DNA of 64,000 bases from positions 62,001-126,000 of the forward strand of contig JAGLON010000017.1 in NCBI GenBank assembly GCA_023138975.1. Direction: 5' to 3'. The DNA is from Candidatus Zixiibacteriota bacterium. Its GTDB lineage: Bacteria; Zixibacteria; MSB-5A5; GN15; JAAZOE01. Positions 1-64,000 of this stretch are shown in pieces. Under the pieces are notes generated by a model. That model saw only the letters and a list, made by a program, of their open reading frames with translations. It did not search any database and was not told where the DNA came from. How positions within the stretch are numbered: the stretch's first letter is position 1; the number at the start of each line of letters is the position of its first letter. A program made the position numbers and the translations under genes.

Positions 1-604
1 TCATATCCTCATAAGGATTGACAATATCGCCTGAGGTATTATCCCTCCCAGAATCTGAAGGGACATCCCAATCGAGAAAATAGCCAAGGGCAACGTTATT
101 CTGTGTTTCATCGGTATTATTATAGAACCGGAATCGCTGGACAATACCCTCACACGTATCCGGGGCAGTCGGAGCAAAGTACTCTAAAATACATCCAATT
201 GAAGAATCTGCCGTGATAAACTCACAAGTCGCTATAACCATTGCCGGATCAGAAATTGAATCAATGACCACATCGCTCAGCGGTATTAAGGCGTTGCTAT
301 CACCCGGTTGAGTATCATACATGTGATAAATAAGAGTATCAACCCCATTAAAACGAGCAACTATCGGAGTACCAACATTCAAATAGATTGACGCATTCGT
401 CTCAGTTGAAAATGTATCACAGTCATCTATATAATCGAGAGATGCGTCTTCGGTATTGTTACTTATAAGTCCCGAATTATAAACCCTGAGACTTTTGCAG
501 GCTGTTGAAATAACTCCATCCTCAGCAGAATACGCTGATGAAATAGTAAAAAGCATTAATATAAATAAGAGAGAAAAAGCCATTGAGACTAATCTTAATA
601 ACAT
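1..604 (-). CDS. Secreted protein, paralog of the next gene (partial; C-terminus lies outside the window)
   Basis: Open minus-strand frame from ATG at 604 (MLLRLVSMAFSLLFILMLF... signal peptide), colinear with the 642..1895 protein (DASLDYIDDCDTF, EFITADSSIGCILEYFAPTAPDTCEGIVQR). Confidence 0.75.
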   Translation of the reverse strand, partial: MLLRLVSMAFSLLFILMLFTISSAYSAEDGVISTACKSLRVYNSGLISNNTEDASLDYIDDCDTFSTETNASIYLNVGTPIVARFNGVDTLIYHMYDTQPGDSNALIPLSDVVIDSISDPAMVIATCEFITADSSIGCILEYFAPTAPDTCEGIVQRFRFYNNTDETQNNVALGYFLDWDVPSDSGRDNTSGDIVNPYEDM

Positions 605-641
605 ATTTAGCTCCTTGCTAAATTACTTACCAGCATAAATA

Positions 642-1895
642 TTAATCGATATGACCACAGCGGGGGAACGGACCCTGCTTAAATGAATACCAAAGAATAC
701 GAATGGCATCAGCGACATTTACCAAGCCATCATTATTAGCATCAGCCTCAGACATACAGCTCGGCGCAGGACCGCCCTTAAACGAATAACTAATAATATA
801 TACCGCATCGCCGACATTGGTCGGGCCGTCACCGTTAGCGTCACCGCCCGGTAGGGAACAGCAGGTTCCTTCAACGATTCCGTGATTTTCTGCCCACAGG
901 CATGTCTTATCCTGTTCATCATGGAATTCCGTTAAACCTGTTTTTCCGGTTGATAATACCTGGAAAACCTCTAAAGTATCTACAGGGCCAAAAGAATAAT
1001 TCACACCAAAGGTAATCAAGGTCGATAAATCCACCGCAATAGAATCAGGACTGGAGGAAGAGTACTGACTATAATCCCATTCATTCCACATCAAATCAAA
1101 AACCGGTCCGGCCGGCAACGGGGCTTCAGCTCCAAACGGCCCGGTATCATAAATCCATGTCGCATTGTCAAGCGTCATTCCATTTTGGGGATAATAATAA
1201 AGATACTTTATCCCGGCGAAACGATCATCTTCGAGTTGTCCGCAATCACCGTTGGTAGTATTATCATATTCATATCCCTGTTGATAGATAGTACCACCAC
1301 TCCAGCCTATGAAATCGGATGTATTGTCGAGCCCGGAATCAGAGGGAACATCCCAATCGAATAAACAACCGAATGTGACATAGGTCAGTGTTCCATCAGT
1401 ATTATTATAGAACCTATATCGCTGGACAATACCCTCACACGTATCCGGGGCAGTCGGAGCAAAGTACTCTAAAATACATCCAATTGAAGAATCTGCCGTG
1501 ATAAACTCTGTCGTGGCTATAATCATCGTAGGATCCGATATGGAATCAATCTCAAGCGGAGCAACCGGAAGAAAACTATTATCCGACAGCAAATTATTGC
1601 CATATAAATGAAACAGTAGCGTATCGGTCCCATCGACACGGCCAACCAGCGGCATCCCATAAGAAAGATATATTGAAGGATCAGTTTGACTCGTAAACGT
1701 ATCACAATCATCGATATAATCAAGCGAAGCATCAGCCGTATTCAGCCCGCAACCGCCATAATTATTAATAGCTAACCGTTTACAGGCAGTTGAGATAACA
1801 CCCTCCTCGGGAGGATCGGCCATACCGTTCGATGACAAAAGAGATAATATTAAAATTGAAGCGAGGAAAATAATAGTCACGGAGCGAAGTAACAT
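642..1895 (-). CDS. Secreted protein with C-terminal dockerin-type repeats
   Basis: Signal peptide; C-terminal GDANGDGPTNVGDAVYIISYSFKGGPAPSC / ADANNDGLVNVADAIRILWYSFKQGPFPRC Ca-binding repeat pair. Confidence 0.85.
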   Translation of the reverse strand: MLLRSVTIIFLASILILSLLSSNGMADPPEEGVISTACKRLAINNYGGCGLNTADASLDYIDDCDTFTSQTDPSIYLSYGMPLVGRVDGTDTLLFHLYGNNLLSDNSFLPVAPLEIDSISDPTMIIATTEFITADSSIGCILEYFAPTAPDTCEGIVQRYRFYNNTDGTLTYVTFGCLFDWDVPSDSGLDNTSDFIGWSGGTIYQQGYEYDNTTNGDCGQLEDDRFAGIKYLYYYPQNGMTLDNATWIYDTGPFGAEAPLPAGPVFDLMWNEWDYSQYSSSSPDSIAVDLSTLITFGVNYSFGPVDTLEVFQVLSTGKTGLTEFHDEQDKTCLWAENHGIVEGTCCSLPGGDANGDGPTNVGDAVYIISYSFKGGPAPSCMSEADANNDGLVNVADAIRILWYSFKQGPFPRCGHID

Positions 1896-2101
1896 ACATC
1901 CTCCTGAGGATTACTATATTTTTTATAAAATGGGAATCTGTACTACTCCCAAAAGCTTATGGTCAAGATACAATCTAATCTAATTTATGCAAATGATATT
2001 TTCCTGTCTATGTTCAGATAAATCAATCCCTTATTGGGGTAAAAGATTCGCCTTAACTTCCGATAGTGTAATAAGGTACCATAAAACTATCAGGGAGACG
2101 T

Positions 2102-2860
2102 ATGCCCAATTTCCGGTCTCAGAGCGGATACACATTGATTGAACTTATCATCGTGATAATCATCCTGGGGATTCTTGCCGCCCTTGCCCTGCAACCGATG
2201 GAAAACGTGACGAATCTGGTCCGCACTGAGGAAACCATGAAGGAAATGGACAAGCTGGCCCTGGCTATAGCGGGAAACCCGGCTTTGTTGTCAAACGGAA
2301 TCAGATCTGATTATGGCTATGTAGGTGATATTGGTGCCTTGCCTCCCAATTGGAATGCTCTGGTCACTAATCCCGGAGGATATGCAACCTGGAAGGGACC
2401 ATATATTCAGGATGAATTTGCCGCTGGAGCCGGAAATATTGAGTTTAAAAACGATGGCTGGGGAGTTCAATACTCTACTCCGGCCAACTATAGTTTTTCC
2501 TCAACCGGAAGCGGTGAAGCCATAACAAAACTTGTCGCACACTCTACCGCTGATATTCTTTATAACAAAGTAACGGTTAACATCACTGATTTGGACTTTT
2601 CTCCACCCGGAATAGACAATGTTGATTCGGTACGCTTTTTACTGTCCTACCCCAATGGCAGTGGTGGAATTACAACAAGGGCATTAAACCCAGCCAAAGA
2701 CGGCTCGGCTGTTTTTGATTCGGTACCGGTTGGAATACATACTCTACGGGCGGTTTATATACCTGACAATGACACTATAACCCGAAAGATAAATATAAAT
2801 CCCGGTCAGGATTACTATGGGGATATTCAGTTTTTTGCTAATATCTGGGGTGAGATTTAA
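2102..2860 (+). CDS. GspG-like pseudopilin with C-terminal beta-sandwich extension
   Basis: Class III signal/N-methylation motif GYTLIELIIVIIILGILAALALQP; GspG-like W.GPYI / DGWGVQY / SSTGSGE core. Confidence 0.85.
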   Translation: MPNFRSQSGYTLIELIIVIIILGILAALALQPMENVTNLVRTEETMKEMDKLALAIAGNPALLSNGIRSDYGYVGDIGALPPNWNALVTNPGGYATWKGPYIQDEFAAGAGNIEFKNDGWGVQYSTPANYSFSSTGSGEAITKLVAHSTADILYNKVTVNITDLDFSPPGIDNVDSVRFLLSYPNGSGGITTRALNPAKDGSAVFDSVPVGIHTLRAVYIPDNDTITRKININPGQDYYGDIQFFANIWGEI

Positions 2861-4971
2861 TGACTAAGGTCGCAAAAAATAGCGGTTTTACGCTAATAGA
2901 AGTACTGATGGTAATTATTATCATTGGTATTCTGGCGGGTATTGCGGCGGAATCATTGACCGAATCAGTTGACAATATGCGAGAGATAGTAACCGAGCGT
3001 GAAATGGAAATGCTTTCCCGGGCAATCGTTGGTAATCCGGAAACAATGATGGCCGGGCATCGCTCAGATTTCGGATATGTCGGCGATATTGGAGCTTTCC
3101 CCCTAAATCTGCAGGCTCTTTACACCAATCCAGGCAGTTACTCAACCTGGAGCGGGCCGTATATAGCTCCCTCGTTTGTACAGGACAGTACTAATTTCAA
3201 GCTTGATGAATGGGGAGTTCCTTATTCATACACTGGCGGTATTACTATAACTTCATCAGGAAGCGGAAGTAATATCACAAATAAAATAGCTCATTCAAGT
3301 TCCGACTATTTACAAAATACAATCAACGGTACTATTCTGGATGCTGCCAACAATCCCCCCGGGGCAATATACATGAACTCGGTTGACGTTGTGGTTACCT
3401 TTCCCAATGGCTCCGGCGGCATGAACAGCAGATCCTATATTCCAAATTGGAACGGATCATTCACACTCGATTCGATTCCGGTTGGGACACATTTATTACA
3501 GCTGATATATACGCCTGAGGTTGATACGCTGACCCGTTACCTGACGGTTCTCCCCCGGCATAAAAGTAAACCATCATACCGGTTCGCATCGGCCTACTTT
3601 ACTTCGGCGGCATCGCTGAGCGGCGATTCTATTATAATATCAACTGTAGGAAACGCTGCCCTTGGTGGAGTAAGTTTCGCAGATGACGACCTGATCAAAT
3701 ACGACCCCAATACCGATGTCGGCGCAATGTTATTAGATGGTGGTTTAGTTTACAATGCCAACGAAAACACAACGGCGGTTCATATTCTTGCTAATGGACA
3801 TTGTCTGTTGTCAACCAATACTTCCGCAACCATCGGCAGTTTATCCTTCGACAAAGATGACATTGTCGAGTACGATCCAGTTGCGGGCACAGCGACTATG
3901 TTCCTGGATGGAAGTACTTTATTCTCGGCGTCTGAAAACATCAACGCCTTGCACCTTCTTCCCAGCGGTCACTTACTGCTGTCAACGGAAAACGCGGCCA
4001 CTGCCGCAGGGCTAAGCGTAGAGAAAGAAGACATCTTCGATTATGATATTATAGGTAATTCTGCAACGCTTGTGTTAGATGGCAACTCCGTATTCAGTGG
4101 CGCGGCAAATATTAACGCGGTACACATGTTAGATAACGGCAATCTGGCAATATCCACTAAAGCTAACGAAACCATTGGCAGCCTAAGTTTTGGCAATGAG
4201 GATATCATTGAGTTTGATACCGCAACCGGCATTGCCTCTATGTACTTCGATGGCGATGTACCATTCGGAACATCCAACGAGAACATTGACGCCCTTCATC
4301 TTGGTCCCGGTACTGGCGATGTGAGCGCTTACTCTAATGGCTTTGTGGGGCACTGGAAATTGGACGAGTCGAGTGATACGACCGCGGCAGATGCATCAGG
4401 TAATATCAATCATGGTATCCTGCACAACTTCGCCGGGACTGAATGGACCACAGGAAAACTGGATGGCGCTCTCGAGTTTAATGGGACCAATGATTATATT
4501 GAGATACCGCATGCGGATATTCTAAATGGGACAACTCAGCTTTCTTACTCTGCCTGGGTATATCCGCACAACTGGAGCGGAACTCGTCAAGTCATGGCCA
4601 AATCAGTTCACGGTGGAGGAACCAATCGGGCTCAGATGGGTATTTTCTCAGAAAGCAATAGAATATGCGGCCGGGCCGAAACCGTCGGCGGGCGAAAAGA
4701 TATCCGAACAAGCCTGACGAACTTAAATGAATGGGCACATATCGCGATTGTGTTTGATAGCGTTAGCTTCAAGCTGTATGTCAACGGAGTGATGGCTGAT
4801 TCCCTGACATTCTCAAATACTTCGCTTATACAGACCACGGATATGATCTGCATCAGTAAACGGGTCGGTACGCCCCAGTACTATTTTGACGGTCTTATCG
4901 ATGACGTCAGAATATATAATGTTGCCATTGCGCCATCCGTAGTCCAGACGCTTTACAATATGGGGAATTAG
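2860..4971 (+). CDS. GspG-like pseudopilin with internal ~50-aa repeats and C-terminal LamG/concanavalin-like domain
   Basis: GFTLIEVLMVIIIIGILAGIA; repeated 'LSF.KDDIVEYD..TGTATMFLDG' units; 'GHWKLDESSDTTAADASGNINHGILHN...FNGTNDYIEIPHADILNGTTQLSYSAWVYP' LamG signature. Confidence 0.85.
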   Translation: MTKVAKNSGFTLIEVLMVIIIIGILAGIAAESLTESVDNMREIVTEREMEMLSRAIVGNPETMMAGHRSDFGYVGDIGAFPLNLQALYTNPGSYSTWSGPYIAPSFVQDSTNFKLDEWGVPYSYTGGITITSSGSGSNITNKIAHSSSDYLQNTINGTILDAANNPPGAIYMNSVDVVVTFPNGSGGMNSRSYIPNWNGSFTLDSIPVGTHLLQLIYTPEVDTLTRYLTVLPRHKSKPSYRFASAYFTSAASLSGDSIIISTVGNAALGGVSFADDDLIKYDPNTDVGAMLLDGGLVYNANENTTAVHILANGHCLLSTNTSATIGSLSFDKDDIVEYDPVAGTATMFLDGSTLFSASENINALHLLPSGHLLLSTENAATAAGLSVEKEDIFDYDIIGNSATLVLDGNSVFSGAANINAVHMLDNGNLAISTKANETIGSLSFGNEDIIEFDTATGIASMYFDGDVPFGTSNENIDALHLGPGTGDVSAYSNGFVGHWKLDESSDTTAADASGNINHGILHNFAGTEWTTGKLDGALEFNGTNDYIEIPHADILNGTTQLSYSAWVYPHNWSGTRQVMAKSVHGGGTNRAQMGIFSESNRICGRAETVGGRKDIRTSLTNLNEWAHIAIVFDSVSFKLYVNGVMADSLTFSNTSLIQTTDMICISKRVGTPQYYFDGLIDDVRIYNVAIAPSVVQTLYNMGN

Positions 4972-4972
4972 A

Positions 4973-6376
4973 GTGCTTCAGGCGGTTAACAACAAGCATG
5001 GTTTTACATTGATTGAGCTGATAATAATGGTCGTCATTATCGGCATATTGGCCACCATCGCGGTGCAGCAATTAGGTTCAGTGGCAGAGAACGCTCAGGT
5101 TGAAGAAACAATGCGGGAGATGGAAGAACTTTCCTGGGCAATTGCCGGCAACCCGGAACTGAAGAGCAATTTCATCCGCAGCAATTTCGGGTATGTCGGC
5201 GACGTCGGAGCCCTCCCCCCCAACCTCGATGCGCTGGTAACCAATCCCGGCAGCTATGCAACCTGGAACGGCCCGTATATCCATAATAGTTTCCAGCAGG
5301 TTTCCAATGACTTCAAAAATGATGCCTGGCAAACCGAATATATTTATTCTGGAGGGGTTACAATTTCTTCCACTGGTTCGGGAAGTAATATAGAAAGACG
5401 CATCGTCAGATCCATCGGTGATCTCATTCGCAATACTGTATCTGGAAATATATATGATCTTGATGGTACCCCTCCGGGTTCTGATTACGAGGACTCCGTA
5501 ACTATCAGCCTGACGATTCCCAACGGCTCCGGTGGAACAACAGCCAAAAGCACAACACCAGATCAAGGCGGATATTTTTCATTTGACTCTATCCCTATTG
5601 GCAACCATGACATTTTAATTGTCTATGAACCGGATGATGACACACTCAGCCATTTTGTATCAGTCCTACCCGGATCTAACCCCTATAGTGAGTATCGGCT
5701 TGTGGCAAATGTCTGGAATAGGGTTAGCGATGTAACTTATGGTCTTATCACCTATTGGAAACTTGACGAAGCTTCCGGGACGACGGCATCTGATGATGCC
5801 GGAAGCAATCCCGGGACTTTAACGAATATGGCTGGTAATGAATGGACAACTGGCCAAGTAGATGGCGCATTGTATTCCGACGGCAACAATGATTTCGTGA
5901 TACAGGACACTCCTTCCGGTCTGCCGATTGGCAATACCTCACGCACTCTTTGTTTCTGGGTAAGATACAACAGCTATCAGAATGGTCGCGTGTTTGGCGG
6001 CTATGGTAATGATGACGACGGCGAGAACTTCCAGTTGGGCATGGACTACTGGGGCAATGACCGAATCATGTTCTATGGCGGGAGTAATGCGGTCGATTAC
6101 GAAACTAATCTCATCGCCTCGACCTATTGCGACGCTCAATTCCATCACTTTGCTGTGACCTACGACGGATCGGAAGTGAAGATATTTGTAGATGGTACAG
6201 CCAGGGATTCAGTATTACGAAACTTGAACACAGTCCTGGATGATATCTGTCTTTGCGGGGAGGTGGCGAGTGGATCATGCGACAGGTTGTTTGATGGAAC
6301 GGTTGATGATTTTCGGATCTACAATCGCACGCTGTCAGATTTCGAAATCCAGAACTTATTTTATTTGGGGAAATAG
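4973..6376 (+). CDS. GspG-like pseudopilin with C-terminal LamG-like domain (GTG start)
   Basis: GFTLIELIIMVVIIGILATIA; 'ITYWKLDEASGTTASDDAGSNPGTLTN...LCFWVRYN...DDFRIYNRTLSDFEIQNLF'. Confidence 0.85.
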   Translation: MLQAVNNKHGFTLIELIIMVVIIGILATIAVQQLGSVAENAQVEETMREMEELSWAIAGNPELKSNFIRSNFGYVGDVGALPPNLDALVTNPGSYATWNGPYIHNSFQQVSNDFKNDAWQTEYIYSGGVTISSTGSGSNIERRIVRSIGDLIRNTVSGNIYDLDGTPPGSDYEDSVTISLTIPNGSGGTTAKSTTPDQGGYFSFDSIPIGNHDILIVYEPDDDTLSHFVSVLPGSNPYSEYRLVANVWNRVSDVTYGLITYWKLDEASGTTASDDAGSNPGTLTNMAGNEWTTGQVDGALYSDGNNDFVIQDTPSGLPIGNTSRTLCFWVRYNSYQNGRVFGGYGNDDDGENFQLGMDYWGNDRIMFYGGSNAVDYETNLIASTYCDAQFHHFAVTYDGSEVKIFVDGTARDSVLRNLNTVLDDICLCGEVASGSCDRLFDGTVDDFRIYNRTLSDFEIQNLFYLGK

Positions 6377-6378
6377 AA

Positions 6379-7113
6379 ATGAATCGATGGTATAGAACTG
6401 AACGTGGATTCACACTTGTAGAAATCGTACTCGTGGTAGTTATGCTTGGAATACTCGCTACTATCGCGACAATGAATTTCGCGACTACGGTCGATACGGT
6501 TAAGCACGAAGCGACTCTGATGGAACTTGAGGCTATTGCTAAGGCTATTACCGGCAACCCCAACGTTATTGTCAACGGCGTCAGAGCTGATTTTGGCTAT
6601 GTTGGAGATATAGGCGCTATCCCTCCTAATCTCGATGCCCTGATAAATAATCCCGGTTACGCGACCTGGGACGGTCCCTATCTTGAGCACGGCCTGACCG
6701 CCAGTGATTTTAAACGAGATGGCTGGAATATACCTTATATCCTGTTAGATACTATTATCCGCTCCACCGGTTCTGGTTCCTCAATAGATAAACTCTTCGC
6801 CCGCAATACCGCGTCACTGCTGGCTAATTCGGTTTCCGGATATATCAATGATGCCAACGGCGACCTCCCGCCATCCCCCTTTACCGATTCGGTAAGAGTA
6901 ATCATTACTTATCCCGGAGGCAGCGGTTCACTCGCATCGGCGACCACCTCGCCAAATGACAAGGGCTTCTTCAGCTTTGCTAATATGCCGATAGGAAATC
7001 ATTCCATACAGGTAATTTATCTCCCCGATAACGATACTGCCCAATATTTTGTTTCTGTAAACCCCAGCTATGCGACCCATTTACAAATCTCCTTCGCATC
7101 CGATTTATGGTAG
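6379..7113 (+). CDS. GspG-like pseudopilin with C-terminal beta-sandwich extension
   Basis: GFTLVEIVLVVVMLGILATIA; same core as the three preceding genes. Confidence 0.85.
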   Translation: MNRWYRTERGFTLVEIVLVVVMLGILATIATMNFATTVDTVKHEATLMELEAIAKAITGNPNVIVNGVRADFGYVGDIGAIPPNLDALINNPGYATWDGPYLEHGLTASDFKRDGWNIPYILLDTIIRSTGSGSSIDKLFARNTASLLANSVSGYINDANGDLPPSPFTDSVRVIITYPGGSGSLASATTSPNDKGFFSFANMPIGNHSIQVIYLPDNDTAQYFVSVNPSYATHLQISFASDLW

Positions 7114-7236
7114 CATAAAAAAAGCTTGCATAATAGACCATATTTTCTATATTTCTTATAGAAATCATTTTTAAGCCCACTTCATTTTTCTTTTGTTATT
7201 GATTCCTCACAACACATTTATATTGAGGAGGGGAGT

Positions 7237-8868
7237 ATGCTTAATTCATTTTTAGTTATTATCATTTTATTGACAGTATTTTGCTTTGCTGGTGCATCGG
7301 CCGACGAAACCTTACTACCGGACAGCTGCGATAATATTTTACCCGGTGACGTCAATAGCGACGGCTTGCGCAATTACTCTGATGCGCTTGTGCTAAAATG
7401 GTTCCTTTGCTATGGTGGAGATGCGCCCGATCCACTGGCCAACGGCGATGCCAATGGCGATTGTATCATTGACTGGGACGATGTCCATTATATCGTTGCT
7501 ATGCTTAACAATATGGGCCAATTCCATCTCGATTGTACCTGCGTCGAGCCGGACATCGAAGAATGTCCCGATAGTTGTGCCAACCAAAGGCCCGGTGATG
7601 CTAATTATGATGGGAATATCAATGTTGGTGATGCAGTATACATGATGAGTGTCATGAAATCCGGCAACCAACAATATCTTCCCGCCAATTTTGACCTGAA
7701 TGGTGATTGTATATTCAGCTATGCAGACATATTATGGATGACCGGTCCGTGCCCGCCGCCAGGTCCTTGTTATACCGTACTCTGTACATGTAACGAAGTT
7801 TTCAATTCGTTTTACGACTCGTGCGATAACCAATTTCCCGGTGATGTTAACAATAACGGAAATATTAATGCCTATGATATCGACGAACTTGAGGCATTCT
7901 TATGCGACACAGGGGATTACCCCGGGGCAAATGGTGATGTCAACGGTGACTGTGTTATTGATTTCAATGATATCTATCATCTGCACGATTACGTTTATAG
8001 AAACGGTACGCCTCCCGTAGACTGTACATGTCTTGAACCGGCAACCGGAGCATGCCCAGAAGATTCTTGTCTCTCACAGTTTCCCGGCGATGCTGACAAC
8101 AATGGCTACATTAACCGGGATGATATCAATTATTTAATCGATTTCTTATCGGCTGGAGGACCTCACCCGGGCTCAAACGGTGATGTGAACGGCGACTGTA
8201 TTATAGATGGCAATGATATCAATATTCTTTGGGAGTACTATTTTTCCGACGGTCTCGGACCGGTTTACTGCACCTGCCTTGATCCGGAAACAGGCGAATT
8301 CTTTGCCGATTCATGTGCCCTGCAATTTCCCGGCGATGCGAACAGTGATAATCTTCACTTGTTTGATGATTTCTTTTTCATGATACAGTTTTTCTGTGGC
8401 GGACCACAACCAGAACCTTTATCCAATGCTGACTTTAATGGAGATTGTGTCATTGACTCGATGGATGTTGCCTTGCAAGCCCAAGCAAGAGATAAGGGCA
8501 TGCCTGTTAAACCTGTCGATTGCACTTGCCAGGAACCTGTTATCGGCGATTATTTTCAGGACCCCTGTTTTGGGAGTCTAGTAGGTGATGCCAATGGTGA
8601 TGAAGAATTAAACCTGGCCGATGCGGTCTATATCATCAATTTCTCATTCCGGGGCGGCCCCGAACCAACCCCATATGCATACTATAATGGTGATGCCAAC
8701 TGCGATTGTGCAACCAATGTCGGCGATGCGGTGTTCCTTATCAATTACATCTTCAGCGGTGGTGATGCCCCTTGTGATTGCGAAACTTGGCAACAGAATT
8801 GCCCTGACAATTGTGGACGTATTACTGCAAATTGGCTCTACTGGAATTGGGAACTATACATTCCATAG
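7237..8868 (+). CDS. Secreted protein made almost entirely of dockerin-type Ca-binding repeats
   Basis: Signal peptide followed by about six paired repeats (GDVNxDGxxNxxDxxx...GDxNGDCxIDxxDI) joined by Cys-rich CTCxEPxxG...DSC linkers. Confidence 0.85.
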   Translation: MLNSFLVIIILLTVFCFAGASADETLLPDSCDNILPGDVNSDGLRNYSDALVLKWFLCYGGDAPDPLANGDANGDCIIDWDDVHYIVAMLNNMGQFHLDCTCVEPDIEECPDSCANQRPGDANYDGNINVGDAVYMMSVMKSGNQQYLPANFDLNGDCIFSYADILWMTGPCPPPGPCYTVLCTCNEVFNSFYDSCDNQFPGDVNNNGNINAYDIDELEAFLCDTGDYPGANGDVNGDCVIDFNDIYHLHDYVYRNGTPPVDCTCLEPATGACPEDSCLSQFPGDADNNGYINRDDINYLIDFLSAGGPHPGSNGDVNGDCIIDGNDINILWEYYFSDGLGPVYCTCLDPETGEFFADSCALQFPGDANSDNLHLFDDFFFMIQFFCGGPQPEPLSNADFNGDCVIDSMDVALQAQARDKGMPVKPVDCTCQEPVIGDYFQDPCFGSLVGDANGDEELNLADAVYIINFSFRGGPEPTPYAYYNGDANCDCATNVGDAVFLINYIFSGGDAPCDCETWQQNCPDNCGRITANWLYWNWELYIP

Positions 8869-8881
8869 AAGTATATTTCGC

Positions 8882-8916
8882 GAACAACCTGCCGGTTAGA
8901 TCCCGGCAGGTTGTTC
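8882..8916 (+). terminator. Intrinsic terminator after poly-dockerin gene
   Basis: gaacaacctgccgg-ttagat-cccggcaggttgttc followed by ttttag. Confidence 0.75.
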
Positions 8917-9113
8917 TTTTAGTTCTCATTCTTGTTTTCAGGCTACCTATAGAATAGTTAGCAAAACATTTGTGTTAAATCGAGAAGTTACAGTATTTAT
9001 TGTAATATTTATCCTTTGACAAATCGGCCTCAGTGCGTATATTTATTTACCCGCTAAATACATCGATAAGACAATTTGATAATCATCAGATTAACCGTTA
9101 TTGAGGTAGTCAC

Positions 9114-11993
9114 ATGCAGTCGTTTATCAAGAACCCGGTTTCATTGACAGCATTTATCCTGTTTTTATTTTACTCTTTATCGCAGGCGGTAATGCCTCCG
9201 GCTCCACCGGAATGGTATTCTGAGCGGATGAAACAACCGATTCCGAAAAACTACTCAAGGGCAATCCCGGCTCAAGCGGTAAAGATACAAAATGAAATGG
9301 CCAAACTTCCAGTCAAAAGTAACAAAGCGGATACCGATAATCTACTGATCATTCTCGTTGAGTTTCCAGACCATCCGGCAAATTCAATAATGCATCCGCA
9401 ATCTGCATATGAAGACATGATGTTCTCGATCGGTGTTTTATCTACTGGATCATTGGTTGAGTATTATCAGGAGGTTTCTTACGGCGCATTTACTCCTGCC
9501 GGAACTGTATCAGTTTGGATCATGGCGCCTCATCCCTATTCATACTACACCGATGGCAGTTATGGTACCGGGAGTTTCCCCAACAATTCGCAAGGCTTAT
9601 TGGAAGACTGTGTTAGTCAGTTGGACCTTTTATTCGATTTTAGCGACTTTGACAACGATGGCGATGGATTTGCCGAAGGCATTTTCTTGGTTCATGCCGG
9701 TCCCGGCGCGGAAGAGACTGGTAGCGCCGATGACATCTGGTCTCATGCATGGTACCACGAATATATGACCGACGATGGCGTATCCACCGGGCGCTATTCT
9801 ACCGAACCAGAAGAATTAACGGACGGAAGTATGATCCCTATCGGTGTTTTTTGTCACGAGTACGGCCATGTGCTGGGCTTGCCCGATTTATACGATACCG
9901 ATGGATCATCAGAAGGTATCGGTGTCTATTGCCTGATGGCCGGAGGCTCCTGGGGAGCGTTGCCGGGTAACCCCGAACGCCCAACTCATATGTCCGCGGA
10001 AATGAAACGCCGCCTCGGCTGGATGACACCGACCGAAATCACAGGCAACCTGGAAAACCTTACTATCCTTCCCGCCGCAACCAACTCCGACTGCTATCGA
10101 GTTACAAATCCGGCAAATTCTGGTGAGTATTTCCTTATTGAAAACCGCGCCAAAATAGGTTTCGATTCTCTTTTCCGGGGCAATGGCGGACTCGCTATCT
10201 GGCATGTGGATCAATCCGGCAATCAGCGTGATGAAACCCATCGCTATGTGTCACTCGAACAGGCCGATGGTAGCGGTGATCTGGAGCGCGATTTTGGCAC
10301 AGGCAACCGACATCCTCGTACCAACCGAGGCGATGCCGGTGATCTGTTTCCATTCCTTCAGGGTAACGATTATTTCAGTTTCTCATCGCATCCAAGCAGT
10401 TTTTCATACGACGGCTCTGATGCGTTCATGACGATAGACAAAATTACTCAAAACGGTAATGATATCAATGTAGATATACTTACTTCTCCAGAAGATCCGA
10501 TATACCGCTTTGAATCCTATGCAATTGTCGATGATTCTGCCAGTAATTTTAATACTGAAGCAGACTCTGGAGAAATAGTTAACCTTTATGTAACCCTTGC
10601 GTGTGACGGCGTCGGTTCCGATGTAGTTGCTGCACAACTGTCTACTTCTGATACAAGAGTAAGTGTATATTCAGGACATCCTGATTATTATTATGCAAGT
10701 CTAGGACATAATTCCTATTTAGTTAATTCATACAATCCTTTTAAAATTCAAGTAATGAGTCCAAACAACGACTCTGCCGTTACTTTCACATTGTCTCTCA
10801 TGGCTGAAGGTGTGCCCTATGAGTTAGATTTTAAAATGAACATCAACCGCCAAAATATCTTGGTTGTGCTGGATAACAACGGTTCACACTGGTCAGATAA
10901 CATAGTCGAGGCATTACATCAAGTAGGAACATATTCATTCGATGTCTGGTCAACCTCTGAATCCGGCACACCGGAATACGATGACCTTATTCCATATAAT
11001 GCGATCCTCTGGACAACGGCATCTTATTTTGGAACTCGAACGACAACTCCGAGTTATGAAAACTGCCTGTCAGCCGAAGAACTCGATGTCCTAACAGCCT
11101 ACCTTGATGCCCATGGACGGGTCGGACTCTTCAGTCAAGATTACCTGTACGATTTGGGACTCAACAGTTTCGCATCGAACTATCTCATGGTTCAGAGCTT
11201 CACCGAGGATCAACTGGTTGATTCTATTGGAGGTGCGTCCGGATACTACACCGGCCCTGGAGCGACGGCAACATGGTCGATGTATGACTACACCGATTTT
11301 ATTGTCCCCGGCACAGGCGCTAATTTATCTATCATGCAGAATGGAACATCCAACGGCGTAGGTCTCCAATACCCGGCAATAGCTCCGTCAGCTGACTTTT
11401 TCGCAACAACGTTCACTTCTCTGGCAATTGAGCGGCTTGACACACCTTCTCTTGAAGGACTACTATCTGACTGGCTGGGTTGGATGATGACCAATCCCGG
11501 TGTCGATGTTCCGTTGCCGATTGCTCCGGATGAGGGCGATACGCTTGAGACATCACCTATAAACTTCTCATGGACACCAGTTGATGGAGCCATTAAGTAC
11601 CAGGTGATAATCACTACCGATTTTGAACTTACTAATATTGTTGATGACATTCAGAGTACCGAACCACAGGCAGATTATACTTCGGGACTGGCAGAAGGAG
11701 ATTACTTCTGGGCTGTCCATTCGATGAGTGCCACCGATACCTCGGCGTATTCACCAAGAGCGACCTTCACATTCCATATCCCTTATATCTGCGGTGATGC
11801 CAACGGCGACGAAACTGTGAATGTCGGCGATGCGGTACACATCATCAATTATGCTTTCAAGGGTGGCCCTGCGCCTGACCCGATAGCAGCCGGTGATGCC
11901 AACTGTGATGAGACATGCAATGTTGGCGATGCGGTGTATATCATCAACTACGCCTTCAAAGGCGGCCCTGCCCCCTGTGCCAACTGTCCGTAG
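9114..11993 (+). CDS. M6-family metalloprotease (immune inhibitor A-like) with C-terminal dockerin repeats
   Basis: Zn motif HEYGHVLGLPD; C-terminal GDANGDETVNVGDAVHIINYAFKGGPAPDP...GDANCDETCNVGDAVYIINYAFKGGPAPC. Confidence 0.9.
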   Translation: MQSFIKNPVSLTAFILFLFYSLSQAVMPPAPPEWYSERMKQPIPKNYSRAIPAQAVKIQNEMAKLPVKSNKADTDNLLIILVEFPDHPANSIMHPQSAYEDMMFSIGVLSTGSLVEYYQEVSYGAFTPAGTVSVWIMAPHPYSYYTDGSYGTGSFPNNSQGLLEDCVSQLDLLFDFSDFDNDGDGFAEGIFLVHAGPGAEETGSADDIWSHAWYHEYMTDDGVSTGRYSTEPEELTDGSMIPIGVFCHEYGHVLGLPDLYDTDGSSEGIGVYCLMAGGSWGALPGNPERPTHMSAEMKRRLGWMTPTEITGNLENLTILPAATNSDCYRVTNPANSGEYFLIENRAKIGFDSLFRGNGGLAIWHVDQSGNQRDETHRYVSLEQADGSGDLERDFGTGNRHPRTNRGDAGDLFPFLQGNDYFSFSSHPSSFSYDGSDAFMTIDKITQNGNDINVDILTSPEDPIYRFESYAIVDDSASNFNTEADSGEIVNLYVTLACDGVGSDVVAAQLSTSDTRVSVYSGHPDYYYASLGHNSYLVNSYNPFKIQVMSPNNDSAVTFTLSLMAEGVPYELDFKMNINRQNILVVLDNNGSHWSDNIVEALHQVGTYSFDVWSTSESGTPEYDDLIPYNAILWTTASYFGTRTTTPSYENCLSAEELDVLTAYLDAHGRVGLFSQDYLYDLGLNSFASNYLMVQSFTEDQLVDSIGGASGYYTGPGATATWSMYDYTDFIVPGTGANLSIMQNGTSNGVGLQYPAIAPSADFFATTFTSLAIERLDTPSLEGLLSDWLGWMMTNPGVDVPLPIAPDEGDTLETSPINFSWTPVDGAIKYQVIITTDFELTNIVDDIQSTEPQADYTSGLAEGDYFWAVHSMSATDTSAYSPRATFTFHIPYICGDANGDETVNVGDAVHIINYAFKGGPAPDPIAAGDANCDETCNVGDAVYIINYAFKGGPAPCANCP

Positions 11994-12007
11994 GGGGGAA
12001 TCGGGAA

Positions 12008-12027
12008 GGGCGATTCGAGAATCGCCC
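12008..12027. repeat. Perfect inverted repeat / hairpin
   Basis: gggcgattc-ga-gaatcgccc, 14 bp after the M6 protease stop; no strong T tract. Confidence 0.5.
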
Positions 12028-12163
12028 CTACGGAAAAATCGGCCGCAATTAAATCTTCTGTAGCCATCCGGACTGGGAGACCTCATGAGGCCTATGGTCC
12101 AGCCCCTACGAAGAATTTTTCTCAAATTGGGTTCGTTTCGAAGGTTTTTTAAATTTTTCAAAT

Positions 12164-12631
12164 CTACCTCATCCGGCTTTTGTCTTGTAAGGCAATCGCT
12201 TGCGGTAATTTCAAGTCGGGCGTATCATTGCCGTTTGCGTCTCGTTTAAGACAATAATAGTAGCAAAGTTGTTGTGATATTTGTCGTCGCATATGCTTCC
12301 TGTGTTGCTTGAAAGTGGTATTTAGGCTCGGATTGAGCGTTTTTATTGACATGGCGCGCCGTGACCGCCACAAATTATTAATGATTTCATCGGCTAATAG
12401 CATCTGTGTGTGACTTTCGGGCTTTAATGATTTGTTGACGATTTTATCCAATGCCTCATAAGTTATGGGGTCCTCGCGATAATGAGGGGATTGGATGATA
12501 ATGCGATTGGAATAGAGTCCGTGGCGAGTAGCGTTCTGTGATGCGATATCTTTGCCTTCGGGTGTTTTCGGCCCGGTCGATTTCAGGGCGTTTTTGCGAT
12601 TGGCTTCAATCTGTTTCAGGCTGGCACACAT
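12164..12631 (-). CDS. Small hypothetical protein of the 'QIEANRxNALKSTGPKTPEGK...NAxxHGL' type
   Basis: N-terminus SLKQIEANRKNALKSTGPKTPEGKDIASQNATRHGLYS is a recurrent bacterial motif. Confidence 0.65.
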   Translation of the reverse strand: MCASLKQIEANRKNALKSTGPKTPEGKDIASQNATRHGLYSNRIIIQSPHYREDPITYEALDKIVNKSLKPESHTQMLLADEIINNLWRSRRAMSIKTLNPSLNTTFKQHRKHMRRQISQQLCYYYCLKRDANGNDTPDLKLPQAIALQDKSRMR

Positions 12632-13021
12632 GGTACACCTCCGGTCGAGTGAGTGATAGGATTGTCTATATAACCGGAGAGGATTCGGATTTACTACTGA
12701 AGATGTTTGGATTTTGTGGTGTGGCTAATTAATGCAATGAGGATGAAATATGGATAAGGCTTTATCAGAGATTGTAGGCGAACATTTATCCCCAACTACT
12801 AAGAACCGGGGGGGACTCGGGGTTTTCCGAAGGGAAAATTCAATATTTTTGGCCATTTTGATATGCCATTTTCCAGATTTCTCTCCTGAGTACGTCCCAA
12901 CCTCTCCGCCAAAATTGACAAATTGAACTAAATATCATATAATATTAGCTAAGATAATCACTTGGTGCGGACTTATTCCAATCAGAGTACCAAGGTGAGA
13001 TTAATCAAATGATATTAAAGA

Positions 13022-14083
13022 ATGCCTAAAGTTATGGAAAAACAAATCGAACAAATTAAGAATGAAGTCATAAAACTAAAAGAGCAAGCTGATAAGGTCA
13101 GCGAGTCTGCAAATAAAGTCATCTCAGTCTGCAACGTTGTTAATGCTTCTTGGAGTGGATCGGACCTTGTTGGACATGCCGATTTTTTCTATGGCGTTTT
13201 CGAAGAGCCACCACACAATAGACGCTTTAGCGTAGAATGGGGACTTATAAATGGTGTTCCAGGCGGGTGGCAAGAAAGAAATGGCGATGAAGTACTTCAA
13301 AAAATTGAAAAAGACTCAGGTGTATCATTAGAATATCTGGATAAGGCAGCTGATTCTATTGTTGACAAATTTGATGAGCTAAGAAAGAGAGTAATTATTG
13401 TTTTTTCGAGCACCTCGAAAGATCTTGCCAAAGAAATTGAGAAATTTCATCTAAAAACAAAAGTTGATATTTTAAATAAATATTGGAAACGACAAATAGT
13501 AACGAGAGACAGAGGAGCCTTGTTTGCTGGCAGGAAAGTTCCAGTGCATAAATATTATGAGTCTACTGCGTTATTCCTTAGAGGAGCCACCATACAATTA
13601 AACGAATATTTGTATCTGATTGATAAGTTAGTTGCACAGAGTGAAAGTATTGAACAAAAAACGGGAAATGTGACTGCGGGGAGGAATACCTATATTGGTA
13701 GATTCACATTATTACGCCTAACAAAAATTGATAATAAAGATTTCGATTTAAGTAAGTTGATATCGCTTTGCAAGGAATTAGATGATAATTACAGTTTGGA
13801 GAATTATCATTCTTGCGCAATGCTTTTGAGGGCCATTGTTGATCATATACCACCGATTTTTGATAAAATAAATTTTGATAGTGTATGTGCTCAGCATGGC
13901 AGCAGAAGCTTTAAAGATATAGTGAAACCTCTTAATGAAACAGCTAAAAAAATTGGCCACAATTATCTACATGAGCAAATTAATAAGAAGGTTTTGGTCG
14001 CAACGGAAACACAAGTGAATTTTCAGGCGAACTTAGATACTCTTCTGAATGAAGCAGCCTCAATTCTTGAAAAAGAAAAATAA
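13022..14083 (+). CDS. Hypothetical protein, all-helical/coiled-coil-like, AT-rich orphan
   Basis: 353-aa ORF with coiled-coil-like N-terminus; base composition clearly more AT-rich than neighbours; no family recognised. Confidence 0.65.
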   Translation: MPKVMEKQIEQIKNEVIKLKEQADKVSESANKVISVCNVVNASWSGSDLVGHADFFYGVFEEPPHNRRFSVEWGLINGVPGGWQERNGDEVLQKIEKDSGVSLEYLDKAADSIVDKFDELRKRVIIVFSSTSKDLAKEIEKFHLKTKVDILNKYWKRQIVTRDRGALFAGRKVPVHKYYESTALFLRGATIQLNEYLYLIDKLVAQSESIEQKTGNVTAGRNTYIGRFTLLRLTKIDNKDFDLSKLISLCKELDDNYSLENYHSCAMLLRAIVDHIPPIFDKINFDSVCAQHGSRSFKDIVKPLNETAKKIGHNYLHEQINKKVLVATETQVNFQANLDTLLNEAASILEKEK

Positions 14084-14508
14084 TTCGCATATCTATAAAG
14101 TAATGTCAAAAAATGAAACTACATTAGACTGGTGGCCCATCCGAATCATTCTTATGATTCGGGTGGGTTCCCGCTTGACGGTGTTCGATATCATCTTCGA
14201 ATACATTATCCTTGTGCACAGATTTTTAATGATGGCAGGAGCTCCCTCGCTGCGCTCGGGCTCCTTCCCTAGTCTGCTGGTAGGACCATGTCGAAACCTC
14301 CTTCGTTTCACTCAGGATCTATGGCCCTTCCTTCGTCCGGGCCTACGACAGGGGTTTTCGACCTACATAGAGAGTAACACCCTCGGGTGTGAAAAAAATC
14401 TCAAAAAGGGTCAAAAGTCTTGACAATTTAGCTGAAACCTTTTTTATTGACCGATTAGATGAAAAGGATAAGGGCGACTATAAAAACGCCTGTTTTTTTT
14501 GAATATGA

Positions 14509-14526
14509 TTGTTACATTTTTCACAA
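14509..14526. promoter_or_regulatory. Candidate CRP/FNR-family operator upstream of qmoA
   Basis: TTGTTA-CATTTT-TCACAA, 72 bp before the qmoA ATG; same palindrome as at dsrA, qmoC and sat. Confidence 0.6.
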
Positions 14527-14598
14527 AGTCCAAAAGAGAACAAAACACAAAACATAAAGCGCCGCAATACATTGGGCCAATGACCTAAGGAGTGCATT

Positions 14599-15876
14599 AT
14601 GGCAGAGATTACACCTGTCAAAGACCAAATCACGGCCGATGTGCTGGTTGTGGGCGGAGGCATCGCCGGAATAACCAGCGCTATTGAGACCGCTGAGGTC
14701 GGTAAACAAGTGATACTCTTAGAGAAAGAACCGTCTTTGGGCGGTCGGGTCGCTGCAATGAACCTGTATTTCCCTAAGATGTGTCCGCCTACCTGCGGAA
14801 TCGAAATCAATCTGAAACGGATCCGATTAAACCCGAATATTCGGGTTTTGACTCTGGCCGACATCGAAGAGATTACGGGTCAGCCGGGCAATATGGTAGT
14901 CACAATCAAACTCAAACCGCGCTATGTCAATGAAAGATGCACCGGTTGCGGCGAGTGTGAAAAAGTCTGTGAACTGGAACGGGAAAATACTTTCGATCAC
15001 GGTATGTCTAAAACGAAAGCTATTTATATACCGCATCTTATGGCTTATCCGGCTCGCCATATCATCGACCCGGAATTCGTCAAAGACGAAAGCATGAAAA
15101 AAGTCGCCGAGGCTTGTCCTTACGATGCCATCGATCTGGACATGGAAGCCAAAACAATCACCGCCAAAGTCGGCGGAATTGTCTGGGCAACCGGCTGGAA
15201 ACCGTACGATGCCACCAAAATTGACAATCTGGGCTTCGGTAAATATAAAAACGTTCTGACTAACGTTATGATGGAACGCCTGGCATCAGCCAACGGTCCG
15301 ACCAAGGGCAAAATCATTCGCCCCTCGGATAACAAAGAAGTCACTTCGGTTGGGTTTGTTCAATGCGCCGGCTCTCGTGATGAGAACCATCTCCCCTACT
15401 GCTCAGCCATCTGCTGCCTGGCTTCGATGAAACAGACGACTTATATCAGAGATCAGTATCCGGACGCAGAAATCCACATGTTCTATATTGATGTTCGTTC
15501 CCCGGGCCGTCTCGAAGATTTCTATACCAAGAAACAGGAAGACGAGAAAGTGCATTTCCATCGCGGTAAAGTCGCCAAGATTACCGAAAACGCTGATAAT
15601 GGAAATTTGATACTGCATGCGGAAAACACCCTGACCGGTAAAATGACCACGACCGAAGTCGAAATGGCCATTTTGGCTATCGGAATGGTTCCCAATGCAG
15701 TTGACAGTCCGCCCCCGCTTGATACCAAGCTGGATGAATACGGGTTTGTCGCGCAGGATAATGATAACGGTATCTATGGAGCCGGCGTGGCCTCACGGCC
15801 ATTCGACGTTTCCGGAGCAAATATGGATGCTACCGGCGCTGCCCTGAAAGCCATTAACAGCGGGGTAAGGAGGTAA
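14599..15876 (+). CDS. qmoA: Quinone-interacting membrane-bound oxidoreductase subunit A (HdrA-like flavoprotein)
   Basis: VLVVGGGIAGITSAIETAEVGKQVILLEKEPSLGGRVAAMN, CTGCGECEKVC, C-terminal GAALKAINSGVRR; followed by qmoB. Confidence 0.92.
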   Translation: MAEITPVKDQITADVLVVGGGIAGITSAIETAEVGKQVILLEKEPSLGGRVAAMNLYFPKMCPPTCGIEINLKRIRLNPNIRVLTLADIEEITGQPGNMVVTIKLKPRYVNERCTGCGECEKVCELERENTFDHGMSKTKAIYIPHLMAYPARHIIDPEFVKDESMKKVAEACPYDAIDLDMEAKTITAKVGGIVWATGWKPYDATKIDNLGFGKYKNVLTNVMMERLASANGPTKGKIIRPSDNKEVTSVGFVQCAGSRDENHLPYCSAICCLASMKQTTYIRDQYPDAEIHMFYIDVRSPGRLEDFYTKKQEDEKVHFHRGKVAKITENADNGNLILHAENTLTGKMTTTEVEMAILAIGMVPNAVDSPPPLDTKLDEYGFVAQDNDNGIYGAGVASRPFDVSGANMDATGAALKAINSGVRR

Positions 15877-15879
15877 GTC

Positions 15880-18132
15880 ATGGATCCAAAAATCGGAGTA
15901 TATATCTGTAACGGCTGTGACATCGGTAAATCTGTCGAAGTCGATAAGCTCATTGAAGCCGGTACCGGACAGGGCGCGGCAGTTTGTAAAGCTCATGACT
16001 GTCTGTGCAGTCCAGAAGGCGTTCAGCTGATTCGCGATGAAATTAAGAGCGAAGCACTTACCCACATTGTTGTCGGCGCCTGCTCACAGCGGGTCTTTCC
16101 TGAATTGTTTACCTTTGGCGATGAGATCCTCGTTGATCGCGCCAATCTTCGGGAACAGGTTGCCTGGTGCCATAAACCGAACGACGAAGATACACAGATG
16201 CTGGCCGAAGACCAAATCCGAATGGGTGTTGCTAAAGTAAAAGTAACGACAGCCCCGGTTCCTTATACCGAGGACACCTCCAAAGATATCATGGTTATCG
16301 GCGGCGGTATAGCCGGTATGAATTCCGCTATTGCGGCAGCCGATGCCGGGCACAATGTTACTATCGTTGAAAAAGAAAATCAATTAGGCGGTTGGGCAAC
16401 CAAATTTACTAAAGTGTTTCCCAAAAAAGCCCCGTACAAGGACCTTGAAGATTCCGGCTATGAAGAACTTGTAAAGAAGATAAACGATGATAACAGCATT
16501 ACCGTTTATTTAAATTCCACGATTGCAAAGACTTCCGGTCAGCCCGGAAAGTTTGAAGTTACCCTCAATGTTGATGGCGGTTCGGCTGAGTTTGTCACCG
16601 GTTCGATTATTCTGGCTACCGGCTGGAAACCGTATGACGCAACCAAATTAACGCATCTTGGTTTTGGAGATTCCCCCGATATTATCACTAATATCGATAT
16701 GGAAAAGATGGTTGCCGACGGCGCCATCAAGCGTCCTTCCGACGGTAAACCGGTCGAGAGTATCGCCTTTTTACAATGCGCCGGATCCCGCGATCAGGAT
16801 CATCTGCCTTATTGTTCAGCGGTCTGCTGCCGCGTTTCTTTGAAACAGGCCAAGTATGTCCGAGAACAGTACCCGGACGCAAAGGTTTATATCATTTACA
16901 AAGATGTCCGCACTCCGGCTCAGTATGAGGCTTTCTATGCCAACGTTCAGGAAGACGATGGCATATTCATGACCAAGGGTGAGATTGCCAAAGTAAGCGC
17001 GGATAATGGCAAAGTCCTGATTGATGTCGAGGAAACGCTGCTCGGTGAAAACATTCAGATTGAGGCCGACATGGTTGTTTTGGCCACCGGCATGGTTCCA
17101 ACGACAAAAGTCGAAGACCTGGTGATCGAAAAATCTGAAGAAGCTCAGGTCGAAGGCGAAGAAGCTCCAGCAAAAAAAGATGCTCCGGCCGAAGGCGAAA
17201 AATCTGAAGCCGCCAGTGCCGAACAGGGCGCCAAGATTATCAACCTGACCTATCGTCAGGGTACCGATCTTCCAACCCTCAAATACGGATTCCCGGATTC
17301 ACATTTTGTCTGCTTCCCGTATGAAACCCGTCGCACGGCTATTTATGCCGCCGGTGCGGTACGGGCTCCCATGGATCTTTCATCAGCGGCATCCGACGCC
17401 TACGGTGCCACATTGAAATCGATTCAGGCCGTAAATTTAGTCAGCAAAGGTATGGCACTTCACCCCCGAGCCGGAGATACAACTTACCCGGATTTCTTCT
17501 TCCAAAAATGTACACAGTGTAAGCGGTGTACGGAAGAATGTCCGTTCGGAGCGCTGGATGAAGATGAAAAAGGCACACCACTGCCGAATCCGTTCCGTTG
17601 CCGCCGTTGCGGTATCTGCATGGGCGCCTGCCCGGAACGTATCGTTTCCTTCAATAACTACAGCGTTCACATGGTCTCCTCGATGATTAAGTCGATTGAG
17701 ATACCGGATGAGTTCGAGGAAAAACCGCGTATTCTGGCCTTTGTCTGCGAAAACGACGCTATGCCATCGGTTGACATGGCCGGTCTTAAGCATATGCAGT
17801 ACAACTCTATGGTTCGTATTATCCCACTGCGCTGTTTAGGCTCAATGAACTCGGTCTGGGTCAGCGACGCGTTATCGGTCGGATTTGACGGTATTCTGCT
17901 TATTGGCTGTAAAAAAGGCGATGATTATCAATGTCACTTCGTCAATGGCAGCGAGCTCGCTCATATCCGAATGGATAATGTTCGGGATAAACTCAAACAG
18001 TTAGTCCTCGAAGAAGAACGGGTCGAAATCCATGAATTGTCGATATCCGATTACCATAAAATCCCGAAAATCTTCGACGATTTTCTCGAAGTTATGGAAC
18101 AGGTTGGACCAAACCCATACAAAGGAATGTAG
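15880..18132 (+). CDS. qmoB: Quinone-interacting membrane-bound oxidoreductase subunit B (HdrA-like with ferredoxin and MvhD-like C-terminus)
   Basis: IGVYICNGCDIG..., GGGIAGMNSAIAAADAG, CTQCKRCTEECPFGALDEDEKGTPLPNPFRCRRCGICMGACPERI, C-terminal GCKKGDDYQCHFVNGSELA. Confidence 0.92.
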   Translation: MDPKIGVYICNGCDIGKSVEVDKLIEAGTGQGAAVCKAHDCLCSPEGVQLIRDEIKSEALTHIVVGACSQRVFPELFTFGDEILVDRANLREQVAWCHKPNDEDTQMLAEDQIRMGVAKVKVTTAPVPYTEDTSKDIMVIGGGIAGMNSAIAAADAGHNVTIVEKENQLGGWATKFTKVFPKKAPYKDLEDSGYEELVKKINDDNSITVYLNSTIAKTSGQPGKFEVTLNVDGGSAEFVTGSIILATGWKPYDATKLTHLGFGDSPDIITNIDMEKMVADGAIKRPSDGKPVESIAFLQCAGSRDQDHLPYCSAVCCRVSLKQAKYVREQYPDAKVYIIYKDVRTPAQYEAFYANVQEDDGIFMTKGEIAKVSADNGKVLIDVEETLLGENIQIEADMVVLATGMVPTTKVEDLVIEKSEEAQVEGEEAPAKKDAPAEGEKSEAASAEQGAKIINLTYRQGTDLPTLKYGFPDSHFVCFPYETRRTAIYAAGAVRAPMDLSSAASDAYGATLKSIQAVNLVSKGMALHPRAGDTTYPDFFFQKCTQCKRCTEECPFGALDEDEKGTPLPNPFRCRRCGICMGACPERIVSFNNYSVHMVSSMIKSIEIPDEFEEKPRILAFVCENDAMPSVDMAGLKHMQYNSMVRIIPLRCLGSMNSVWVSDALSVGFDGILLIGCKKGDDYQCHFVNGSELAHIRMDNVRDKLKQLVLEEERVEIHELSISDYHKIPKIFDDFLEVMEQVGPNPYKGM

Positions 18133-18171
18133 TATACATTCCAGATTTGTTGAACGGTAAATTACAATTAC

Positions 18172-18200
18172 AAAAACCCCTCGATATTCGAGGGGTTTTT
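18172..18200 (+). terminator. Intrinsic terminator after qmoB
   Basis: aaaaacccctcg-atat-tcgaggggttttt perfect hairpin with T run. Confidence 0.85.
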
Positions 18201-18518
18201 GTTTGAGAAAAAAGTAACATGCTCCTGTTTAAAAAAACACTGCTTTATAGGGAATATAAAAATAGTTATATCCTCTCCACATTCAGTAAACATCATCCGG
18301 AAAAACTTTTATTCCTTGACAACTCATTACATTACAATCCATTACAAAACACGCCAACGAGTCGTAGGCTTACTCAAGGCATCTTGACAAATCGTCGAGA
18401 TAATGAAATTTTTCACAAAATCCGCTTGACTATAATGAGGGAATTGGTTAATATATCCTCTGATTAAGAGGAGAATATTCGTTTTTTTGACTATTGCGAT
18501 TACGTCAAACGTCCGATA

Positions 18519-18536
18519 TTGTGAAAAAAAGCACAA
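18519..18536. promoter_or_regulatory. Candidate CRP/FNR-family operator upstream of dsrA
   Basis: TTGTGA-AAAAAA-GCACAA, flanked by A/T to give ATTGTG...CACAAT; 75 bp before dsrA ATG. Confidence 0.65.
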
Positions 18537-18611
18537 TCTCGGCAATAAGAGCGATAAGAAATAAAACGCTGGTATAAATTCCAAATTGTACTTTGTAGAT
18601 AAGGAGTCACA

Positions 18612-19826
18612 ATGGCGGATCAACTCCCAAACACCCCAATTCTCGACGAGCTCGAAAAGGGTACTTGGCCTAGTTTTGTAAAAGAAATCAAATTAGCGGC
18701 CAAAAACAGCCCAATGTCTCGCGATCTTCTTGGACTCTTGGAACAGTCTTATGAAGAAAAAATCGGCCATTGGAAACATGGCGGTATTGTTGGTGTAATG
18801 GGTTATGGTGGTGGTGTCATCGGAAGGTATTCAGATCTTCCTGAGAAATACCCCAACGTTTCACATTTCCATACGATTCGAATCAATCAGCCGTCCGGCT
18901 GGTTTTACACCTCAGAAGCTCTGCGCACGCTTTGCGATATCTGGGACAAACATGGTTCCGGTTTGACCAACATGCATGGTTCCACCGGTGATATCGTTTT
19001 CCTCGGCTGCCGCACAGAAGCGCTAGAGCCAATCTTTTCGGAGTTAACCGAAGCTGGCTTTGACCTTGGCGGTTCCGGCTCAGATGTTCGTACTCCGAGC
19101 TGTTGCGTCGGCCCGGCCCGTTGCGAGTGGGCTTGTTATGATACGCTTGCGTTAACTTACGACTTAACCATGCATTATCAAGACGAACTGCATCGTCCGG
19201 CCTTCCCGTATAAGTTCAAATTTAAAATGTCCGGTTGCCCGAATGACTGCGTTGCATCAATTGCCCGCTCCGATATGTCCATCATCGGAATCTGGCGTGA
19301 CGACATCCAGATTAATCATGATGAAGTCACAAAATACGCCGAAGGCGGCATGAACATTCAGCGTGATGTTGTTGGCAATTGCCCCGGTAAGTGTATGGAT
19401 TGGGATGGCAAAGAACTCAAGATTGAGAATAGCTATTGCCGCCACTGCATGCACTGCATTAACGTTATGACCAAGGCTCTGCGCCCCGGTAAAGATCGCG
19501 GCGCCTGTGTCCTCCTCGGATCCAAAGCTCCGATCGTTGAAGGTGCTCTGTTGTCATCAGTTCTGATTCCGTTCTGGAAACCGAAACCACCGTACACCGA
19601 CTTGAAAGACATGGTCGAACGGATGCATGACGTATGGTGTGAAGAAGGTAAGGCCCGTGAACGTATTGGAGAATTCATCCAGCGCGTCGGTCTGGGCAAC
19701 TTCTTGGAAGAGTGCGAGATTGACATTGCTCCGGAAATGGTTGCCCATCCCCGTGAGAACCCATATATCTTCTATGAAGAATACTATGAAGAAGATGACG
19801 GCGAAGAGGATGAAGACGGCGAATAA
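18612..19826 (+). CDS. dsrA: Dissimilatory sulfite reductase subunit alpha
   Basis: [56 protein letters not shown]; followed by dsrB and dsrD. Confidence 0.97.
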
Positions 19827-19882
19827 TTCGTCGCCGAACGTTAACGAGAAATTAACCTTTTGAATGATATAGAGGTTTTAAA

Positions 19883-20953
19883 ATGGCTGAAAGATTAACC
19901 GATATAGGCCCGCCACATTATGAGAAGTTTCTGCCTCCGATTGTTAAGGAAAACTATGGTAAGTGGCTGTATCATGAAGTTCTGAAACCAGGTGTCATGG
20001 TTCACGTTTCTGAATCCGGCGCCAAATTATTTACGATTCGTGCCGGTTCACCGCGCCTTATCAGCACCGAAAAGATTCGCAATTATGCTGATCTTGCTGA
20101 AAAATACTGCGGCGGTCATCTCCGTTTCACCAGCCGTCACAATGTTGAGTTTTTACTTACCGACGAAAAGAACATCGATCCTCTGATTAAGGATTTGGCT
20201 GATCTGGGACACCCGGTCGGCGGTATTGGCAATGCTATCTCCAGCATCGTCCATACTCAGGGTTGGGTTCACTGTCACTCGGCCGCGACCGATGCGTCCG
20301 GTGTTGTAAAAGCCGTAATGGATGATCTGAACGAGTACTTTACCAGCACCAAGCTTCCGGGTAAACTCCGTATAGCTTTGGCTTGCTGTCTTAACATGTG
20401 CGGCGCAGTTCACTGTTCGGATATCGCTATTCTTGGTATTCACCGTCGTCCTCCGAAAGTCAACCACGACACCTTGAGAAAGATGTGTGAAATCCCGAGT
20501 GTGAGCGCGTCCTGTCCGACAGCTGCTATTCGCCCGGCAACCGTTAACGGCAATCCATCGGTAGAGGTTTTGGAAGACCGCTGTATGTTCTGCGCGAACT
20601 GCTACACGGTCTGTCCGTCAATGCCTCTGAACGATCCGCTGAATGACGGTATTTCCATCTGGATCGGTGGCAAGGTATCCAACGCCCGCCACGAGCCAAT
20701 GTTCTCGAAACTGGCTATCCCGTTCATCCCGAACAATCCTCCGCGCTGGCCCGAAGTGACCACCGCGATCAGGAACATTGTCGAACTGTGGGCAGCTAAT
20801 GCCAATAAGTACGAACGTATGGGTGAGTGGATTGAACGTATCGGTTGGCCTAAATTCTTTAAGATGTCGGGTATTGAGTTCCAGAAGGAACATATCGACG
20901 ACTTTAAGCACGCCGGTCTGACCTTCAAACGTTCAACACATATAACCTTTTAA
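19883..20953 (+). CDS. dsrB: Dissimilatory sulfite reductase subunit beta
   Basis: [62 protein letters not shown]. Confidence 0.97.
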
Positions 20954-20964
20954 GGACAATAGTC

Positions 20965-21210
20965 ATGGCGAAAACAGCTGAAGAAATTGCGGATGCCATG
21001 TTCAAGATGGTATCGGATGCGCAAGGCCTTAAAAAACTGAAACCGGGCGATTTGAACAAGCTAATGATTCAGACGTATCCGGATGAAGTTGATAAGAAAC
21101 TCTGTAAAGCGGCGATTAAGTTACTGGTCAACAACGGCAGATGCGTTTATACGTATTTTGGCGGCAGTTTCATCGAATTACCGCACAGAGAAGGCGCCGC
21201 TAACGACTAA
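20965..21210 (+). CDS. dsrD: DsrD, winged-helix activator of DsrAB
   Basis: 81-aa ORF directly after dsrB with DsrD-like sequence ...VDKKLCKAAIKLLVNNGRCVYTYFGGSFIELP. Confidence 0.92.
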   Translation: MAKTAEEIADAMFKMVSDAQGLKKLKPGDLNKLMIQTYPDEVDKKLCKAAIKLLVNNGRCVYTYFGGSFIELPHREGAAND

Positions 21211-21235
21211 TACCCGTTTTCGGGTATAGAGTGCT

Positions 21236-22669
21236 ATGGGTGTAAATAGAGCGCGCATGGTCATCGCCGGATTATCCGGTGATTCGGGAAAAACGATTGT
21301 CAGTCTTAGTATCCTGGCGGCACTTCGCCGCCGTGGACTGAAAGTCGCGCCTTTCAAAAAAGGTCCCGACTATATCGACCCCGCCTGGTTAAGCGAAGCG
21401 GCCGGTTTTCCCTGCCGTAATCTCGATACTTATCTGGCCGGCTTCGATAGCGTCCTAAATGCGTTTACTACTTATTCTCATGGTGCTGAGATGTCGGTCG
21501 TAGAAGGCAATCGCGGCCTTTTCGACGGCAAAGATGCCAAAGGTACACACAGTACAGCGGGGCTGGCAAGATTATTGTCTGCCCCGCTTTTACTGGTCGT
21601 CAACACGACCAAAACGACTCGAACTATCGCCGCGATAATTAAAGGATGCCTCGAATTCGAACCCAAAACACATATTGCCGGAGTTATATTAAATAAAGTC
21701 GCCGGAGAAAGGCATCAACGGGTTATTACAGAATCAATCGAGCAATATACCGGTCTTCCGGTTGTTGGAGCTATACCAAAATTGGGTAAAGACGCAGACA
21801 TCATCCCAGGTCGTCACCTCGGTTTGGTGCCACCCGCAGAGTATATGGCTGCTGATGGAGTAACTGATAAATTGTGTCAGATCGCCGAGTCATATCTTGA
21901 CCTGGACAAGATAATAGACATTGCCCAGCATGCCCCACGGTTGAACGAAGTCAAAACGACAGCTAAAAAGACTGAGACACCTTCGGTTCGTATTGGTTAC
22001 TTCAAAGATTCTGTGTTTACATTTTACTATCCTGAAAATCTTGAGGCGCTACAAGCGCACGGAGCCAAATTGGTTCCGGTTTCATCACTAACTGATTCAA
22101 AGCTTCCGGAGATTGACGCCTTATATATCGGCGGTGGTTTTCCGGAGACACATGCCCAGCAGCTTTCTTTGAATCAGTCGCTGATGGAATCGGTCAAAGC
22201 GGCAGCAAATAGAAACCTGCCGATTTACGCCGAATGCGGAGGACTTATATACCTCTGCCGTTCATTAAAATGGAAAGATCAGGCTTTTTCAATGGCGGGA
22301 GTTTTTCCTCTCGACTTGGAAATGTCTGTCAAACCGGTCGGACACGGATATACGAAGGGAACCGTCGATACCGACGGCCCGTATTTCAAAGCCGGCATGG
22401 TTATAAAAGGCCATGAATTTCATTATTCCGGCGTAATACCCGGCCAGGATGAAATCACAAGCTGTATTGAAATGAAAAAGGGCGTCGGTCTTGGAAGCAA
22501 GAGAGACGGTCTTTTATTCAAAAACAGTATGGCCAGTTATATGCATATTCATGCTTCCGGAGTACCGGAATGGGCCGAAGCGATGGTAAATAAGGCCAAA
22601 GCATACGCTCAGACCAAAAACGGTTCCGGCGGCGGAAATATATCAGGCTTTAGAATTGCCTGTCTATAG
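21236..22669 (+). CDS. dsrN: DsrN: cobyrinate a,c-diamide synthase-like siroheme amidase
   Basis: CobB/CbiA-type GLSGDSGKTIVSLSILAAL...KKGPDYIDPAWL and glutamine-amidotransferase YAECGGLIYLC; dsr operon position. Confidence 0.9.
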   Translation: MGVNRARMVIAGLSGDSGKTIVSLSILAALRRRGLKVAPFKKGPDYIDPAWLSEAAGFPCRNLDTYLAGFDSVLNAFTTYSHGAEMSVVEGNRGLFDGKDAKGTHSTAGLARLLSAPLLLVVNTTKTTRTIAAIIKGCLEFEPKTHIAGVILNKVAGERHQRVITESIEQYTGLPVVGAIPKLGKDADIIPGRHLGLVPPAEYMAADGVTDKLCQIAESYLDLDKIIDIAQHAPRLNEVKTTAKKTETPSVRIGYFKDSVFTFYYPENLEALQAHGAKLVPVSSLTDSKLPEIDALYIGGGFPETHAQQLSLNQSLMESVKAAANRNLPIYAECGGLIYLCRSLKWKDQAFSMAGVFPLDLEMSVKPVGHGYTKGTVDTDGPYFKAGMVIKGHEFHYSGVIPGQDEITSCIEMKKGVGLGSKRDGLLFKNSMASYMHIHASGVPEWAEAMVNKAKAYAQTKNGSGGGNISGFRIACL

Positions 22670-22807
22670 AAATAAGTATATAGTGTGAGGTGACTCGCAC
22701 CATAGTTTGAAAAAAGAGGAAACACTGAACTCGCTGAAAGGGTGCCGGCGCAAATGTCTGGCGCAGACATCACCGAAAGCGGAATACACTCAACAAGAGA
22801 GTTCAAG

Positions 22808-24484
22808 ATGGCTAAGATCAAGAAAAAGAAAAAAGGACTGCGTGGACGGTCATTTTCATCTGGTGGAGCTGGAGTAGAAACATCTTCACTCCGGCCGAAA
22901 CACGTACCTAAGAAACCGCCATGCGGTACAAATTGCCCGAACCACAACCAGATTCGCAAAGCCTTGATGACTGTATCAAAGGCTGAAGATGTGGGCAAGA
23001 GTTATGATCAGGCAATTGAAGAGGCGGCCTACATATTTCTCGAAACAACCCCCTTCCCGGCCACTTGCGGCCGTGTTTGTCCGCATCCGTGTGAGACAGA
23101 CTGTAACCGCAAAGCGCTGGAAAATCCAGTTGGCATTAACAGCTTTGAACGGTTCCTCGGAGATTTTGCACTGGAGCATAAATTAGTACCCAAGAAACTG
23201 ACCGATGAAACACGCTCTGAAAAAATCGCTATCATCGGTTCCGGCCCCGCCGGTATGACGGCTGCCTATCATCTGGCCCGCCGTGGGTATCCGGTCACCG
23301 TATTTGAAGCCTTCCCCAAAGCGGGTGGTATGCTTCGCTATGGTATCCCCGATTACCGCCTACCGCAGGATGTTCTGGATGCAGAAATTCAGCGCATCTG
23401 TGATATGGGTGTTGAGCTAAAAACCAACACCATCATTGGCAAAGATATCATGATGGAAGACATCAAGAAAGATTATCGCGCGTCATTTATCGGCCTCGGT
23501 GCTCACCAGGGACGATTGCTCCGGGTGGAAGGCGAAGATGCCGAAAACGTGTGGACCGGTACGGATTTCCTCCGCAAGGTCAACATGGGCGAAAAAATTG
23601 ACGTCGGCGACAAAGTCGTGACTATCGGTGGTGGTGATACCGCCCTCGATGCGGCTCGAATTGCCAAACGCCTCGGTGCGGAATCAACAATTCTGTATCG
23701 TCGCACAAAGGAAGAGATGCCAGCCATTGAAGAGGAAATTACCGGCGCTCTGGAAGAAGGCGTAGAGATTCATTTCTTGGCGGCTCCTCTATCGCTCAAG
23801 CTGGATGGTAACAAAGCTGTTGGCATGGTTTGCCAGAAGATGGAACTCGGTGAGCCGGATGATTCCGGTCGTCGTCGTCCCGTCCCGATTGAAGGCGATA
23901 CTTTTGAACTGGAGTTCTCGACATTGGTAGCGGCTATCAGCCAAGCCCCGGACTTCACCGGCTTTGAGGAGTTTATTGAAGGTAGGGACTGGATCAAGAT
24001 CGACGACAAGTGCAAGACTAAAGTCGATAATGTCTTTGCTGGTGGTGACAATATCAATCTGGATATCGCCATCACTGCTATTGCTCACGGCCGTTTTGCG
24101 GCGGAAGCGATTCACGAGATGATTACCGGTGAAGCAATTCCGAAAGTGGAAAAACCGCTGATCACATCCGATAAGATGTATCTGGCCTATTACGAGAAAC
24201 AAAACCGGACCGAAATTCATGAGTTGCCGGTGGCTGAACGTTTTGAGCCAATTGATAAAGAAATCATCTCAACCTGGAGTCAGGATGAGGCGATAGGCGA
24301 ATCCAAGCGCTGCATGAGCTGCGGTGAGTGTTTTGATTGCGGCAACTGTTGGAGTCTCTGTCAGGACAACGCCATTATTAAACCCCTCGAAAAGATGGGC
24401 GAATACAAATTCAAACTTGATTTCTGTAACGGATGTAAGAAATGTGCCGAGAACTGTCCGTGCGGATATATAGAAATGTTTTAA
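22808..24484 (+). CDS. dsrL: DsrL-type iron-sulfur flavoprotein (glutamate-synthase small-subunit-like NAD(P)H oxidoreductase)
   Basis: PCGTNCPNHNQIRKALMT, CGRVCPHPCETDCNR, IIGSGPAGMTAAYHLARRGYPVTVFEAFPKAGGMLRYGIPDYRLP, C-terminal [4Fe-4S] motifs; likely start MAKIKKKKKG (ORF opens at 22742). Confidence 0.88.
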   Translation: MAKIKKKKKGLRGRSFSSGGAGVETSSLRPKHVPKKPPCGTNCPNHNQIRKALMTVSKAEDVGKSYDQAIEEAAYIFLETTPFPATCGRVCPHPCETDCNRKALENPVGINSFERFLGDFALEHKLVPKKLTDETRSEKIAIIGSGPAGMTAAYHLARRGYPVTVFEAFPKAGGMLRYGIPDYRLPQDVLDAEIQRICDMGVELKTNTIIGKDIMMEDIKKDYRASFIGLGAHQGRLLRVEGEDAENVWTGTDFLRKVNMGEKIDVGDKVVTIGGGDTALDAARIAKRLGAESTILYRRTKEEMPAIEEEITGALEEGVEIHFLAAPLSLKLDGNKAVGMVCQKMELGEPDDSGRRRPVPIEGDTFELEFSTLVAAISQAPDFTGFEEFIEGRDWIKIDDKCKTKVDNVFAGGDNINLDIAITAIAHGRFAAEAIHEMITGEAIPKVEKPLITSDKMYLAYYEKQNRTEIHELPVAERFEPIDKEIISTWSQDEAIGESKRCMSCGECFDCGNCWSLCQDNAIIKPLEKMGEYKFKLDFCNGCKKCAENCPCGYIEMF

Positions 24485-24539
24485 AACAGAGTGTTTAAAA
24501 CTTTGAGTATAAAACAAACACCATAACGGAGGCATTAAA

Positions 24540-24857
24540 ATGGCTAAATTTGAGTGGGAAGATGTCTGCATTGACGTCGATGAAGATGGATTTATGGAAG
24601 AACCGGATCAATGGAACGAGCGCGTTGCAGTAGGTCTGGCTACTACTGAAGGCGTTGACGATTTGACCGAAGAGCACTGGAAACTGGTTCATTATCTGCG
24701 CGATTATTATGCAAAATACGGTATTGCGCCGATGATTCGTAAGCTCTGTAAAGAGACCGGATTCCCGCTGAAGAAGGTTTATGAACTGTTCCCGTCTGGT
24801 CCGGCGAAAGGCGCCTGTAAGGTTGCTGGTCTGGCCAAACCGACCGGTTGTGTGTAA
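24540..24857 (+). CDS. dsrC: DsrC sulfur-carrier protein
   Basis: C-terminal arm GPAKGACKVAGLAKPTGCV with both conserved cysteines. Confidence 0.97.
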   Translation: MAKFEWEDVCIDVDEDGFMEEPDQWNERVAVGLATTEGVDDLTEEHWKLVHYLRDYYAKYGIAPMIRKLCKETGFPLKKVYELFPSGPAKGACKVAGLAKPTGCV

Positions 24858-24870
24858 TATCTGATATATT

Positions 24871-24909
24871 TTCGGGGGTCATCGGATTTTTTGACGGGTG
24901 ACCCCCGAA
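24871..24909 (+). terminator. Hairpin between dsrC and the dsrM cluster (terminator or attenuator)
   Basis: ttcgggggtca ... tgacccccgaa, 11-bp stem; weak T tract. Confidence 0.6.
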
Positions 24910-24955
24910 TTCTATCTATTCGTTTGCGCTGACTTTAAGCATGTGATGAGGAATA

Positions 24956-25456
24956 ATGCTAACATCTCTCTTGCAAAAAAAGAGAACCGAAGTTCTGGAT
25001 AAATGGTTATCGCTCCTGGTAAACACCTATCCTCCCGAAAGCGTCAATTTTTTCCTGAATAAAAAGAATCAATTTGCCAATCCCGTCGGCTGTACCTTCG
25101 CCAAAGAACTCGGGATTCTTTTGGACTCGCTCATCGGCGACCAAAATGCCGAGGTTATATCCGGGGCGCTTCATACTATCAACAAAATTCGGGCTGTTCA
25201 GGATTTTTCCGCTTCCGAAGCGGTAGCATATATCTTCTTCCTCAAAACCGCAATCCGGGAGGAATTAGGGGATGAGCTTAAGGACACAAAAGTATTAAAA
25301 GAGTTGTTGTCGCTGGAATCCGCCATTGACGGTATGGGGCTTATCGCCTTTGATACCTATATGCAAAACCGGGAAACGCTGAATCAGATTAAATTCTCTG
25401 ATTTCAAAAGACGCTCGGAATTTTTCGGTGGAGGCCGCAAACGTTCGGACAGCTAA
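24956..25456 (+). CDS. RsbRD N-terminal-domain-like protein upstream of dsrM
   Basis: MLTSLLQKKRTEVLDKWLSLLVNTYPPESVNFFLNKKNQFANPVG...; small helical sensor-like protein as often found before dsrMKJOP. Confidence 0.7.
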   Translation: MLTSLLQKKRTEVLDKWLSLLVNTYPPESVNFFLNKKNQFANPVGCTFAKELGILLDSLIGDQNAEVISGALHTINKIRAVQDFSASEAVAYIFFLKTAIREELGDELKDTKVLKELLSLESAIDGMGLIAFDTYMQNRETLNQIKFSDFKRRSEFFGGGRKRSDS

Positions 25457-25523
25457 GAGATAAGGGGAGTTCGATGATGGCAACATCATTTCATAGTAAT
25501 AACGAGAAGGGAGGCTGACGAAG

Positions 25524-26513
25524 ATGCACGTAATTAGTTCTCTCTTCATTCTGGCTTTACTGATCGGACTGGTTTTTCTCGGGGTAGGTGTGCTTGATCT
25601 GCAGTATCTTTTCGGGGTTATTATCCCGTATGCCGCAATCACCCTGTTTTTAGCCGGTGTTATCCTCAAAGTACTTAAATGGGCGGGCGCTCCGGTGCCG
25701 TTCCGTATACCAACGACCTGCGGACAGCAAAAGTCGCTCTCCTTTATCAAGGCCGACAATCTTGAAGCTCCGCATAATATCTGGGGCGTCCTAGGTCGGA
25801 TGATTCTGGAAGTTTTCTTTTTCCGTTCACTATTCCGAAATACCAAAACAGAAATTAAAGACGAGAAAATTGTTTATGGCTCTGATAAACTTTTATGGGC
25901 AGCCGGACTGGCTTTTCATTACTCATTTTTGTTTATCTTTCTGCGCCATTTTAAGTTTTTCGCCGAACCGGTTCCTCAACTAATGAGCATCATGCAGAAA
26001 CTCGATGGCTTTTTCCAAATCGGAGTACCGGAACTGTTTCTCACTGACATCGTATTCATTGGCGCAGTAACGGTTTTATTCATCCGCCGGGTTGTAATTC
26101 CTCAAGTACGCTACATCTCACTGCCGGCTGATTATTTCCCGCTGTACCTGATACTAGGCATTGGCGGAACCGGTATCTGCATGCGATATTTCTCCAAAGT
26201 TGATATAGTTGCGATCAAGCAACTCGCAACTGGACTTATAAGCTTGAATCCGATAGTTCCCGAAGGCATAGGCATAATGTTCTTTATCCACTTCTTCCTG
26301 GTGTGCGTTCTCTTCGTTTATTTCCCGTTCTCCAAATTGATGCACTTCGCAGGTGTCTTTATGTCTCCAACCCGCAACCTAATAAACAACAGCCGCGTGA
26401 AGCGTCACATTAACCCCTGGAATCCCGAAGTCAAGGTGCATACCTATGCCGAATGGGAAGATGAGTTCCGGGAAGTTATGAAAGACGCCGGAATGCCTTT
26501 GGAGAAGGAGTAG
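25524..26513 (+). CDS. dsrM: DsrM, cytochrome b (NarI-like) subunit of DsrMKJOP
   Basis: Multi-TM protein with RIPTTCGQQKSL, paired TM histidines, PFSKLMHFAGVFMSPTRN; followed by dsrK. Confidence 0.92.
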   Translation: MHVISSLFILALLIGLVFLGVGVLDLQYLFGVIIPYAAITLFLAGVILKVLKWAGAPVPFRIPTTCGQQKSLSFIKADNLEAPHNIWGVLGRMILEVFFFRSLFRNTKTEIKDEKIVYGSDKLLWAAGLAFHYSFLFIFLRHFKFFAEPVPQLMSIMQKLDGFFQIGVPELFLTDIVFIGAVTVLFIRRVVIPQVRYISLPADYFPLYLILGIGGTGICMRYFSKVDIVAIKQLATGLISLNPIVPEGIGIMFFIHFFLVCVLFVYFPFSKLMHFAGVFMSPTRNLINNSRVKRHINPWNPEVKVHTYAEWEDEFREVMKDAGMPLEKE

Positions 26514-26516
26514 CTT

Positions 26517-28139
26517 ATGGCAGAAAAACTGATAAAACCAGAGGATCTGGCCCGCGGAATCAGCTATAAGCATCCGGAAAAAGACTGGCGCGATGTCCCG
26601 ACAGAAATGAAAAAAGGGTGCATCAACTATGGTGCTCTTCCGGCTAGTGCTGATTATCTTGACTTGCCAAACGTCAAAAAATGGCAGCCGATGCATGACG
26701 ACTGGCAATTACCGGAAAACTGGAAAGAGATTATTTTTGAAGGCTTGAAAGAGCGGCTCAAAAAATTCCGGTCACTGCAGTTATTCATGGATGTTTGCGT
26801 CCGCTGTGGCGCCTGCGCCGATAAATGTCATTTTTATATCGGTTCGGGTGATCCGAAAAACATGCCGGTCCTGCGCGCGGAACTGTTGCGTGCCGTGTAC
26901 CGCAGTAACTTTACCCTGGCTGGAAAGATTCTCGGCCGGATGGCCGGCGGTCGCGAGTTGACCAAAGATGTCATCAAAGAATGGTTCTTCTATTTTTACC
27001 AATGTACGGAATGCCGCCGTTGCTCGGTCTTTTGCCCTTACGGCATCGATACCGCCGAAATCACGATGATGGTTCGCGAACTCCTGAACCTTCTCGGACT
27101 CGGTATCGATTGGATTACGACTCCAGCCGCAAACTGTTTCCGCACCGGAAACCATCTTGGTATTCAACCGCACGGATTCAAAGATTCTGTTGATTTCGCG
27201 GTTGATGACCTTGAGGAAAACTGCGGTGTACGAGTTGAGGCTCCAATAAATAAAAAGGGTGCGGAAGTATTAGTCGTAGTTCCTTCGGCAGATTATTTCG
27301 GCGACCCTCATTATTATGGATTCCTCGGCTACATGGCCTTATTCCATGAAATCGGTTTGGATTATACTTTCAGCGCTTTTGCGTCGGAAGGGGGCAACTT
27401 TGGCTTATTCCATTCCAATGAGATGATGAAACGCCTCAACAATAAGATTTATGCCGAAGCCAAACGCCTCGGGGTAAAATGGATTATTGGCGCAGAGTGC
27501 GGGCACATGTGGCGCGTTCTTCATCAATATATGGATACGATGAATGGCCCGGCCGATTTCCTCGAGGAACCGGTATCCCCAATTACGGGAACGAAGTTTG
27601 AAAATGCTAAAGCGACGAAGATGGTTCATATCTGTGAATTCACCGCCGATTTGATCAAACACAACAAAATCAAACTCGACCCCAGCCGTAATAACCATTG
27701 GAATGTCACTTACCACGATTCGTGCAACACCGCTCGAGGAATGGGACTTCTTGAAGAACCTCGTTATATTCTCAAGAATACCTGCAACAAATTCCACGAA
27801 ATGCCGGAAAACACGATTCGTGAACAGACCTTCTGTTGCGGCAGCGGCTCCGGTATCGGAACCGACGAGAATCTCGAAATGCGCATGCGCGGAGGATTCC
27901 CGCGAGCCAATGCTGTTAAATATGTCCAAGAGAAACACGGCGTCAATCTCTTAACATGTATCTGTGCTATCGACAAAGCAACTTTACCGCCACTCCTGCA
28001 ATACTGGGTGCCGGGAGTCGAGGTTGCTGCCATTCATGAGCTGGTCGGAAACGCCCTGGTCATGACGGGAGAAAACGATAGGTCGATTGATCTGCGCGGA
28101 GACAAAATGGGCGGAAAGGAGGATACTGAGGATGTATGA
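26517..28139 (+). CDS. dsrK: DsrK, HdrD-like iron-sulfur subunit
   Basis: CVRCGACADKCHFY, CTECRRCSVFCPYGID, CCG motifs (TFCCGSGSGIG). Confidence 0.95.
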   Translation: MAEKLIKPEDLARGISYKHPEKDWRDVPTEMKKGCINYGALPASADYLDLPNVKKWQPMHDDWQLPENWKEIIFEGLKERLKKFRSLQLFMDVCVRCGACADKCHFYIGSGDPKNMPVLRAELLRAVYRSNFTLAGKILGRMAGGRELTKDVIKEWFFYFYQCTECRRCSVFCPYGIDTAEITMMVRELLNLLGLGIDWITTPAANCFRTGNHLGIQPHGFKDSVDFAVDDLEENCGVRVEAPINKKGAEVLVVVPSADYFGDPHYYGFLGYMALFHEIGLDYTFSAFASEGGNFGLFHSNEMMKRLNNKIYAEAKRLGVKWIIGAECGHMWRVLHQYMDTMNGPADFLEEPVSPITGTKFENAKATKMVHICEFTADLIKHNKIKLDPSRNNHWNVTYHDSCNTARGMGLLEEPRYILKNTCNKFHEMPENTIREQTFCCGSGSGIGTDENLEMRMRGGFPRANAVKYVQEKHGVNLLTCICAIDKATLPPLLQYWVPGVEVAAIHELVGNALVMTGENDRSIDLRGDKMGGKEDTEDV

Positions 28140-28518
28140 TTCTCCGAAAGTCCTTCTGGGACTGGTTATCTTCCTCGTACTGATCACTTTCCCGATCTGG
28201 TATAATATCGCCGGTGGAACCGCCGAATATGTACCGGAATTGGAAAAGCCGGTCAAGGGCGAAAACTGTGTTGCGGATACCGAATATATGCGCTCTTCGC
28301 ACATGGATTTACTGAATACCTGGCGTAACGAGGTTGTCCGTGACGGCGACCGAGTTTATACCGCGCCTGACGGCAAGAAGTACAACAAGAGTCTGTCCCA
28401 GACCTGTCTTGATTGTCATTCCAATAAGGAAGGCTTTTGTGATAAGTGCCACGATTATCTTAAAATCGAGCCTTATTGCTGGGACTGTCACATCATTCCT
28501 GGAAAGGAGATGAAGTGA
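28132..28518 (+). CDS. dsrJ: DsrJ, triheme cytochrome c
   Basis: Three CxxCH motifs (CLDCH, CDKCH, CWDCH) after an N-terminal TM anchor; start MYDSPKVLL preferred over 28087. Confidence 0.93.
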   Translation: MYDSPKVLLGLVIFLVLITFPIWYNIAGGTAEYVPELEKPVKGENCVADTEYMRSSHMDLLNTWRNEVVRDGDRVYTAPDGKKYNKSLSQTCLDCHSNKEGFCDKCHDYLKIEPYCWDCHIIPGKEMK

Positions 28519-29309
28519 TGGCGGTAGATAGAAGGAAATTTCTGAAGGCCGCTGGGCTCGTCGCTTTTGGCGTTGCAGCCAGCCCGTTGACTTCGGCAGC
28601 TCAGGAAGTAGATTCGCTCAACCTTATCAAACCCGAAGAGCTCCTCCAGGAGAAACCTCTGACGGCCAAACGTTGGGCCATGGTCATAGATTTAAAGAAA
28701 TGTCTCGATCATGAGAACGTAAAAGATTGTGCTAAGGCGTGTCATGAAGAACATAACGTTCCCTTCTTCGATAATCCTAAAGACGAGATCAAATGGATTT
28801 GGGATGAAGAATTTCATAACGCCTTTCACGAAGCCAATCATGAGCATATTGCGGAGAAGTACCATCATATCAAAGTACCTGTACTGTGTAATCACTGCGA
28901 CAATCCTCCCTGCGTTCGGGTCTGCCCGACTCAGGCGACTTGGCGCCGTGAAAAAGATGGTATCGTGATGATGGACTGGCACCGCTGTATCGGATGCCGC
29001 TACTGCATAGTAGCCTGTCCCTACGGCTCGCGTAGCTTTAACTGGCGCGACCCTCGTCCGCATATTGAAAAAATAAATGAGAACTTCCCCCGCCGTATGC
29101 GAGGTGTCGTCGAAAAATGCACCTTCTGCGAAGAACGGCTGGCCAAAGGTCAGATACCGGCCTGCGTAGAAGTCGCTAAAAACGACGCTATTGTATTTGG
29201 CGATCTGGAAGATCCGAATTCTAAAGTACGTGAACTGCTTCGCGAACGCTTCTCTTTAAGACGCAAAGCGGCTCTTGGAACTCAACCCGAAGTTTATTAC
29301 CTGGTGTGA
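28518..29309 (+). CDS. dsrO: DsrO, periplasmic Tat-exported ferredoxin-like subunit
   Basis: Tat-type N-terminus MAVDRRKFLKAAGLVAFGVAAS; multiple 4Fe-4S motifs; start 28518 preferred over 28476. Confidence 0.93.
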   Translation: MAVDRRKFLKAAGLVAFGVAASPLTSAAQEVDSLNLIKPEELLQEKPLTAKRWAMVIDLKKCLDHENVKDCAKACHEEHNVPFFDNPKDEIKWIWDEEFHNAFHEANHEHIAEKYHHIKVPVLCNHCDNPPCVRVCPTQATWRREKDGIVMMDWHRCIGCRYCIVACPYGSRSFNWRDPRPHIEKINENFPRRMRGVVEKCTFCEERLAKGQIPACVEVAKNDAIVFGDLEDPNSKVRELLRERFSLRRKAALGTQPEVYYLV

Positions 29310-29316
29310 GGAGAAT

Positions 29317-30471
29317 ATGTTAGAAAAAGCACTTAGTGGAGATAAACGTTACTGGACATGGATAGCGTTTCTGCTTCTGGTTATCGGGGTTGGGACCTTG
29401 GCGTACCTCAAGCAGTACAATGAAGGGTTAGGCATCACCGGCCTCAGCCGTGACGTAACCTGGGGATTTTATATCGCTCAGCTGACTTTTTTAGTCGGTG
29501 TCGCAGCCTCAGCGGTCATGGTTGTTTTACCCTATTATTTGCATAATTTCAAGGCTTTCGGGAAAATCACCATCTTAGGTGAATTTCTCGCGATTGCCAG
29601 TGTGATTATGTGTATGACTTTTGTCTTTGTGGATCTGGGACAACCGACCCGTATGGTCAATATGTTTCTGTATCCATCACTCAATTCTGTCCTTTTTTGG
29701 GATAGTGTTGTACTATCGGTGTATCTGCTTCTCAATCTGTTAATCAGCTGGGTGATGCTGGGAGCGGAGAAGAAAGATATAGCACCGCCGAAATGGATCA
29801 AACCGCTTATTTATCTATCGATCCCATGGGCGGTCTCAATTCATACCGTAACGGCGTTCTTGTATTCCGGTTTGGCCGCTCGCCCGTTCTGGCTGTCGGC
29901 CGTTATTGCTCCCCGGTTTTTGGCGTCGGCGTTTGCCGCCGGTCCTGCTTTGCTGATCATAATTTGTATGCTTCTAAGAAAGCTGACCAAATTTGATGCA
30001 GGCGATAAGGCTATCGACAAACTGGCTGTCATTATGACTTACGCCATGAGCATTAATATTTTCTTGATTCTCATGGAGCTGTTCACAGCTCTCTATAGTG
30101 GTATCCCCGAACATATATCCCATTTTGAGTACTTATTCCTCGGCATCGGAGACAAAACGGCGCTGGTTCCCTGGATGTGGTTCTCGATCTTTTTGGCGAT
30201 AGTATCGTTGATAATACTGCATTTCCCAAAACTGCGGGCAAATTATAACCTGCTGGCCTTGGGATCTGTTGCGGTGTTCTTTTCAATTTGGATTGATAAA
30301 GGCATGGGTATGGTCGTCACTGGATTCGTTCCGAATCCGCTCGGTATTGTAACAGAATACCTGCCGACTTTACCTGAAGTTCTGATTACTATCGGAATCT
30401 ACGCTCTGGGAGCGCTGATTGTAACCGGATTGTATAAAATAGCTCTGGCGGTGAAAGAAAAAGCCGCATAG
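29317..30471 (+). CDS. dsrP: DsrP, NrfD-like membrane subunit
   Basis: Polytopic NrfD/HybB-like protein completing dsrMKJOP; start at 29317 with GGAG upstream. Confidence 0.93.
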   Translation: MLEKALSGDKRYWTWIAFLLLVIGVGTLAYLKQYNEGLGITGLSRDVTWGFYIAQLTFLVGVAASAVMVVLPYYLHNFKAFGKITILGEFLAIASVIMCMTFVFVDLGQPTRMVNMFLYPSLNSVLFWDSVVLSVYLLLNLLISWVMLGAEKKDIAPPKWIKPLIYLSIPWAVSIHTVTAFLYSGLAARPFWLSAVIAPRFLASAFAAGPALLIIICMLLRKLTKFDAGDKAIDKLAVIMTYAMSINIFLILMELFTALYSGIPEHISHFEYLFLGIGDKTALVPWMWFSIFLAIVSLIILHFPKLRANYNLLALGSVAVFFSIWIDKGMGMVVTGFVPNPLGIVTEYLPTLPEVLITIGIYALGALIVTGLYKIALAVKEKAA

Positions 30472-30500
30472 ACTTGATTATATTTTCAAATTGATTATAT

Positions 30501-30532
30501 ACGGACGGGAAAATTCCCGTCCGTTTTTTATT
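30501..30532 (+). terminator. Intrinsic terminator after dsrP
   Basis: acggacggga-aaat-tcccgtccgttttttatt. Confidence 0.85.
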
Positions 30533-30595
30533 GCGGGCGAATGACTTGTGAGTAATTACGGCTGCTCAACAGCCGTTAAAAGATAAGAGATAGAT

Positions 30596-32266
30596 ATGGA
30601 AAAATCAGATGTTGTAATCATCGGAGGCGTCGCCGCCGGACCGAAAACAGCCGCCACGCTGGCTCGCCGAAACGGCGCTTTATCCATTACTCTGTTCCAA
30701 AAAGAAGACCTTTTATCATATGGGTCATGCGGTCTACCCTATTTTGCTTCAGGAGACATCGAATCATTCAACGGGTTAGTGGAAACCTCGTACGGCATTG
30801 CCCGGGACGCTGATTTTTTTGAAAACATAAAAGGATTTAAAGCCGTGACCGGGGCTGAAGTTATAGAGATCAACAGAGATGAAAAATATATTATCATCAA
30901 GATGCTCAAATCCGGCGAAACGATCAAGCATGGTTACGATAAGTTAGTCATTGCCACCGGAGCCAATGCGATCAAGCCCCCTTTTCCAGTTGCCGAAAGT
31001 AGTAAAATCAGTTCCTTTACCCGCCCCGATGACGCAATTGCATTTCGAAAAGCGGCCCAAACCGGACAAGTGGGCAAAGTCGTAATTATTGGCGGTGGCT
31101 TCATCGGATGCGAAATGACAGAAGCCTGTGCCGGATTATGGGGTATCGAGACCGTTCTTATTGAACGGGAAAACCAAATCATGCCCTTTGTCCTTGATAA
31201 AGAAATGGCTGAAATTGCCAAACGGGAGATGACACGCCAGGATATCAAGGTTCTTACCGGTGCCGAAGTACAGAAGGTCGAACTCGACAGCGACAACAAT
31301 CCGGTAGTATACATTGATGGACATGCCCCTATCACAGCTGACTACGTTTTCCTTTGTCTCGGTGTCAAACCGGAAGTGACTCTGGCAAAAAACACCGGCC
31401 TTACTATTGGTAAAACCGGAGCCATTGCGGTAAACTCTCACTTACAAACATCAGACGACAATATCTACGCCGGCGGTGATTGCATTGAAAATAAAAACAA
31501 AATTACCGGCCAGCCATTTTTTATTCCTATGGGCTCATTGGCAAATCGCCATGGGCGGGTAATTGCCGAAAACATCACCGGCAATAAGGCTGAATTTTCT
31601 GGAGTTTTGGGAGCCTTCTTAGTCAAAGTTTTTGATACCAACGTCGGCGCCGTCGGACTGTCACAAATGAGTGCAGAAAAAGCCGGACTAAAAACAAACG
31701 CCGTCTGGGGTACATTCCCGGATAAGCCTGACTATTATCCGGAAAGCCAAGTCTTTGTGCTTAAACTAATCTATGACGCTGACACCAAACGAGTCTTGGG
31801 TTTGCAGGCGGTCGGCGCGGGAGATATCTGCCGCCGGATAGATTCAATGTCAGCCCTGCTTCAGCAAAACGCAACCCTGGATACTTTAATTGACTTTGAA
31901 CACGGTTATGCACCACCCTATTCCGATGCTTTAGATCCGCTGCACCATCTGGCCGCGATGGCCAAATCAGGTTTTGATTTCATTAGTCCCTTGACCAATG
32001 ATGAAAAAGACGCATATCTCTGGCTTGACGTGCGTGAGACCTCAGAATTCGAGGAAGCTGCCTGGCCGGATGAGATGAAAAACCGTATTAAAAATATCCC
32101 CCTGGGAAAATTACGTAGCCGAGCCAAGGAACTTGATACAGGCAGACCAATATTAGTAACCTGCATGCGAGGTCTTCGATCTTATCAGGCGGCAGTGATC
32201 CTCAAGCAGTCAGGGTTTGATAACGTACATATTCTAAGCGGTGGATTCGAGGCTTCACAACAATGA
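30596..32266 (+). CDS. CoA-disulfide reductase-like FAD oxidoreductase fused to a rhodanese domain
   Basis: VVIIGGVAAGPKTAATLAR, SYGSCGLPYF redox Cys, VVIIGGGFIGCEM, C-terminal rhodanese with CMRGLRS active-site loop. Confidence 0.88.
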   Translation: MEKSDVVIIGGVAAGPKTAATLARRNGALSITLFQKEDLLSYGSCGLPYFASGDIESFNGLVETSYGIARDADFFENIKGFKAVTGAEVIEINRDEKYIIIKMLKSGETIKHGYDKLVIATGANAIKPPFPVAESSKISSFTRPDDAIAFRKAAQTGQVGKVVIIGGGFIGCEMTEACAGLWGIETVLIERENQIMPFVLDKEMAEIAKREMTRQDIKVLTGAEVQKVELDSDNNPVVYIDGHAPITADYVFLCLGVKPEVTLAKNTGLTIGKTGAIAVNSHLQTSDDNIYAGGDCIENKNKITGQPFFIPMGSLANRHGRVIAENITGNKAEFSGVLGAFLVKVFDTNVGAVGLSQMSAEKAGLKTNAVWGTFPDKPDYYPESQVFVLKLIYDADTKRVLGLQAVGAGDICRRIDSMSALLQQNATLDTLIDFEHGYAPPYSDALDPLHHLAAMAKSGFDFISPLTNDEKDAYLWLDVRETSEFEEAAWPDEMKNRIKNIPLGKLRSRAKELDTGRPILVTCMRGLRSYQAAVILKQSGFDNVHILSGGFEASQQ

Positions 32267-32293
32267 GTTTAACTTTCTTAGGAGCAATTATAC

Positions 32294-33511
32294 ATGCTTC
32301 CCTGTAACTGGCGATTATTGCTTTGCGGTATTAATCATACAACGGCATCGTTGGAACAAAGAGAACCTCTGCAGCTAAGTCGCGATGAATTGGCTCCGGC
32401 CAATGCGGCGATATTCAAACAAAACGGCCTGAAAGAGGCTATTGTTGTCTCGACTTGCAATCGAATCGAGTTTTATTTAATCGCCGAACTCCATCGCGAA
32501 GCCTTTGAAATTGTAGCTGAATTCTATCAAAATTCCAAGCAAATAGATATCTTGCCTCTCAAAGAACAGTTCTATATTAAAAAAGATAAACATGTTGTCG
32601 ACCATCTCTTTCGGGTAACCTCTGGAATTGATTCAATGGTCTTGGGCGAAAACCAGATTATGGGCCAGGGAAAAGAAGCTTATTCCGCCTCCTGCGCCGC
32701 CAAATCGGCCGGAAAAATTATCCATCGGCTATTTCATCAAGCCTTTAGAATAGGCAAACAGGTTCGCACCAATACCGAGTTGGGCAAAGGCGCTTGTTCG
32801 GTCGCCAGCGCCACCATTGACCTCCTTAGGACGAAAATTAAAGCCATAGAAAATCCGACGATTTTGTTTATCGGTTTGAATAAAATGATAACGCTGGCGG
32901 TATCCCGCCTTAATCGCTACGGCTATAACAATTTCATCTTTGCCAATCGAACCAGAGAAAAAGCTGTCGAGTTCGGACAGCAGTATCATGTTGACGGATT
33001 CGGACTTGATAATCTCGCCGATTTATTGAGCCAGGCGGATGTTGTTGTATCATGTACCGGAGCAGATGAAGCCATCATAGACGATAACCTGATCAGCAAA
33101 GCACTAAGTTTGAATGAGAACAAACAATTGCTGATCGCCGACATGGCTGTTCCTCGCGATGTAGATATAAAACAGGATTACCCCGGTCTTGAGATTTACG
33201 ACCTGGAAGCTGTGCAAGAATTCGTCAAGGAAAAACAGGCGAAGCGTCGCGATGCTATTCCTCAAGCGGAAAGAATTATCGAATACAAGCTGGAGCAGTT
33301 TGTATATTGGTACGACAGTGTCCGTCACGAGCCAGCTTATAATGATCTTGGCGAGGCTTATGAACGAACCCGCGAGCATGAAATGAAAAAAATTATGCCG
33401 ATGCTGGATGAAGACAGTCGCGAGTTGGTTGACAGAGCGACTAAACGATTGATAAATAAACTTTTACATATAAAGAACCGTTCCCAAAGTAAAGCGGAAC
33501 AAACGGAGTAA
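32294..33511 (+). CDS. hemA: Glutamyl-tRNA reductase
   Basis: CGINHTTASLEQREPL, VVSTCNRIEFY, GIDSMVLGENQIMGQ. Confidence 0.95.
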   Translation: MLPCNWRLLLCGINHTTASLEQREPLQLSRDELAPANAAIFKQNGLKEAIVVSTCNRIEFYLIAELHREAFEIVAEFYQNSKQIDILPLKEQFYIKKDKHVVDHLFRVTSGIDSMVLGENQIMGQGKEAYSASCAAKSAGKIIHRLFHQAFRIGKQVRTNTELGKGACSVASATIDLLRTKIKAIENPTILFIGLNKMITLAVSRLNRYGYNNFIFANRTREKAVEFGQQYHVDGFGLDNLADLLSQADVVVSCTGADEAIIDDNLISKALSLNENKQLLIADMAVPRDVDIKQDYPGLEIYDLEAVQEFVKEKQAKRRDAIPQAERIIEYKLEQFVYWYDSVRHEPAYNDLGEAYERTREHEMKKIMPMLDEDSRELVDRATKRLINKLLHIKNRSQSKAEQTE

Positions 33512-33515
33512 CAAC

Positions 33516-34247
33516 ATGGCTAACAAATATATGCCGATTAGTATTTCCATCAAAACGCATCGCTGCCTCGTTGTCGGCGGCGGACAAATTGCCATTCGGA
33601 AAATCGAAACCATGATCGATTTTGGCGCAGAGATTACCGTCGTCGCCCCTAAACCCCTGAAAAAAATCGAGTATTATGCCTCTCAGGGAAGAATTAAAAT
33701 AGAAAAACGTGAATATAAATCACCCGAAGCCGGGGATTATGGAATGGTCATATCGGCAACTGATGATGCAAAAGTAAATCAAACCGTTTATGATGATTGT
33801 CACAAAGCCGGTGTTCTGGTCAATGTCGTTGACAACCCACCGCTGTGCGATTTCATTTTTCCAGCTATATTAAAACGTGATTCGATGACAATCTCGATTT
33901 CCACCGACGGCAAAGCGCCGTTTTTGGCCGCCCACCTACGGATTATCCTGGAAAACATCTTCCCCAACCATTGGACTCGTATTGTAGAACTCGCCGGAGA
34001 TTTCCGCAAAAAAGTCATTAAAAAATGGGGCGATAACACCAAGGAAAGATTCGCCAGCCTTGATAGATTCCTGTCTGCTGACTGGAAAACTCTAATTAAG
34101 AGTAAAAACAACGCCGAACTCCAGGAACAGCTCGATGCTTTACTCGAACCACAGCCTGACGAAGATGAACCGGAACAGGAACAAACCCCTCAGTGCGGTG
34201 ACGACTCACAGAGTCCGATTACTCTGGAATTCGGAGAGGATAAGTAA
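33516..34247 (+). CDS. Precorrin-2 dehydrogenase / sirohydrochlorin ferrochelatase-like protein (CysG N-terminal / MET8-like)
   Basis: HRCLVVGGGQIAIRKIETMIDFGAEITVVAP, VVDNPPLCDFIFPAILKRDSMTISISTDGKAP. Confidence 0.9.
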   Translation: MANKYMPISISIKTHRCLVVGGGQIAIRKIETMIDFGAEITVVAPKPLKKIEYYASQGRIKIEKREYKSPEAGDYGMVISATDDAKVNQTVYDDCHKAGVLVNVVDNPPLCDFIFPAILKRDSMTISISTDGKAPFLAAHLRIILENIFPNHWTRIVELAGDFRKKVIKKWGDNTKERFASLDRFLSADWKTLIKSKNNAELQEQLDALLEPQPDEDEPEQEQTPQCGDDSQSPITLEFGEDK

Positions 34248-34255
34248 ATACCGGT

Positions 34256-35794
34256 ATGAGTGATTTAATCAAAGGCACCGTGTTTTTAATCGGCGCCGGC
34301 CCCGGTGATCCGGGATTGATTACCGTCAAAGGCAAACGACTTTTAGATACATGCGATGCGGTTGTCTATGACAATCTTGTCTGTCCCCAATTGATTGTGA
34401 TGCTGCCGGAATCAACCGAGGTGCATTATGTCGGCAAACGAGCCGGAGATCATCCGGTTCCGCAGGATAATATCAATGAACTGCTGCTCAAGCTCGCCCA
34501 TGAAGGCAAAAATGTCGCTCGTCTGAAAGGCAGCGACCCCTTGATATTCGGCCGCGGTGGCGAGGAAGCTAAGTATCTCAAAGAACACGGCATCAAGTTT
34601 GAAATTGTCAACGGCGTAACATCAGGTATTGCCGGTCCGGCCTATTCCGGTATTCCCTGCACTGATCGTGAAAAAGCCTCATTTGTACTGTTTGTCACCG
34701 GGCACAAAGCCTCAAGCAAATTAAAGACATCGGTCCCTTGGGACTGGGTAGCTAAAGCAAAAAACGGCACAGTTGTTATTTACATGGGTGTCAACCAAAT
34801 TAAAGAGATATCAGAGCAATTACTTGAATTTGGTATGCCCGCAGATTTACCGGCCGCTATCGTAGAGCGAGGCACATTTCCGTCACAGCGGGTTTTTACA
34901 ACAACATTAGGTGAACTTCGAGCGGTGGCTGAAAAAGAAACTATAAAACCTCCGGCGCTGTTTGTCCTTGGACATGTCGTTGAACTTCAGCCCTATCTGG
35001 AATGGTTTACAGACCGACCGTTAATGGGACTGCGAATAATGGTCACCCGGACACCTCATCAGGCCGGAGAATTATACGAACGCCTGCGTCGCCTCGGAGC
35101 CGAACCTCTTCCCTATCCGACAATCGCAATCGAAACCTTTGACGATCCTGACAACTGGAAAAAAATCGCCGATATTAAGTCCGATAAAAAATGGATCGTC
35201 TTTACATCTGAAAACGGTGTCCGCTGTTTCTTTACGAAGATGCGGGAGTATTTCGAAGACATCCGTCAACTGGGTGATTTTAAAATAGCTGCCATAGGAG
35301 CTGGGACTGCTCAAGAACTGGCTAACAATCATCTCTCCGCCGACTTCATTCCCTCCTCCGCAACAGTCGCTGTGCTGACTAAAGAAATGACCGAAAAGTT
35401 GGACCTTGATGGAGCGGCTATTGTACGAGTACGCGGCAATCTGGCCGATGATCTTCTCGAAAAGACTGTTCCGGCCCACGGTGCCGAAGTTATTCCATTG
35501 ACCGTTTACCGAACCTATCATCCAATATGGCCCGACGGACTCAAGGAAAAAGTCGTTGAGTATCCTCCGCACGCGATTTTGTTTACATCCGGTTCAACCC
35601 TTGAAGGTTTGTATCATAATTTGTCCGATGAAGAAGCACAAAAAGTCTTAAAGGACGCCGGGATTTTCTCTATCGGCCCGAAGATGACAGCCAAATTAAA
35701 AGAGCATGACCTTGAGTTAACTCGCGAAGCAAAAATTCACACCATCGACGGTATGATTGACGAACTGTTGGATTACTATAAAGACAAAATATAG
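34256..35794 (+). CDS. cobA-hemD: Uroporphyrinogen-III C-methyltransferase fused to uroporphyrinogen-III synthase
   Basis: VFLIGAGPGDPGLITVKGKRLLDTCDAVVYDNLV; C-terminal HemD domain (IMVTRTPHQAGELYERLRRLGAEPLPYPTI). Confidence 0.93.
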   Translation: MSDLIKGTVFLIGAGPGDPGLITVKGKRLLDTCDAVVYDNLVCPQLIVMLPESTEVHYVGKRAGDHPVPQDNINELLLKLAHEGKNVARLKGSDPLIFGRGGEEAKYLKEHGIKFEIVNGVTSGIAGPAYSGIPCTDREKASFVLFVTGHKASSKLKTSVPWDWVAKAKNGTVVIYMGVNQIKEISEQLLEFGMPADLPAAIVERGTFPSQRVFTTTLGELRAVAEKETIKPPALFVLGHVVELQPYLEWFTDRPLMGLRIMVTRTPHQAGELYERLRRLGAEPLPYPTIAIETFDDPDNWKKIADIKSDKKWIVFTSENGVRCFFTKMREYFEDIRQLGDFKIAAIGAGTAQELANNHLSADFIPSSATVAVLTKEMTEKLDLDGAAIVRVRGNLADDLLEKTVPAHGAEVIPLTVYRTYHPIWPDGLKEKVVEYPPHAILFTSGSTLEGLYHNLSDEEAQKVLKDAGIFSIGPKMTAKLKEHDLELTREAKIHTIDGMIDELLDYYKDKI

Positions 35795-35835
35795 CTTTTT
35801 AGGTAAATACTTTACCTGACAAGTTTTCAACATCA

Positions 35836-35870
35836 CAAAAAAAGGGAGCTTAGAAAAGCTCCCTTTTTTA
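35836..35870. terminator. Bidirectional terminator between cobA-hemD (+) and qmoC (-)
   Basis: aaaaaaagggagctt-aga-aaagctccctttttta. Confidence 0.85.
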
Positions 35871-35887
35871 ATAATCTATAGATATCT

Positions 35888-37117
35888 TTAGTGTGTCGCC
35901 GCAGGTTCTGCTTTGGTAGGCACATCAGCTTTATTTACCGTCTCACAACGTGGTACTCGACCTATCATCGTGGCATAGATCAGAGCTAAAACTCTGAAAA
36001 ACATATGCGCGAATTTGGAATACGGCATATACCAGAGAAGGAAATATACAAATAGGATGTGCAGGAAATAACTGGAATATGCGGCACCCGCCATCTCGGC
36101 AATCCGGAAAATCCATGATGTCATTCCGGTCAGACCGGTAAAAAACATGATATAAAGGAATAGATTGTCGGCATAACCGGATGCTCCAACTTCATCTTTA
36201 TCAGCCATGCGCCGGAAAACCATTATGCCGCTGCCTAAAAAGATAAGGATTCCACTTATGGCACCGAGAAATTTGACCGGATGAGGCAGTTCCAAAGGCA
36301 ACTCAAAGAAGGGGTGCAGGTTTTCCCACCCAAGCATATTCATATAGTGCGGAATAAAAATAAACAAGAAAACCATGCCGGTTGTAATCATGGCTCCGAC
36401 AAAACCGGACATGAGTAAAATATGAGCCGTACCGCGAATTTTATTTTGATCACACTCCATAAACCGGGAATGGTTGATTACTTCAAGAGCAATCGTCCAA
36501 GCTGCCCTGAAAAACGGTACTTTGATCTCGTCGCCATTGCTTTTCAGGCTCTTCCAAAAACGTAAGAAACCGATTGAAGCCATCGTAAAAATCAGAAGAT
36601 TGCCAAAGACAAACAAGGCATCTACAGTCTGATGAGGCAAAAATAGATTAAAATCAATGGTTTCGCTGGATAGAAAAAGGAATACCCCGTTTTCATCAAC
36701 CGGAGCCGATCCTACGATACAACCCCAAATAATCAACGCGGGAATAAGCAATAAAAACGGCAATGCCGCCGGGGATGCCAATGCTTTGCCCATAAATGAC
36801 GGAAAAGCAAAATACTTATAGATATAGGCCCTAATCGCGGCCATCAAATCCCCCGGTTTAGCTCCCCTGGGGCAATTTGTGCTGCAATCGTTGCATTGAT
36901 AACATAGCCAGATATCCGGATCTTTCACCAGTTCATCAACTTGCCCCCACTGGGACATAATCATTTCCTTACGGGGAAACGGTTTATCGTCAGGTGAAAG
37001 ATTACATACTACGGAACAGGTAGCGCATTGAAAACACTTTTTCATAGTGTCGCCACCGGCCTTTTTTATTTCCCGGATAAACTGCAAATCAGGATTTATT
37101 CGGCGAAAATCAGCCAT
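35888..37117 (-). CDS. qmoC: Quinone-interacting membrane-bound oxidoreductase subunit C (FeS + cytochrome b)
   Basis: KKCFQCATCSVVCNLSPDDKPFPRKEM, CYQCNDCSTNCPRGAKPGDLMAAIRAYIYKYFAFPSFMGKA, then polytopic cytochrome b domain. Confidence 0.92.
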   Translation of the reverse strand: MADFRRINPDLQFIREIKKAGGDTMKKCFQCATCSVVCNLSPDDKPFPRKEMIMSQWGQVDELVKDPDIWLCYQCNDCSTNCPRGAKPGDLMAAIRAYIYKYFAFPSFMGKALASPAALPFLLLIPALIIWGCIVGSAPVDENGVFLFLSSETIDFNLFLPHQTVDALFVFGNLLIFTMASIGFLRFWKSLKSNGDEIKVPFFRAAWTIALEVINHSRFMECDQNKIRGTAHILLMSGFVGAMITTGMVFLFIFIPHYMNMLGWENLHPFFELPLELPHPVKFLGAISGILIFLGSGIMVFRRMADKDEVGASGYADNLFLYIMFFTGLTGMTSWIFRIAEMAGAAYSSYFLHILFVYFLLWYMPYSKFAHMFFRVLALIYATMIGRVPRCETVNKADVPTKAEPAATH

Positions 37118-37224
37118 ATATTATGCTCCTTTTCGACACAAAACTAAAATCGCTCTGCTTTCGATGGATTATACCATCTTTATAATCTGAAAATAGCCCG
37201 AAGCAAAATCCATGTCAAGTTGTT

Positions 37225-37242
37225 TTGTTACTTTTTTCACAA
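37225..37242. promoter_or_regulatory. Candidate CRP/FNR-family operator upstream of qmoC
   Basis: TTGTTA-CTTTTT-TCACAA (minus strand TTGTGA-AAAAAG-TAACAA), 107 bp before the qmoC start. Confidence 0.6.
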
Positions 37243-37652
37243 TCTGACCTCGAAATTGCAAATCCCTACACTTTCTCCATTCCTCTTATGAGATCGGTAT
37301 AATCTACCCAGATCTTTTAAATATTTATAAAAAAACAACCCTTTGCAGGCTAAATGTGCAATCCTTGAAAAATGATGAGCTGTGCGATAGAATATTAGTA
37401 AAATATTGTCCCATAACAGAATCAGTTTTTTATCAGTATTATTATAATTTACTGTCTTTCTACAGGTTATAAATACCGCACTTTCCCCTATACGGTAATT
37501 TGCGATAGAGCAGAAAGTTAACAGAAACGCCTTAAAATAGCACCTCTACGGCCCTTTTTTCGGTACGGTTTATAAGAACAAGCATTTTGTATACAAAAAG
37601 AATAGCTTCATATAAAAAATGGAGCAATAAGTTTAAATTCGCTTGACTTCGC

Positions 37653-37670
37653 TTGTGAAAATATGTACAT
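37653..37670. promoter_or_regulatory. Imperfect second copy of the palindrome in the sat upstream region
   Basis: TTGTGA-AAATAT-GTACAT; left half perfect, right half degraded; 77 bp upstream of the better copy. Confidence 0.4.
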
Positions 37671-37729
37671 TCTTCTCGGTAAAAAATAGGTTTATTAGAA
37701 TGTGAACGCTGTTTTTATTTTCAATGCGC

Positions 37730-37747
37730 TTGTGAAAAAAGTCACAT
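37730..37747. promoter_or_regulatory. Candidate CRP/FNR-family operator upstream of sat
   Basis: TTGTGA-AAAAAG-TCACAT: TGTGA-N6-TCACA is a perfect palindrome, 62 bp before the sat ATG. Confidence 0.65.
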
Positions 37748-37809
37748 TCTTGCCGATAATAAATATATGTTTTTATACAATTGACACCCAAAAGTAGGAC
37801 GGGATTAGA

Positions 37810-39045
37810 ATGGCGAATTCAAACTTAATCTCCCCTCACGGCAGTGATGAGCTGAAGATAAGTCTCCTTGAGGGACAGGATCGGGATGCCGAACTAAAGC
37901 GGGCCGAAGGAATGCCCAAAGTAGTTATGACAACTCGTGAAACCGGTGATTTGATTTTCATCGGTATCGGCGGCTTTACTCCGCTTGAAGGATTTATGGG
38001 CGAAGCTGATTGGAAAGGCGTTTGCCAGGACATGAAGCTTGCCAACGGTACTTTCTGGCCGATTCCGGTTACTCTTTCGAATGATGAAAAAGTAAAAGCC
38101 GGTACTGAAATATGCTTAATCTCTGGTGAAACCGATGAGGTTATGGGCACAATGAAAGTGACCGAGAGTTACAAAATCGACAAAGAATTTGAGTGTAAAC
38201 ACGTTTTCACGACCACTGACCCCGATCACCCGGGCGTCAAGGTGGTTATGGAGCAGAAAGAATGGAATTTAGCCGGTCCGGTTAAAGTTCTTTCCGAAAG
38301 CTACTTCCCCACCGAATTTGAAGGTATTTACCAGCGTCCGACCGAAAGTCGTAAGATTTTCGCCGATAAGGGTTGGAAAACGATTGCTGCTCTGCAGCTT
38401 CGCAACCCGATGCACCGTTCCCACGAATACCTCGGCAAAATCGCTATCGAAGTTTCCGACGGCCTGTATATTCACCAGCTGGTCGGTAAACTGAAACCGG
38501 GCGATATTCCGGCGGATGTTCGCGTCAACTGTATCAATACCCTGGTCGAATGCTATTTCGACAAAGAGCGTGTCGTTACTGGTGGTTATCCTCTTGATAT
38601 GCGCTATGCCGGTCCCCGTGAAGGCCTCCTGCATGCCGTATTCCGTCAGAACTTCGGCTGCTCACACATGATTATCGGCCGCGATCACGCCGGCGTAGGC
38701 AACTACTACGGTCCATTTGATGCTCAGGAAGTTTTCTTCAAACTATGGCCGGGCGCTCTGAAGTGCAAAATGCTCCCGATCGACTGGACCTTCTGGTGTT
38801 ACAAGTGCGGCGGCATGGCTTCCATGAAGACCTGTCCCCACGACAAAAATGATCGTCTGTTCCTGTCCGGTACGGCTCTGCGTAAGTCATTGTCCGAAGG
38901 CGGAGATGTACCAGCCGAATTCAGCCGTCCAGAAGTACTCACCATCCTGCGTGATTACTACGCTGGCATAAAAGACGAAGATAAAGTCGAAGTCAAAATG
39001 CACGGTCACGCGACCGGCGACGCAAAAGTTAAAAAAAAGAAATAA
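37810..39045 (+). CDS. sat: Sulfate adenylyltransferase (dissimilatory type)
   Basis: [57 protein letters not shown]. Confidence 0.97.
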
Positions 39046-39109
39046 ATTAGAAAATGAATAGTTCAAGGCAAAAGAGAAACTATCGGGAAACTTCCTATAG
39101 GAGGAGTAT

Positions 39110-39547
39110 ATGCCGAGTTATGTAATACCCGAAAAATGCGATGGATGCAAAGCACTGGATAAGACAGCTTGCCAGTATATTTGCCCCAACGATCTGATGG
39201 TCTTAAACAAAGACCTGATGAAAGCTTTTAACCAAGCTCCAGAAATGTGCTGGGAATGCTACAGTTGCGTCAAGATCTGTCCGACCCAGGCCGTTGAGGT
39301 TCGTGGTTATGCCGATTTCTGCCCACTGGGCGCCAGTGTAACTCCGATGCGGTCAACCGACGCTATTATGTGGACGGTTAAATTCCGTAACGGAATGCTG
39401 AAACGTTTCAAATTCCCAATCCGGACTACACCGGAAGGCAAAGCCGTCCCTGAAGGCGGATACGCCACTCACGATGATTTGGACAATCAGCTTTTGGCTA
39501 CTGAACCTGAATCCTGCGGCATGGACACATTGCCGCCGGTTAAGTAG
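39110..39547 (+). CDS. aprB: Adenylylsulfate reductase subunit beta
   Basis: MPSYVIPEKCDGCKALDKTACQYICPNDLMVL, CWECYSCVKICPTQAVEVRGYADFCPLGASV. Confidence 0.97.
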   Translation: MPSYVIPEKCDGCKALDKTACQYICPNDLMVLNKDLMKAFNQAPEMCWECYSCVKICPTQAVEVRGYADFCPLGASVTPMRSTDAIMWTVKFRNGMLKRFKFPIRTTPEGKAVPEGGYATHDDLDNQLLATEPESCGMDTLPPVK

Positions 39548-39563
39548 GAAAGGGCAGAGAATA

Positions 39564-41432
39564 ATGGCAAAATTTGAGACAGTAGAGATCACTACAGATA
39601 TCCTTATCTGTGGTGGCGGTATGGCAGCCTGTGGCGCTGCTGTAGAAACCGCGTACTGGGCCAAGAAAAAAGGCCTGAAAGTAACTCTGGTTGATAAAGC
39701 CGCGATGGATCGTTCCGGTGCAGTCGCCATGGGTCTTTCCGCGATTAACCAGTACGTCGGAGTTAAAGACGGTCAGAATTCTATCCAGGACTATTGCAAC
39801 TATGTTCGCAATGATCTCATGGGCATCACCCGTGAAGACTTGGTAGCCAACATTGCCCGTCACGTTGACTCATCAGTACATATGTTCGAAAAATGGGGTC
39901 TTCCGATTTGGAAAGACGCCGAAGGAAATTACGTTCACGAAGGCCGCTGGCAGCTCATGATTAACGGTGAATCCTACAAGGTTCTCGTTGCCGAAGCCGC
40001 CAAAAACGCTCTCGGTATGGACAACATTTACGAACGCGTTTTCATCGTTGAACCGCTGGTTAAAGACGGCAAGATCGTCGGAGCCGTTGGTTTCAGTACT
40101 CGTGAAAACAAGTTCTATATCTTCAAAGCCAAAACTGTGCTGTGTTGCATGGGTGGTGCCGTACACGTCTTCCGTCCGCGTTCCGTCGGTGAAGGCCTCG
40201 GTCGTAGCTGGTACCCGCCGTTCAACTCCGGCGCTTCCACCTACTTTACTCTGCGCGCCGGCGCCGAGCTGACTTCTCAGGAAGTCCGCTTCATCCCGGT
40301 TCGTTTCAAAGACGCTTATGGTCCGGTCGGCGCCTGGTTCCTGCTGTTCAAAGCCCGTGCTACCAATGCACTGGATGAGAACTATATGCAGACCCGTGCC
40401 GCTGAACTCGAAAAATGGGCTCCTTACGGCAAGGTGAAACCGGTTCCGGCAAACCTGCGTAACTGGCTCATGATGCTCGACGTTCTCGAAGGTAAAGGTC
40501 CGATCTCGATGCGCACCGAAGAAGCCATCCAAAAGATCGCTGCCGAAGCTGGAGACGAAAAAGCGTCCAAGAAGAAACTTAAAGAACTCGAAGCCGAAGC
40601 CTGGGAAGATTTCCTCGATATGACAATCTCACAGGCTATCCTCTGGGCGGCCACTAACACCGCTCCGGAAGAAAAATCATCAGAAATCGCCGCTTGCGAA
40701 CCTTATTTCATCGGTTCCCACTCTGGCGCTTCCGGTGCTTGGGTTTCAGGTCCTGAAGATATCGCTCCTAAAGAATATTTCTGGGGCTACGCCAACATGT
40801 GTACCGTCAAGGGTCTCTTCTGCGCCGGTGACGCCTCAGGCGCCTCCTCGCACAAGTTCTCTTCCGGTTCACTGACTGAAGGCCGTATCTGTGGTAAAGC
40901 CATGGTCAAATTCTGTGTCGAAAACACAGATGAACCGACTATTGACGATGCCACTGTTGAAGCTCTCAGAACCAGAATTTTGGCTCCGCTGGATATCTTT
41001 GATGAATTCAAAGGTGCAACAACTGATCCTAACATCAATCCGAATTACATTCGTCCGCAGATGTATATGTTCCGTCTGCAGAAAATCATGGATGAATATG
41101 CCGGTGGTGTTACCGCTCAGTTCATGACCAGTGCCAAGAATCTTGAAAAAGCTCTCGAACTGCTCGATATGCTCAATGAAGACGCGGAAAAGCTGGCGGC
41201 GGAAAACCTCCACGAGCTTATGCGCGTTTGGGAAAATGTCCATAGGACATGGCAGGCCGAAGCTCACGTTCGTACCATTCTATTCCGCGACGAAACTCGT
41301 TGGCCGGGATATTATTTCCGTACCGACTGCCCGACAATGAAAGAAGACTGGCTGGCGTTTGCCAACTGTATCTGGCATCCGGAAAAGAACGAATGGGAAA
41401 TGATCAAACGCGACGTCAAGTATATTTACTAA
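39564..41432 (+). CDS. aprA: Adenylylsulfate reductase subunit alpha
   Basis: VEITTDILICGGGMAACGAAVETAYWAKKKGLKVTLVDKAAMDRSGAVAMGLSAIN; start 39564 (MAKFETVE) preferred over 39474, which overlaps aprB. Confidence 0.97.
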   Translation: MAKFETVEITTDILICGGGMAACGAAVETAYWAKKKGLKVTLVDKAAMDRSGAVAMGLSAINQYVGVKDGQNSIQDYCNYVRNDLMGITREDLVANIARHVDSSVHMFEKWGLPIWKDAEGNYVHEGRWQLMINGESYKVLVAEAAKNALGMDNIYERVFIVEPLVKDGKIVGAVGFSTRENKFYIFKAKTVLCCMGGAVHVFRPRSVGEGLGRSWYPPFNSGASTYFTLRAGAELTSQEVRFIPVRFKDAYGPVGAWFLLFKARATNALDENYMQTRAAELEKWAPYGKVKPVPANLRNWLMMLDVLEGKGPISMRTEEAIQKIAAEAGDEKASKKKLKELEAEAWEDFLDMTISQAILWAATNTAPEEKSSEIAACEPYFIGSHSGASGAWVSGPEDIAPKEYFWGYANMCTVKGLFCAGDASGASSHKFSSGSLTEGRICGKAMVKFCVENTDEPTIDDATVEALRTRILAPLDIFDEFKGATTDPNINPNYIRPQMYMFRLQKIMDEYAGGVTAQFMTSAKNLEKALELLDMLNEDAEKLAAENLHELMRVWENVHRTWQAEAHVRTILFRDETRWPGYYFRTDCPTMKEDWLAFANCIWHPEKNEWEMIKRDVKYIY

Positions 41433-41480
41433 TACGTGGCTTTGCTTTATTTGATTAGAACGTAATTCGTTTAGATTAAT

Positions 41481-41510
41481 GTCCTCCGGAAACCTCGGTT
41501 TTCGGGGGAC
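41481..41510 (+). terminator. Hairpin terminator after aprA
   Basis: gtcctccggaaacc-tc-ggttttcgggggac followed by ttt. Confidence 0.65.
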
Positions 41511-41590
41511 TTTGATTGTAAACAAATAGCAACCGCTGAGAGATTAAAGAGAACTTTCACATAACTAACGTCTAGGACGTATATATTGTT

Positions 41591-41857
41591 ATGAAAAATG
41601 ATCCTACCATATGCCCCTATTGCGGGGTTAAAATGTTGAAGTGGATGCCTCCTGATTCATCCACCTGGGGCCTTCAAGCCCAATATGTATGCTTCAACGA
41701 TGAATGTAGTTACTTTATCAAAGGCTGGGAATGGATGCGCACTCAGTACCAACAGAACGTCTCCTACCGCCATCGCTATGATCCGGTCATCAATCAAAGT
41801 GGTCCCCTTCCCGTCTGGTCAGACAAAGCTCACCGAGACTCTATTGTCGAGGAGTAA
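41591..41857 (+). CDS. Small zinc-ribbon-like protein (ogr/Delta-like zinc finger type)
   Basis: ICPYCGVKM...YVCFNDECSYFIKGWEWM; two CxxC/CxxxxC clusters. Confidence 0.75.
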   Translation: MKNDPTICPYCGVKMLKWMPPDSSTWGLQAQYVCFNDECSYFIKGWEWMRTQYQQNVSYRHRYDPVINQSGPLPVWSDKAHRDSIVEE

Positions 41858-41865
41858 AGTATCTC

Positions 41866-42693
41866 ATGAAAGAGATTGAAAAATTTAAAAAAGCCATTCT
41901 TGAGGAATATCCTCGAATGGATTTGGACTCGGAATTCTCGTTCAAATGCCACCCCGGCGTCACCTGCTTCAATCAATGCTGTGCTGATGTTAATATCTTT
42001 CTGACTCCCTACGATATTATCCGGCTGAAAAAGAGACTGGGTATAACATCGGGCGAATTTCTCTCAAAATATACGCTAATGCCCTTCGATGAAAATTCCA
42101 AGTTTCCGGTTATACTATTTGAGATGCAGGAAAACGAAAAGAAATGTTGTCACTTTGTCGGAGAAAAAGGCTGCACAGTGTATGAAGACCGCCCTTGGGC
42201 TTGTCGCATGTATCCGCTCGGCATGGCCTCACCATCAGACGATCCTAATAATACTGAAAAAGAGTTTTATTTTCTGTTAAAAGAGGATGTCTGTCACGGC
42301 CACAAAGAAGATAATAAAATGACCGTAAGTGATTGGGTCAAGGATCAAGGCATTGAACAGTACAATGAAATGGGCGAGCATTTTAAGGAAGTAACCCTTC
42401 ATCCCTTCCTGCAAAATGAGGAGAACTCACTCAATCCCGCTCAGGTTGATATGTTCTTCACCGCTTGCTACAATATTGATAAATTCCGCGATTTCATTTT
42501 CAAAAGCAGCTTTCTTGATAAGTTTGAAATCGAAGAGGGATTGATTGAAAAGATAAAGAATGATGATGTTGAAATGCTGATGTTCGGGTACCGGTTTATC
42601 AAGTTTTCACTATTCGGTGAACCGACTTTACAGATTAAAACCAATGTCGCCGAGGCTAAAGAAGCCGAATTGAAGAAGAAAAAGAAAATATAG
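41866..42693 (+). CDS. YkgJ-family cysteine cluster protein
   Basis: FKCHPGVTCFNQCCADVNIFLTPYDIIRLKKRLG...KKCCHFVGEKGCTVYEDRPWACRMYPLG. Confidence 0.85.
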   Translation: MKEIEKFKKAILEEYPRMDLDSEFSFKCHPGVTCFNQCCADVNIFLTPYDIIRLKKRLGITSGEFLSKYTLMPFDENSKFPVILFEMQENEKKCCHFVGEKGCTVYEDRPWACRMYPLGMASPSDDPNNTEKEFYFLLKEDVCHGHKEDNKMTVSDWVKDQGIEQYNEMGEHFKEVTLHPFLQNEENSLNPAQVDMFFTACYNIDKFRDFIFKSSFLDKFEIEEGLIEKIKNDDVEMLMFGYRFIKFSLFGEPTLQIKTNVAEAKEAELKKKKKI

Positions 42694-42720
42694 CGCGAAT
42701 CAAAAAGTCTCTATACAAAT

Positions 42721-42750
42721 AAAAAAAGCGACCTCACGGTCGCTTTTTTT
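42721..42750. terminator. Bidirectional terminator
   Basis: aaaaaaagcgacc-tcac-ggtcgcttttttt between convergent genes. Confidence 0.85.
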
Positions 42751-42779
42751 ATGGCTGTATATTATTGAAATACTTGAGA

Positions 42780-43430
42780 CTAGTCTGACACGTTTGCCCG
42801 TTTTTTATGTTTTTGCCACATTATATAAGCACTAATCAGAACGACACAAAAACCAAGTAACCCCAAAGTAATCTCGGTAGAATACTGATGCCAGAGCACT
42901 TGGACCGATTCGTAAGTAATCTCTTCCAATTGTTTTCCGGCGACATAACCAATCCATACCAGGACACAGACCCAGAGTCCAGCTCCCAGACCGGTAAAGA
43001 AAGTAAACTTCCCGATATTCATCCGTGATAAACCGGCTGGAAAAGAAATATACTGGCGAACCACTGGAATCAAGCGCCCGGTAAAGGTCGAGATTTCTCC
43101 GTGGCGATAAAAGAATTTCTCCATCCGATCCAGTTTTTCCGGAGGCATCAATAAATACTTTCCATACTTATGCAACAGCGGCTTTCCCATCCACACCGCC
43201 AGATAATAATTTATCAATGCACCGAGTATACTCCCCAGAATTCCCATAGAAATAGCAATCCAGGGATCCATTAGACCCTGAGCCGACAAAACTCCGGCAG
43301 GAATCATAACGATTTCACTGGGAAAAGGAAAAAAAGAGCTCTCTAAAAGCATAAAGACTACTATACCAGTATAGCCCATCGTCAGAAAGATGTTTAATAA
43401 GTATTCGACCATCTCGGCCATAACAAACAA
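42780..43430 (-). CDS. DedA-family membrane protein
   Basis: [47 protein letters not shown]. Confidence 0.9.
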
Positions 43431-43480
43431 GATCCCGTTAAAATTGTGTAGTTTGAATGAGCCAAGTTACAAAAAACAAT

Positions 43481-44779
43481 TTAGATTTCAAGTTTTTTCA
43501 CCTGGATTCGCTTAATCCTGTTTCCATCCATTTCAATAATTTTAAACTGCAGCTTCCCCTCAGTATACTCTTCGGACATCTTTGGTTGATACCCCAACTT
43601 TTCCACTATATATCCGGCCACCGTTTCGGAAACATCCTCGGGTAAATTTGTCCCGAATTCATCGTTTAGTTCATCGGGTCGGAGAGCTGCTGCCACAAAG
43701 GCAATGGTATCAGAATGTGCTACAAACTCCGGCTGCTCGGTGTCATACTCGTCCTGAATTTCTCCGACAATCTCCTCCAGCACATCTTCTAAAGTAATCA
43801 ATCCAGCCGTCCCGCCGAACTCGTCGAGTACAATGGCGAGATGAACTTTTTGCTTCTGAAACTTTCGCAAAAGCACTGTCAATGGCATTGAATCAGGGAC
43901 AAAAAAGGGCTTTCGGATTATATCCTTAAGTATCATGACATCATGATGCGCCAAAAGAGAAATCAAGTCTTTGGTATAAACGACCCCAATAATCTGATCA
44001 AGAGACTCCCTGTATACCGGGTAACGAGAATAACCATTTGAAGTCATAATCTCCATAATTTTATCAACCGGCCAGTCAATTTGAATACTGATAAAATCGA
44101 CCCTGGGCGTCATCGACTGTCGAACTGAATAATCAGAAAAATCAAACACCGATTTAATAAGCTTTTGTTCAGTCTGATCAAACACACCATTCTCAGTTCC
44201 TTCAGAAATCAGAATATTAATTTCCTCTTCAGTAACTGTCGAAGCTTCTTGAGTTTTCGCAATTCCAAAAATCCTCAAAACTGTACGGGCGGAAAAGGTC
44301 ATAAATGAAACGAGGAAAAACGTCATCTTGGAAAAGATAGAAATAGGGCGGGTAATCCACAGCGCGATTTTCTCCGGCGCGGACATGGCAATATATTTTG
44401 GGATTAATTCACCGACAATAACCGACAAAAACGACACGATGATTACAATGATGACGATTGAAATAGAATGGGCATTACTCTGGATGATATCACTTGGTAT
44501 GGATTTGATAACCGGATCAATATACTTTACAAAAGTAGCTCCGGAAAAAACCCCAGCCAAAGTCGCGACAAAGGTGATACCAACCTGAATGGTCGCCAAA
44601 AAACGCTCCGGCTTTTTAAGTAATTGCCGTGTTCTTTCAGCGCGCTTGTTTCCTTTCGCGGCCCAGTTTTTTAGCCTGCTCTTACGAGAAGCAATGAGTG
44701 CGAACTCCGAAGCTGCAAAAAAGCCATTCGCCAGAATTAAGGCAACTATGGCGATAATCTCAAAATATCCGCTGTTCAT
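43481..44779 (-). CDS. Hemolysin/CNNM-family protein (DUF21-CBS-CorC_HlyC)
   Basis: ILANGFFAASEFALIASRKSRL, MTPRVDFISIQ, FQKQKVHLAIVLDEFGGTAGLITLEDVLEEIVGEIQDEYD. Confidence 0.92.
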   Translation of the reverse strand: MNSGYFEIIAIVALILANGFFAASEFALIASRKSRLKNWAAKGNKRAERTRQLLKKPERFLATIQVGITFVATLAGVFSGATFVKYIDPVIKSIPSDIIQSNAHSISIVIIVIIVSFLSVIVGELIPKYIAMSAPEKIALWITRPISIFSKMTFFLVSFMTFSARTVLRIFGIAKTQEASTVTEEEINILISEGTENGVFDQTEQKLIKSVFDFSDYSVRQSMTPRVDFISIQIDWPVDKIMEIMTSNGYSRYPVYRESLDQIIGVVYTKDLISLLAHHDVMILKDIIRKPFFVPDSMPLTVLLRKFQKQKVHLAIVLDEFGGTAGLITLEDVLEEIVGEIQDEYDTEQPEFVAHSDTIAFVAAALRPDELNDEFGTNLPEDVSETVAGYIVEKLGYQPKMSEEYTEGKLQFKIIEMDGNRIKRIQVKKLEI

Positions 44780-44820
44780 AATTGACCGAGTAAAATCTCA
44801 GTCGATATTTCCTCCCTAAA

Positions 44821-45678
44821 TTAGGACAATACAGGCATATTAGCCTGCTCACGAAGCCTTCTCACCCGTTCTTCCACCGGAGGATGAGTCGAAAACAAAT
44901 TAGTCAGCCCTTTCCTCGAAAGTGGGCTGGCAATAAACAAATGTGCTGTTGCCGGTTTATTATCAATATTTATCTGTATTTTTGAGGAATGCAGTTTTTC
45001 CAAAGCTGAGGCCAATGCTGTCGGTTTATTGGTAATCTCACCGCCAACCCTGTCCGCTTTATATTCTCTCGAACGTGAAATAGCCATCTGTATGACCATC
45101 GCAGCCAGAGGAGCAACCAGTGACATTATAATTAAACCAATAATTCCGCCGTTACGATCATCCCGGGATCCATAGCCTCCGAACAGAGCGCCCCATCTCG
45201 CCATAGTCGCCAGAATCCCTATTGCGCCGGCCATAGTTGCGGCGATAGTACCAATGAGAATATCTTTATTCTTCACATGAGCCAACTCATGGGCTATTAC
45301 GCCTTCAAGTTCATCATGGTTCATCATTTCTACTAAGCCGTCAGTTACGGCGACCGCAGCATGTTCGGCATTACGCCCGGTTGCAAAAGCATTTGGCGCC
45401 CGGGTAGGAATAATAAATACTCTCGGCATCGGAAGCCCGGCCATCAGTGATGCTTCATGCACGATACTCAATAATTTTGAATCGCGCTGTTCATCAGCCG
45501 GCTGAGCCTTATACATTTTCAATACTATTTTATCGGAAAACCAGTAGGAGAAGAAATTCATCACGATCGCCAGACCGAAGGCAATAATCATTCCGCCCTG
45601 TCCGCCTACCACGCGGCCAATCATGATGAATATTAGCGTCAGCCCTACCAGCAGGACCGATATTTTCAAACCATTCAT
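44821..45678 (-). CDS. htpX: Protease HtpX homolog
   Basis: APNAFATGRNAEHAAVAVTDGLVEMMNHDELEGVIAHELAHVKNKDILI. Confidence 0.95.
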   Translation of the reverse strand: MNGLKISVLLVGLTLIFIMIGRVVGGQGGMIIAFGLAIVMNFFSYWFSDKIVLKMYKAQPADEQRDSKLLSIVHEASLMAGLPMPRVFIIPTRAPNAFATGRNAEHAAVAVTDGLVEMMNHDELEGVIAHELAHVKNKDILIGTIAATMAGAIGILATMARWGALFGGYGSRDDRNGGIIGLIIMSLVAPLAAMVIQMAISRSREYKADRVGGEITNKPTALASALEKLHSSKIQINIDNKPATAHLFIASPLSRKGLTNLFSTHPPVEERVRRLREQANMPVLS

Positions 45679-45811
45679 TTAACTTTCCTCTCCATACTAT
45701 ATGCGTTACTCAGCAAAACCTGTCAAGTACTATTATCTACTGTTCAGAACGATTTTCAGATTTAAATAGTTTCACATTCTCAGTGTATTTGCGGATTGAT
45801 AAGCCAGAAAA

Positions 45812-45842
45812 AAAGCCGGAATCCCAAAAAGGAATTCCGGCT
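45812..45842 (-). terminator. Terminator of the SDF symporter gene
   Basis: aagccggaat-cccaaaaagga-attccggctt. Confidence 0.7.
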
Positions 45843-45863
45843 TAGATATTCGCCATTTTGCTA

Positions 45864-48536
45864 TTATCGTTTAGAACGACGCTTCGTTCGTCCCCATACA
45901 ATCTCTTCCTCGCCTGAAACGCCTTTATCATCGGCAGGTTCTTCGATTACAGCTGTTTCCATAACCGGTTCCTCAGGTGATGATACGGGTTTATCAAGTG
46001 AAGTCTCGATCTTCTCAGTTTCCTTGGCTTCCACATTATTTTGTGGAGGTTCTTCGGTATCCCGATTATTTCCGGCGATTTCTGTTTTTACTTCCTCTAC
46101 CAAAGATTCTATTTCCTTGATTGAAGAATTATCATCAGATAACGTTTTTGACGGCTTTTCTAATGCGGTTTTTTTCTTTGCACGCGCCCGTTTGGGAGCA
46201 GGCTTTGCTTTAGAATTAGCAATCGTCTTTTTAGCCTTAGAATCAGACGGCTGAGCCTCAGAATCAAGACTCATATTATCAACCGCATCATCCTTAACTT
46301 CTTCTTTTTTTACAAACGTATCGCTTTCATCCGGAACCATCATTGCGGGAAGTTTAAACCCGCTATCTTCCTGTTTTTCCGGAGTCTTATCGGGCTTTTC
46401 CGAGGGACCTAATACAGCTTTGTCAAGCTGAGAGAAATCTTTAGATTTTTCCCCATCAACATGTGTTGACTCAATCGATTTTTCCTCGGTCGATTCTGAA
46501 AAATCATCAGACTTGGTTTGTTCAATTTTGTCATCCATGCTTGAAACAGTCTCTTCCGACTTTTCCTCAATATTAATCAGAGACTCAGGCTTTTCAACCG
46601 CTATGATTTCATCCGATGGTTCAATCCTCTCATCGGGGATAGCAGCCAAATCGTCAAGAATACTCTTTGGAAATTTAGGAACTTCAAAAGTTACTTTTTC
46701 AAGGGAGATGTCACTAGTGTCCGGTGTTTTTTCAGTAGCAGCGACAATTTCAGCTGGCTTAGTTTCGGCTGATTTTTCCGGTTTGCTCGACCCGGCGACA
46801 GGCGAACGCTTTCTACCGAAAGGTTTGTCGCTCTTTTTTGATTTATCCGGACGCGATTTCTTCTCACCAGTCTTTGATGGAGCTGGCTTTTTCCCGGAAT
46901 CGGCGGCTTTACTATCTTTCGCCGCTTTTTCTACCCGGGGGGTTTTCCGGTCGGTTTTCACCGTATCCTTTACCGGAGATACAATTGCAGTTTCTGCGAC
47001 AAGACCACTATCAGGGCGATAAACTTCCCCTTTGCCGGTAGAAGCAGATACTTCAACCTTATGAACTTTCCGAACAGCACGCTTGGTTACCTTGTGCTCA
47101 TTCTTCTTCGTTGCTTCGGTCCGTCGAGTACTCTTACGCTCAACAGAACTGCTTTTTGCCGAAACCGATTGCTTCTTATCCTTGGATTTAAAACGAGAAT
47201 CTGACCGGGTTCGCTTGGATTTAGTATTATCCTGACGTGAAGTAGATTTCCCGCGAGAATCCCAGGATTTTGTTTTCGTACGGCGGCGATCCACTAAACC
47301 AATTTCCTTGGTGGAAGCGATTACAGCCGCGCCAATTGAGTCGCCCCAAACGTTTACCGTAGTACGGCAACGGTCGAGGAACCAATCAACAGCCAGAATC
47401 AAACCAATTCCTTCAAGAGGCAGATTGACCGCCTGAAGGACCAAGACCATGGTTACCAAACCAGCCTGAGGAATCCCAGCAGCTCCAACAGAAGCCAGCA
47501 CAGCCGTCAGGCAAATTGTAATTTGCCCCAGAATCGATAAATCGATTCCATAAGCCTGAGCAATAAATAAAGCGGCGACAGCCTCATACAGCGCTGTACC
47601 GTCCATATTTATTGTGGCCCCCAATGGTAGAACAAACGATGAAGCTCGTTTGTCAATATCGTTCTTCTCCTCAACGCATTTCATCGTAACCGGCAATGTT
47701 GCCGAAGACGATGCCGTTGCAAAAGCTGTCATTAGAGCCTGAGACATTCCCGTAAAATAATCCAGAGGTGATTTTCCGGATTTGAACCGCAAGAATAACG
47801 GCAGGATTATTAAACCGTGAATTAACAGGCCAGCGATAACGACCAGTGAGTATTTGCCCAAAGCAAAAAGAATATCACCGAATTTACCGATACCTCCGAC
47901 AGAAGCCAGTTGACCGGCAACCAATCCAAAAATACCAATCGGCGCAAACCACATGATAATTTGGACGATTTTCATTATCGCCTGGTTGACACCCTCGAAA
48001 AAGGCTATAACCGGCCGACCTTTGCTTCCGATAGTCGTTAATACGCCCCCAAAAAACAGGGCAAAAATGATTACTGGAAGAACCTGGGTTTCAGCCGCAG
48101 CAGCGATGATATTCGACGGGATTTGTTTGGTGATCCAGTCAAAAAATGAATACGCCTCACGCCCGGCTAGAGCTTCCGGCGTTGCGGCTCCGACAATTGA
48201 AGCCCCTACGCCCGGCTGTACAATATTGACCAGGATAAGGCCAATAATTACCGCGACAGTACTTGTCGCCAGAAAGTACAACATTGTTTTCGCGCCGGTT
48301 CGGCCGAGTTTTCTTACGTCGCCGAGATTAGAAATACCAACTATCATGGAGCAGAACAGAAGCGGAATGACGATCATCTTAAGAGCACTTAAGAACATGT
48401 CTCCGAGGAACTTGACATATAGTCCAGCCTCGCCGAAGACAGCCGTAAAGACTACTCCGAGAATCATCCCAAGCAATATGGCGAAGATCAAATACTTGCC
48501 GTTTCGATCAAACATAATTAAAACCGTTCCATCCAT
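45864..48536 (-). CDS. Dicarboxylate/amino acid:cation symporter (SDF/DAACS family) with ~480-aa low-complexity C-terminal tail
   Basis: LKMIVIPLLFCSMIVGISNLGDVRKLGRTG, TAFATASSSATLPVTMKCVEE, LPLGATINMDGTALYEAVAALFIAQAYG; continuous frame into K/S/E/D-rich tail (about 45864..47294). Confidence 0.9.
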   Translation of the reverse strand: MDGTVLIMFDRNGKYLIFAILLGMILGVVFTAVFGEAGLYVKFLGDMFLSALKMIVIPLLFCSMIVGISNLGDVRKLGRTGAKTMLYFLATSTVAVIIGLILVNIVQPGVGASIVGAATPEALAGREAYSFFDWITKQIPSNIIAAAAETQVLPVIIFALFFGGVLTTIGSKGRPVIAFFEGVNQAIMKIVQIIMWFAPIGIFGLVAGQLASVGGIGKFGDILFALGKYSLVVIAGLLIHGLIILPLFLRFKSGKSPLDYFTGMSQALMTAFATASSSATLPVTMKCVEEKNDIDKRASSFVLPLGATINMDGTALYEAVAALFIAQAYGIDLSILGQITICLTAVLASVGAAGIPQAGLVTMVLVLQAVNLPLEGIGLILAVDWFLDRCRTTVNVWGDSIGAAVIASTKEIGLVDRRRTKTKSWDSRGKSTSRQDNTKSKRTRSDSRFKSKDKKQSVSAKSSSVERKSTRRTEATKKNEHKVTKRAVRKVHKVEVSASTGKGEVYRPDSGLVAETAIVSPVKDTVKTDRKTPRVEKAAKDSKAADSGKKPAPSKTGEKKSRPDKSKKSDKPFGRKRSPVAGSSKPEKSAETKPAEIVAATEKTPDTSDISLEKVTFEVPKFPKSILDDLAAIPDERIEPSDEIIAVEKPESLINIEEKSEETVSSMDDKIEQTKSDDFSESTEEKSIESTHVDGEKSKDFSQLDKAVLGPSEKPDKTPEKQEDSGFKLPAMMVPDESDTFVKKEEVKDDAVDNMSLDSEAQPSDSKAKKTIANSKAKPAPKRARAKKKTALEKPSKTLSDDNSSIKEIESLVEEVKTEIAGNNRDTEEPPQNNVEAKETEKIETSLDKPVSSPEEPVMETAVIEEPADDKGVSGEEEIVWGRTKRRSKR

Positions 48537-48654
48537 ATTGAAGTTAGTTTAAAAGGATAGGCAATTCGGACTCGTTTTGCAAGGGATTTATAATATAATA
48601 CAAAGAGAGAAAACTGACCTAAATCTATGGGAGACAAAAAGGTTATTAAAACAA

Positions 48655-49713
48655 TTAGGCTAAATCTTTTGCCAGTCTTTCAAGATTATTGCTCTCACCA
48701 AGTACAATTAATATATCTCCGTCTTCCATAACTGTTTCACCGGAAGGATTAAACATAACCTCACCTGTAAGCTTGCGAAGTCCAACAACAATAGTATCAT
48801 AATTGCGTTTAATTGCACCTTCAATAATCGATTTACCCGTTAATTCTCCGCCGTCCCTAATAGCTATTTCCTCGATACTCAACCGCTCTCCCCCGGGAAC
48901 AACTGAAGCCAATTGCAGGAAATCCACCACGTTCGGCATGAGTGTGGCCAAGGCCATTTGGGCTCCGCCAAGTTCATGCGGACAAATAACTTTGTCAGCT
49001 CCTGCTCGCCGCAGTTTCTTTTTAGCCAGCATCGTTTCTGCACGAGCAATTATAAATAAATCAGGATTTAACTGCCGGGCAGTTAGAGCCAGGTAAACAT
49101 TATCGGAATCATCGGGCAGGGTTGAAACAATCGCTTTGGCCCGGCTGATACCGGCCTCCTTGAGCATATCATCATCAGCGGCATTGCCTTCAAGTAAATA
49201 AAACCCCCGCTTGCGGGCTTCGGCAACCATACCTTCGCCTTTTTCAATAATGACAAAATCGCTCCCCCGACGAGCAAACTCCTCAGCAACCTGTCCCCCG
49301 ACCCGGCCGAAACCGCACAGTATTATATGATCTTTTAATTTATGCACTTTCTTTTCCATTTTCCTTTTTCCCAGTATCTCTTCCAACTGTCCTTGTAGGA
49401 CAAACTGCACGCCCGCAGTAAGAACAAAGGCCGCGTTGAATGCACCGAAAATAATGAGAAATATTGTGAATATTCTGCCGCCGGAGGAAAGTTCATTGAC
49501 CTCCTTAAAGCCAACAGTCGAGAGCGTAATGATTGTCATATAAAAAGAATCCCAGAGACCCCAGTCTTCAATTGTCGAATACCCTGAGGTACCGATAACG
49601 ACCATCACCAGCCCAAATAAAATAGCCAGACGAATCTTTGATTCAGAGCTCATAAAATCCTTTTTAATACGCTCCAGTTTTCTTATGAGTCCTTTCAGAT
49701 AACAATATAACAA
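48655..49713 (-). CDS. Potassium channel with TrkA-N (RCK) and TrkA-C domains
   Basis: Pore-like TIITLSTVGFKEV, HIILCGFGRVGGQVAEEFARRGSDFVIIEK. Confidence 0.9.
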   Translation of the reverse strand: MLYCYLKGLIRKLERIKKDFMSSESKIRLAILFGLVMVVIGTSGYSTIEDWGLWDSFYMTIITLSTVGFKEVNELSSGGRIFTIFLIIFGAFNAAFVLTAGVQFVLQGQLEEILGKRKMEKKVHKLKDHIILCGFGRVGGQVAEEFARRGSDFVIIEKGEGMVAEARKRGFYLLEGNAADDDMLKEAGISRAKAIVSTLPDDSDNVYLALTARQLNPDLFIIARAETMLAKKKLRRAGADKVICPHELGGAQMALATLMPNVVDFLQLASVVPGGERLSIEEIAIRDGGELTGKSIIEGAIKRNYDTIVVGLRKLTGEVMFNPSGETVMEDGDILIVLGESNNLERLAKDLA

Positions 49714-50169
49714 TGTCCTTCAAGGACTGTCTATAATTTTCTATACAATAATAAAGGCTTTTCAGTAGCCCTATAATGATGTATCGACTAAAGCAGATAA
49801 TTGTTCAATCCATTCGGAGGGAATACCTTAAACTGTTTTTCTTATCACCCAATTTCGATTCCGGCAAACAGCTTAAAAAAGTATGGGAGAATCTCCATAC
49901 TTATCGGAAAATCAGCATTAAATCCTCTGAAATTTATCCGTTTTCACCCTAAAACATCGTAACCATTTAGGATAATTACAAGCCAATAACAAACAGCACA
50001 ATTTCGAAACTGCTCCATAACCAGTTACTGTTCAATATATTACTGTACCAGGGAAGCCCTGTTTCAATTAGAAACACAATGACATAATATCATAGACCAC
50101 GGATACAGACCATTCCGGCACAGTTATTGTATCAAACGGTGTATAACTATCTTTGAAGGAATTGTAATT

Positions 50170-50532
50170 ATGAAGTGGAAATGTAGAAAAGAAGATGGAT
50201 TTACACTTCTGGAAGTAATGACATCAATGTTTATCATGTCATTCTCCATGCTTATATTATTGCATCTGGCTATGATAGCAGTCGATGGAAACACTTGGGC
50301 TTCCGGAACAACGTCCAGCACTCAGCTTCTTCAAGAAAAACTTGAAGATTTGAGATCTCAGGCTAATCCGGCTTCCGGCGCAGATACAGTCAACGATATT
50401 ATCAGAAACTGGACCGTATCCACCGTCGCGACTCATTTGCGCCAGGTTACACTTTCAGCAACCTGGTACTCTCCGGATTCAGTGGGTCAGACGTACACCA
50501 TTAACTCCTATATTAAAACGGATCTTCCATAG
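50170..50532 (+). CDS. PilV-like minor pilin
   Basis: EDGFTLLEVMTSMFIMSFSMLILLHLAM prepilin N-terminus. Confidence 0.8.
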   Translation: MKWKCRKEDGFTLLEVMTSMFIMSFSMLILLHLAMIAVDGNTWASGTTSSTQLLQEKLEDLRSQANPASGADTVNDIIRNWTVSTVATHLRQVTLSATWYSPDSVGQTYTINSYIKTDLP

Positions 50533-50545
50533 GAGGGATAATAAC

Positions 50546-51358
50546 ATGCTTAGAAAATTAAAATCTATAACCGGCATGACCATGGTAGAATTACTAATAA
50601 CGCTTCTACTAACCGGAATTATATCGGCGGCCATGTTTAAAGTCTACGTAAATCAGCATCACGCCTGGATACAGCAGGATAATGTTATCGAGATGCAGCA
50701 AAACGCCCGAGCTGCTATTGATGAGCTGACTCGACAGCTAAGAATGAGCGGTTATGACATTCCGTCCAGCCTGGATGCCTTTGATGCTTATAATACCAAT
50801 CCGGACACAATTATGATTTATTATAAAATCGCCAGTTGTGATGCCCCGATTGAACACAAAATGCCAAAACCTTCGGCAGAATTACGTTGTGACGGACACG
50901 ACATAAGCTGTTTTTATGACGGTCAATTTGCCTATATTTTTGATCCGGTGACCGAGGTAGGTGAGTTTTTTACCATTTCAAAAGTTCAGACCGCCGCCGG
51001 GCATATTCAACATAATACTGATCCGCTCTCACAATCATATCCATTAGGTTCCGAAGTCATGTCAGTAGAATTTGTGAAATTCTATATCGATAATAGCGAC
51101 ACCGCGCATCCAGCACTGATGGTACATTACCCTGGTATGACTCCGCAGGTATATGCCGAAGATATTGACGATTTGCAGTTCACCTACACTTTGAAAAACG
51201 GTGTTACTGTTGACACCCCGGTACTTAAAGATGATGTACGTCAAATCAGCATTACATTACGAGCTCGAACTCCCAACCCCGATAACGAACTATTGAATAA
51301 TCCATACCGGTATCGAACATACCAATCGAAGGTTTATTTACGGAATTTAGGAACTTAA
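50546..51358 (+). CDS. PilW-like minor pilin (copy 1)
   Basis: GMTMVELLITLLLTGIISAAMFKVYVNQHHAWIQQDNVIEMQQNARAAIDELTRQLRMSGY. Confidence 0.85.
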   Translation: MLRKLKSITGMTMVELLITLLLTGIISAAMFKVYVNQHHAWIQQDNVIEMQQNARAAIDELTRQLRMSGYDIPSSLDAFDAYNTNPDTIMIYYKIASCDAPIEHKMPKPSAELRCDGHDISCFYDGQFAYIFDPVTEVGEFFTISKVQTAAGHIQHNTDPLSQSYPLGSEVMSVEFVKFYIDNSDTAHPALMVHYPGMTPQVYAEDIDDLQFTYTLKNGVTVDTPVLKDDVRQISITLRARTPNPDNELLNNPYRYRTYQSKVYLRNLGT

Positions 51359-51388
51359 TAATAGTGGGGGCGGACACTTTTTGGAGGG

Positions 51389-52207
51389 ATGACAAATAAG
51401 ATGTTTAGCAAAATAAAATCAACGGCCGGCATGACTATGGTAGAACTCTTAATTGCGCTTCTTTTGACCGGAATTATATCGGCGGCTATGTTTAAAATAT
51501 ACATAAATCAGCATCAAGCATGGATCCAGCAAGGGAATGTCATTGAGATGCAGCAAAATGCTCGAGCGGCTATGGATGAACTAAGCAGACAATTACGGAT
51601 GGCCGGATATGGCATACCGCCAAGCCTTCAGCCATTCCAGGCTTACAACGGAGACCCGGACAGTATTATGATTCAGTATCGGGGAAACGACAATGTTGCC
51701 ACATTGGCAGCCGCTTCCGTACCCAGCGGATCGATTGATCTAACCGGCTCCGATCTGAGCCACTATTGCTCCAGTCAGGAAATGTATATTTTTAATCCGG
51801 TCACAGAGACAGGAGAATACTTTATTGCATCAAGCGTAGATTCAGCATCTCAAAAGATACTCCATTCCGCGCCATTATCCGCCGCGTACCCAGCCGGTTC
51901 ACAAGTAATGGAGGTTGCTCGAATTCTCTATAGACTGGATAAATCGGACTCAGCACACCCGATGCTCACCGTCCGGTTCGGAAACGGTTCAGCAAATGAT
52001 TATGCAGAAGATATTAGCGATCTCCAGATGAACTACAAGCTGAAAAACGGTGTAGTTGTCGATGAACCAGTTTTGATTGGAGATGTCCGTCAAATAGCTA
52101 TTACGCTGACAGCACGATCGTCAACCGTAGACCCCGATATTAACGGTGGTCAGTATCGTAGCCGTGTTCTTCATTCGCGCGTTTACATGCGCAATAGTGG
52201 AACATAA
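51389..52207 (+). CDS. PilW-like minor pilin (copy 2)
   Basis: GMTMVELLIALLLTGIISAAMFKIYINQHQAWIQQGNVIEMQQNARAAMDELSRQLRMAGY. Confidence 0.85.
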   Translation: MTNKMFSKIKSTAGMTMVELLIALLLTGIISAAMFKIYINQHQAWIQQGNVIEMQQNARAAMDELSRQLRMAGYGIPPSLQPFQAYNGDPDSIMIQYRGNDNVATLAAASVPSGSIDLTGSDLSHYCSSQEMYIFNPVTETGEYFIASSVDSASQKILHSAPLSAAYPAGSQVMEVARILYRLDKSDSAHPMLTVRFGNGSANDYAEDISDLQMNYKLKNGVVVDEPVLIGDVRQIAITLTARSSTVDPDINGGQYRSRVLHSRVYMRNSGT

Positions 52208-52209
52208 TA

Positions 52210-53916
52210 GTGAAACGGAGAAAGAAAATGATTAGCCAAAGACTCACAAGCCAACGAGGAATGGCACTATTCATCGCCCTGATGCTGACCTTGATGATTT
52301 CAATAATCGGTATTGGAATCATAAAGACTTCTAACGATGAAGTAACGATTGCTGGAAATGAGCTTCAGGAAATGGTCGCCTTTTATACTGCTGAAGCCGG
52401 TTTGGAGAAAGCGGCTGCGGCTTTGCAGACCTATTATGAAGTACACGGCCTGTCTCCCAGTACTATGCCGGCCGGAACTGAAAGTCTCGCCTCGGCAACA
52501 ATAGCATATGTAACGAATGACATGGGTCCTTATGCCACGAAAAAATTGACGGAGGGCGCTTTTACCGGTTTAAATGCATCGGTGAAAACATACTCTATTC
52601 AATCAATCGGCACTTCCTTGATTGACGGCAGTCAGGTATCTCTTACTCAGGAATTCGATTGCGCGCTGGTGCCGATTTTCCAGTGGGCAGTATTTTATAA
52701 GGATGAACTATGGGTCGAGCCAGTATATGATATGAACCTTGACGGCCGTGTTCATTCAAATGGAAATATGTACGTTCGTTCTGCATCGGCCGGTGCGACA
52801 ATGCTTTTTGAAGATCGTGTTACTTGCGGTGGCGATCTTATTAACGGATTTCCCTGGGCTGGCTCAAAAGGACCGGTTCAGTTTACTGATAAAGATGGAA
52901 ACCATATCGACCAAAAACAGGATGGAAATTGGATTGATGCGGCTTACGCTAATAAGTATCAAAGCTATGATACATGGTTTGAAGCCTCCACCGCATTATG
53001 GGGCGGAATGGTCCGAGACCAGTCCTTCGGAGAGAAACCTTTGAACCTTCCTCTTTCAGGATCTGGTGATGCGCACAAACTAATCGAAAGGGCTGATGGT
53101 GGTAATGTTGATTCCTATGAAAATAAGGCTGACCTAAAGATTCTTGACGGTGTGCCTTACTCATGGAACGGCAGTGCCTGGATTGACATCGCTGCTTCCC
53201 TCCCAGCCGGCACTATAAAGCAGGATGCCAGCGTTGAATTCTATGATCATAAAGAGAAAAAGCAAGTCCGAAATACTCAGATTGACGTTGGATTGCTATC
53301 GACCAGTGCGTATTTCCCGAACAATGGAATAATCTATGTTTCCGATCAGCTGAGCGGCAGCTATATAAATGGCACAACTCTGGTAAATGGTGATGATTTA
53401 AACGGTAAACCGATGACAGTAGCCTGTGAAAATCCGGTATATATCCAGGGTGACTTTAATACTCAGGATAAACAACCCGCGGCAGTTATGACCGATGCTA
53501 TGTATTTCCTTTCAAACAATTGGAATTATGCCAACTCAACCGAATTTTCGAGCCTAAGCTCGCGCATTCCTACCGCGACTGAAGCTAATGTTAGTTTTAT
53601 AACTGGTGATGTCGCTCCTGATATAGCCGCCAGCAACCACCAGGGTGGACTTGAGAATCTGCCGCGTTTTCTGGAGGACTGGAGAGGTAAAGAATTAAAA
53701 ATACGAGGTTCAATGATTCAGATGTGGCGATCTCAACAGGCGATTGGAGATTATACATATGGGCAGTACTATACGGCACCCAGTCGAAATTGGGGTTTTG
53801 ACACCGATCTTTCTGATCCGTCTAAACTTCCTCCGGGAACACCCAGTGTCCGTGTCTTCCAAAGAATGGGATGGAAACAGGAATATGTAGGCATAGCAAC
53901 AAGCGAAAGTAATTAG
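52210..53916 (+). CDS. PilX-like pilus assembly protein (copy 1)
   Basis: QRGMALFIALMLTLMISIIGIGIIKTSNDEVTIAGNELQEMVAFYTAEAGLEKA. Confidence 0.8.
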   Translation: MKRRKKMISQRLTSQRGMALFIALMLTLMISIIGIGIIKTSNDEVTIAGNELQEMVAFYTAEAGLEKAAAALQTYYEVHGLSPSTMPAGTESLASATIAYVTNDMGPYATKKLTEGAFTGLNASVKTYSIQSIGTSLIDGSQVSLTQEFDCALVPIFQWAVFYKDELWVEPVYDMNLDGRVHSNGNMYVRSASAGATMLFEDRVTCGGDLINGFPWAGSKGPVQFTDKDGNHIDQKQDGNWIDAAYANKYQSYDTWFEASTALWGGMVRDQSFGEKPLNLPLSGSGDAHKLIERADGGNVDSYENKADLKILDGVPYSWNGSAWIDIAASLPAGTIKQDASVEFYDHKEKKQVRNTQIDVGLLSTSAYFPNNGIIYVSDQLSGSYINGTTLVNGDDLNGKPMTVACENPVYIQGDFNTQDKQPAAVMTDAMYFLSNNWNYANSTEFSSLSSRIPTATEANVSFITGDVAPDIAASNHQGGLENLPRFLEDWRGKELKIRGSMIQMWRSQQAIGDYTYGQYYTAPSRNWGFDTDLSDPSKLPPGTPSVRVFQRMGWKQEYVGIATSESN

Positions 53917-53960
53917 GGATTTTAATTTATGAAAATCAACTTTTTTTCAAAGGGGGCAGT

Positions 53961-55646
53961 ATGAATGCCCTGATACGCAATCAAAACGGCATGGCTTTAT
54001 TTATCGCCTTAATGCTGACTTTAATGTTGTCAATTATCGGTATTGGTATTATCACAACTTCAAATGATGAAATTACAATCGCCGGTAACGAACTAAATGA
54101 GATGACGGCCTTTTACGCCGCCGAGGCCGGTCTTGAAAAAGCATCGGCCGTAATTCAAACTCATTTTGAGACAACCAACCTGGCTCCTACAACTCTCCCC
54201 TCCGGCACAGAATCACTGTCGGATGCGACGGTATCGTATGCCAGTTCCGATGGCGGAGCGGCCGTAATGAGAAAACTAAGCACCGGGCCATTCATGGGTC
54301 TTAACGCCTTGGTTAAAACTTATACTATCACCTCAACAGGTGAGTCTCAGGTTGACAAAAGCAAAATAATTGTATCTCAAGACTTTGAGTGTGCTCTGGT
54401 TCCAATTTTCCAGTTTGCTGTCTTTTATCAGGAAATGCTTCAGGCATCTCCTGCTTATGGAATGACAATCGACGGCCGCGTACATGTCAACGGCGACATG
54501 TGGGTTCAGGGCTGGAGCGGCTTGACCTTTGGCGATAAAGTCACCTGTGCCGGCGATATTCATCACGGATTGCAAAACGGTGCTGAGGCCGGAGCTCCCG
54601 GAGGCGTTTACTTCCAGGACGGTGACGGCAATTCGGTCAATATGAACAGCGGAGGAAACTGGTTAGATGCCAGCGACTCTGATTGGTACACTGACGCTAC
54701 TGCGCGCTGGGATGGAAACGTTCGGGACAAGGCCTTTGGACAGGGCGAGGTAAATATGCCGATCGGCGGTTCCGGTTCCCCTCATAAGATTGTTGAACGG
54801 GACAACGGCGGTGCGAACCCGGACTCTTATGAAAATAAAGCCACGTTGAAAATTATCGACGGTGTCGCTTGGCATTTTAGTGGCGGTGCATGGTCCGATG
54901 TCACTGCTAATCTTACAGCCGCTGGTGCTATGACATATAATTCCACCACAGAATTTACCGACGGTCATGAGGCAAAGACAGTCTTGGCTACTGAAATAGA
55001 TATGGCTGCCTTAGACGCCAGCTCATATGCCCCGCCTAACGGGGTTATTTACGTTTCCGACCATCGGGCGGTAACTTCAAGTGAAATGAACGGTACTGTG
55101 TTGACTAACGGCGCCGATATCGGATCGCCGCTGACATTAGTGTCTGAAAACCCGACTTATGTCGAGGGTGATTTCAATAATGTTGATAAACAGCCTGCTG
55201 CCATTATCTCCGATGCCTGTACTTTTTTATCAAATGAATGGGCATCTACTAACAAAGCTAAATCTCATTTAAACTATAATTATCGCTCTGTATCATCTGC
55301 TGCCGAGGTCAATGTTTCGATTATTACAGGTGATTTGACACCGACCTCAAGTAACTATGGAGGCGGCCTTGAAAACCTCCCTCGTTTCTTAGAACACTGG
55401 AGCGGAAAAGAGTTTAAATTCCGAGGCTCTATGATCTGTCTGTGGAAGTCCACAACGGCTGATGGTACATACAAATATAAAGGAAGTCCCGGGTATTACT
55501 CGGCTCCATTCCGAAATTGGGGCTTCGACCATGACCTCGAAGACCCGACTAAACTTCCGCCGGAAACGCCTCAGGTTCAGTATTTCCAACGTATTGGCTG
55601 GAAACAGGACTACGTCGGTGTTTCAAGAAGCGATATGGGTCTATAA
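53961..55646 (+). CDS. PilX-like pilus assembly protein (copy 2)
   Basis: QNGMALFIALMLTLMLSIIGIGIITTSNDEITIAGNELNEMTAFYAAEAGLEKA. Confidence 0.8.
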   Translation: MNALIRNQNGMALFIALMLTLMLSIIGIGIITTSNDEITIAGNELNEMTAFYAAEAGLEKASAVIQTHFETTNLAPTTLPSGTESLSDATVSYASSDGGAAVMRKLSTGPFMGLNALVKTYTITSTGESQVDKSKIIVSQDFECALVPIFQFAVFYQEMLQASPAYGMTIDGRVHVNGDMWVQGWSGLTFGDKVTCAGDIHHGLQNGAEAGAPGGVYFQDGDGNSVNMNSGGNWLDASDSDWYTDATARWDGNVRDKAFGQGEVNMPIGGSGSPHKIVERDNGGANPDSYENKATLKIIDGVAWHFSGGAWSDVTANLTAAGAMTYNSTTEFTDGHEAKTVLATEIDMAALDASSYAPPNGVIYVSDHRAVTSSEMNGTVLTNGADIGSPLTLVSENPTYVEGDFNNVDKQPAAIISDACTFLSNEWASTNKAKSHLNYNYRSVSSAAEVNVSIITGDLTPTSSNYGGGLENLPRFLEHWSGKEFKFRGSMICLWKSTTADGTYKYKGSPGYYSAPFRNWGFDHDLEDPTKLPPETPQVQYFQRIGWKQDYVGVSRSDMGL

Positions 55647-55696
55647 GTTAATTAATGACAATATTTGTCGCAGCACCTTGTAAGAGATAATTCGAG

Positions 55697-55727
55697 CCGG
55701 GAATTGATTGCAATTCCCGGTTTTTTA
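55697..55727 (+). terminator. Intrinsic terminator after the minor pilin operon
   Basis: ccgggaattg-attg-caattcccggttttttat. Confidence 0.85.
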
Positions 55728-55775
55728 TTAAAGACAAAACTTGATTGCCAAAGGCAATCCCAATATCTTATCCGC

Positions 55776-56423
55776 ATGTGGTCTGACATTACTAAAATCC
55801 CTAATCTAATTTCCCTTGGCCGACTGGTACTTTTAATCCCCGCCGGATATTTTCTCGCACAACCGGAACCAAACGCCTCTTATTGGGCATTGCTGTTTTT
55901 AATTCTGGCGGCGGTTTCCGATATGTTAGACGGTTATGTCGCGAGGAAACTCAATCAACAAACCGAATTAGGCCTACTGCTCGACCCGCTCTCAGATAAA
56001 ATAATGGCCGGAGTTCTGGCCATACTGCTGATTATATATCGCGACTTTCCTCTCTGGCTGGCGGCAATTATTGTTGGCCGAGATATACTAATTGCTTTGG
56101 GCGGATTGCTCGTTAAAGACAAAGTAAAGAAAATCCCGGCCTCGAACCTTTCGGGAAAATACTGCTTTACTGCCACTGCGGTTTTGCTTCTCAGCTACGT
56201 TATCAAATTCCAGTTCGGCATAAACCTATTCGGCTTTCTGACTCTGGCCTTTGTTGCGCAATCATTATTCTTCTATGGCCGCACGTTTTATTATATCAAC
56301 AAAGACAAACCGGCGCCGGTCTTCGATGATAAACCGCAATACTATATCCCCCGCCGGGTTATTTGCTTTGTTGTCGAAGTTGTGTATTTTTATAAGCTGT
56401 TTATCTTCTTGGGTTGGCTGTAA
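55776..56423 (+). CDS. CDP-alcohol phosphatidyltransferase family protein
   Basis: IPNLISLGRL..., DMLDGYVARKLNQQTELGLLLDPLSDKI (DG..AR...G..LD...D); start 55776 preferred over 55665 because the earlier start overlaps the terminator. Confidence 0.9.
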   Translation: MWSDITKIPNLISLGRLVLLIPAGYFLAQPEPNASYWALLFLILAAVSDMLDGYVARKLNQQTELGLLLDPLSDKIMAGVLAILLIIYRDFPLWLAAIIVGRDILIALGGLLVKDKVKKIPASNLSGKYCFTATAVLLLSYVIKFQFGINLFGFLTLAFVAQSLFFYGRTFYYINKDKPAPVFDDKPQYYIPRRVICFVVEVVYFYKLFIFLGWL

Positions 56424-57713
56424 ATGAAACAGATGCGAATAAGAAATATTATTATTCCAGCCTGTATCTTTATTCTTTTTGCTGGAGTTTATATTTTTAT
56501 CGCCGTGTTCATGCCTCCCGACCGGGTCGTCTATTGCCCTAATCATGACTGCCACGGACACAATACTGAAATAATTGAGACTCCCCCGGAAAGCCACCCG
56601 TTACCAAATGAAAATTGGAGCTATTTCAAATGCCTCGACTGCAGAACTGTTTCAGCGGCTGATTTCAAAGTTGATAATCTCCTGACTCAACCGGTCTGGG
56701 ATATTAAACATTATCAGAGTATCGCCGAGAGAGGCTACGAAAAGCATGCCTGCGATCCCAACAAACACTGGCCCATCGGAGATATCTGCGGCAACGTCGG
56801 CTGGTTTCCCGCCTGGCCAGGGGTTGTTAAACTGTTATCGCTTAATAATACACGCATCGGAATGATGCTCCTGCCGTTCCTGATCACCTTTTTCGGAATC
56901 ATTGTCTTTTATAACGTCATACTCAAACTGGCCAAAGAATCGATTGCGATTTTATCAACGCTTGCATTAGTCTCAGCCCCGACGGCGTTTTATTTGCTAA
57001 CCGGCTTCCCTTATGCTTTTATTCTGCTCTGTTTCTCCGGCTACCTCTATTTTCTGTACAGTGAAAAACCAAAAGGACGACCTCTAATCCTCCCTGCTTT
57101 GGCGATTATTATATCACTCTCGTATCCAACCGGTTTCCTAACAGCCATTATCCCGCTGGTAATGCTGATTAATAATTATCGCAGACGTCTGATGATGCCC
57201 GGCATCGGAGAAATCTCTCAGGATTTCCTGTTTTATATCTTACCGTTCGCTGTGGGACCGCTGGCCCTTTCGCTTTATTACCTGTTTGCCTTCGATGACT
57301 TTTTCCTCTTCACTCATTTTCAGGATAAGTATGACCGCAACTGGGGCATCCCATTTATCGTAATGTGGAAATCACTGTTACAGACTCCAACCTGGGATAC
57401 CGGCCTGTTTATGCCTCCCCGGCTGGCGTATGAGAAGTTAGCGTTGGTTTATTACGGATTGATATTTGTGATTTTTCCGCCGTACCGCATCAAACCGGAA
57501 CTGCTCGCCTATGGGATTTTATTCTATCTGTTTTCACCGGCGACCGGCAATATCGTATCGGTTTATCGGCATTATATAATTTTGTTTCCGCTGGCGATGA
57601 TAATCGGAGCATCCCCTCGCCCACTGTGGCTGAAGATTATTTTTATCGCCGCCGGTTTGTTCTTGTCGCTATACTATTTCTACCCCTTCTTCCTGAATGG
57701 GTACTTGGTGTAA
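56424..57713 (+). CDS. Membrane glycosyltransferase, GT-C / PIG-V mannosyltransferase-like
   Basis: Polytopic; WDIKHYQSIAERGY...GWFPAWPGVVKLLSL; extracytoplasmic CPNHDC...CLDC zinc-ribbon-like loop. Confidence 0.65.
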   Translation: MKQMRIRNIIIPACIFILFAGVYIFIAVFMPPDRVVYCPNHDCHGHNTEIIETPPESHPLPNENWSYFKCLDCRTVSAADFKVDNLLTQPVWDIKHYQSIAERGYEKHACDPNKHWPIGDICGNVGWFPAWPGVVKLLSLNNTRIGMMLLPFLITFFGIIVFYNVILKLAKESIAILSTLALVSAPTAFYLLTGFPYAFILLCFSGYLYFLYSEKPKGRPLILPALAIIISLSYPTGFLTAIIPLVMLINNYRRRLMMPGIGEISQDFLFYILPFAVGPLALSLYYLFAFDDFFLFTHFQDKYDRNWGIPFIVMWKSLLQTPTWDTGLFMPPRLAYEKLALVYYGLIFVIFPPYRIKPELLAYGILFYLFSPATGNIVSVYRHYIILFPLAMIIGASPRPLWLKIIFIAAGLFLSLYYFYPFFLNGYLV

Positions 57714-57743
57714 ACATATAGATGTTTCGAGATCAATCAATCA

Positions 57744-58283
57744 TTACTTAATTATTGTTTTCTTATTACCACCAATAATGGATAGTTTGTTTAGTGGAAT
57801 TTCGAGATACCGTATCCATAAAATAAATCTGTGAATGGACAAATCAATCGAACTATAAACCGGCGCAATTTGAAGTCTTAGGGAAGGATCAATATTTCCC
57901 GGTCCTTTAACCTGAAGAAGAAGATAAACTGTTTGGGACTGCTCGTGGATTTGTAAATAATCCATTACATTTCCGTAAGATAAATCCTTAAGATATGCTG
58001 TAAGTATATGGGGTGAATCAAATACTATTGTGGATTCCCCATGCAATAGTTTATCTTTCTCCACTTCTTTTAATAATGCTTTATTATGTCTTATTGTAAG
58101 TTTAATATCACATTTTCTAATTTTTATTATTCTTTTTTTTGGGGTATGTATGTCAAACCGTACTACATACCCTTTTTTAGTCTTAAACTGATTAAGATAT
58201 TTAATTATTATGGGATATTCAAATATCCACAAAAGCGCCTTTTTCAACCCGCTTAATATTTGTAAAAATGGGGAGAAGTCCAT
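57744..58283 (-). CDS. Hypothetical protein
   Basis: 179-aa ORF, AT-rich, no recognised motif. Confidence 0.5.
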   Translation of the reverse strand: MDFSPFLQILSGLKKALLWIFEYPIIIKYLNQFKTKKGYVVRFDIHTPKKRIIKIRKCDIKLTIRHNKALLKEVEKDKLLHGESTIVFDSPHILTAYLKDLSYGNVMDYLQIHEQSQTVYLLLQVKGPGNIDPSLRLQIAPVYSSIDLSIHRFILWIRYLEIPLNKLSIIGGNKKTIIK

Positions 58284-58422
58284 TACTCTATTTCCGTTTT
58301 CTGTTGCATCCTACTTATATTCAGTGAACAATAAACGTCCACATCTGCTCCAGAAGCAATTTCACAACCAATATACTACAAATCCTGAAGACATCAATAT
58401 AATAAACACAGTCTCGCGCGTC

Positions 58423-58450
58423 ATTCCCGAGAGCGAAGCGAGTCGGGAAT
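58423..58450 (+). repeat. Dispersed-type palindrome 'CGTCATTCCCGAGAGCGAAGCGAGTCGGGAATCC'
   Basis: attcccga ... tcgggaat 8-bp perfect arms; resembles repeat palindromes common in many bacterial genomes. Confidence 0.6.
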
Positions 58451-58530
58451 CCAGAGCGGATTAAATCACAGTTGCTGTAGTCAGTTGGCATTGGCAGGTT
58501 CCTATGGGAACCTTCCCTACTAATATCAAT

Positions 58531-58570
58531 AGATTGCCACACCCCGACTTCGTCGAGGTTCGCAATGACG
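58531..58570 (-). repeat. Dispersed-type palindrome related to 'CGTCATTGCGA...GAAG...GTGGCAATCT'
   Basis: Minus strand CGTCATTGCGAACCTCGACGAAGTCGGGGTGTGGCAATCT. Confidence 0.6.
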
Positions 58571-58622
58571 GAGCTTGGTATTACAGAGAGTGAAGCCATT
58601 TCGAAAATATCAATTAGGGTAA

Positions 58623-58652
58623 GGCCCGGTTCTGCAAACAAAACCGGGCCTG
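58623..58652. repeat. Inverted repeat / possible terminator
   Basis: aggcccggtt-ctgcaaac-aaaaccgggcct. Confidence 0.5.
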
Positions 58653-58793
58653 TGTAGGAGGGAGTAAAAAAACATGTTACCCTCAAAAGGGACTAACTCA
58701 TCCCTTGAGCTTCTTGAAACCATTTAGTGAGCACCTGCCATCGTGCAGTGCTTCCCTTAGGCATAGTCCCTATGTAGTTGGTAAGCCTGCCCA

Positions 58794-58819
58794 TATCCCA
58801 AGGCTGAAGCCTTGGGATA
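58794..58819. repeat. Perfect 11-bp-stem hairpin
   Basis: tatcccaaggc-tgaa-gccttgggata. Confidence 0.65.
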
Positions 58820-58927
58820 CCGAGTTATAAATAGTAACTTCCTTCAGGCAGGCGCAGCCGTGCCGTGCAAAACTCAATCTACTCTGACTCAGAGACGATT
58901 TGTCCGCACGACAGTCAAGAAGGGGGT

Positions 58928-59113
58928 TTATACCCCCTTAAACTTTTTAAAGACCATCTCCGCCGGGCAGAACCCGGTGAAGGCCGACTGAAGTAAGTTC
59001 AGGCCGACAAATCCGGTGAGTAAAAACCAGTACTGTGATACCAGTATCCCTAATGCCAGCGAACCCAGGATCATCACTCCGGCTAATACTCGAATCATTC
59101 TTTCTATAGACAT
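58928..59113 (-). CDS. DUF2892 (YgaP-like transmembrane) protein
   Basis: [22 protein letters not shown]...[26 protein letters not shown]-type sequence. Confidence 0.85.
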   Translation of the reverse strand: [61 protein letters not shown]

Positions 59114-59121
59114 TTTATCTC

Positions 59122-60417
59122 CTAAAACCCGTAATTGATTTTCAGATACAGGTTATCGTTTAGCGTAAACTGACCCCATTGGGTGTAAGGGTCCTTACCA
59201 TCAAAGATGTTGCCTCCGGCCATCAGACTCAATTCGTCTGAGTATTTGTATTCCGCCGAAAAGCGGACATAGGCGTCTTCCTCAGACGGCGAATAAAAAC
59301 CGAATAACGAGATGGTGATTGTTTGTGAGTTTAACATTTTTGTCCAACGTGAAGTTACCAGAGTGCGTGTTTCCTCGGCCTTTACCGGAGCCGGCATCCC
59401 CATCGATATGGCAAAGTCACTTGCCTGAGTATGGGAAGTTTCGTACTGGTCATAGTCAACCATCTGTTCGTACGAGAACTGAAGGTTGGCGGTCAAATCG
59501 GTCGCGACCTGACGCTCAAACCCGACCAGTCCTTTCATCGATGAATTCTCTATAAAGTAATTGTTGCCGTCCCTATCTTCACGTGAATCAAAGTAGCCCC
59601 CTTCTAACCATAGAATGCCGCCGTACACCTGTCCTCTAAGGGACGCTCCGAAAACATTCAGGCGAGGGTAAAAAACCCGGTAGCCAACCGGGTCAAAGCC
59701 GACCGGGCTTTTATAAAAACCGCGGTAAGCATATCCGGCCAAAGTAAAACCTTTGACCATGCGGGAATAATTGAAAGCCACTTCGGAGTTCTCAAATTTA
59801 TTATCCGGCTCAACCGGCGCCATATAATCGGCGGCTCCAACAATTTTACCCTTGTTAGGATGAAAGAAACTCAACCGGTCGCCGGTCGGCGTAATGTTCG
59901 GTTCAAAATCAGGGATGCCGACAACTGTAAACGATCCCAATCCGGTGTACCATTCGACTCGGACCGCTGTTTGCGGAGCCTTGAGATACTGATCCTGACG
60001 ACCAATTAAAAACGACTGGTAATCCTTGGCGAAAACGTCATTAATGAAAATCAGGTCCCCGGTACCCCAGGTCAAAATCTGGCGGCCAACTTTGAAATCC
60101 ATATTGACGCTGTTCACGCTAAATTTTATATAGGCTTCACGAAGATCAACATCATAGTTGGATGAATCAAAACCATCCTGTACAAAATCAATCCGGCCGA
60201 AGACCTCGGCATTATCACCGAAAGATTCGAGTCGCAATTGCAGTCTCGTTTCGGCAACCGGATAATCCCGTCCGGTGGGGTTATTATCGTCGATTCCTGC
60301 GCCCCACAGACCCTCAACGAAACCACCCCAGTATAATTCCTGAGCCATACTTGTACCGGAAATGTTCCATAATCCCACCAGCAGAAGTATGATCAATGAT
60401 ATTTTCCTTAAGTTCAT
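59122..60417 (-). CDS. Outer-membrane beta-barrel protein (DUF1302-like) of an RND efflux locus
   Basis: Signal peptide; AEVFGRIDFVQDGFD...LREAYIKFSVNSVNMDFKVGRQILTWGTGDLIFINDVF; C-terminal aromatic. Confidence 0.75.
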   Translation of the reverse strand: MNLRKISLIILLLVGLWNISGTSMAQELYWGGFVEGLWGAGIDDNNPTGRDYPVAETRLQLRLESFGDNAEVFGRIDFVQDGFDSSNYDVDLREAYIKFSVNSVNMDFKVGRQILTWGTGDLIFINDVFAKDYQSFLIGRQDQYLKAPQTAVRVEWYTGLGSFTVVGIPDFEPNITPTGDRLSFFHPNKGKIVGAADYMAPVEPDNKFENSEVAFNYSRMVKGFTLAGYAYRGFYKSPVGFDPVGYRVFYPRLNVFGASLRGQVYGGILWLEGGYFDSREDRDGNNYFIENSSMKGLVGFERQVATDLTANLQFSYEQMVDYDQYETSHTQASDFAISMGMPAPVKAEETRTLVTSRWTKMLNSQTITISLFGFYSPSEEDAYVRFSAEYKYSDELSLMAGGNIFDGKDPYTQWGQFTLNDNLYLKINYGF

Positions 60418-60436
60418 TTTAAATCCTTCCCCAACC

Positions 60437-61237
60437 CTACTTGATGTACTTTCGCGGTGGATTCTTCAGATAACGTTCGGTGAAGATATTTTCCTTCATA
60501 CCCACGTTATATTCAATGCTGTCAAAAATAATTGTCGTACGTTGTTTTTTCTTAACGTTTTCCATAGTACGCTGGGTAATCGTGATGATTCCGTCGATTT
60601 CTTCGATTTTATCCGCGGTGAAAATCCTGAACAGCTTTCCTTTGTCGTTGTAGTATTCTTCTTTCAACGGCAGGAATGTCTCTTTGTCGATCCAGGTTTT
60701 CTTTTCGGAAAAACTGTCTTTTTCCTGTTTTGGCTTGGAGCTGATTAAAAAAGCGGCCCGATCATTTACGGTTTCATTTTCCGAAACGATAGTATGCGTA
60801 TCCTCGGTCCAGTGACGGCCTGACACATCCTCGTATGAGAAATCAGAACCGACAAAGGAGGAGTTTTTATCATCGGCCGACAAGCGTTTGATTAAATCGA
60901 CCGCAGGAACATACAGCCAGCGATCATCATTGGCATCCGGATTTTTCCAAACCATGAAAGTCAGGCGGGAAACATCGGACGGTTTTTTGAAGTAGGTATA
61001 ATACTTCTGCTCACCACCTTCAGTAATGTCCAGGCGCAGCATTGTAAATTCACGGATTCTTTCTTTACCCTTTTTATTGATAATTTTCATGGTGACTTTA
61101 CTCAACCCGTCATCACCGGCGTAGTAATATGCCATATGAGATTTCTTCATCAGATCTTCAGCATCGCCTGCCCATACTCCTTGGGCAAACATCGCGACAA
61201 TCGCGACTATCATCAGTGATATTGAAAATTTCTTCAT
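60437..61237 (-). CDS. Outer-membrane lipoprotein-sorting (LolA-like) protein
   Basis: Signal peptide; FTMLRLDITEGGEQKYYTYFKKPSDVSRLTFMVWKNPDANDDRWLYVPAVDLIKRLSADDKNSSFVGSDFSYEDVSGR. Confidence 0.88.
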   Translation of the reverse strand: MKKFSISLMIVAIVAMFAQGVWAGDAEDLMKKSHMAYYYAGDDGLSKVTMKIINKKGKERIREFTMLRLDITEGGEQKYYTYFKKPSDVSRLTFMVWKNPDANDDRWLYVPAVDLIKRLSADDKNSSFVGSDFSYEDVSGRHWTEDTHTIVSENETVNDRAAFLISSKPKQEKDSFSEKKTWIDKETFLPLKEEYYNDKGKLFRIFTADKIEEIDGIITITQRTMENVKKKQRTTIIFDSIEYNVGMKENIFTERYLKNPPRKYIK

Positions 61238-61279
61238 CTTTTATTTCTCCTACACGTTTTTTTTTACGTTGTCTTTATT

Positions 61280-63625
61280 CTAAATCTTTGCATCGGGGAA
61301 CAACTTCTTTTTCAAGACAATCATTAATGATGGCAGCAGCAGCAGCGTTACCGCTCCTGAAACGGTCATGATGGCAAAAAAGAATGTTCCGACAGTTATA
61401 TACGGTACCAGATTCGAGAAAAACATCGGTACAAAACCGATAGCAATGACCATTACGTTACGACTGATGGCTCGCCCCGGTCCTTCGAAAATCTCATTAT
61501 ATGTTTCCCGGAAATTGCCGGTTCGTTCATGAATCGTTCGCGACCTCTGAATAAAGTGAATCGCGAAATCAATTGATAATCCCAGAGTCAATGATGACAG
61601 TATCGCAATGGGCATGTCATACGGCTTGCCGAGATAGCCAATGCTGGCATAGATGGCCATAATCGTGATGGTGAGCGGCAGCATTGAAATCAGACCCCAG
61701 AGGGCTGAGCGGAATAAAAATGCCATCATTATAAATACGATTATAAATGATATCAGCAAGGAGAACCCCATACCGGTGACCATTTTATCCTGCCAGATAA
61801 CATTTATATACGGCAGTCCGGCCCAATTAATATCAACATTACTTGGCGGAGGATTATCCTGAATATACTGCTCCGCATCAGCGATAACCGATGCGACGGC
61901 TTGATTGTCACCATTAGTCATCTGCACCCATAGGTTGGCTTTGGAATAATCATCAGTGACCATCTTGAATAAATCATCTGGATCTCCGCCGGACATCTCG
62001 TACACAAACAAAATCTGCCCGACTTCAATAACATCCTGAGGAATCGAATATTTTTCTTTATCAGTTCCGCCAAATAACTCAAAACGAACTTTCTTGACAA
62101 TGTCCGTAATTCCGGCTGTCGAGCCGACGATTTCATTCTTTTCAAGATATTTCTGGAGATTTTCAATATAGTTCAGCAATTCCGGATTTTTTATGGCGTC
62201 GTCTTCACCACCGTCAAAAATCAGGTAATTCATGTAGGTACCATCTAGATGTTGATTGAGTGTGCGGTCAGCAACTCTCAGCGGATGGTCAGATTTGAAC
62301 CACTTAACCGGATTATCATTGACGATTATCATCGACAGACCGATAGATGATACTATGACCATAACAGTCGCGCTAAACAGGATGATACGATACTTTTTAG
62401 AAGCGAGGTTTCCGAGGCCTTTCACAAATCTTGAGAAAAAGGTGTCTTTATCATCTGATGCGCCGAAATTCCTCAACGCCTTATCCGGCATTAGCATCGC
62501 AAAAGCCGGGTTAAGTGTTATCGACATCAGCCACGCTATCGCAATACCAAAGGCGACGAATCCGCCAAAAACCTGTACGGGAGGAATATTGTTAGTTAAC
62601 AGCGACAAGAAGCCGACTACAGTTGTAGCCGAAGTAAACAGCATCGGCTTAAACAGTTCATTTATAGTATGGCGAATGGTCGTTTCTTTGTGTTTGTATT
62701 TTTTATATTTGTCATGAAACTCTGAAATAATATGAATTGAGTTCAACACCGCAATCGGGAACAGAAAGATCGGAATCATCGAACTCATAATATGTACCGG
62801 GTAGCCAGCCCATACCAGAGCGCCCATGGTCCAGATTATCGAAGTTATCGCGACAATCATTGGCGGCAGGATGATGCGAATATTTTTAAAGAACATAAAC
62901 ATAAGGAGGAAGATGATTAGCCCGGCCATTGGCGCGGAGAAAACCATCTGACCGAACATTTCTTTTCCAAAACTATCCTGAGCAACCGGAAGGCCGGCAA
63001 TAAAATACTCACCGCCATCGCCGTATTTATCAGTAATTGCCTTAATTTCTCCGGCAATGCGATGCGACATATCTTTACTTTCGATAGGAATAAACAGCGC
63101 CAACGCTTTACCGTCTTCTGAAGCTAATTTACCCTTTAATACCGGGTTATCATTTATTCGGCCAAGGATATACTGAGCCTCTTCGTCAGTTTCCGGAGCT
63201 TCTTCCATAAGCGGTGCGATAATCAGGGTATTGCCGCCGCCCTGGCGAATGTCATCAACTAATGAGGGAGCCATAATATCGTCTGCAATAACTCCCTCTA
63301 TTTCGGTAATTTCCTCGGTAATACGATAGATCCTCTGGAGCTGATCGGCATTAAAGGCGCCATTTTCACGGACAACACCTACCGCCAGAAAATCATGCAT
63401 ACCGAACTCTTCCTTGGTCTGACTATGGAAGATCCGTACCGGTTCATCGACGGGAAGCATATTCTCCGGGTCCGTATCGATCTGCATACCGGTCAGCTGG
63501 AAGGCAAAAACTCCAGTAAGGATAACAATTATCCCGATAACCATGAGAGGATGTTTTGTCGAAAAATTTATTAATCCCTCTTTCACGTTCAAATCCTTTC
63601 GTAAATTTTCTTCATATTTGCCCAT
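61280..63625 (-). CDS. MMPL/RND-family transporter
   Basis: Two RND/MMPL halves; TSATTVVGFLSLLTNNIPPVQVFGGFVAFGIA; LTLGLSIDFAIHFIQRSR. Confidence 0.9.
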   Translation of the reverse strand: MGKYEENLRKDLNVKEGLINFSTKHPLMVIGIIVILTGVFAFQLTGMQIDTDPENMLPVDEPVRIFHSQTKEEFGMHDFLAVGVVRENGAFNADQLQRIYRITEEITEIEGVIADDIMAPSLVDDIRQGGGNTLIIAPLMEEAPETDEEAQYILGRINDNPVLKGKLASEDGKALALFIPIESKDMSHRIAGEIKAITDKYGDGGEYFIAGLPVAQDSFGKEMFGQMVFSAPMAGLIIFLLMFMFFKNIRIILPPMIVAITSIIWTMGALVWAGYPVHIMSSMIPIFLFPIAVLNSIHIISEFHDKYKKYKHKETTIRHTINELFKPMLFTSATTVVGFLSLLTNNIPPVQVFGGFVAFGIAIAWLMSITLNPAFAMLMPDKALRNFGASDDKDTFFSRFVKGLGNLASKKYRIILFSATVMVIVSSIGLSMIIVNDNPVKWFKSDHPLRVADRTLNQHLDGTYMNYLIFDGGEDDAIKNPELLNYIENLQKYLEKNEIVGSTAGITDIVKKVRFELFGGTDKEKYSIPQDVIEVGQILFVYEMSGGDPDDLFKMVTDDYSKANLWVQMTNGDNQAVASVIADAEQYIQDNPPPSNVDINWAGLPYINVIWQDKMVTGMGFSLLISFIIVFIMMAFLFRSALWGLISMLPLTITIMAIYASIGYLGKPYDMPIAILSSLTLGLSIDFAIHFIQRSRTIHERTGNFRETYNEIFEGPGRAISRNVMVIAIGFVPMFFSNLVPYITVGTFFFAIMTVSGAVTLLLLPSLMIVLKKKLFPDAKI

Positions 63626-63778
63626 TTAGATAGCATATCAATGAAAAGGATTCAAAAAACAGATGATTTTTTATCTTTTTTTTAGATTAACCACGATGGA
63701 ATTAATCGCAATAAAAACCAGTTGCAGTGACCTTAAATTTTACAGACAAATCTCTCTAAAAAAGTCAAAAGACACAAC

Positions 63779-63795
63779 TGTTCACATTATGAACA
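63779..63795. promoter_or_regulatory. Candidate operator upstream of the MMPL operon
   Basis: TGTTCA-CATTA-TGAACA perfect inverted repeat, ~155 bp upstream of the MMPL start. Confidence 0.35.
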
Positions 63796-63918
63796 CTATT
63801 TCCAAGCCATAGAATATTGAAATCGCTTACGACTTATTCCATAAAGACTTATGTGGTCATCTATTGTACGGATTATTTACAGGTTCGATAGGCCTACTCT
63901 AAAACAAGAACGGGCAGA

Positions 63919-64000
63919 TTACTGGCGGTCAAATTTCTTTTTCCATCTTTCCGCTAATTTCTGTTGAAATTTATCCTGGAATTCCTGAGGTAAATCTTCA
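63919..64000 (-). CDS. C-terminus of a hypothetical protein (partial)
   Basis: Minus-strand open frame ...EDLPQEFQDKFQQKLAERWKKKFDRQ-stop running off the window edge. Confidence 0.45.
   Translation of the reverse strand, partial: EDLPQEFQDKFQQKLAERWKKKFDRQ

Follow-up and report, generated by a model that had tools for sequence, protein, structure and literature searches.

A 64 000-nt stretch of a Candidatus Zixiibacteriota genome (hereafter, the window) encodes both DsrD and a DsrL-like protein in one dsr operon, which raises the question of what the DsrL-like protein is and in which direction the operon works. An earlier note had read dsrA, dsrB, dsrD, dsrN, dsrL and dsrC as co-directional, taken the pairing of DsrD with DsrL as unusual and suggested that the latter may be of the DsrL-2 type in a reductive organism. 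All six genes were found, as part of a single co-directional operon (dsrA-B-D-N-L-C-T-M-K-J-O-P, 18612–30471, plus strand). The window also contains sat, aprBA and qmoABC, in keeping with the note's description of this set as complete:

14599–18132, plus strand: qmoA and qmoB (HdrA-family matches)
18612–19826, plus strand: dsrA, dissimilatory sulfite reductase alpha (TIGR02064, 563 bits, cut-off 393)
19883–20953, plus strand: dsrB, reductive bacterial type (TIGR02066, 496 bits; DsrB tree)
20965–21210, plus strand: putative dsrD, divergent winged-helix form (position, profile similarity, AF2 model)
21236–22669, plus strand: dsrN, CobB-type a,c-diamide synthase (TIGR00379, 441 bits)
22808–24484, plus strand: dsrL, assigned to the DsrL-2C type, 558 aa (domains, motifs, tree)
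24540–24857, plus strand: dsrC (PF04358, TIGR03342)
24956–25456, plus strand: protein in the dsrT position, between dsrC and dsrM, with an RsbRD_N domain (PF14361)
25524–26513, plus strand: dsrM (NF038037, 514 bits)
26517–28139, plus strand: dsrK (NF045796, 724 bits)
28132–28518, 28518–29309 and ~29317–30471, plus strand: dsrJ, dsrO and dsrP (ORFs, start sites, synteny with loci L052, L064 and L055)
30501–30524, plus strand: strong terminator-like hairpin with a 10 bp stem and a T tail, 3′ of dsrP at the operon end
35888–37117, minus strand: qmoC (NF038018, 401 bits, cut-off 300)
37810–39045, plus strand: sat (TIGR00339, 371 bits)
39110–39547, plus strand: aprB (PF12139), followed up to 41432 by aprA (TIGR02061, 884 bits; true start probably at 39564)

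Spacing within the dsr cluster ranges from short overlaps to gaps of 138 bp, with 11 bp between dsrB and dsrD. Both cysteines are present at the C-terminus of DsrC (GACKVAGLAKPTGCV), and the product of dsrN, a gene assigned from its operon position and the literature, is expected to amidate siroheme. Published dsrABDNCTMKJOP clusters likewise have dsrT between dsrC and dsrM (PMC10504309). The qmoB match 5′ of dsrA is shared by the relatives L052 and L064. The qmoC gene lies 17.8 kb from qmoAB on the opposite strand, where it adjoins sat-aprBA.

The DsrL candidate has an Fer4_20 domain at residues 35–125, Pyr_redox_2 at 139–428 and a cysteine-rich C-terminus at 502–552. This is the full layout expected of DsrL, namely an N-terminal two-cluster ferredoxin, an FAD domain with an embedded NAD(P) domain, a linker and a C-terminal two-cluster ferredoxin. 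The gene is complete, dsrAB is present in the genome, and its neighbours are dsrN and dsrC, not POR/KOR genes. The NAD(P)H-binding residues and the C-terminal linker, which the earlier note had singled out for inspection, also fit: the linker spans 91 residues from the GGD motif (412) to Cys502, close to the ∼100 aa of DsrL, and a YRR motif, as expected of DsrL-2, is found at residues 297–299 in the NADP-binding domain. Since YRR is also carried by NfnB/GltD and some PRK12771 relatives outside DsrL, it is not sufficient on its own, and we rejected it as sole proof of DsrL-2. Two other residues align with cysteines of NfnB. Ser26, at the position of Cys39, agrees with the Ser/Thr of DsrL and is invariant in our alignment. 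Arg29, at the position of Cys42, is replaced by Cys in the sampled DsrL proteins linked to oxidative DsrAB; the Lambdaproteobacterium DsrL has Leu here, as published, which serves as a check on the alignment. Ser and Arg at these two positions have been published as the signature of those DsrL-2 proteins that accompany reductive DsrAB.

We then placed the protein in a tree of the Zixibacteria orthologues and 80 named relatives, each scored for adjacent dsrAB, dsrD and dsrC; none of these 80 loci was a certain DsrL-1, so the tree is probably without a DsrL-1 branch. The DsrL proteins encoded beside dsrD and reductive dsrAB formed a single clade (support 97/94), which includes that of the window. 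Nested within it, the Zixibacteria proteins formed one clade (100/99), and the nearest clade from outside the phylum comprised Calditrichota, Ignavibacteria and Bacteroidota. The closest named loci were from Candidatus Zixiibacteriota, among them L052 (CSMAG_807), which belongs to the same family as the window genome. Judged by its domains, motifs and position in the tree, the protein is a true DsrL of the DsrL-2C subtype, as the earlier note had suspected at the level of DsrL-2.

The adjacent 81-aa DsrD is less easily recognised. It gave no PF08679 match in a Pfam model search even at E ≤ 10, and Pfam, phmmer and profile searches against the PDB returned no useful sequence match. Aligned to the canonical DsrD profile with hhalign, it reached E = 5.6e-5 and a probability of 66%, and its AF2 model is a winged helix (pLDDT 88). 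The fold matches were to generic winged helices, and the known DsrD structure did not rank among the best 50, so the fold is not decisive by itself. Because Pfam misses the protein, the dsrD call rests on position, profile similarity and the winged-helix model. Where the canonical motif is YWSSGST, DsrD of the window type reads YxYFGGS. All 50 Zixibacteria genomes with dsrB had a homologue of this type, and relatives adjoin DsrL in many DsrL-2C lineages. We considered whether the divergent form is an adaptation to DsrL; this idea is weakened by the same DsrD type in one genome of the Thermodesulfovibrionales, a lineage reported as mostly without DsrL, which makes a tie between this type and DsrL improbable. 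Neither PF08679 nor the window-type profile found a match in two Desulfosporosinus genomes that have dsrB. Pfam-based surveys would under-count dsrD, the YxYFGGS type being invisible to PF08679.

Globally, 133 Zixibacteria genomes contained dsrB in 50 cases, dsrD in 51 and a DsrL match in 53, with all three in 48 (counted as genomes, not as independent events). The same number, 48, had both dsrB and dsrL, against two with dsrB only and five with a DsrL match only; several exceptions to the co-occurrence are fragmented genomes. In 45 of the 48, dsrB and dsrL were on one contig with starts 2.8–4.1 kb apart. The same cluster and order were found in three genomes of the same family (DsrL identity 74–78%) and in relatives from other studies, single-contig genomes included. 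As the order recurs in relatives and dsrB and dsrL co-occur so consistently, the arrangement is not due to chance. One of the 53 DsrL matches, in genome G039, is not a stand-alone DsrL: this 1243-aa HdrA-type fusion (L022:289-4020 on G039:C19) embeds a DsrL/PRK12771-like module at residues ∼296–842 that is 50% identical to the DsrL of the window. No dsrB was found in the G039 genome, and the fusion suggests an NAD(P)H-linked HdrA.

With regard to direction, a DsrB tree placed the protein on the reductive side of a split with 100% SH-aLRT support, apart from the oxidative DsrAB type. The genome has one copy of dsrA, and no second dsrAB was found elsewhere in it. The reported absence of dsrEFH from the window extends to the whole genome, in which the search gave no DsrE-family match above cut-off, and to the phylum (0 of 133 genomes). 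We therefore rejected a hidden dsrEFH or second dsrAB, bearing in mind that gene absences are not final in a draft genome of 93.6% completeness and 108 contigs.

We consider it probable that the window encodes a complete sulfate-reduction set in which NADPH electrons pass through DsrL-2C to DsrAB during sulfite reduction, while DsrMKJOP reduces the DsrC trisulfide. Sat would activate sulfate, and AprAB with QmoABC would reduce it to sulfite. DsrAB, with DsrD as its probable allosteric activator, would then reduce sulfite and load the sulfur onto DsrC as a trisulfide, from which menaquinol electrons delivered by DsrMKJOP would release sulfide; the roles of DsrD and DsrMKJOP are taken from the literature. 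DsrL-2C would carry the NADPH electrons via FAD, and probably via its iron-sulfur clusters, to DsrAB, and the NADPH may come from an NfnAB-like pair, whose genes are present in the genome. We infer cofactor preference, electron flow and direction from characterised relatives. By analogy with the DsrL-2 of Desulfurella amilsii, which works with NADP(H) but not NAD(H) (PMC7596348), the ‘NAD(P)H’ of the earlier note can be narrowed to NADPH, and the rDsrABL proteins of A. vinosum catalyse NADH-dependent sulfite reduction in vitro. Against the proposed mechanism, electron transfer in A. vinosum is independent of the iron-sulfur clusters of DsrL, and classical deltaproteobacterial sulfate reducers work without DsrL. 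For sulfate reducers, Diao et al. (2023, PMC10591310) give the protein that donates electrons to DsrAB as either an unknown oxidoreductase or DsrL. Since the dsr operon of nearly all dsrAB-bearing Zixibacteria includes the DsrL-2C gene as a fixed element, NADPH supplied by NfnAB may even be the obligate donor in this phylum, filling this ‘unknown donor’ slot of canonical reducers, a stronger claim that we put forward only tentatively.

Several other explanations were weighed. The protein might be a generic oxidoreductase, GltD/Nfn-like or of the PRK12771 (POR-linked) type, that sits in the dsr operon by chance. Its best NCBIfam match is indeed the broad subfamily PRK12771, which settles nothing on identity, and some PRK12771 relatives share both YRR and the domain order. 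However, every DsrL fell on one side of a branch with 100/98 support that separates them from the GltD/Nfn/PRK12771 outgroup, and none of the outgroup proteins sampled has Ser at the NfnB-39 position. AU tests rejected the grouping of the window protein (p-AU 4.5e-13) and of all Zixibacteria DsrL (p 2.5e-4) with the outgroup, and across the phylum dsrL stays linked to dsrABD. Grouping with generic GltD-like proteins, by which the earlier note's assignment would have fallen, is thus refuted within the sampling used, and this explanation is very improbable. An assembly or binning chimera, conceivable for a draft of 108 contigs, has hardly any probability left and is refuted by the synteny with same-family genomes and with independently studied relatives described above.

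A true DsrL in a genuine operon could still work differently from the route proposed here. The operon might be reversible or serve sulfur disproportionation, in which case DsrL-2 would work oxidatively and reduce NADP+ with electrons from DsrAB. Some sulfur oxidisers pair DsrL-2 with oxidative DsrAB, reductive Dsr sets also operate in disproportionators and in certain sulfide oxidisers, and a CoA-disulfide-reductase/rhodanese fusion is encoded directly 3′ of the operon. We regard this as unlikely given the reductive DsrB, dsrD, dsrT, the Arg-type DsrL-2C and the lack of DsrE, all the more so as Diao et al. (2023, PMC10591310) propose that DsrL-2C beside reductive DsrAB indicates reduction. Less likely still, DsrL-2C might not serve DsrAB directly and instead link NADPH to ferredoxin, DsrC or another partner via its C-terminal ferredoxin domain. 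Conservation of this domain would fit such a role, but A. vinosum DsrL functions with rDsrAB, and the linkage of dsrL to dsrAB is strict. We predict that a reductive DsrAB, together with its own DsrL-2, reduces sulfite at the expense of NADPH, and the tight linkage of dsrL to reductive dsrABD makes Zixibacteria a good place to test this.

That dsrD and dsrL occur together, that the pair is read as reductive and that Zixibacteria have it is correct but already known, and the earlier view of the pairing as unusual has been superseded. A 2020 paper described DsrL-2 alongside reductive DsrAB and listed Zixibacteria (PMC7596348); DsrD together with DsrL-2 was reported in Zixibacteria in 2023 (PMC10591310); and a 2024 study assigned dsrD/dsrL-2 lineages, Ca. 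Zixibacteria among them, to a reductive ‘group three’ (PMC11406059). As DsrL-2C with DsrD and reductive DsrAB was thus described for many phyla between 2020 and 2024, sulfate-reducing Zixibacteria included, our observation is not new. The window matches these DsrL-2C and group three systems in its reductive DsrAB, dsrD, dsrL-2, lack of dsrEFH and phylum, and does not differ from them in kind; what it adds is a further genome, in which a single contig bears the whole cluster in order. All genes of the canonical reductive cluster dsrABDNCTMKJOP (PMC10504309) are present here in the same order, with dsrL added between dsrN and dsrC. In Kapabacteria (Ca. Thermonerobacter), the cluster dsrAB-D-N-hyp-L-C (PMC6338057) has dsrD and dsrL together in the same order, but with an extra hypothetical gene between dsrN and dsrL, and dsrP and dsrTMKJO are not in one run with it. 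D. amilsii, as described (PMC7596348), likewise combines reductive DsrAB with a DsrL-2. DsrL was once regarded as typical of sulfur oxidisers, but the presence of dsrL alone is no marker of one.

Other genes in the window were also of note. The CoA-disulfide-reductase-like protein with a C-terminal rhodanese domain (30596–32266, just 3′ of the dsr terminator) is a candidate that may process persulfide or polysulfide. After the dsr operon, at 32294–35794, genes for a glutamyl-tRNA reductase, a siroheme-synthase-type NAD-binding protein and a methylase-HemD fusion likely constitute a local siroheme supply. At 2102–7113, four adjacent proteins have pilin N-methylation motifs, and two of the four are large proteins with C-terminal LamG-type lectin domains, and ORF reading revealed more paired pilin-like genes at 50170–55646.
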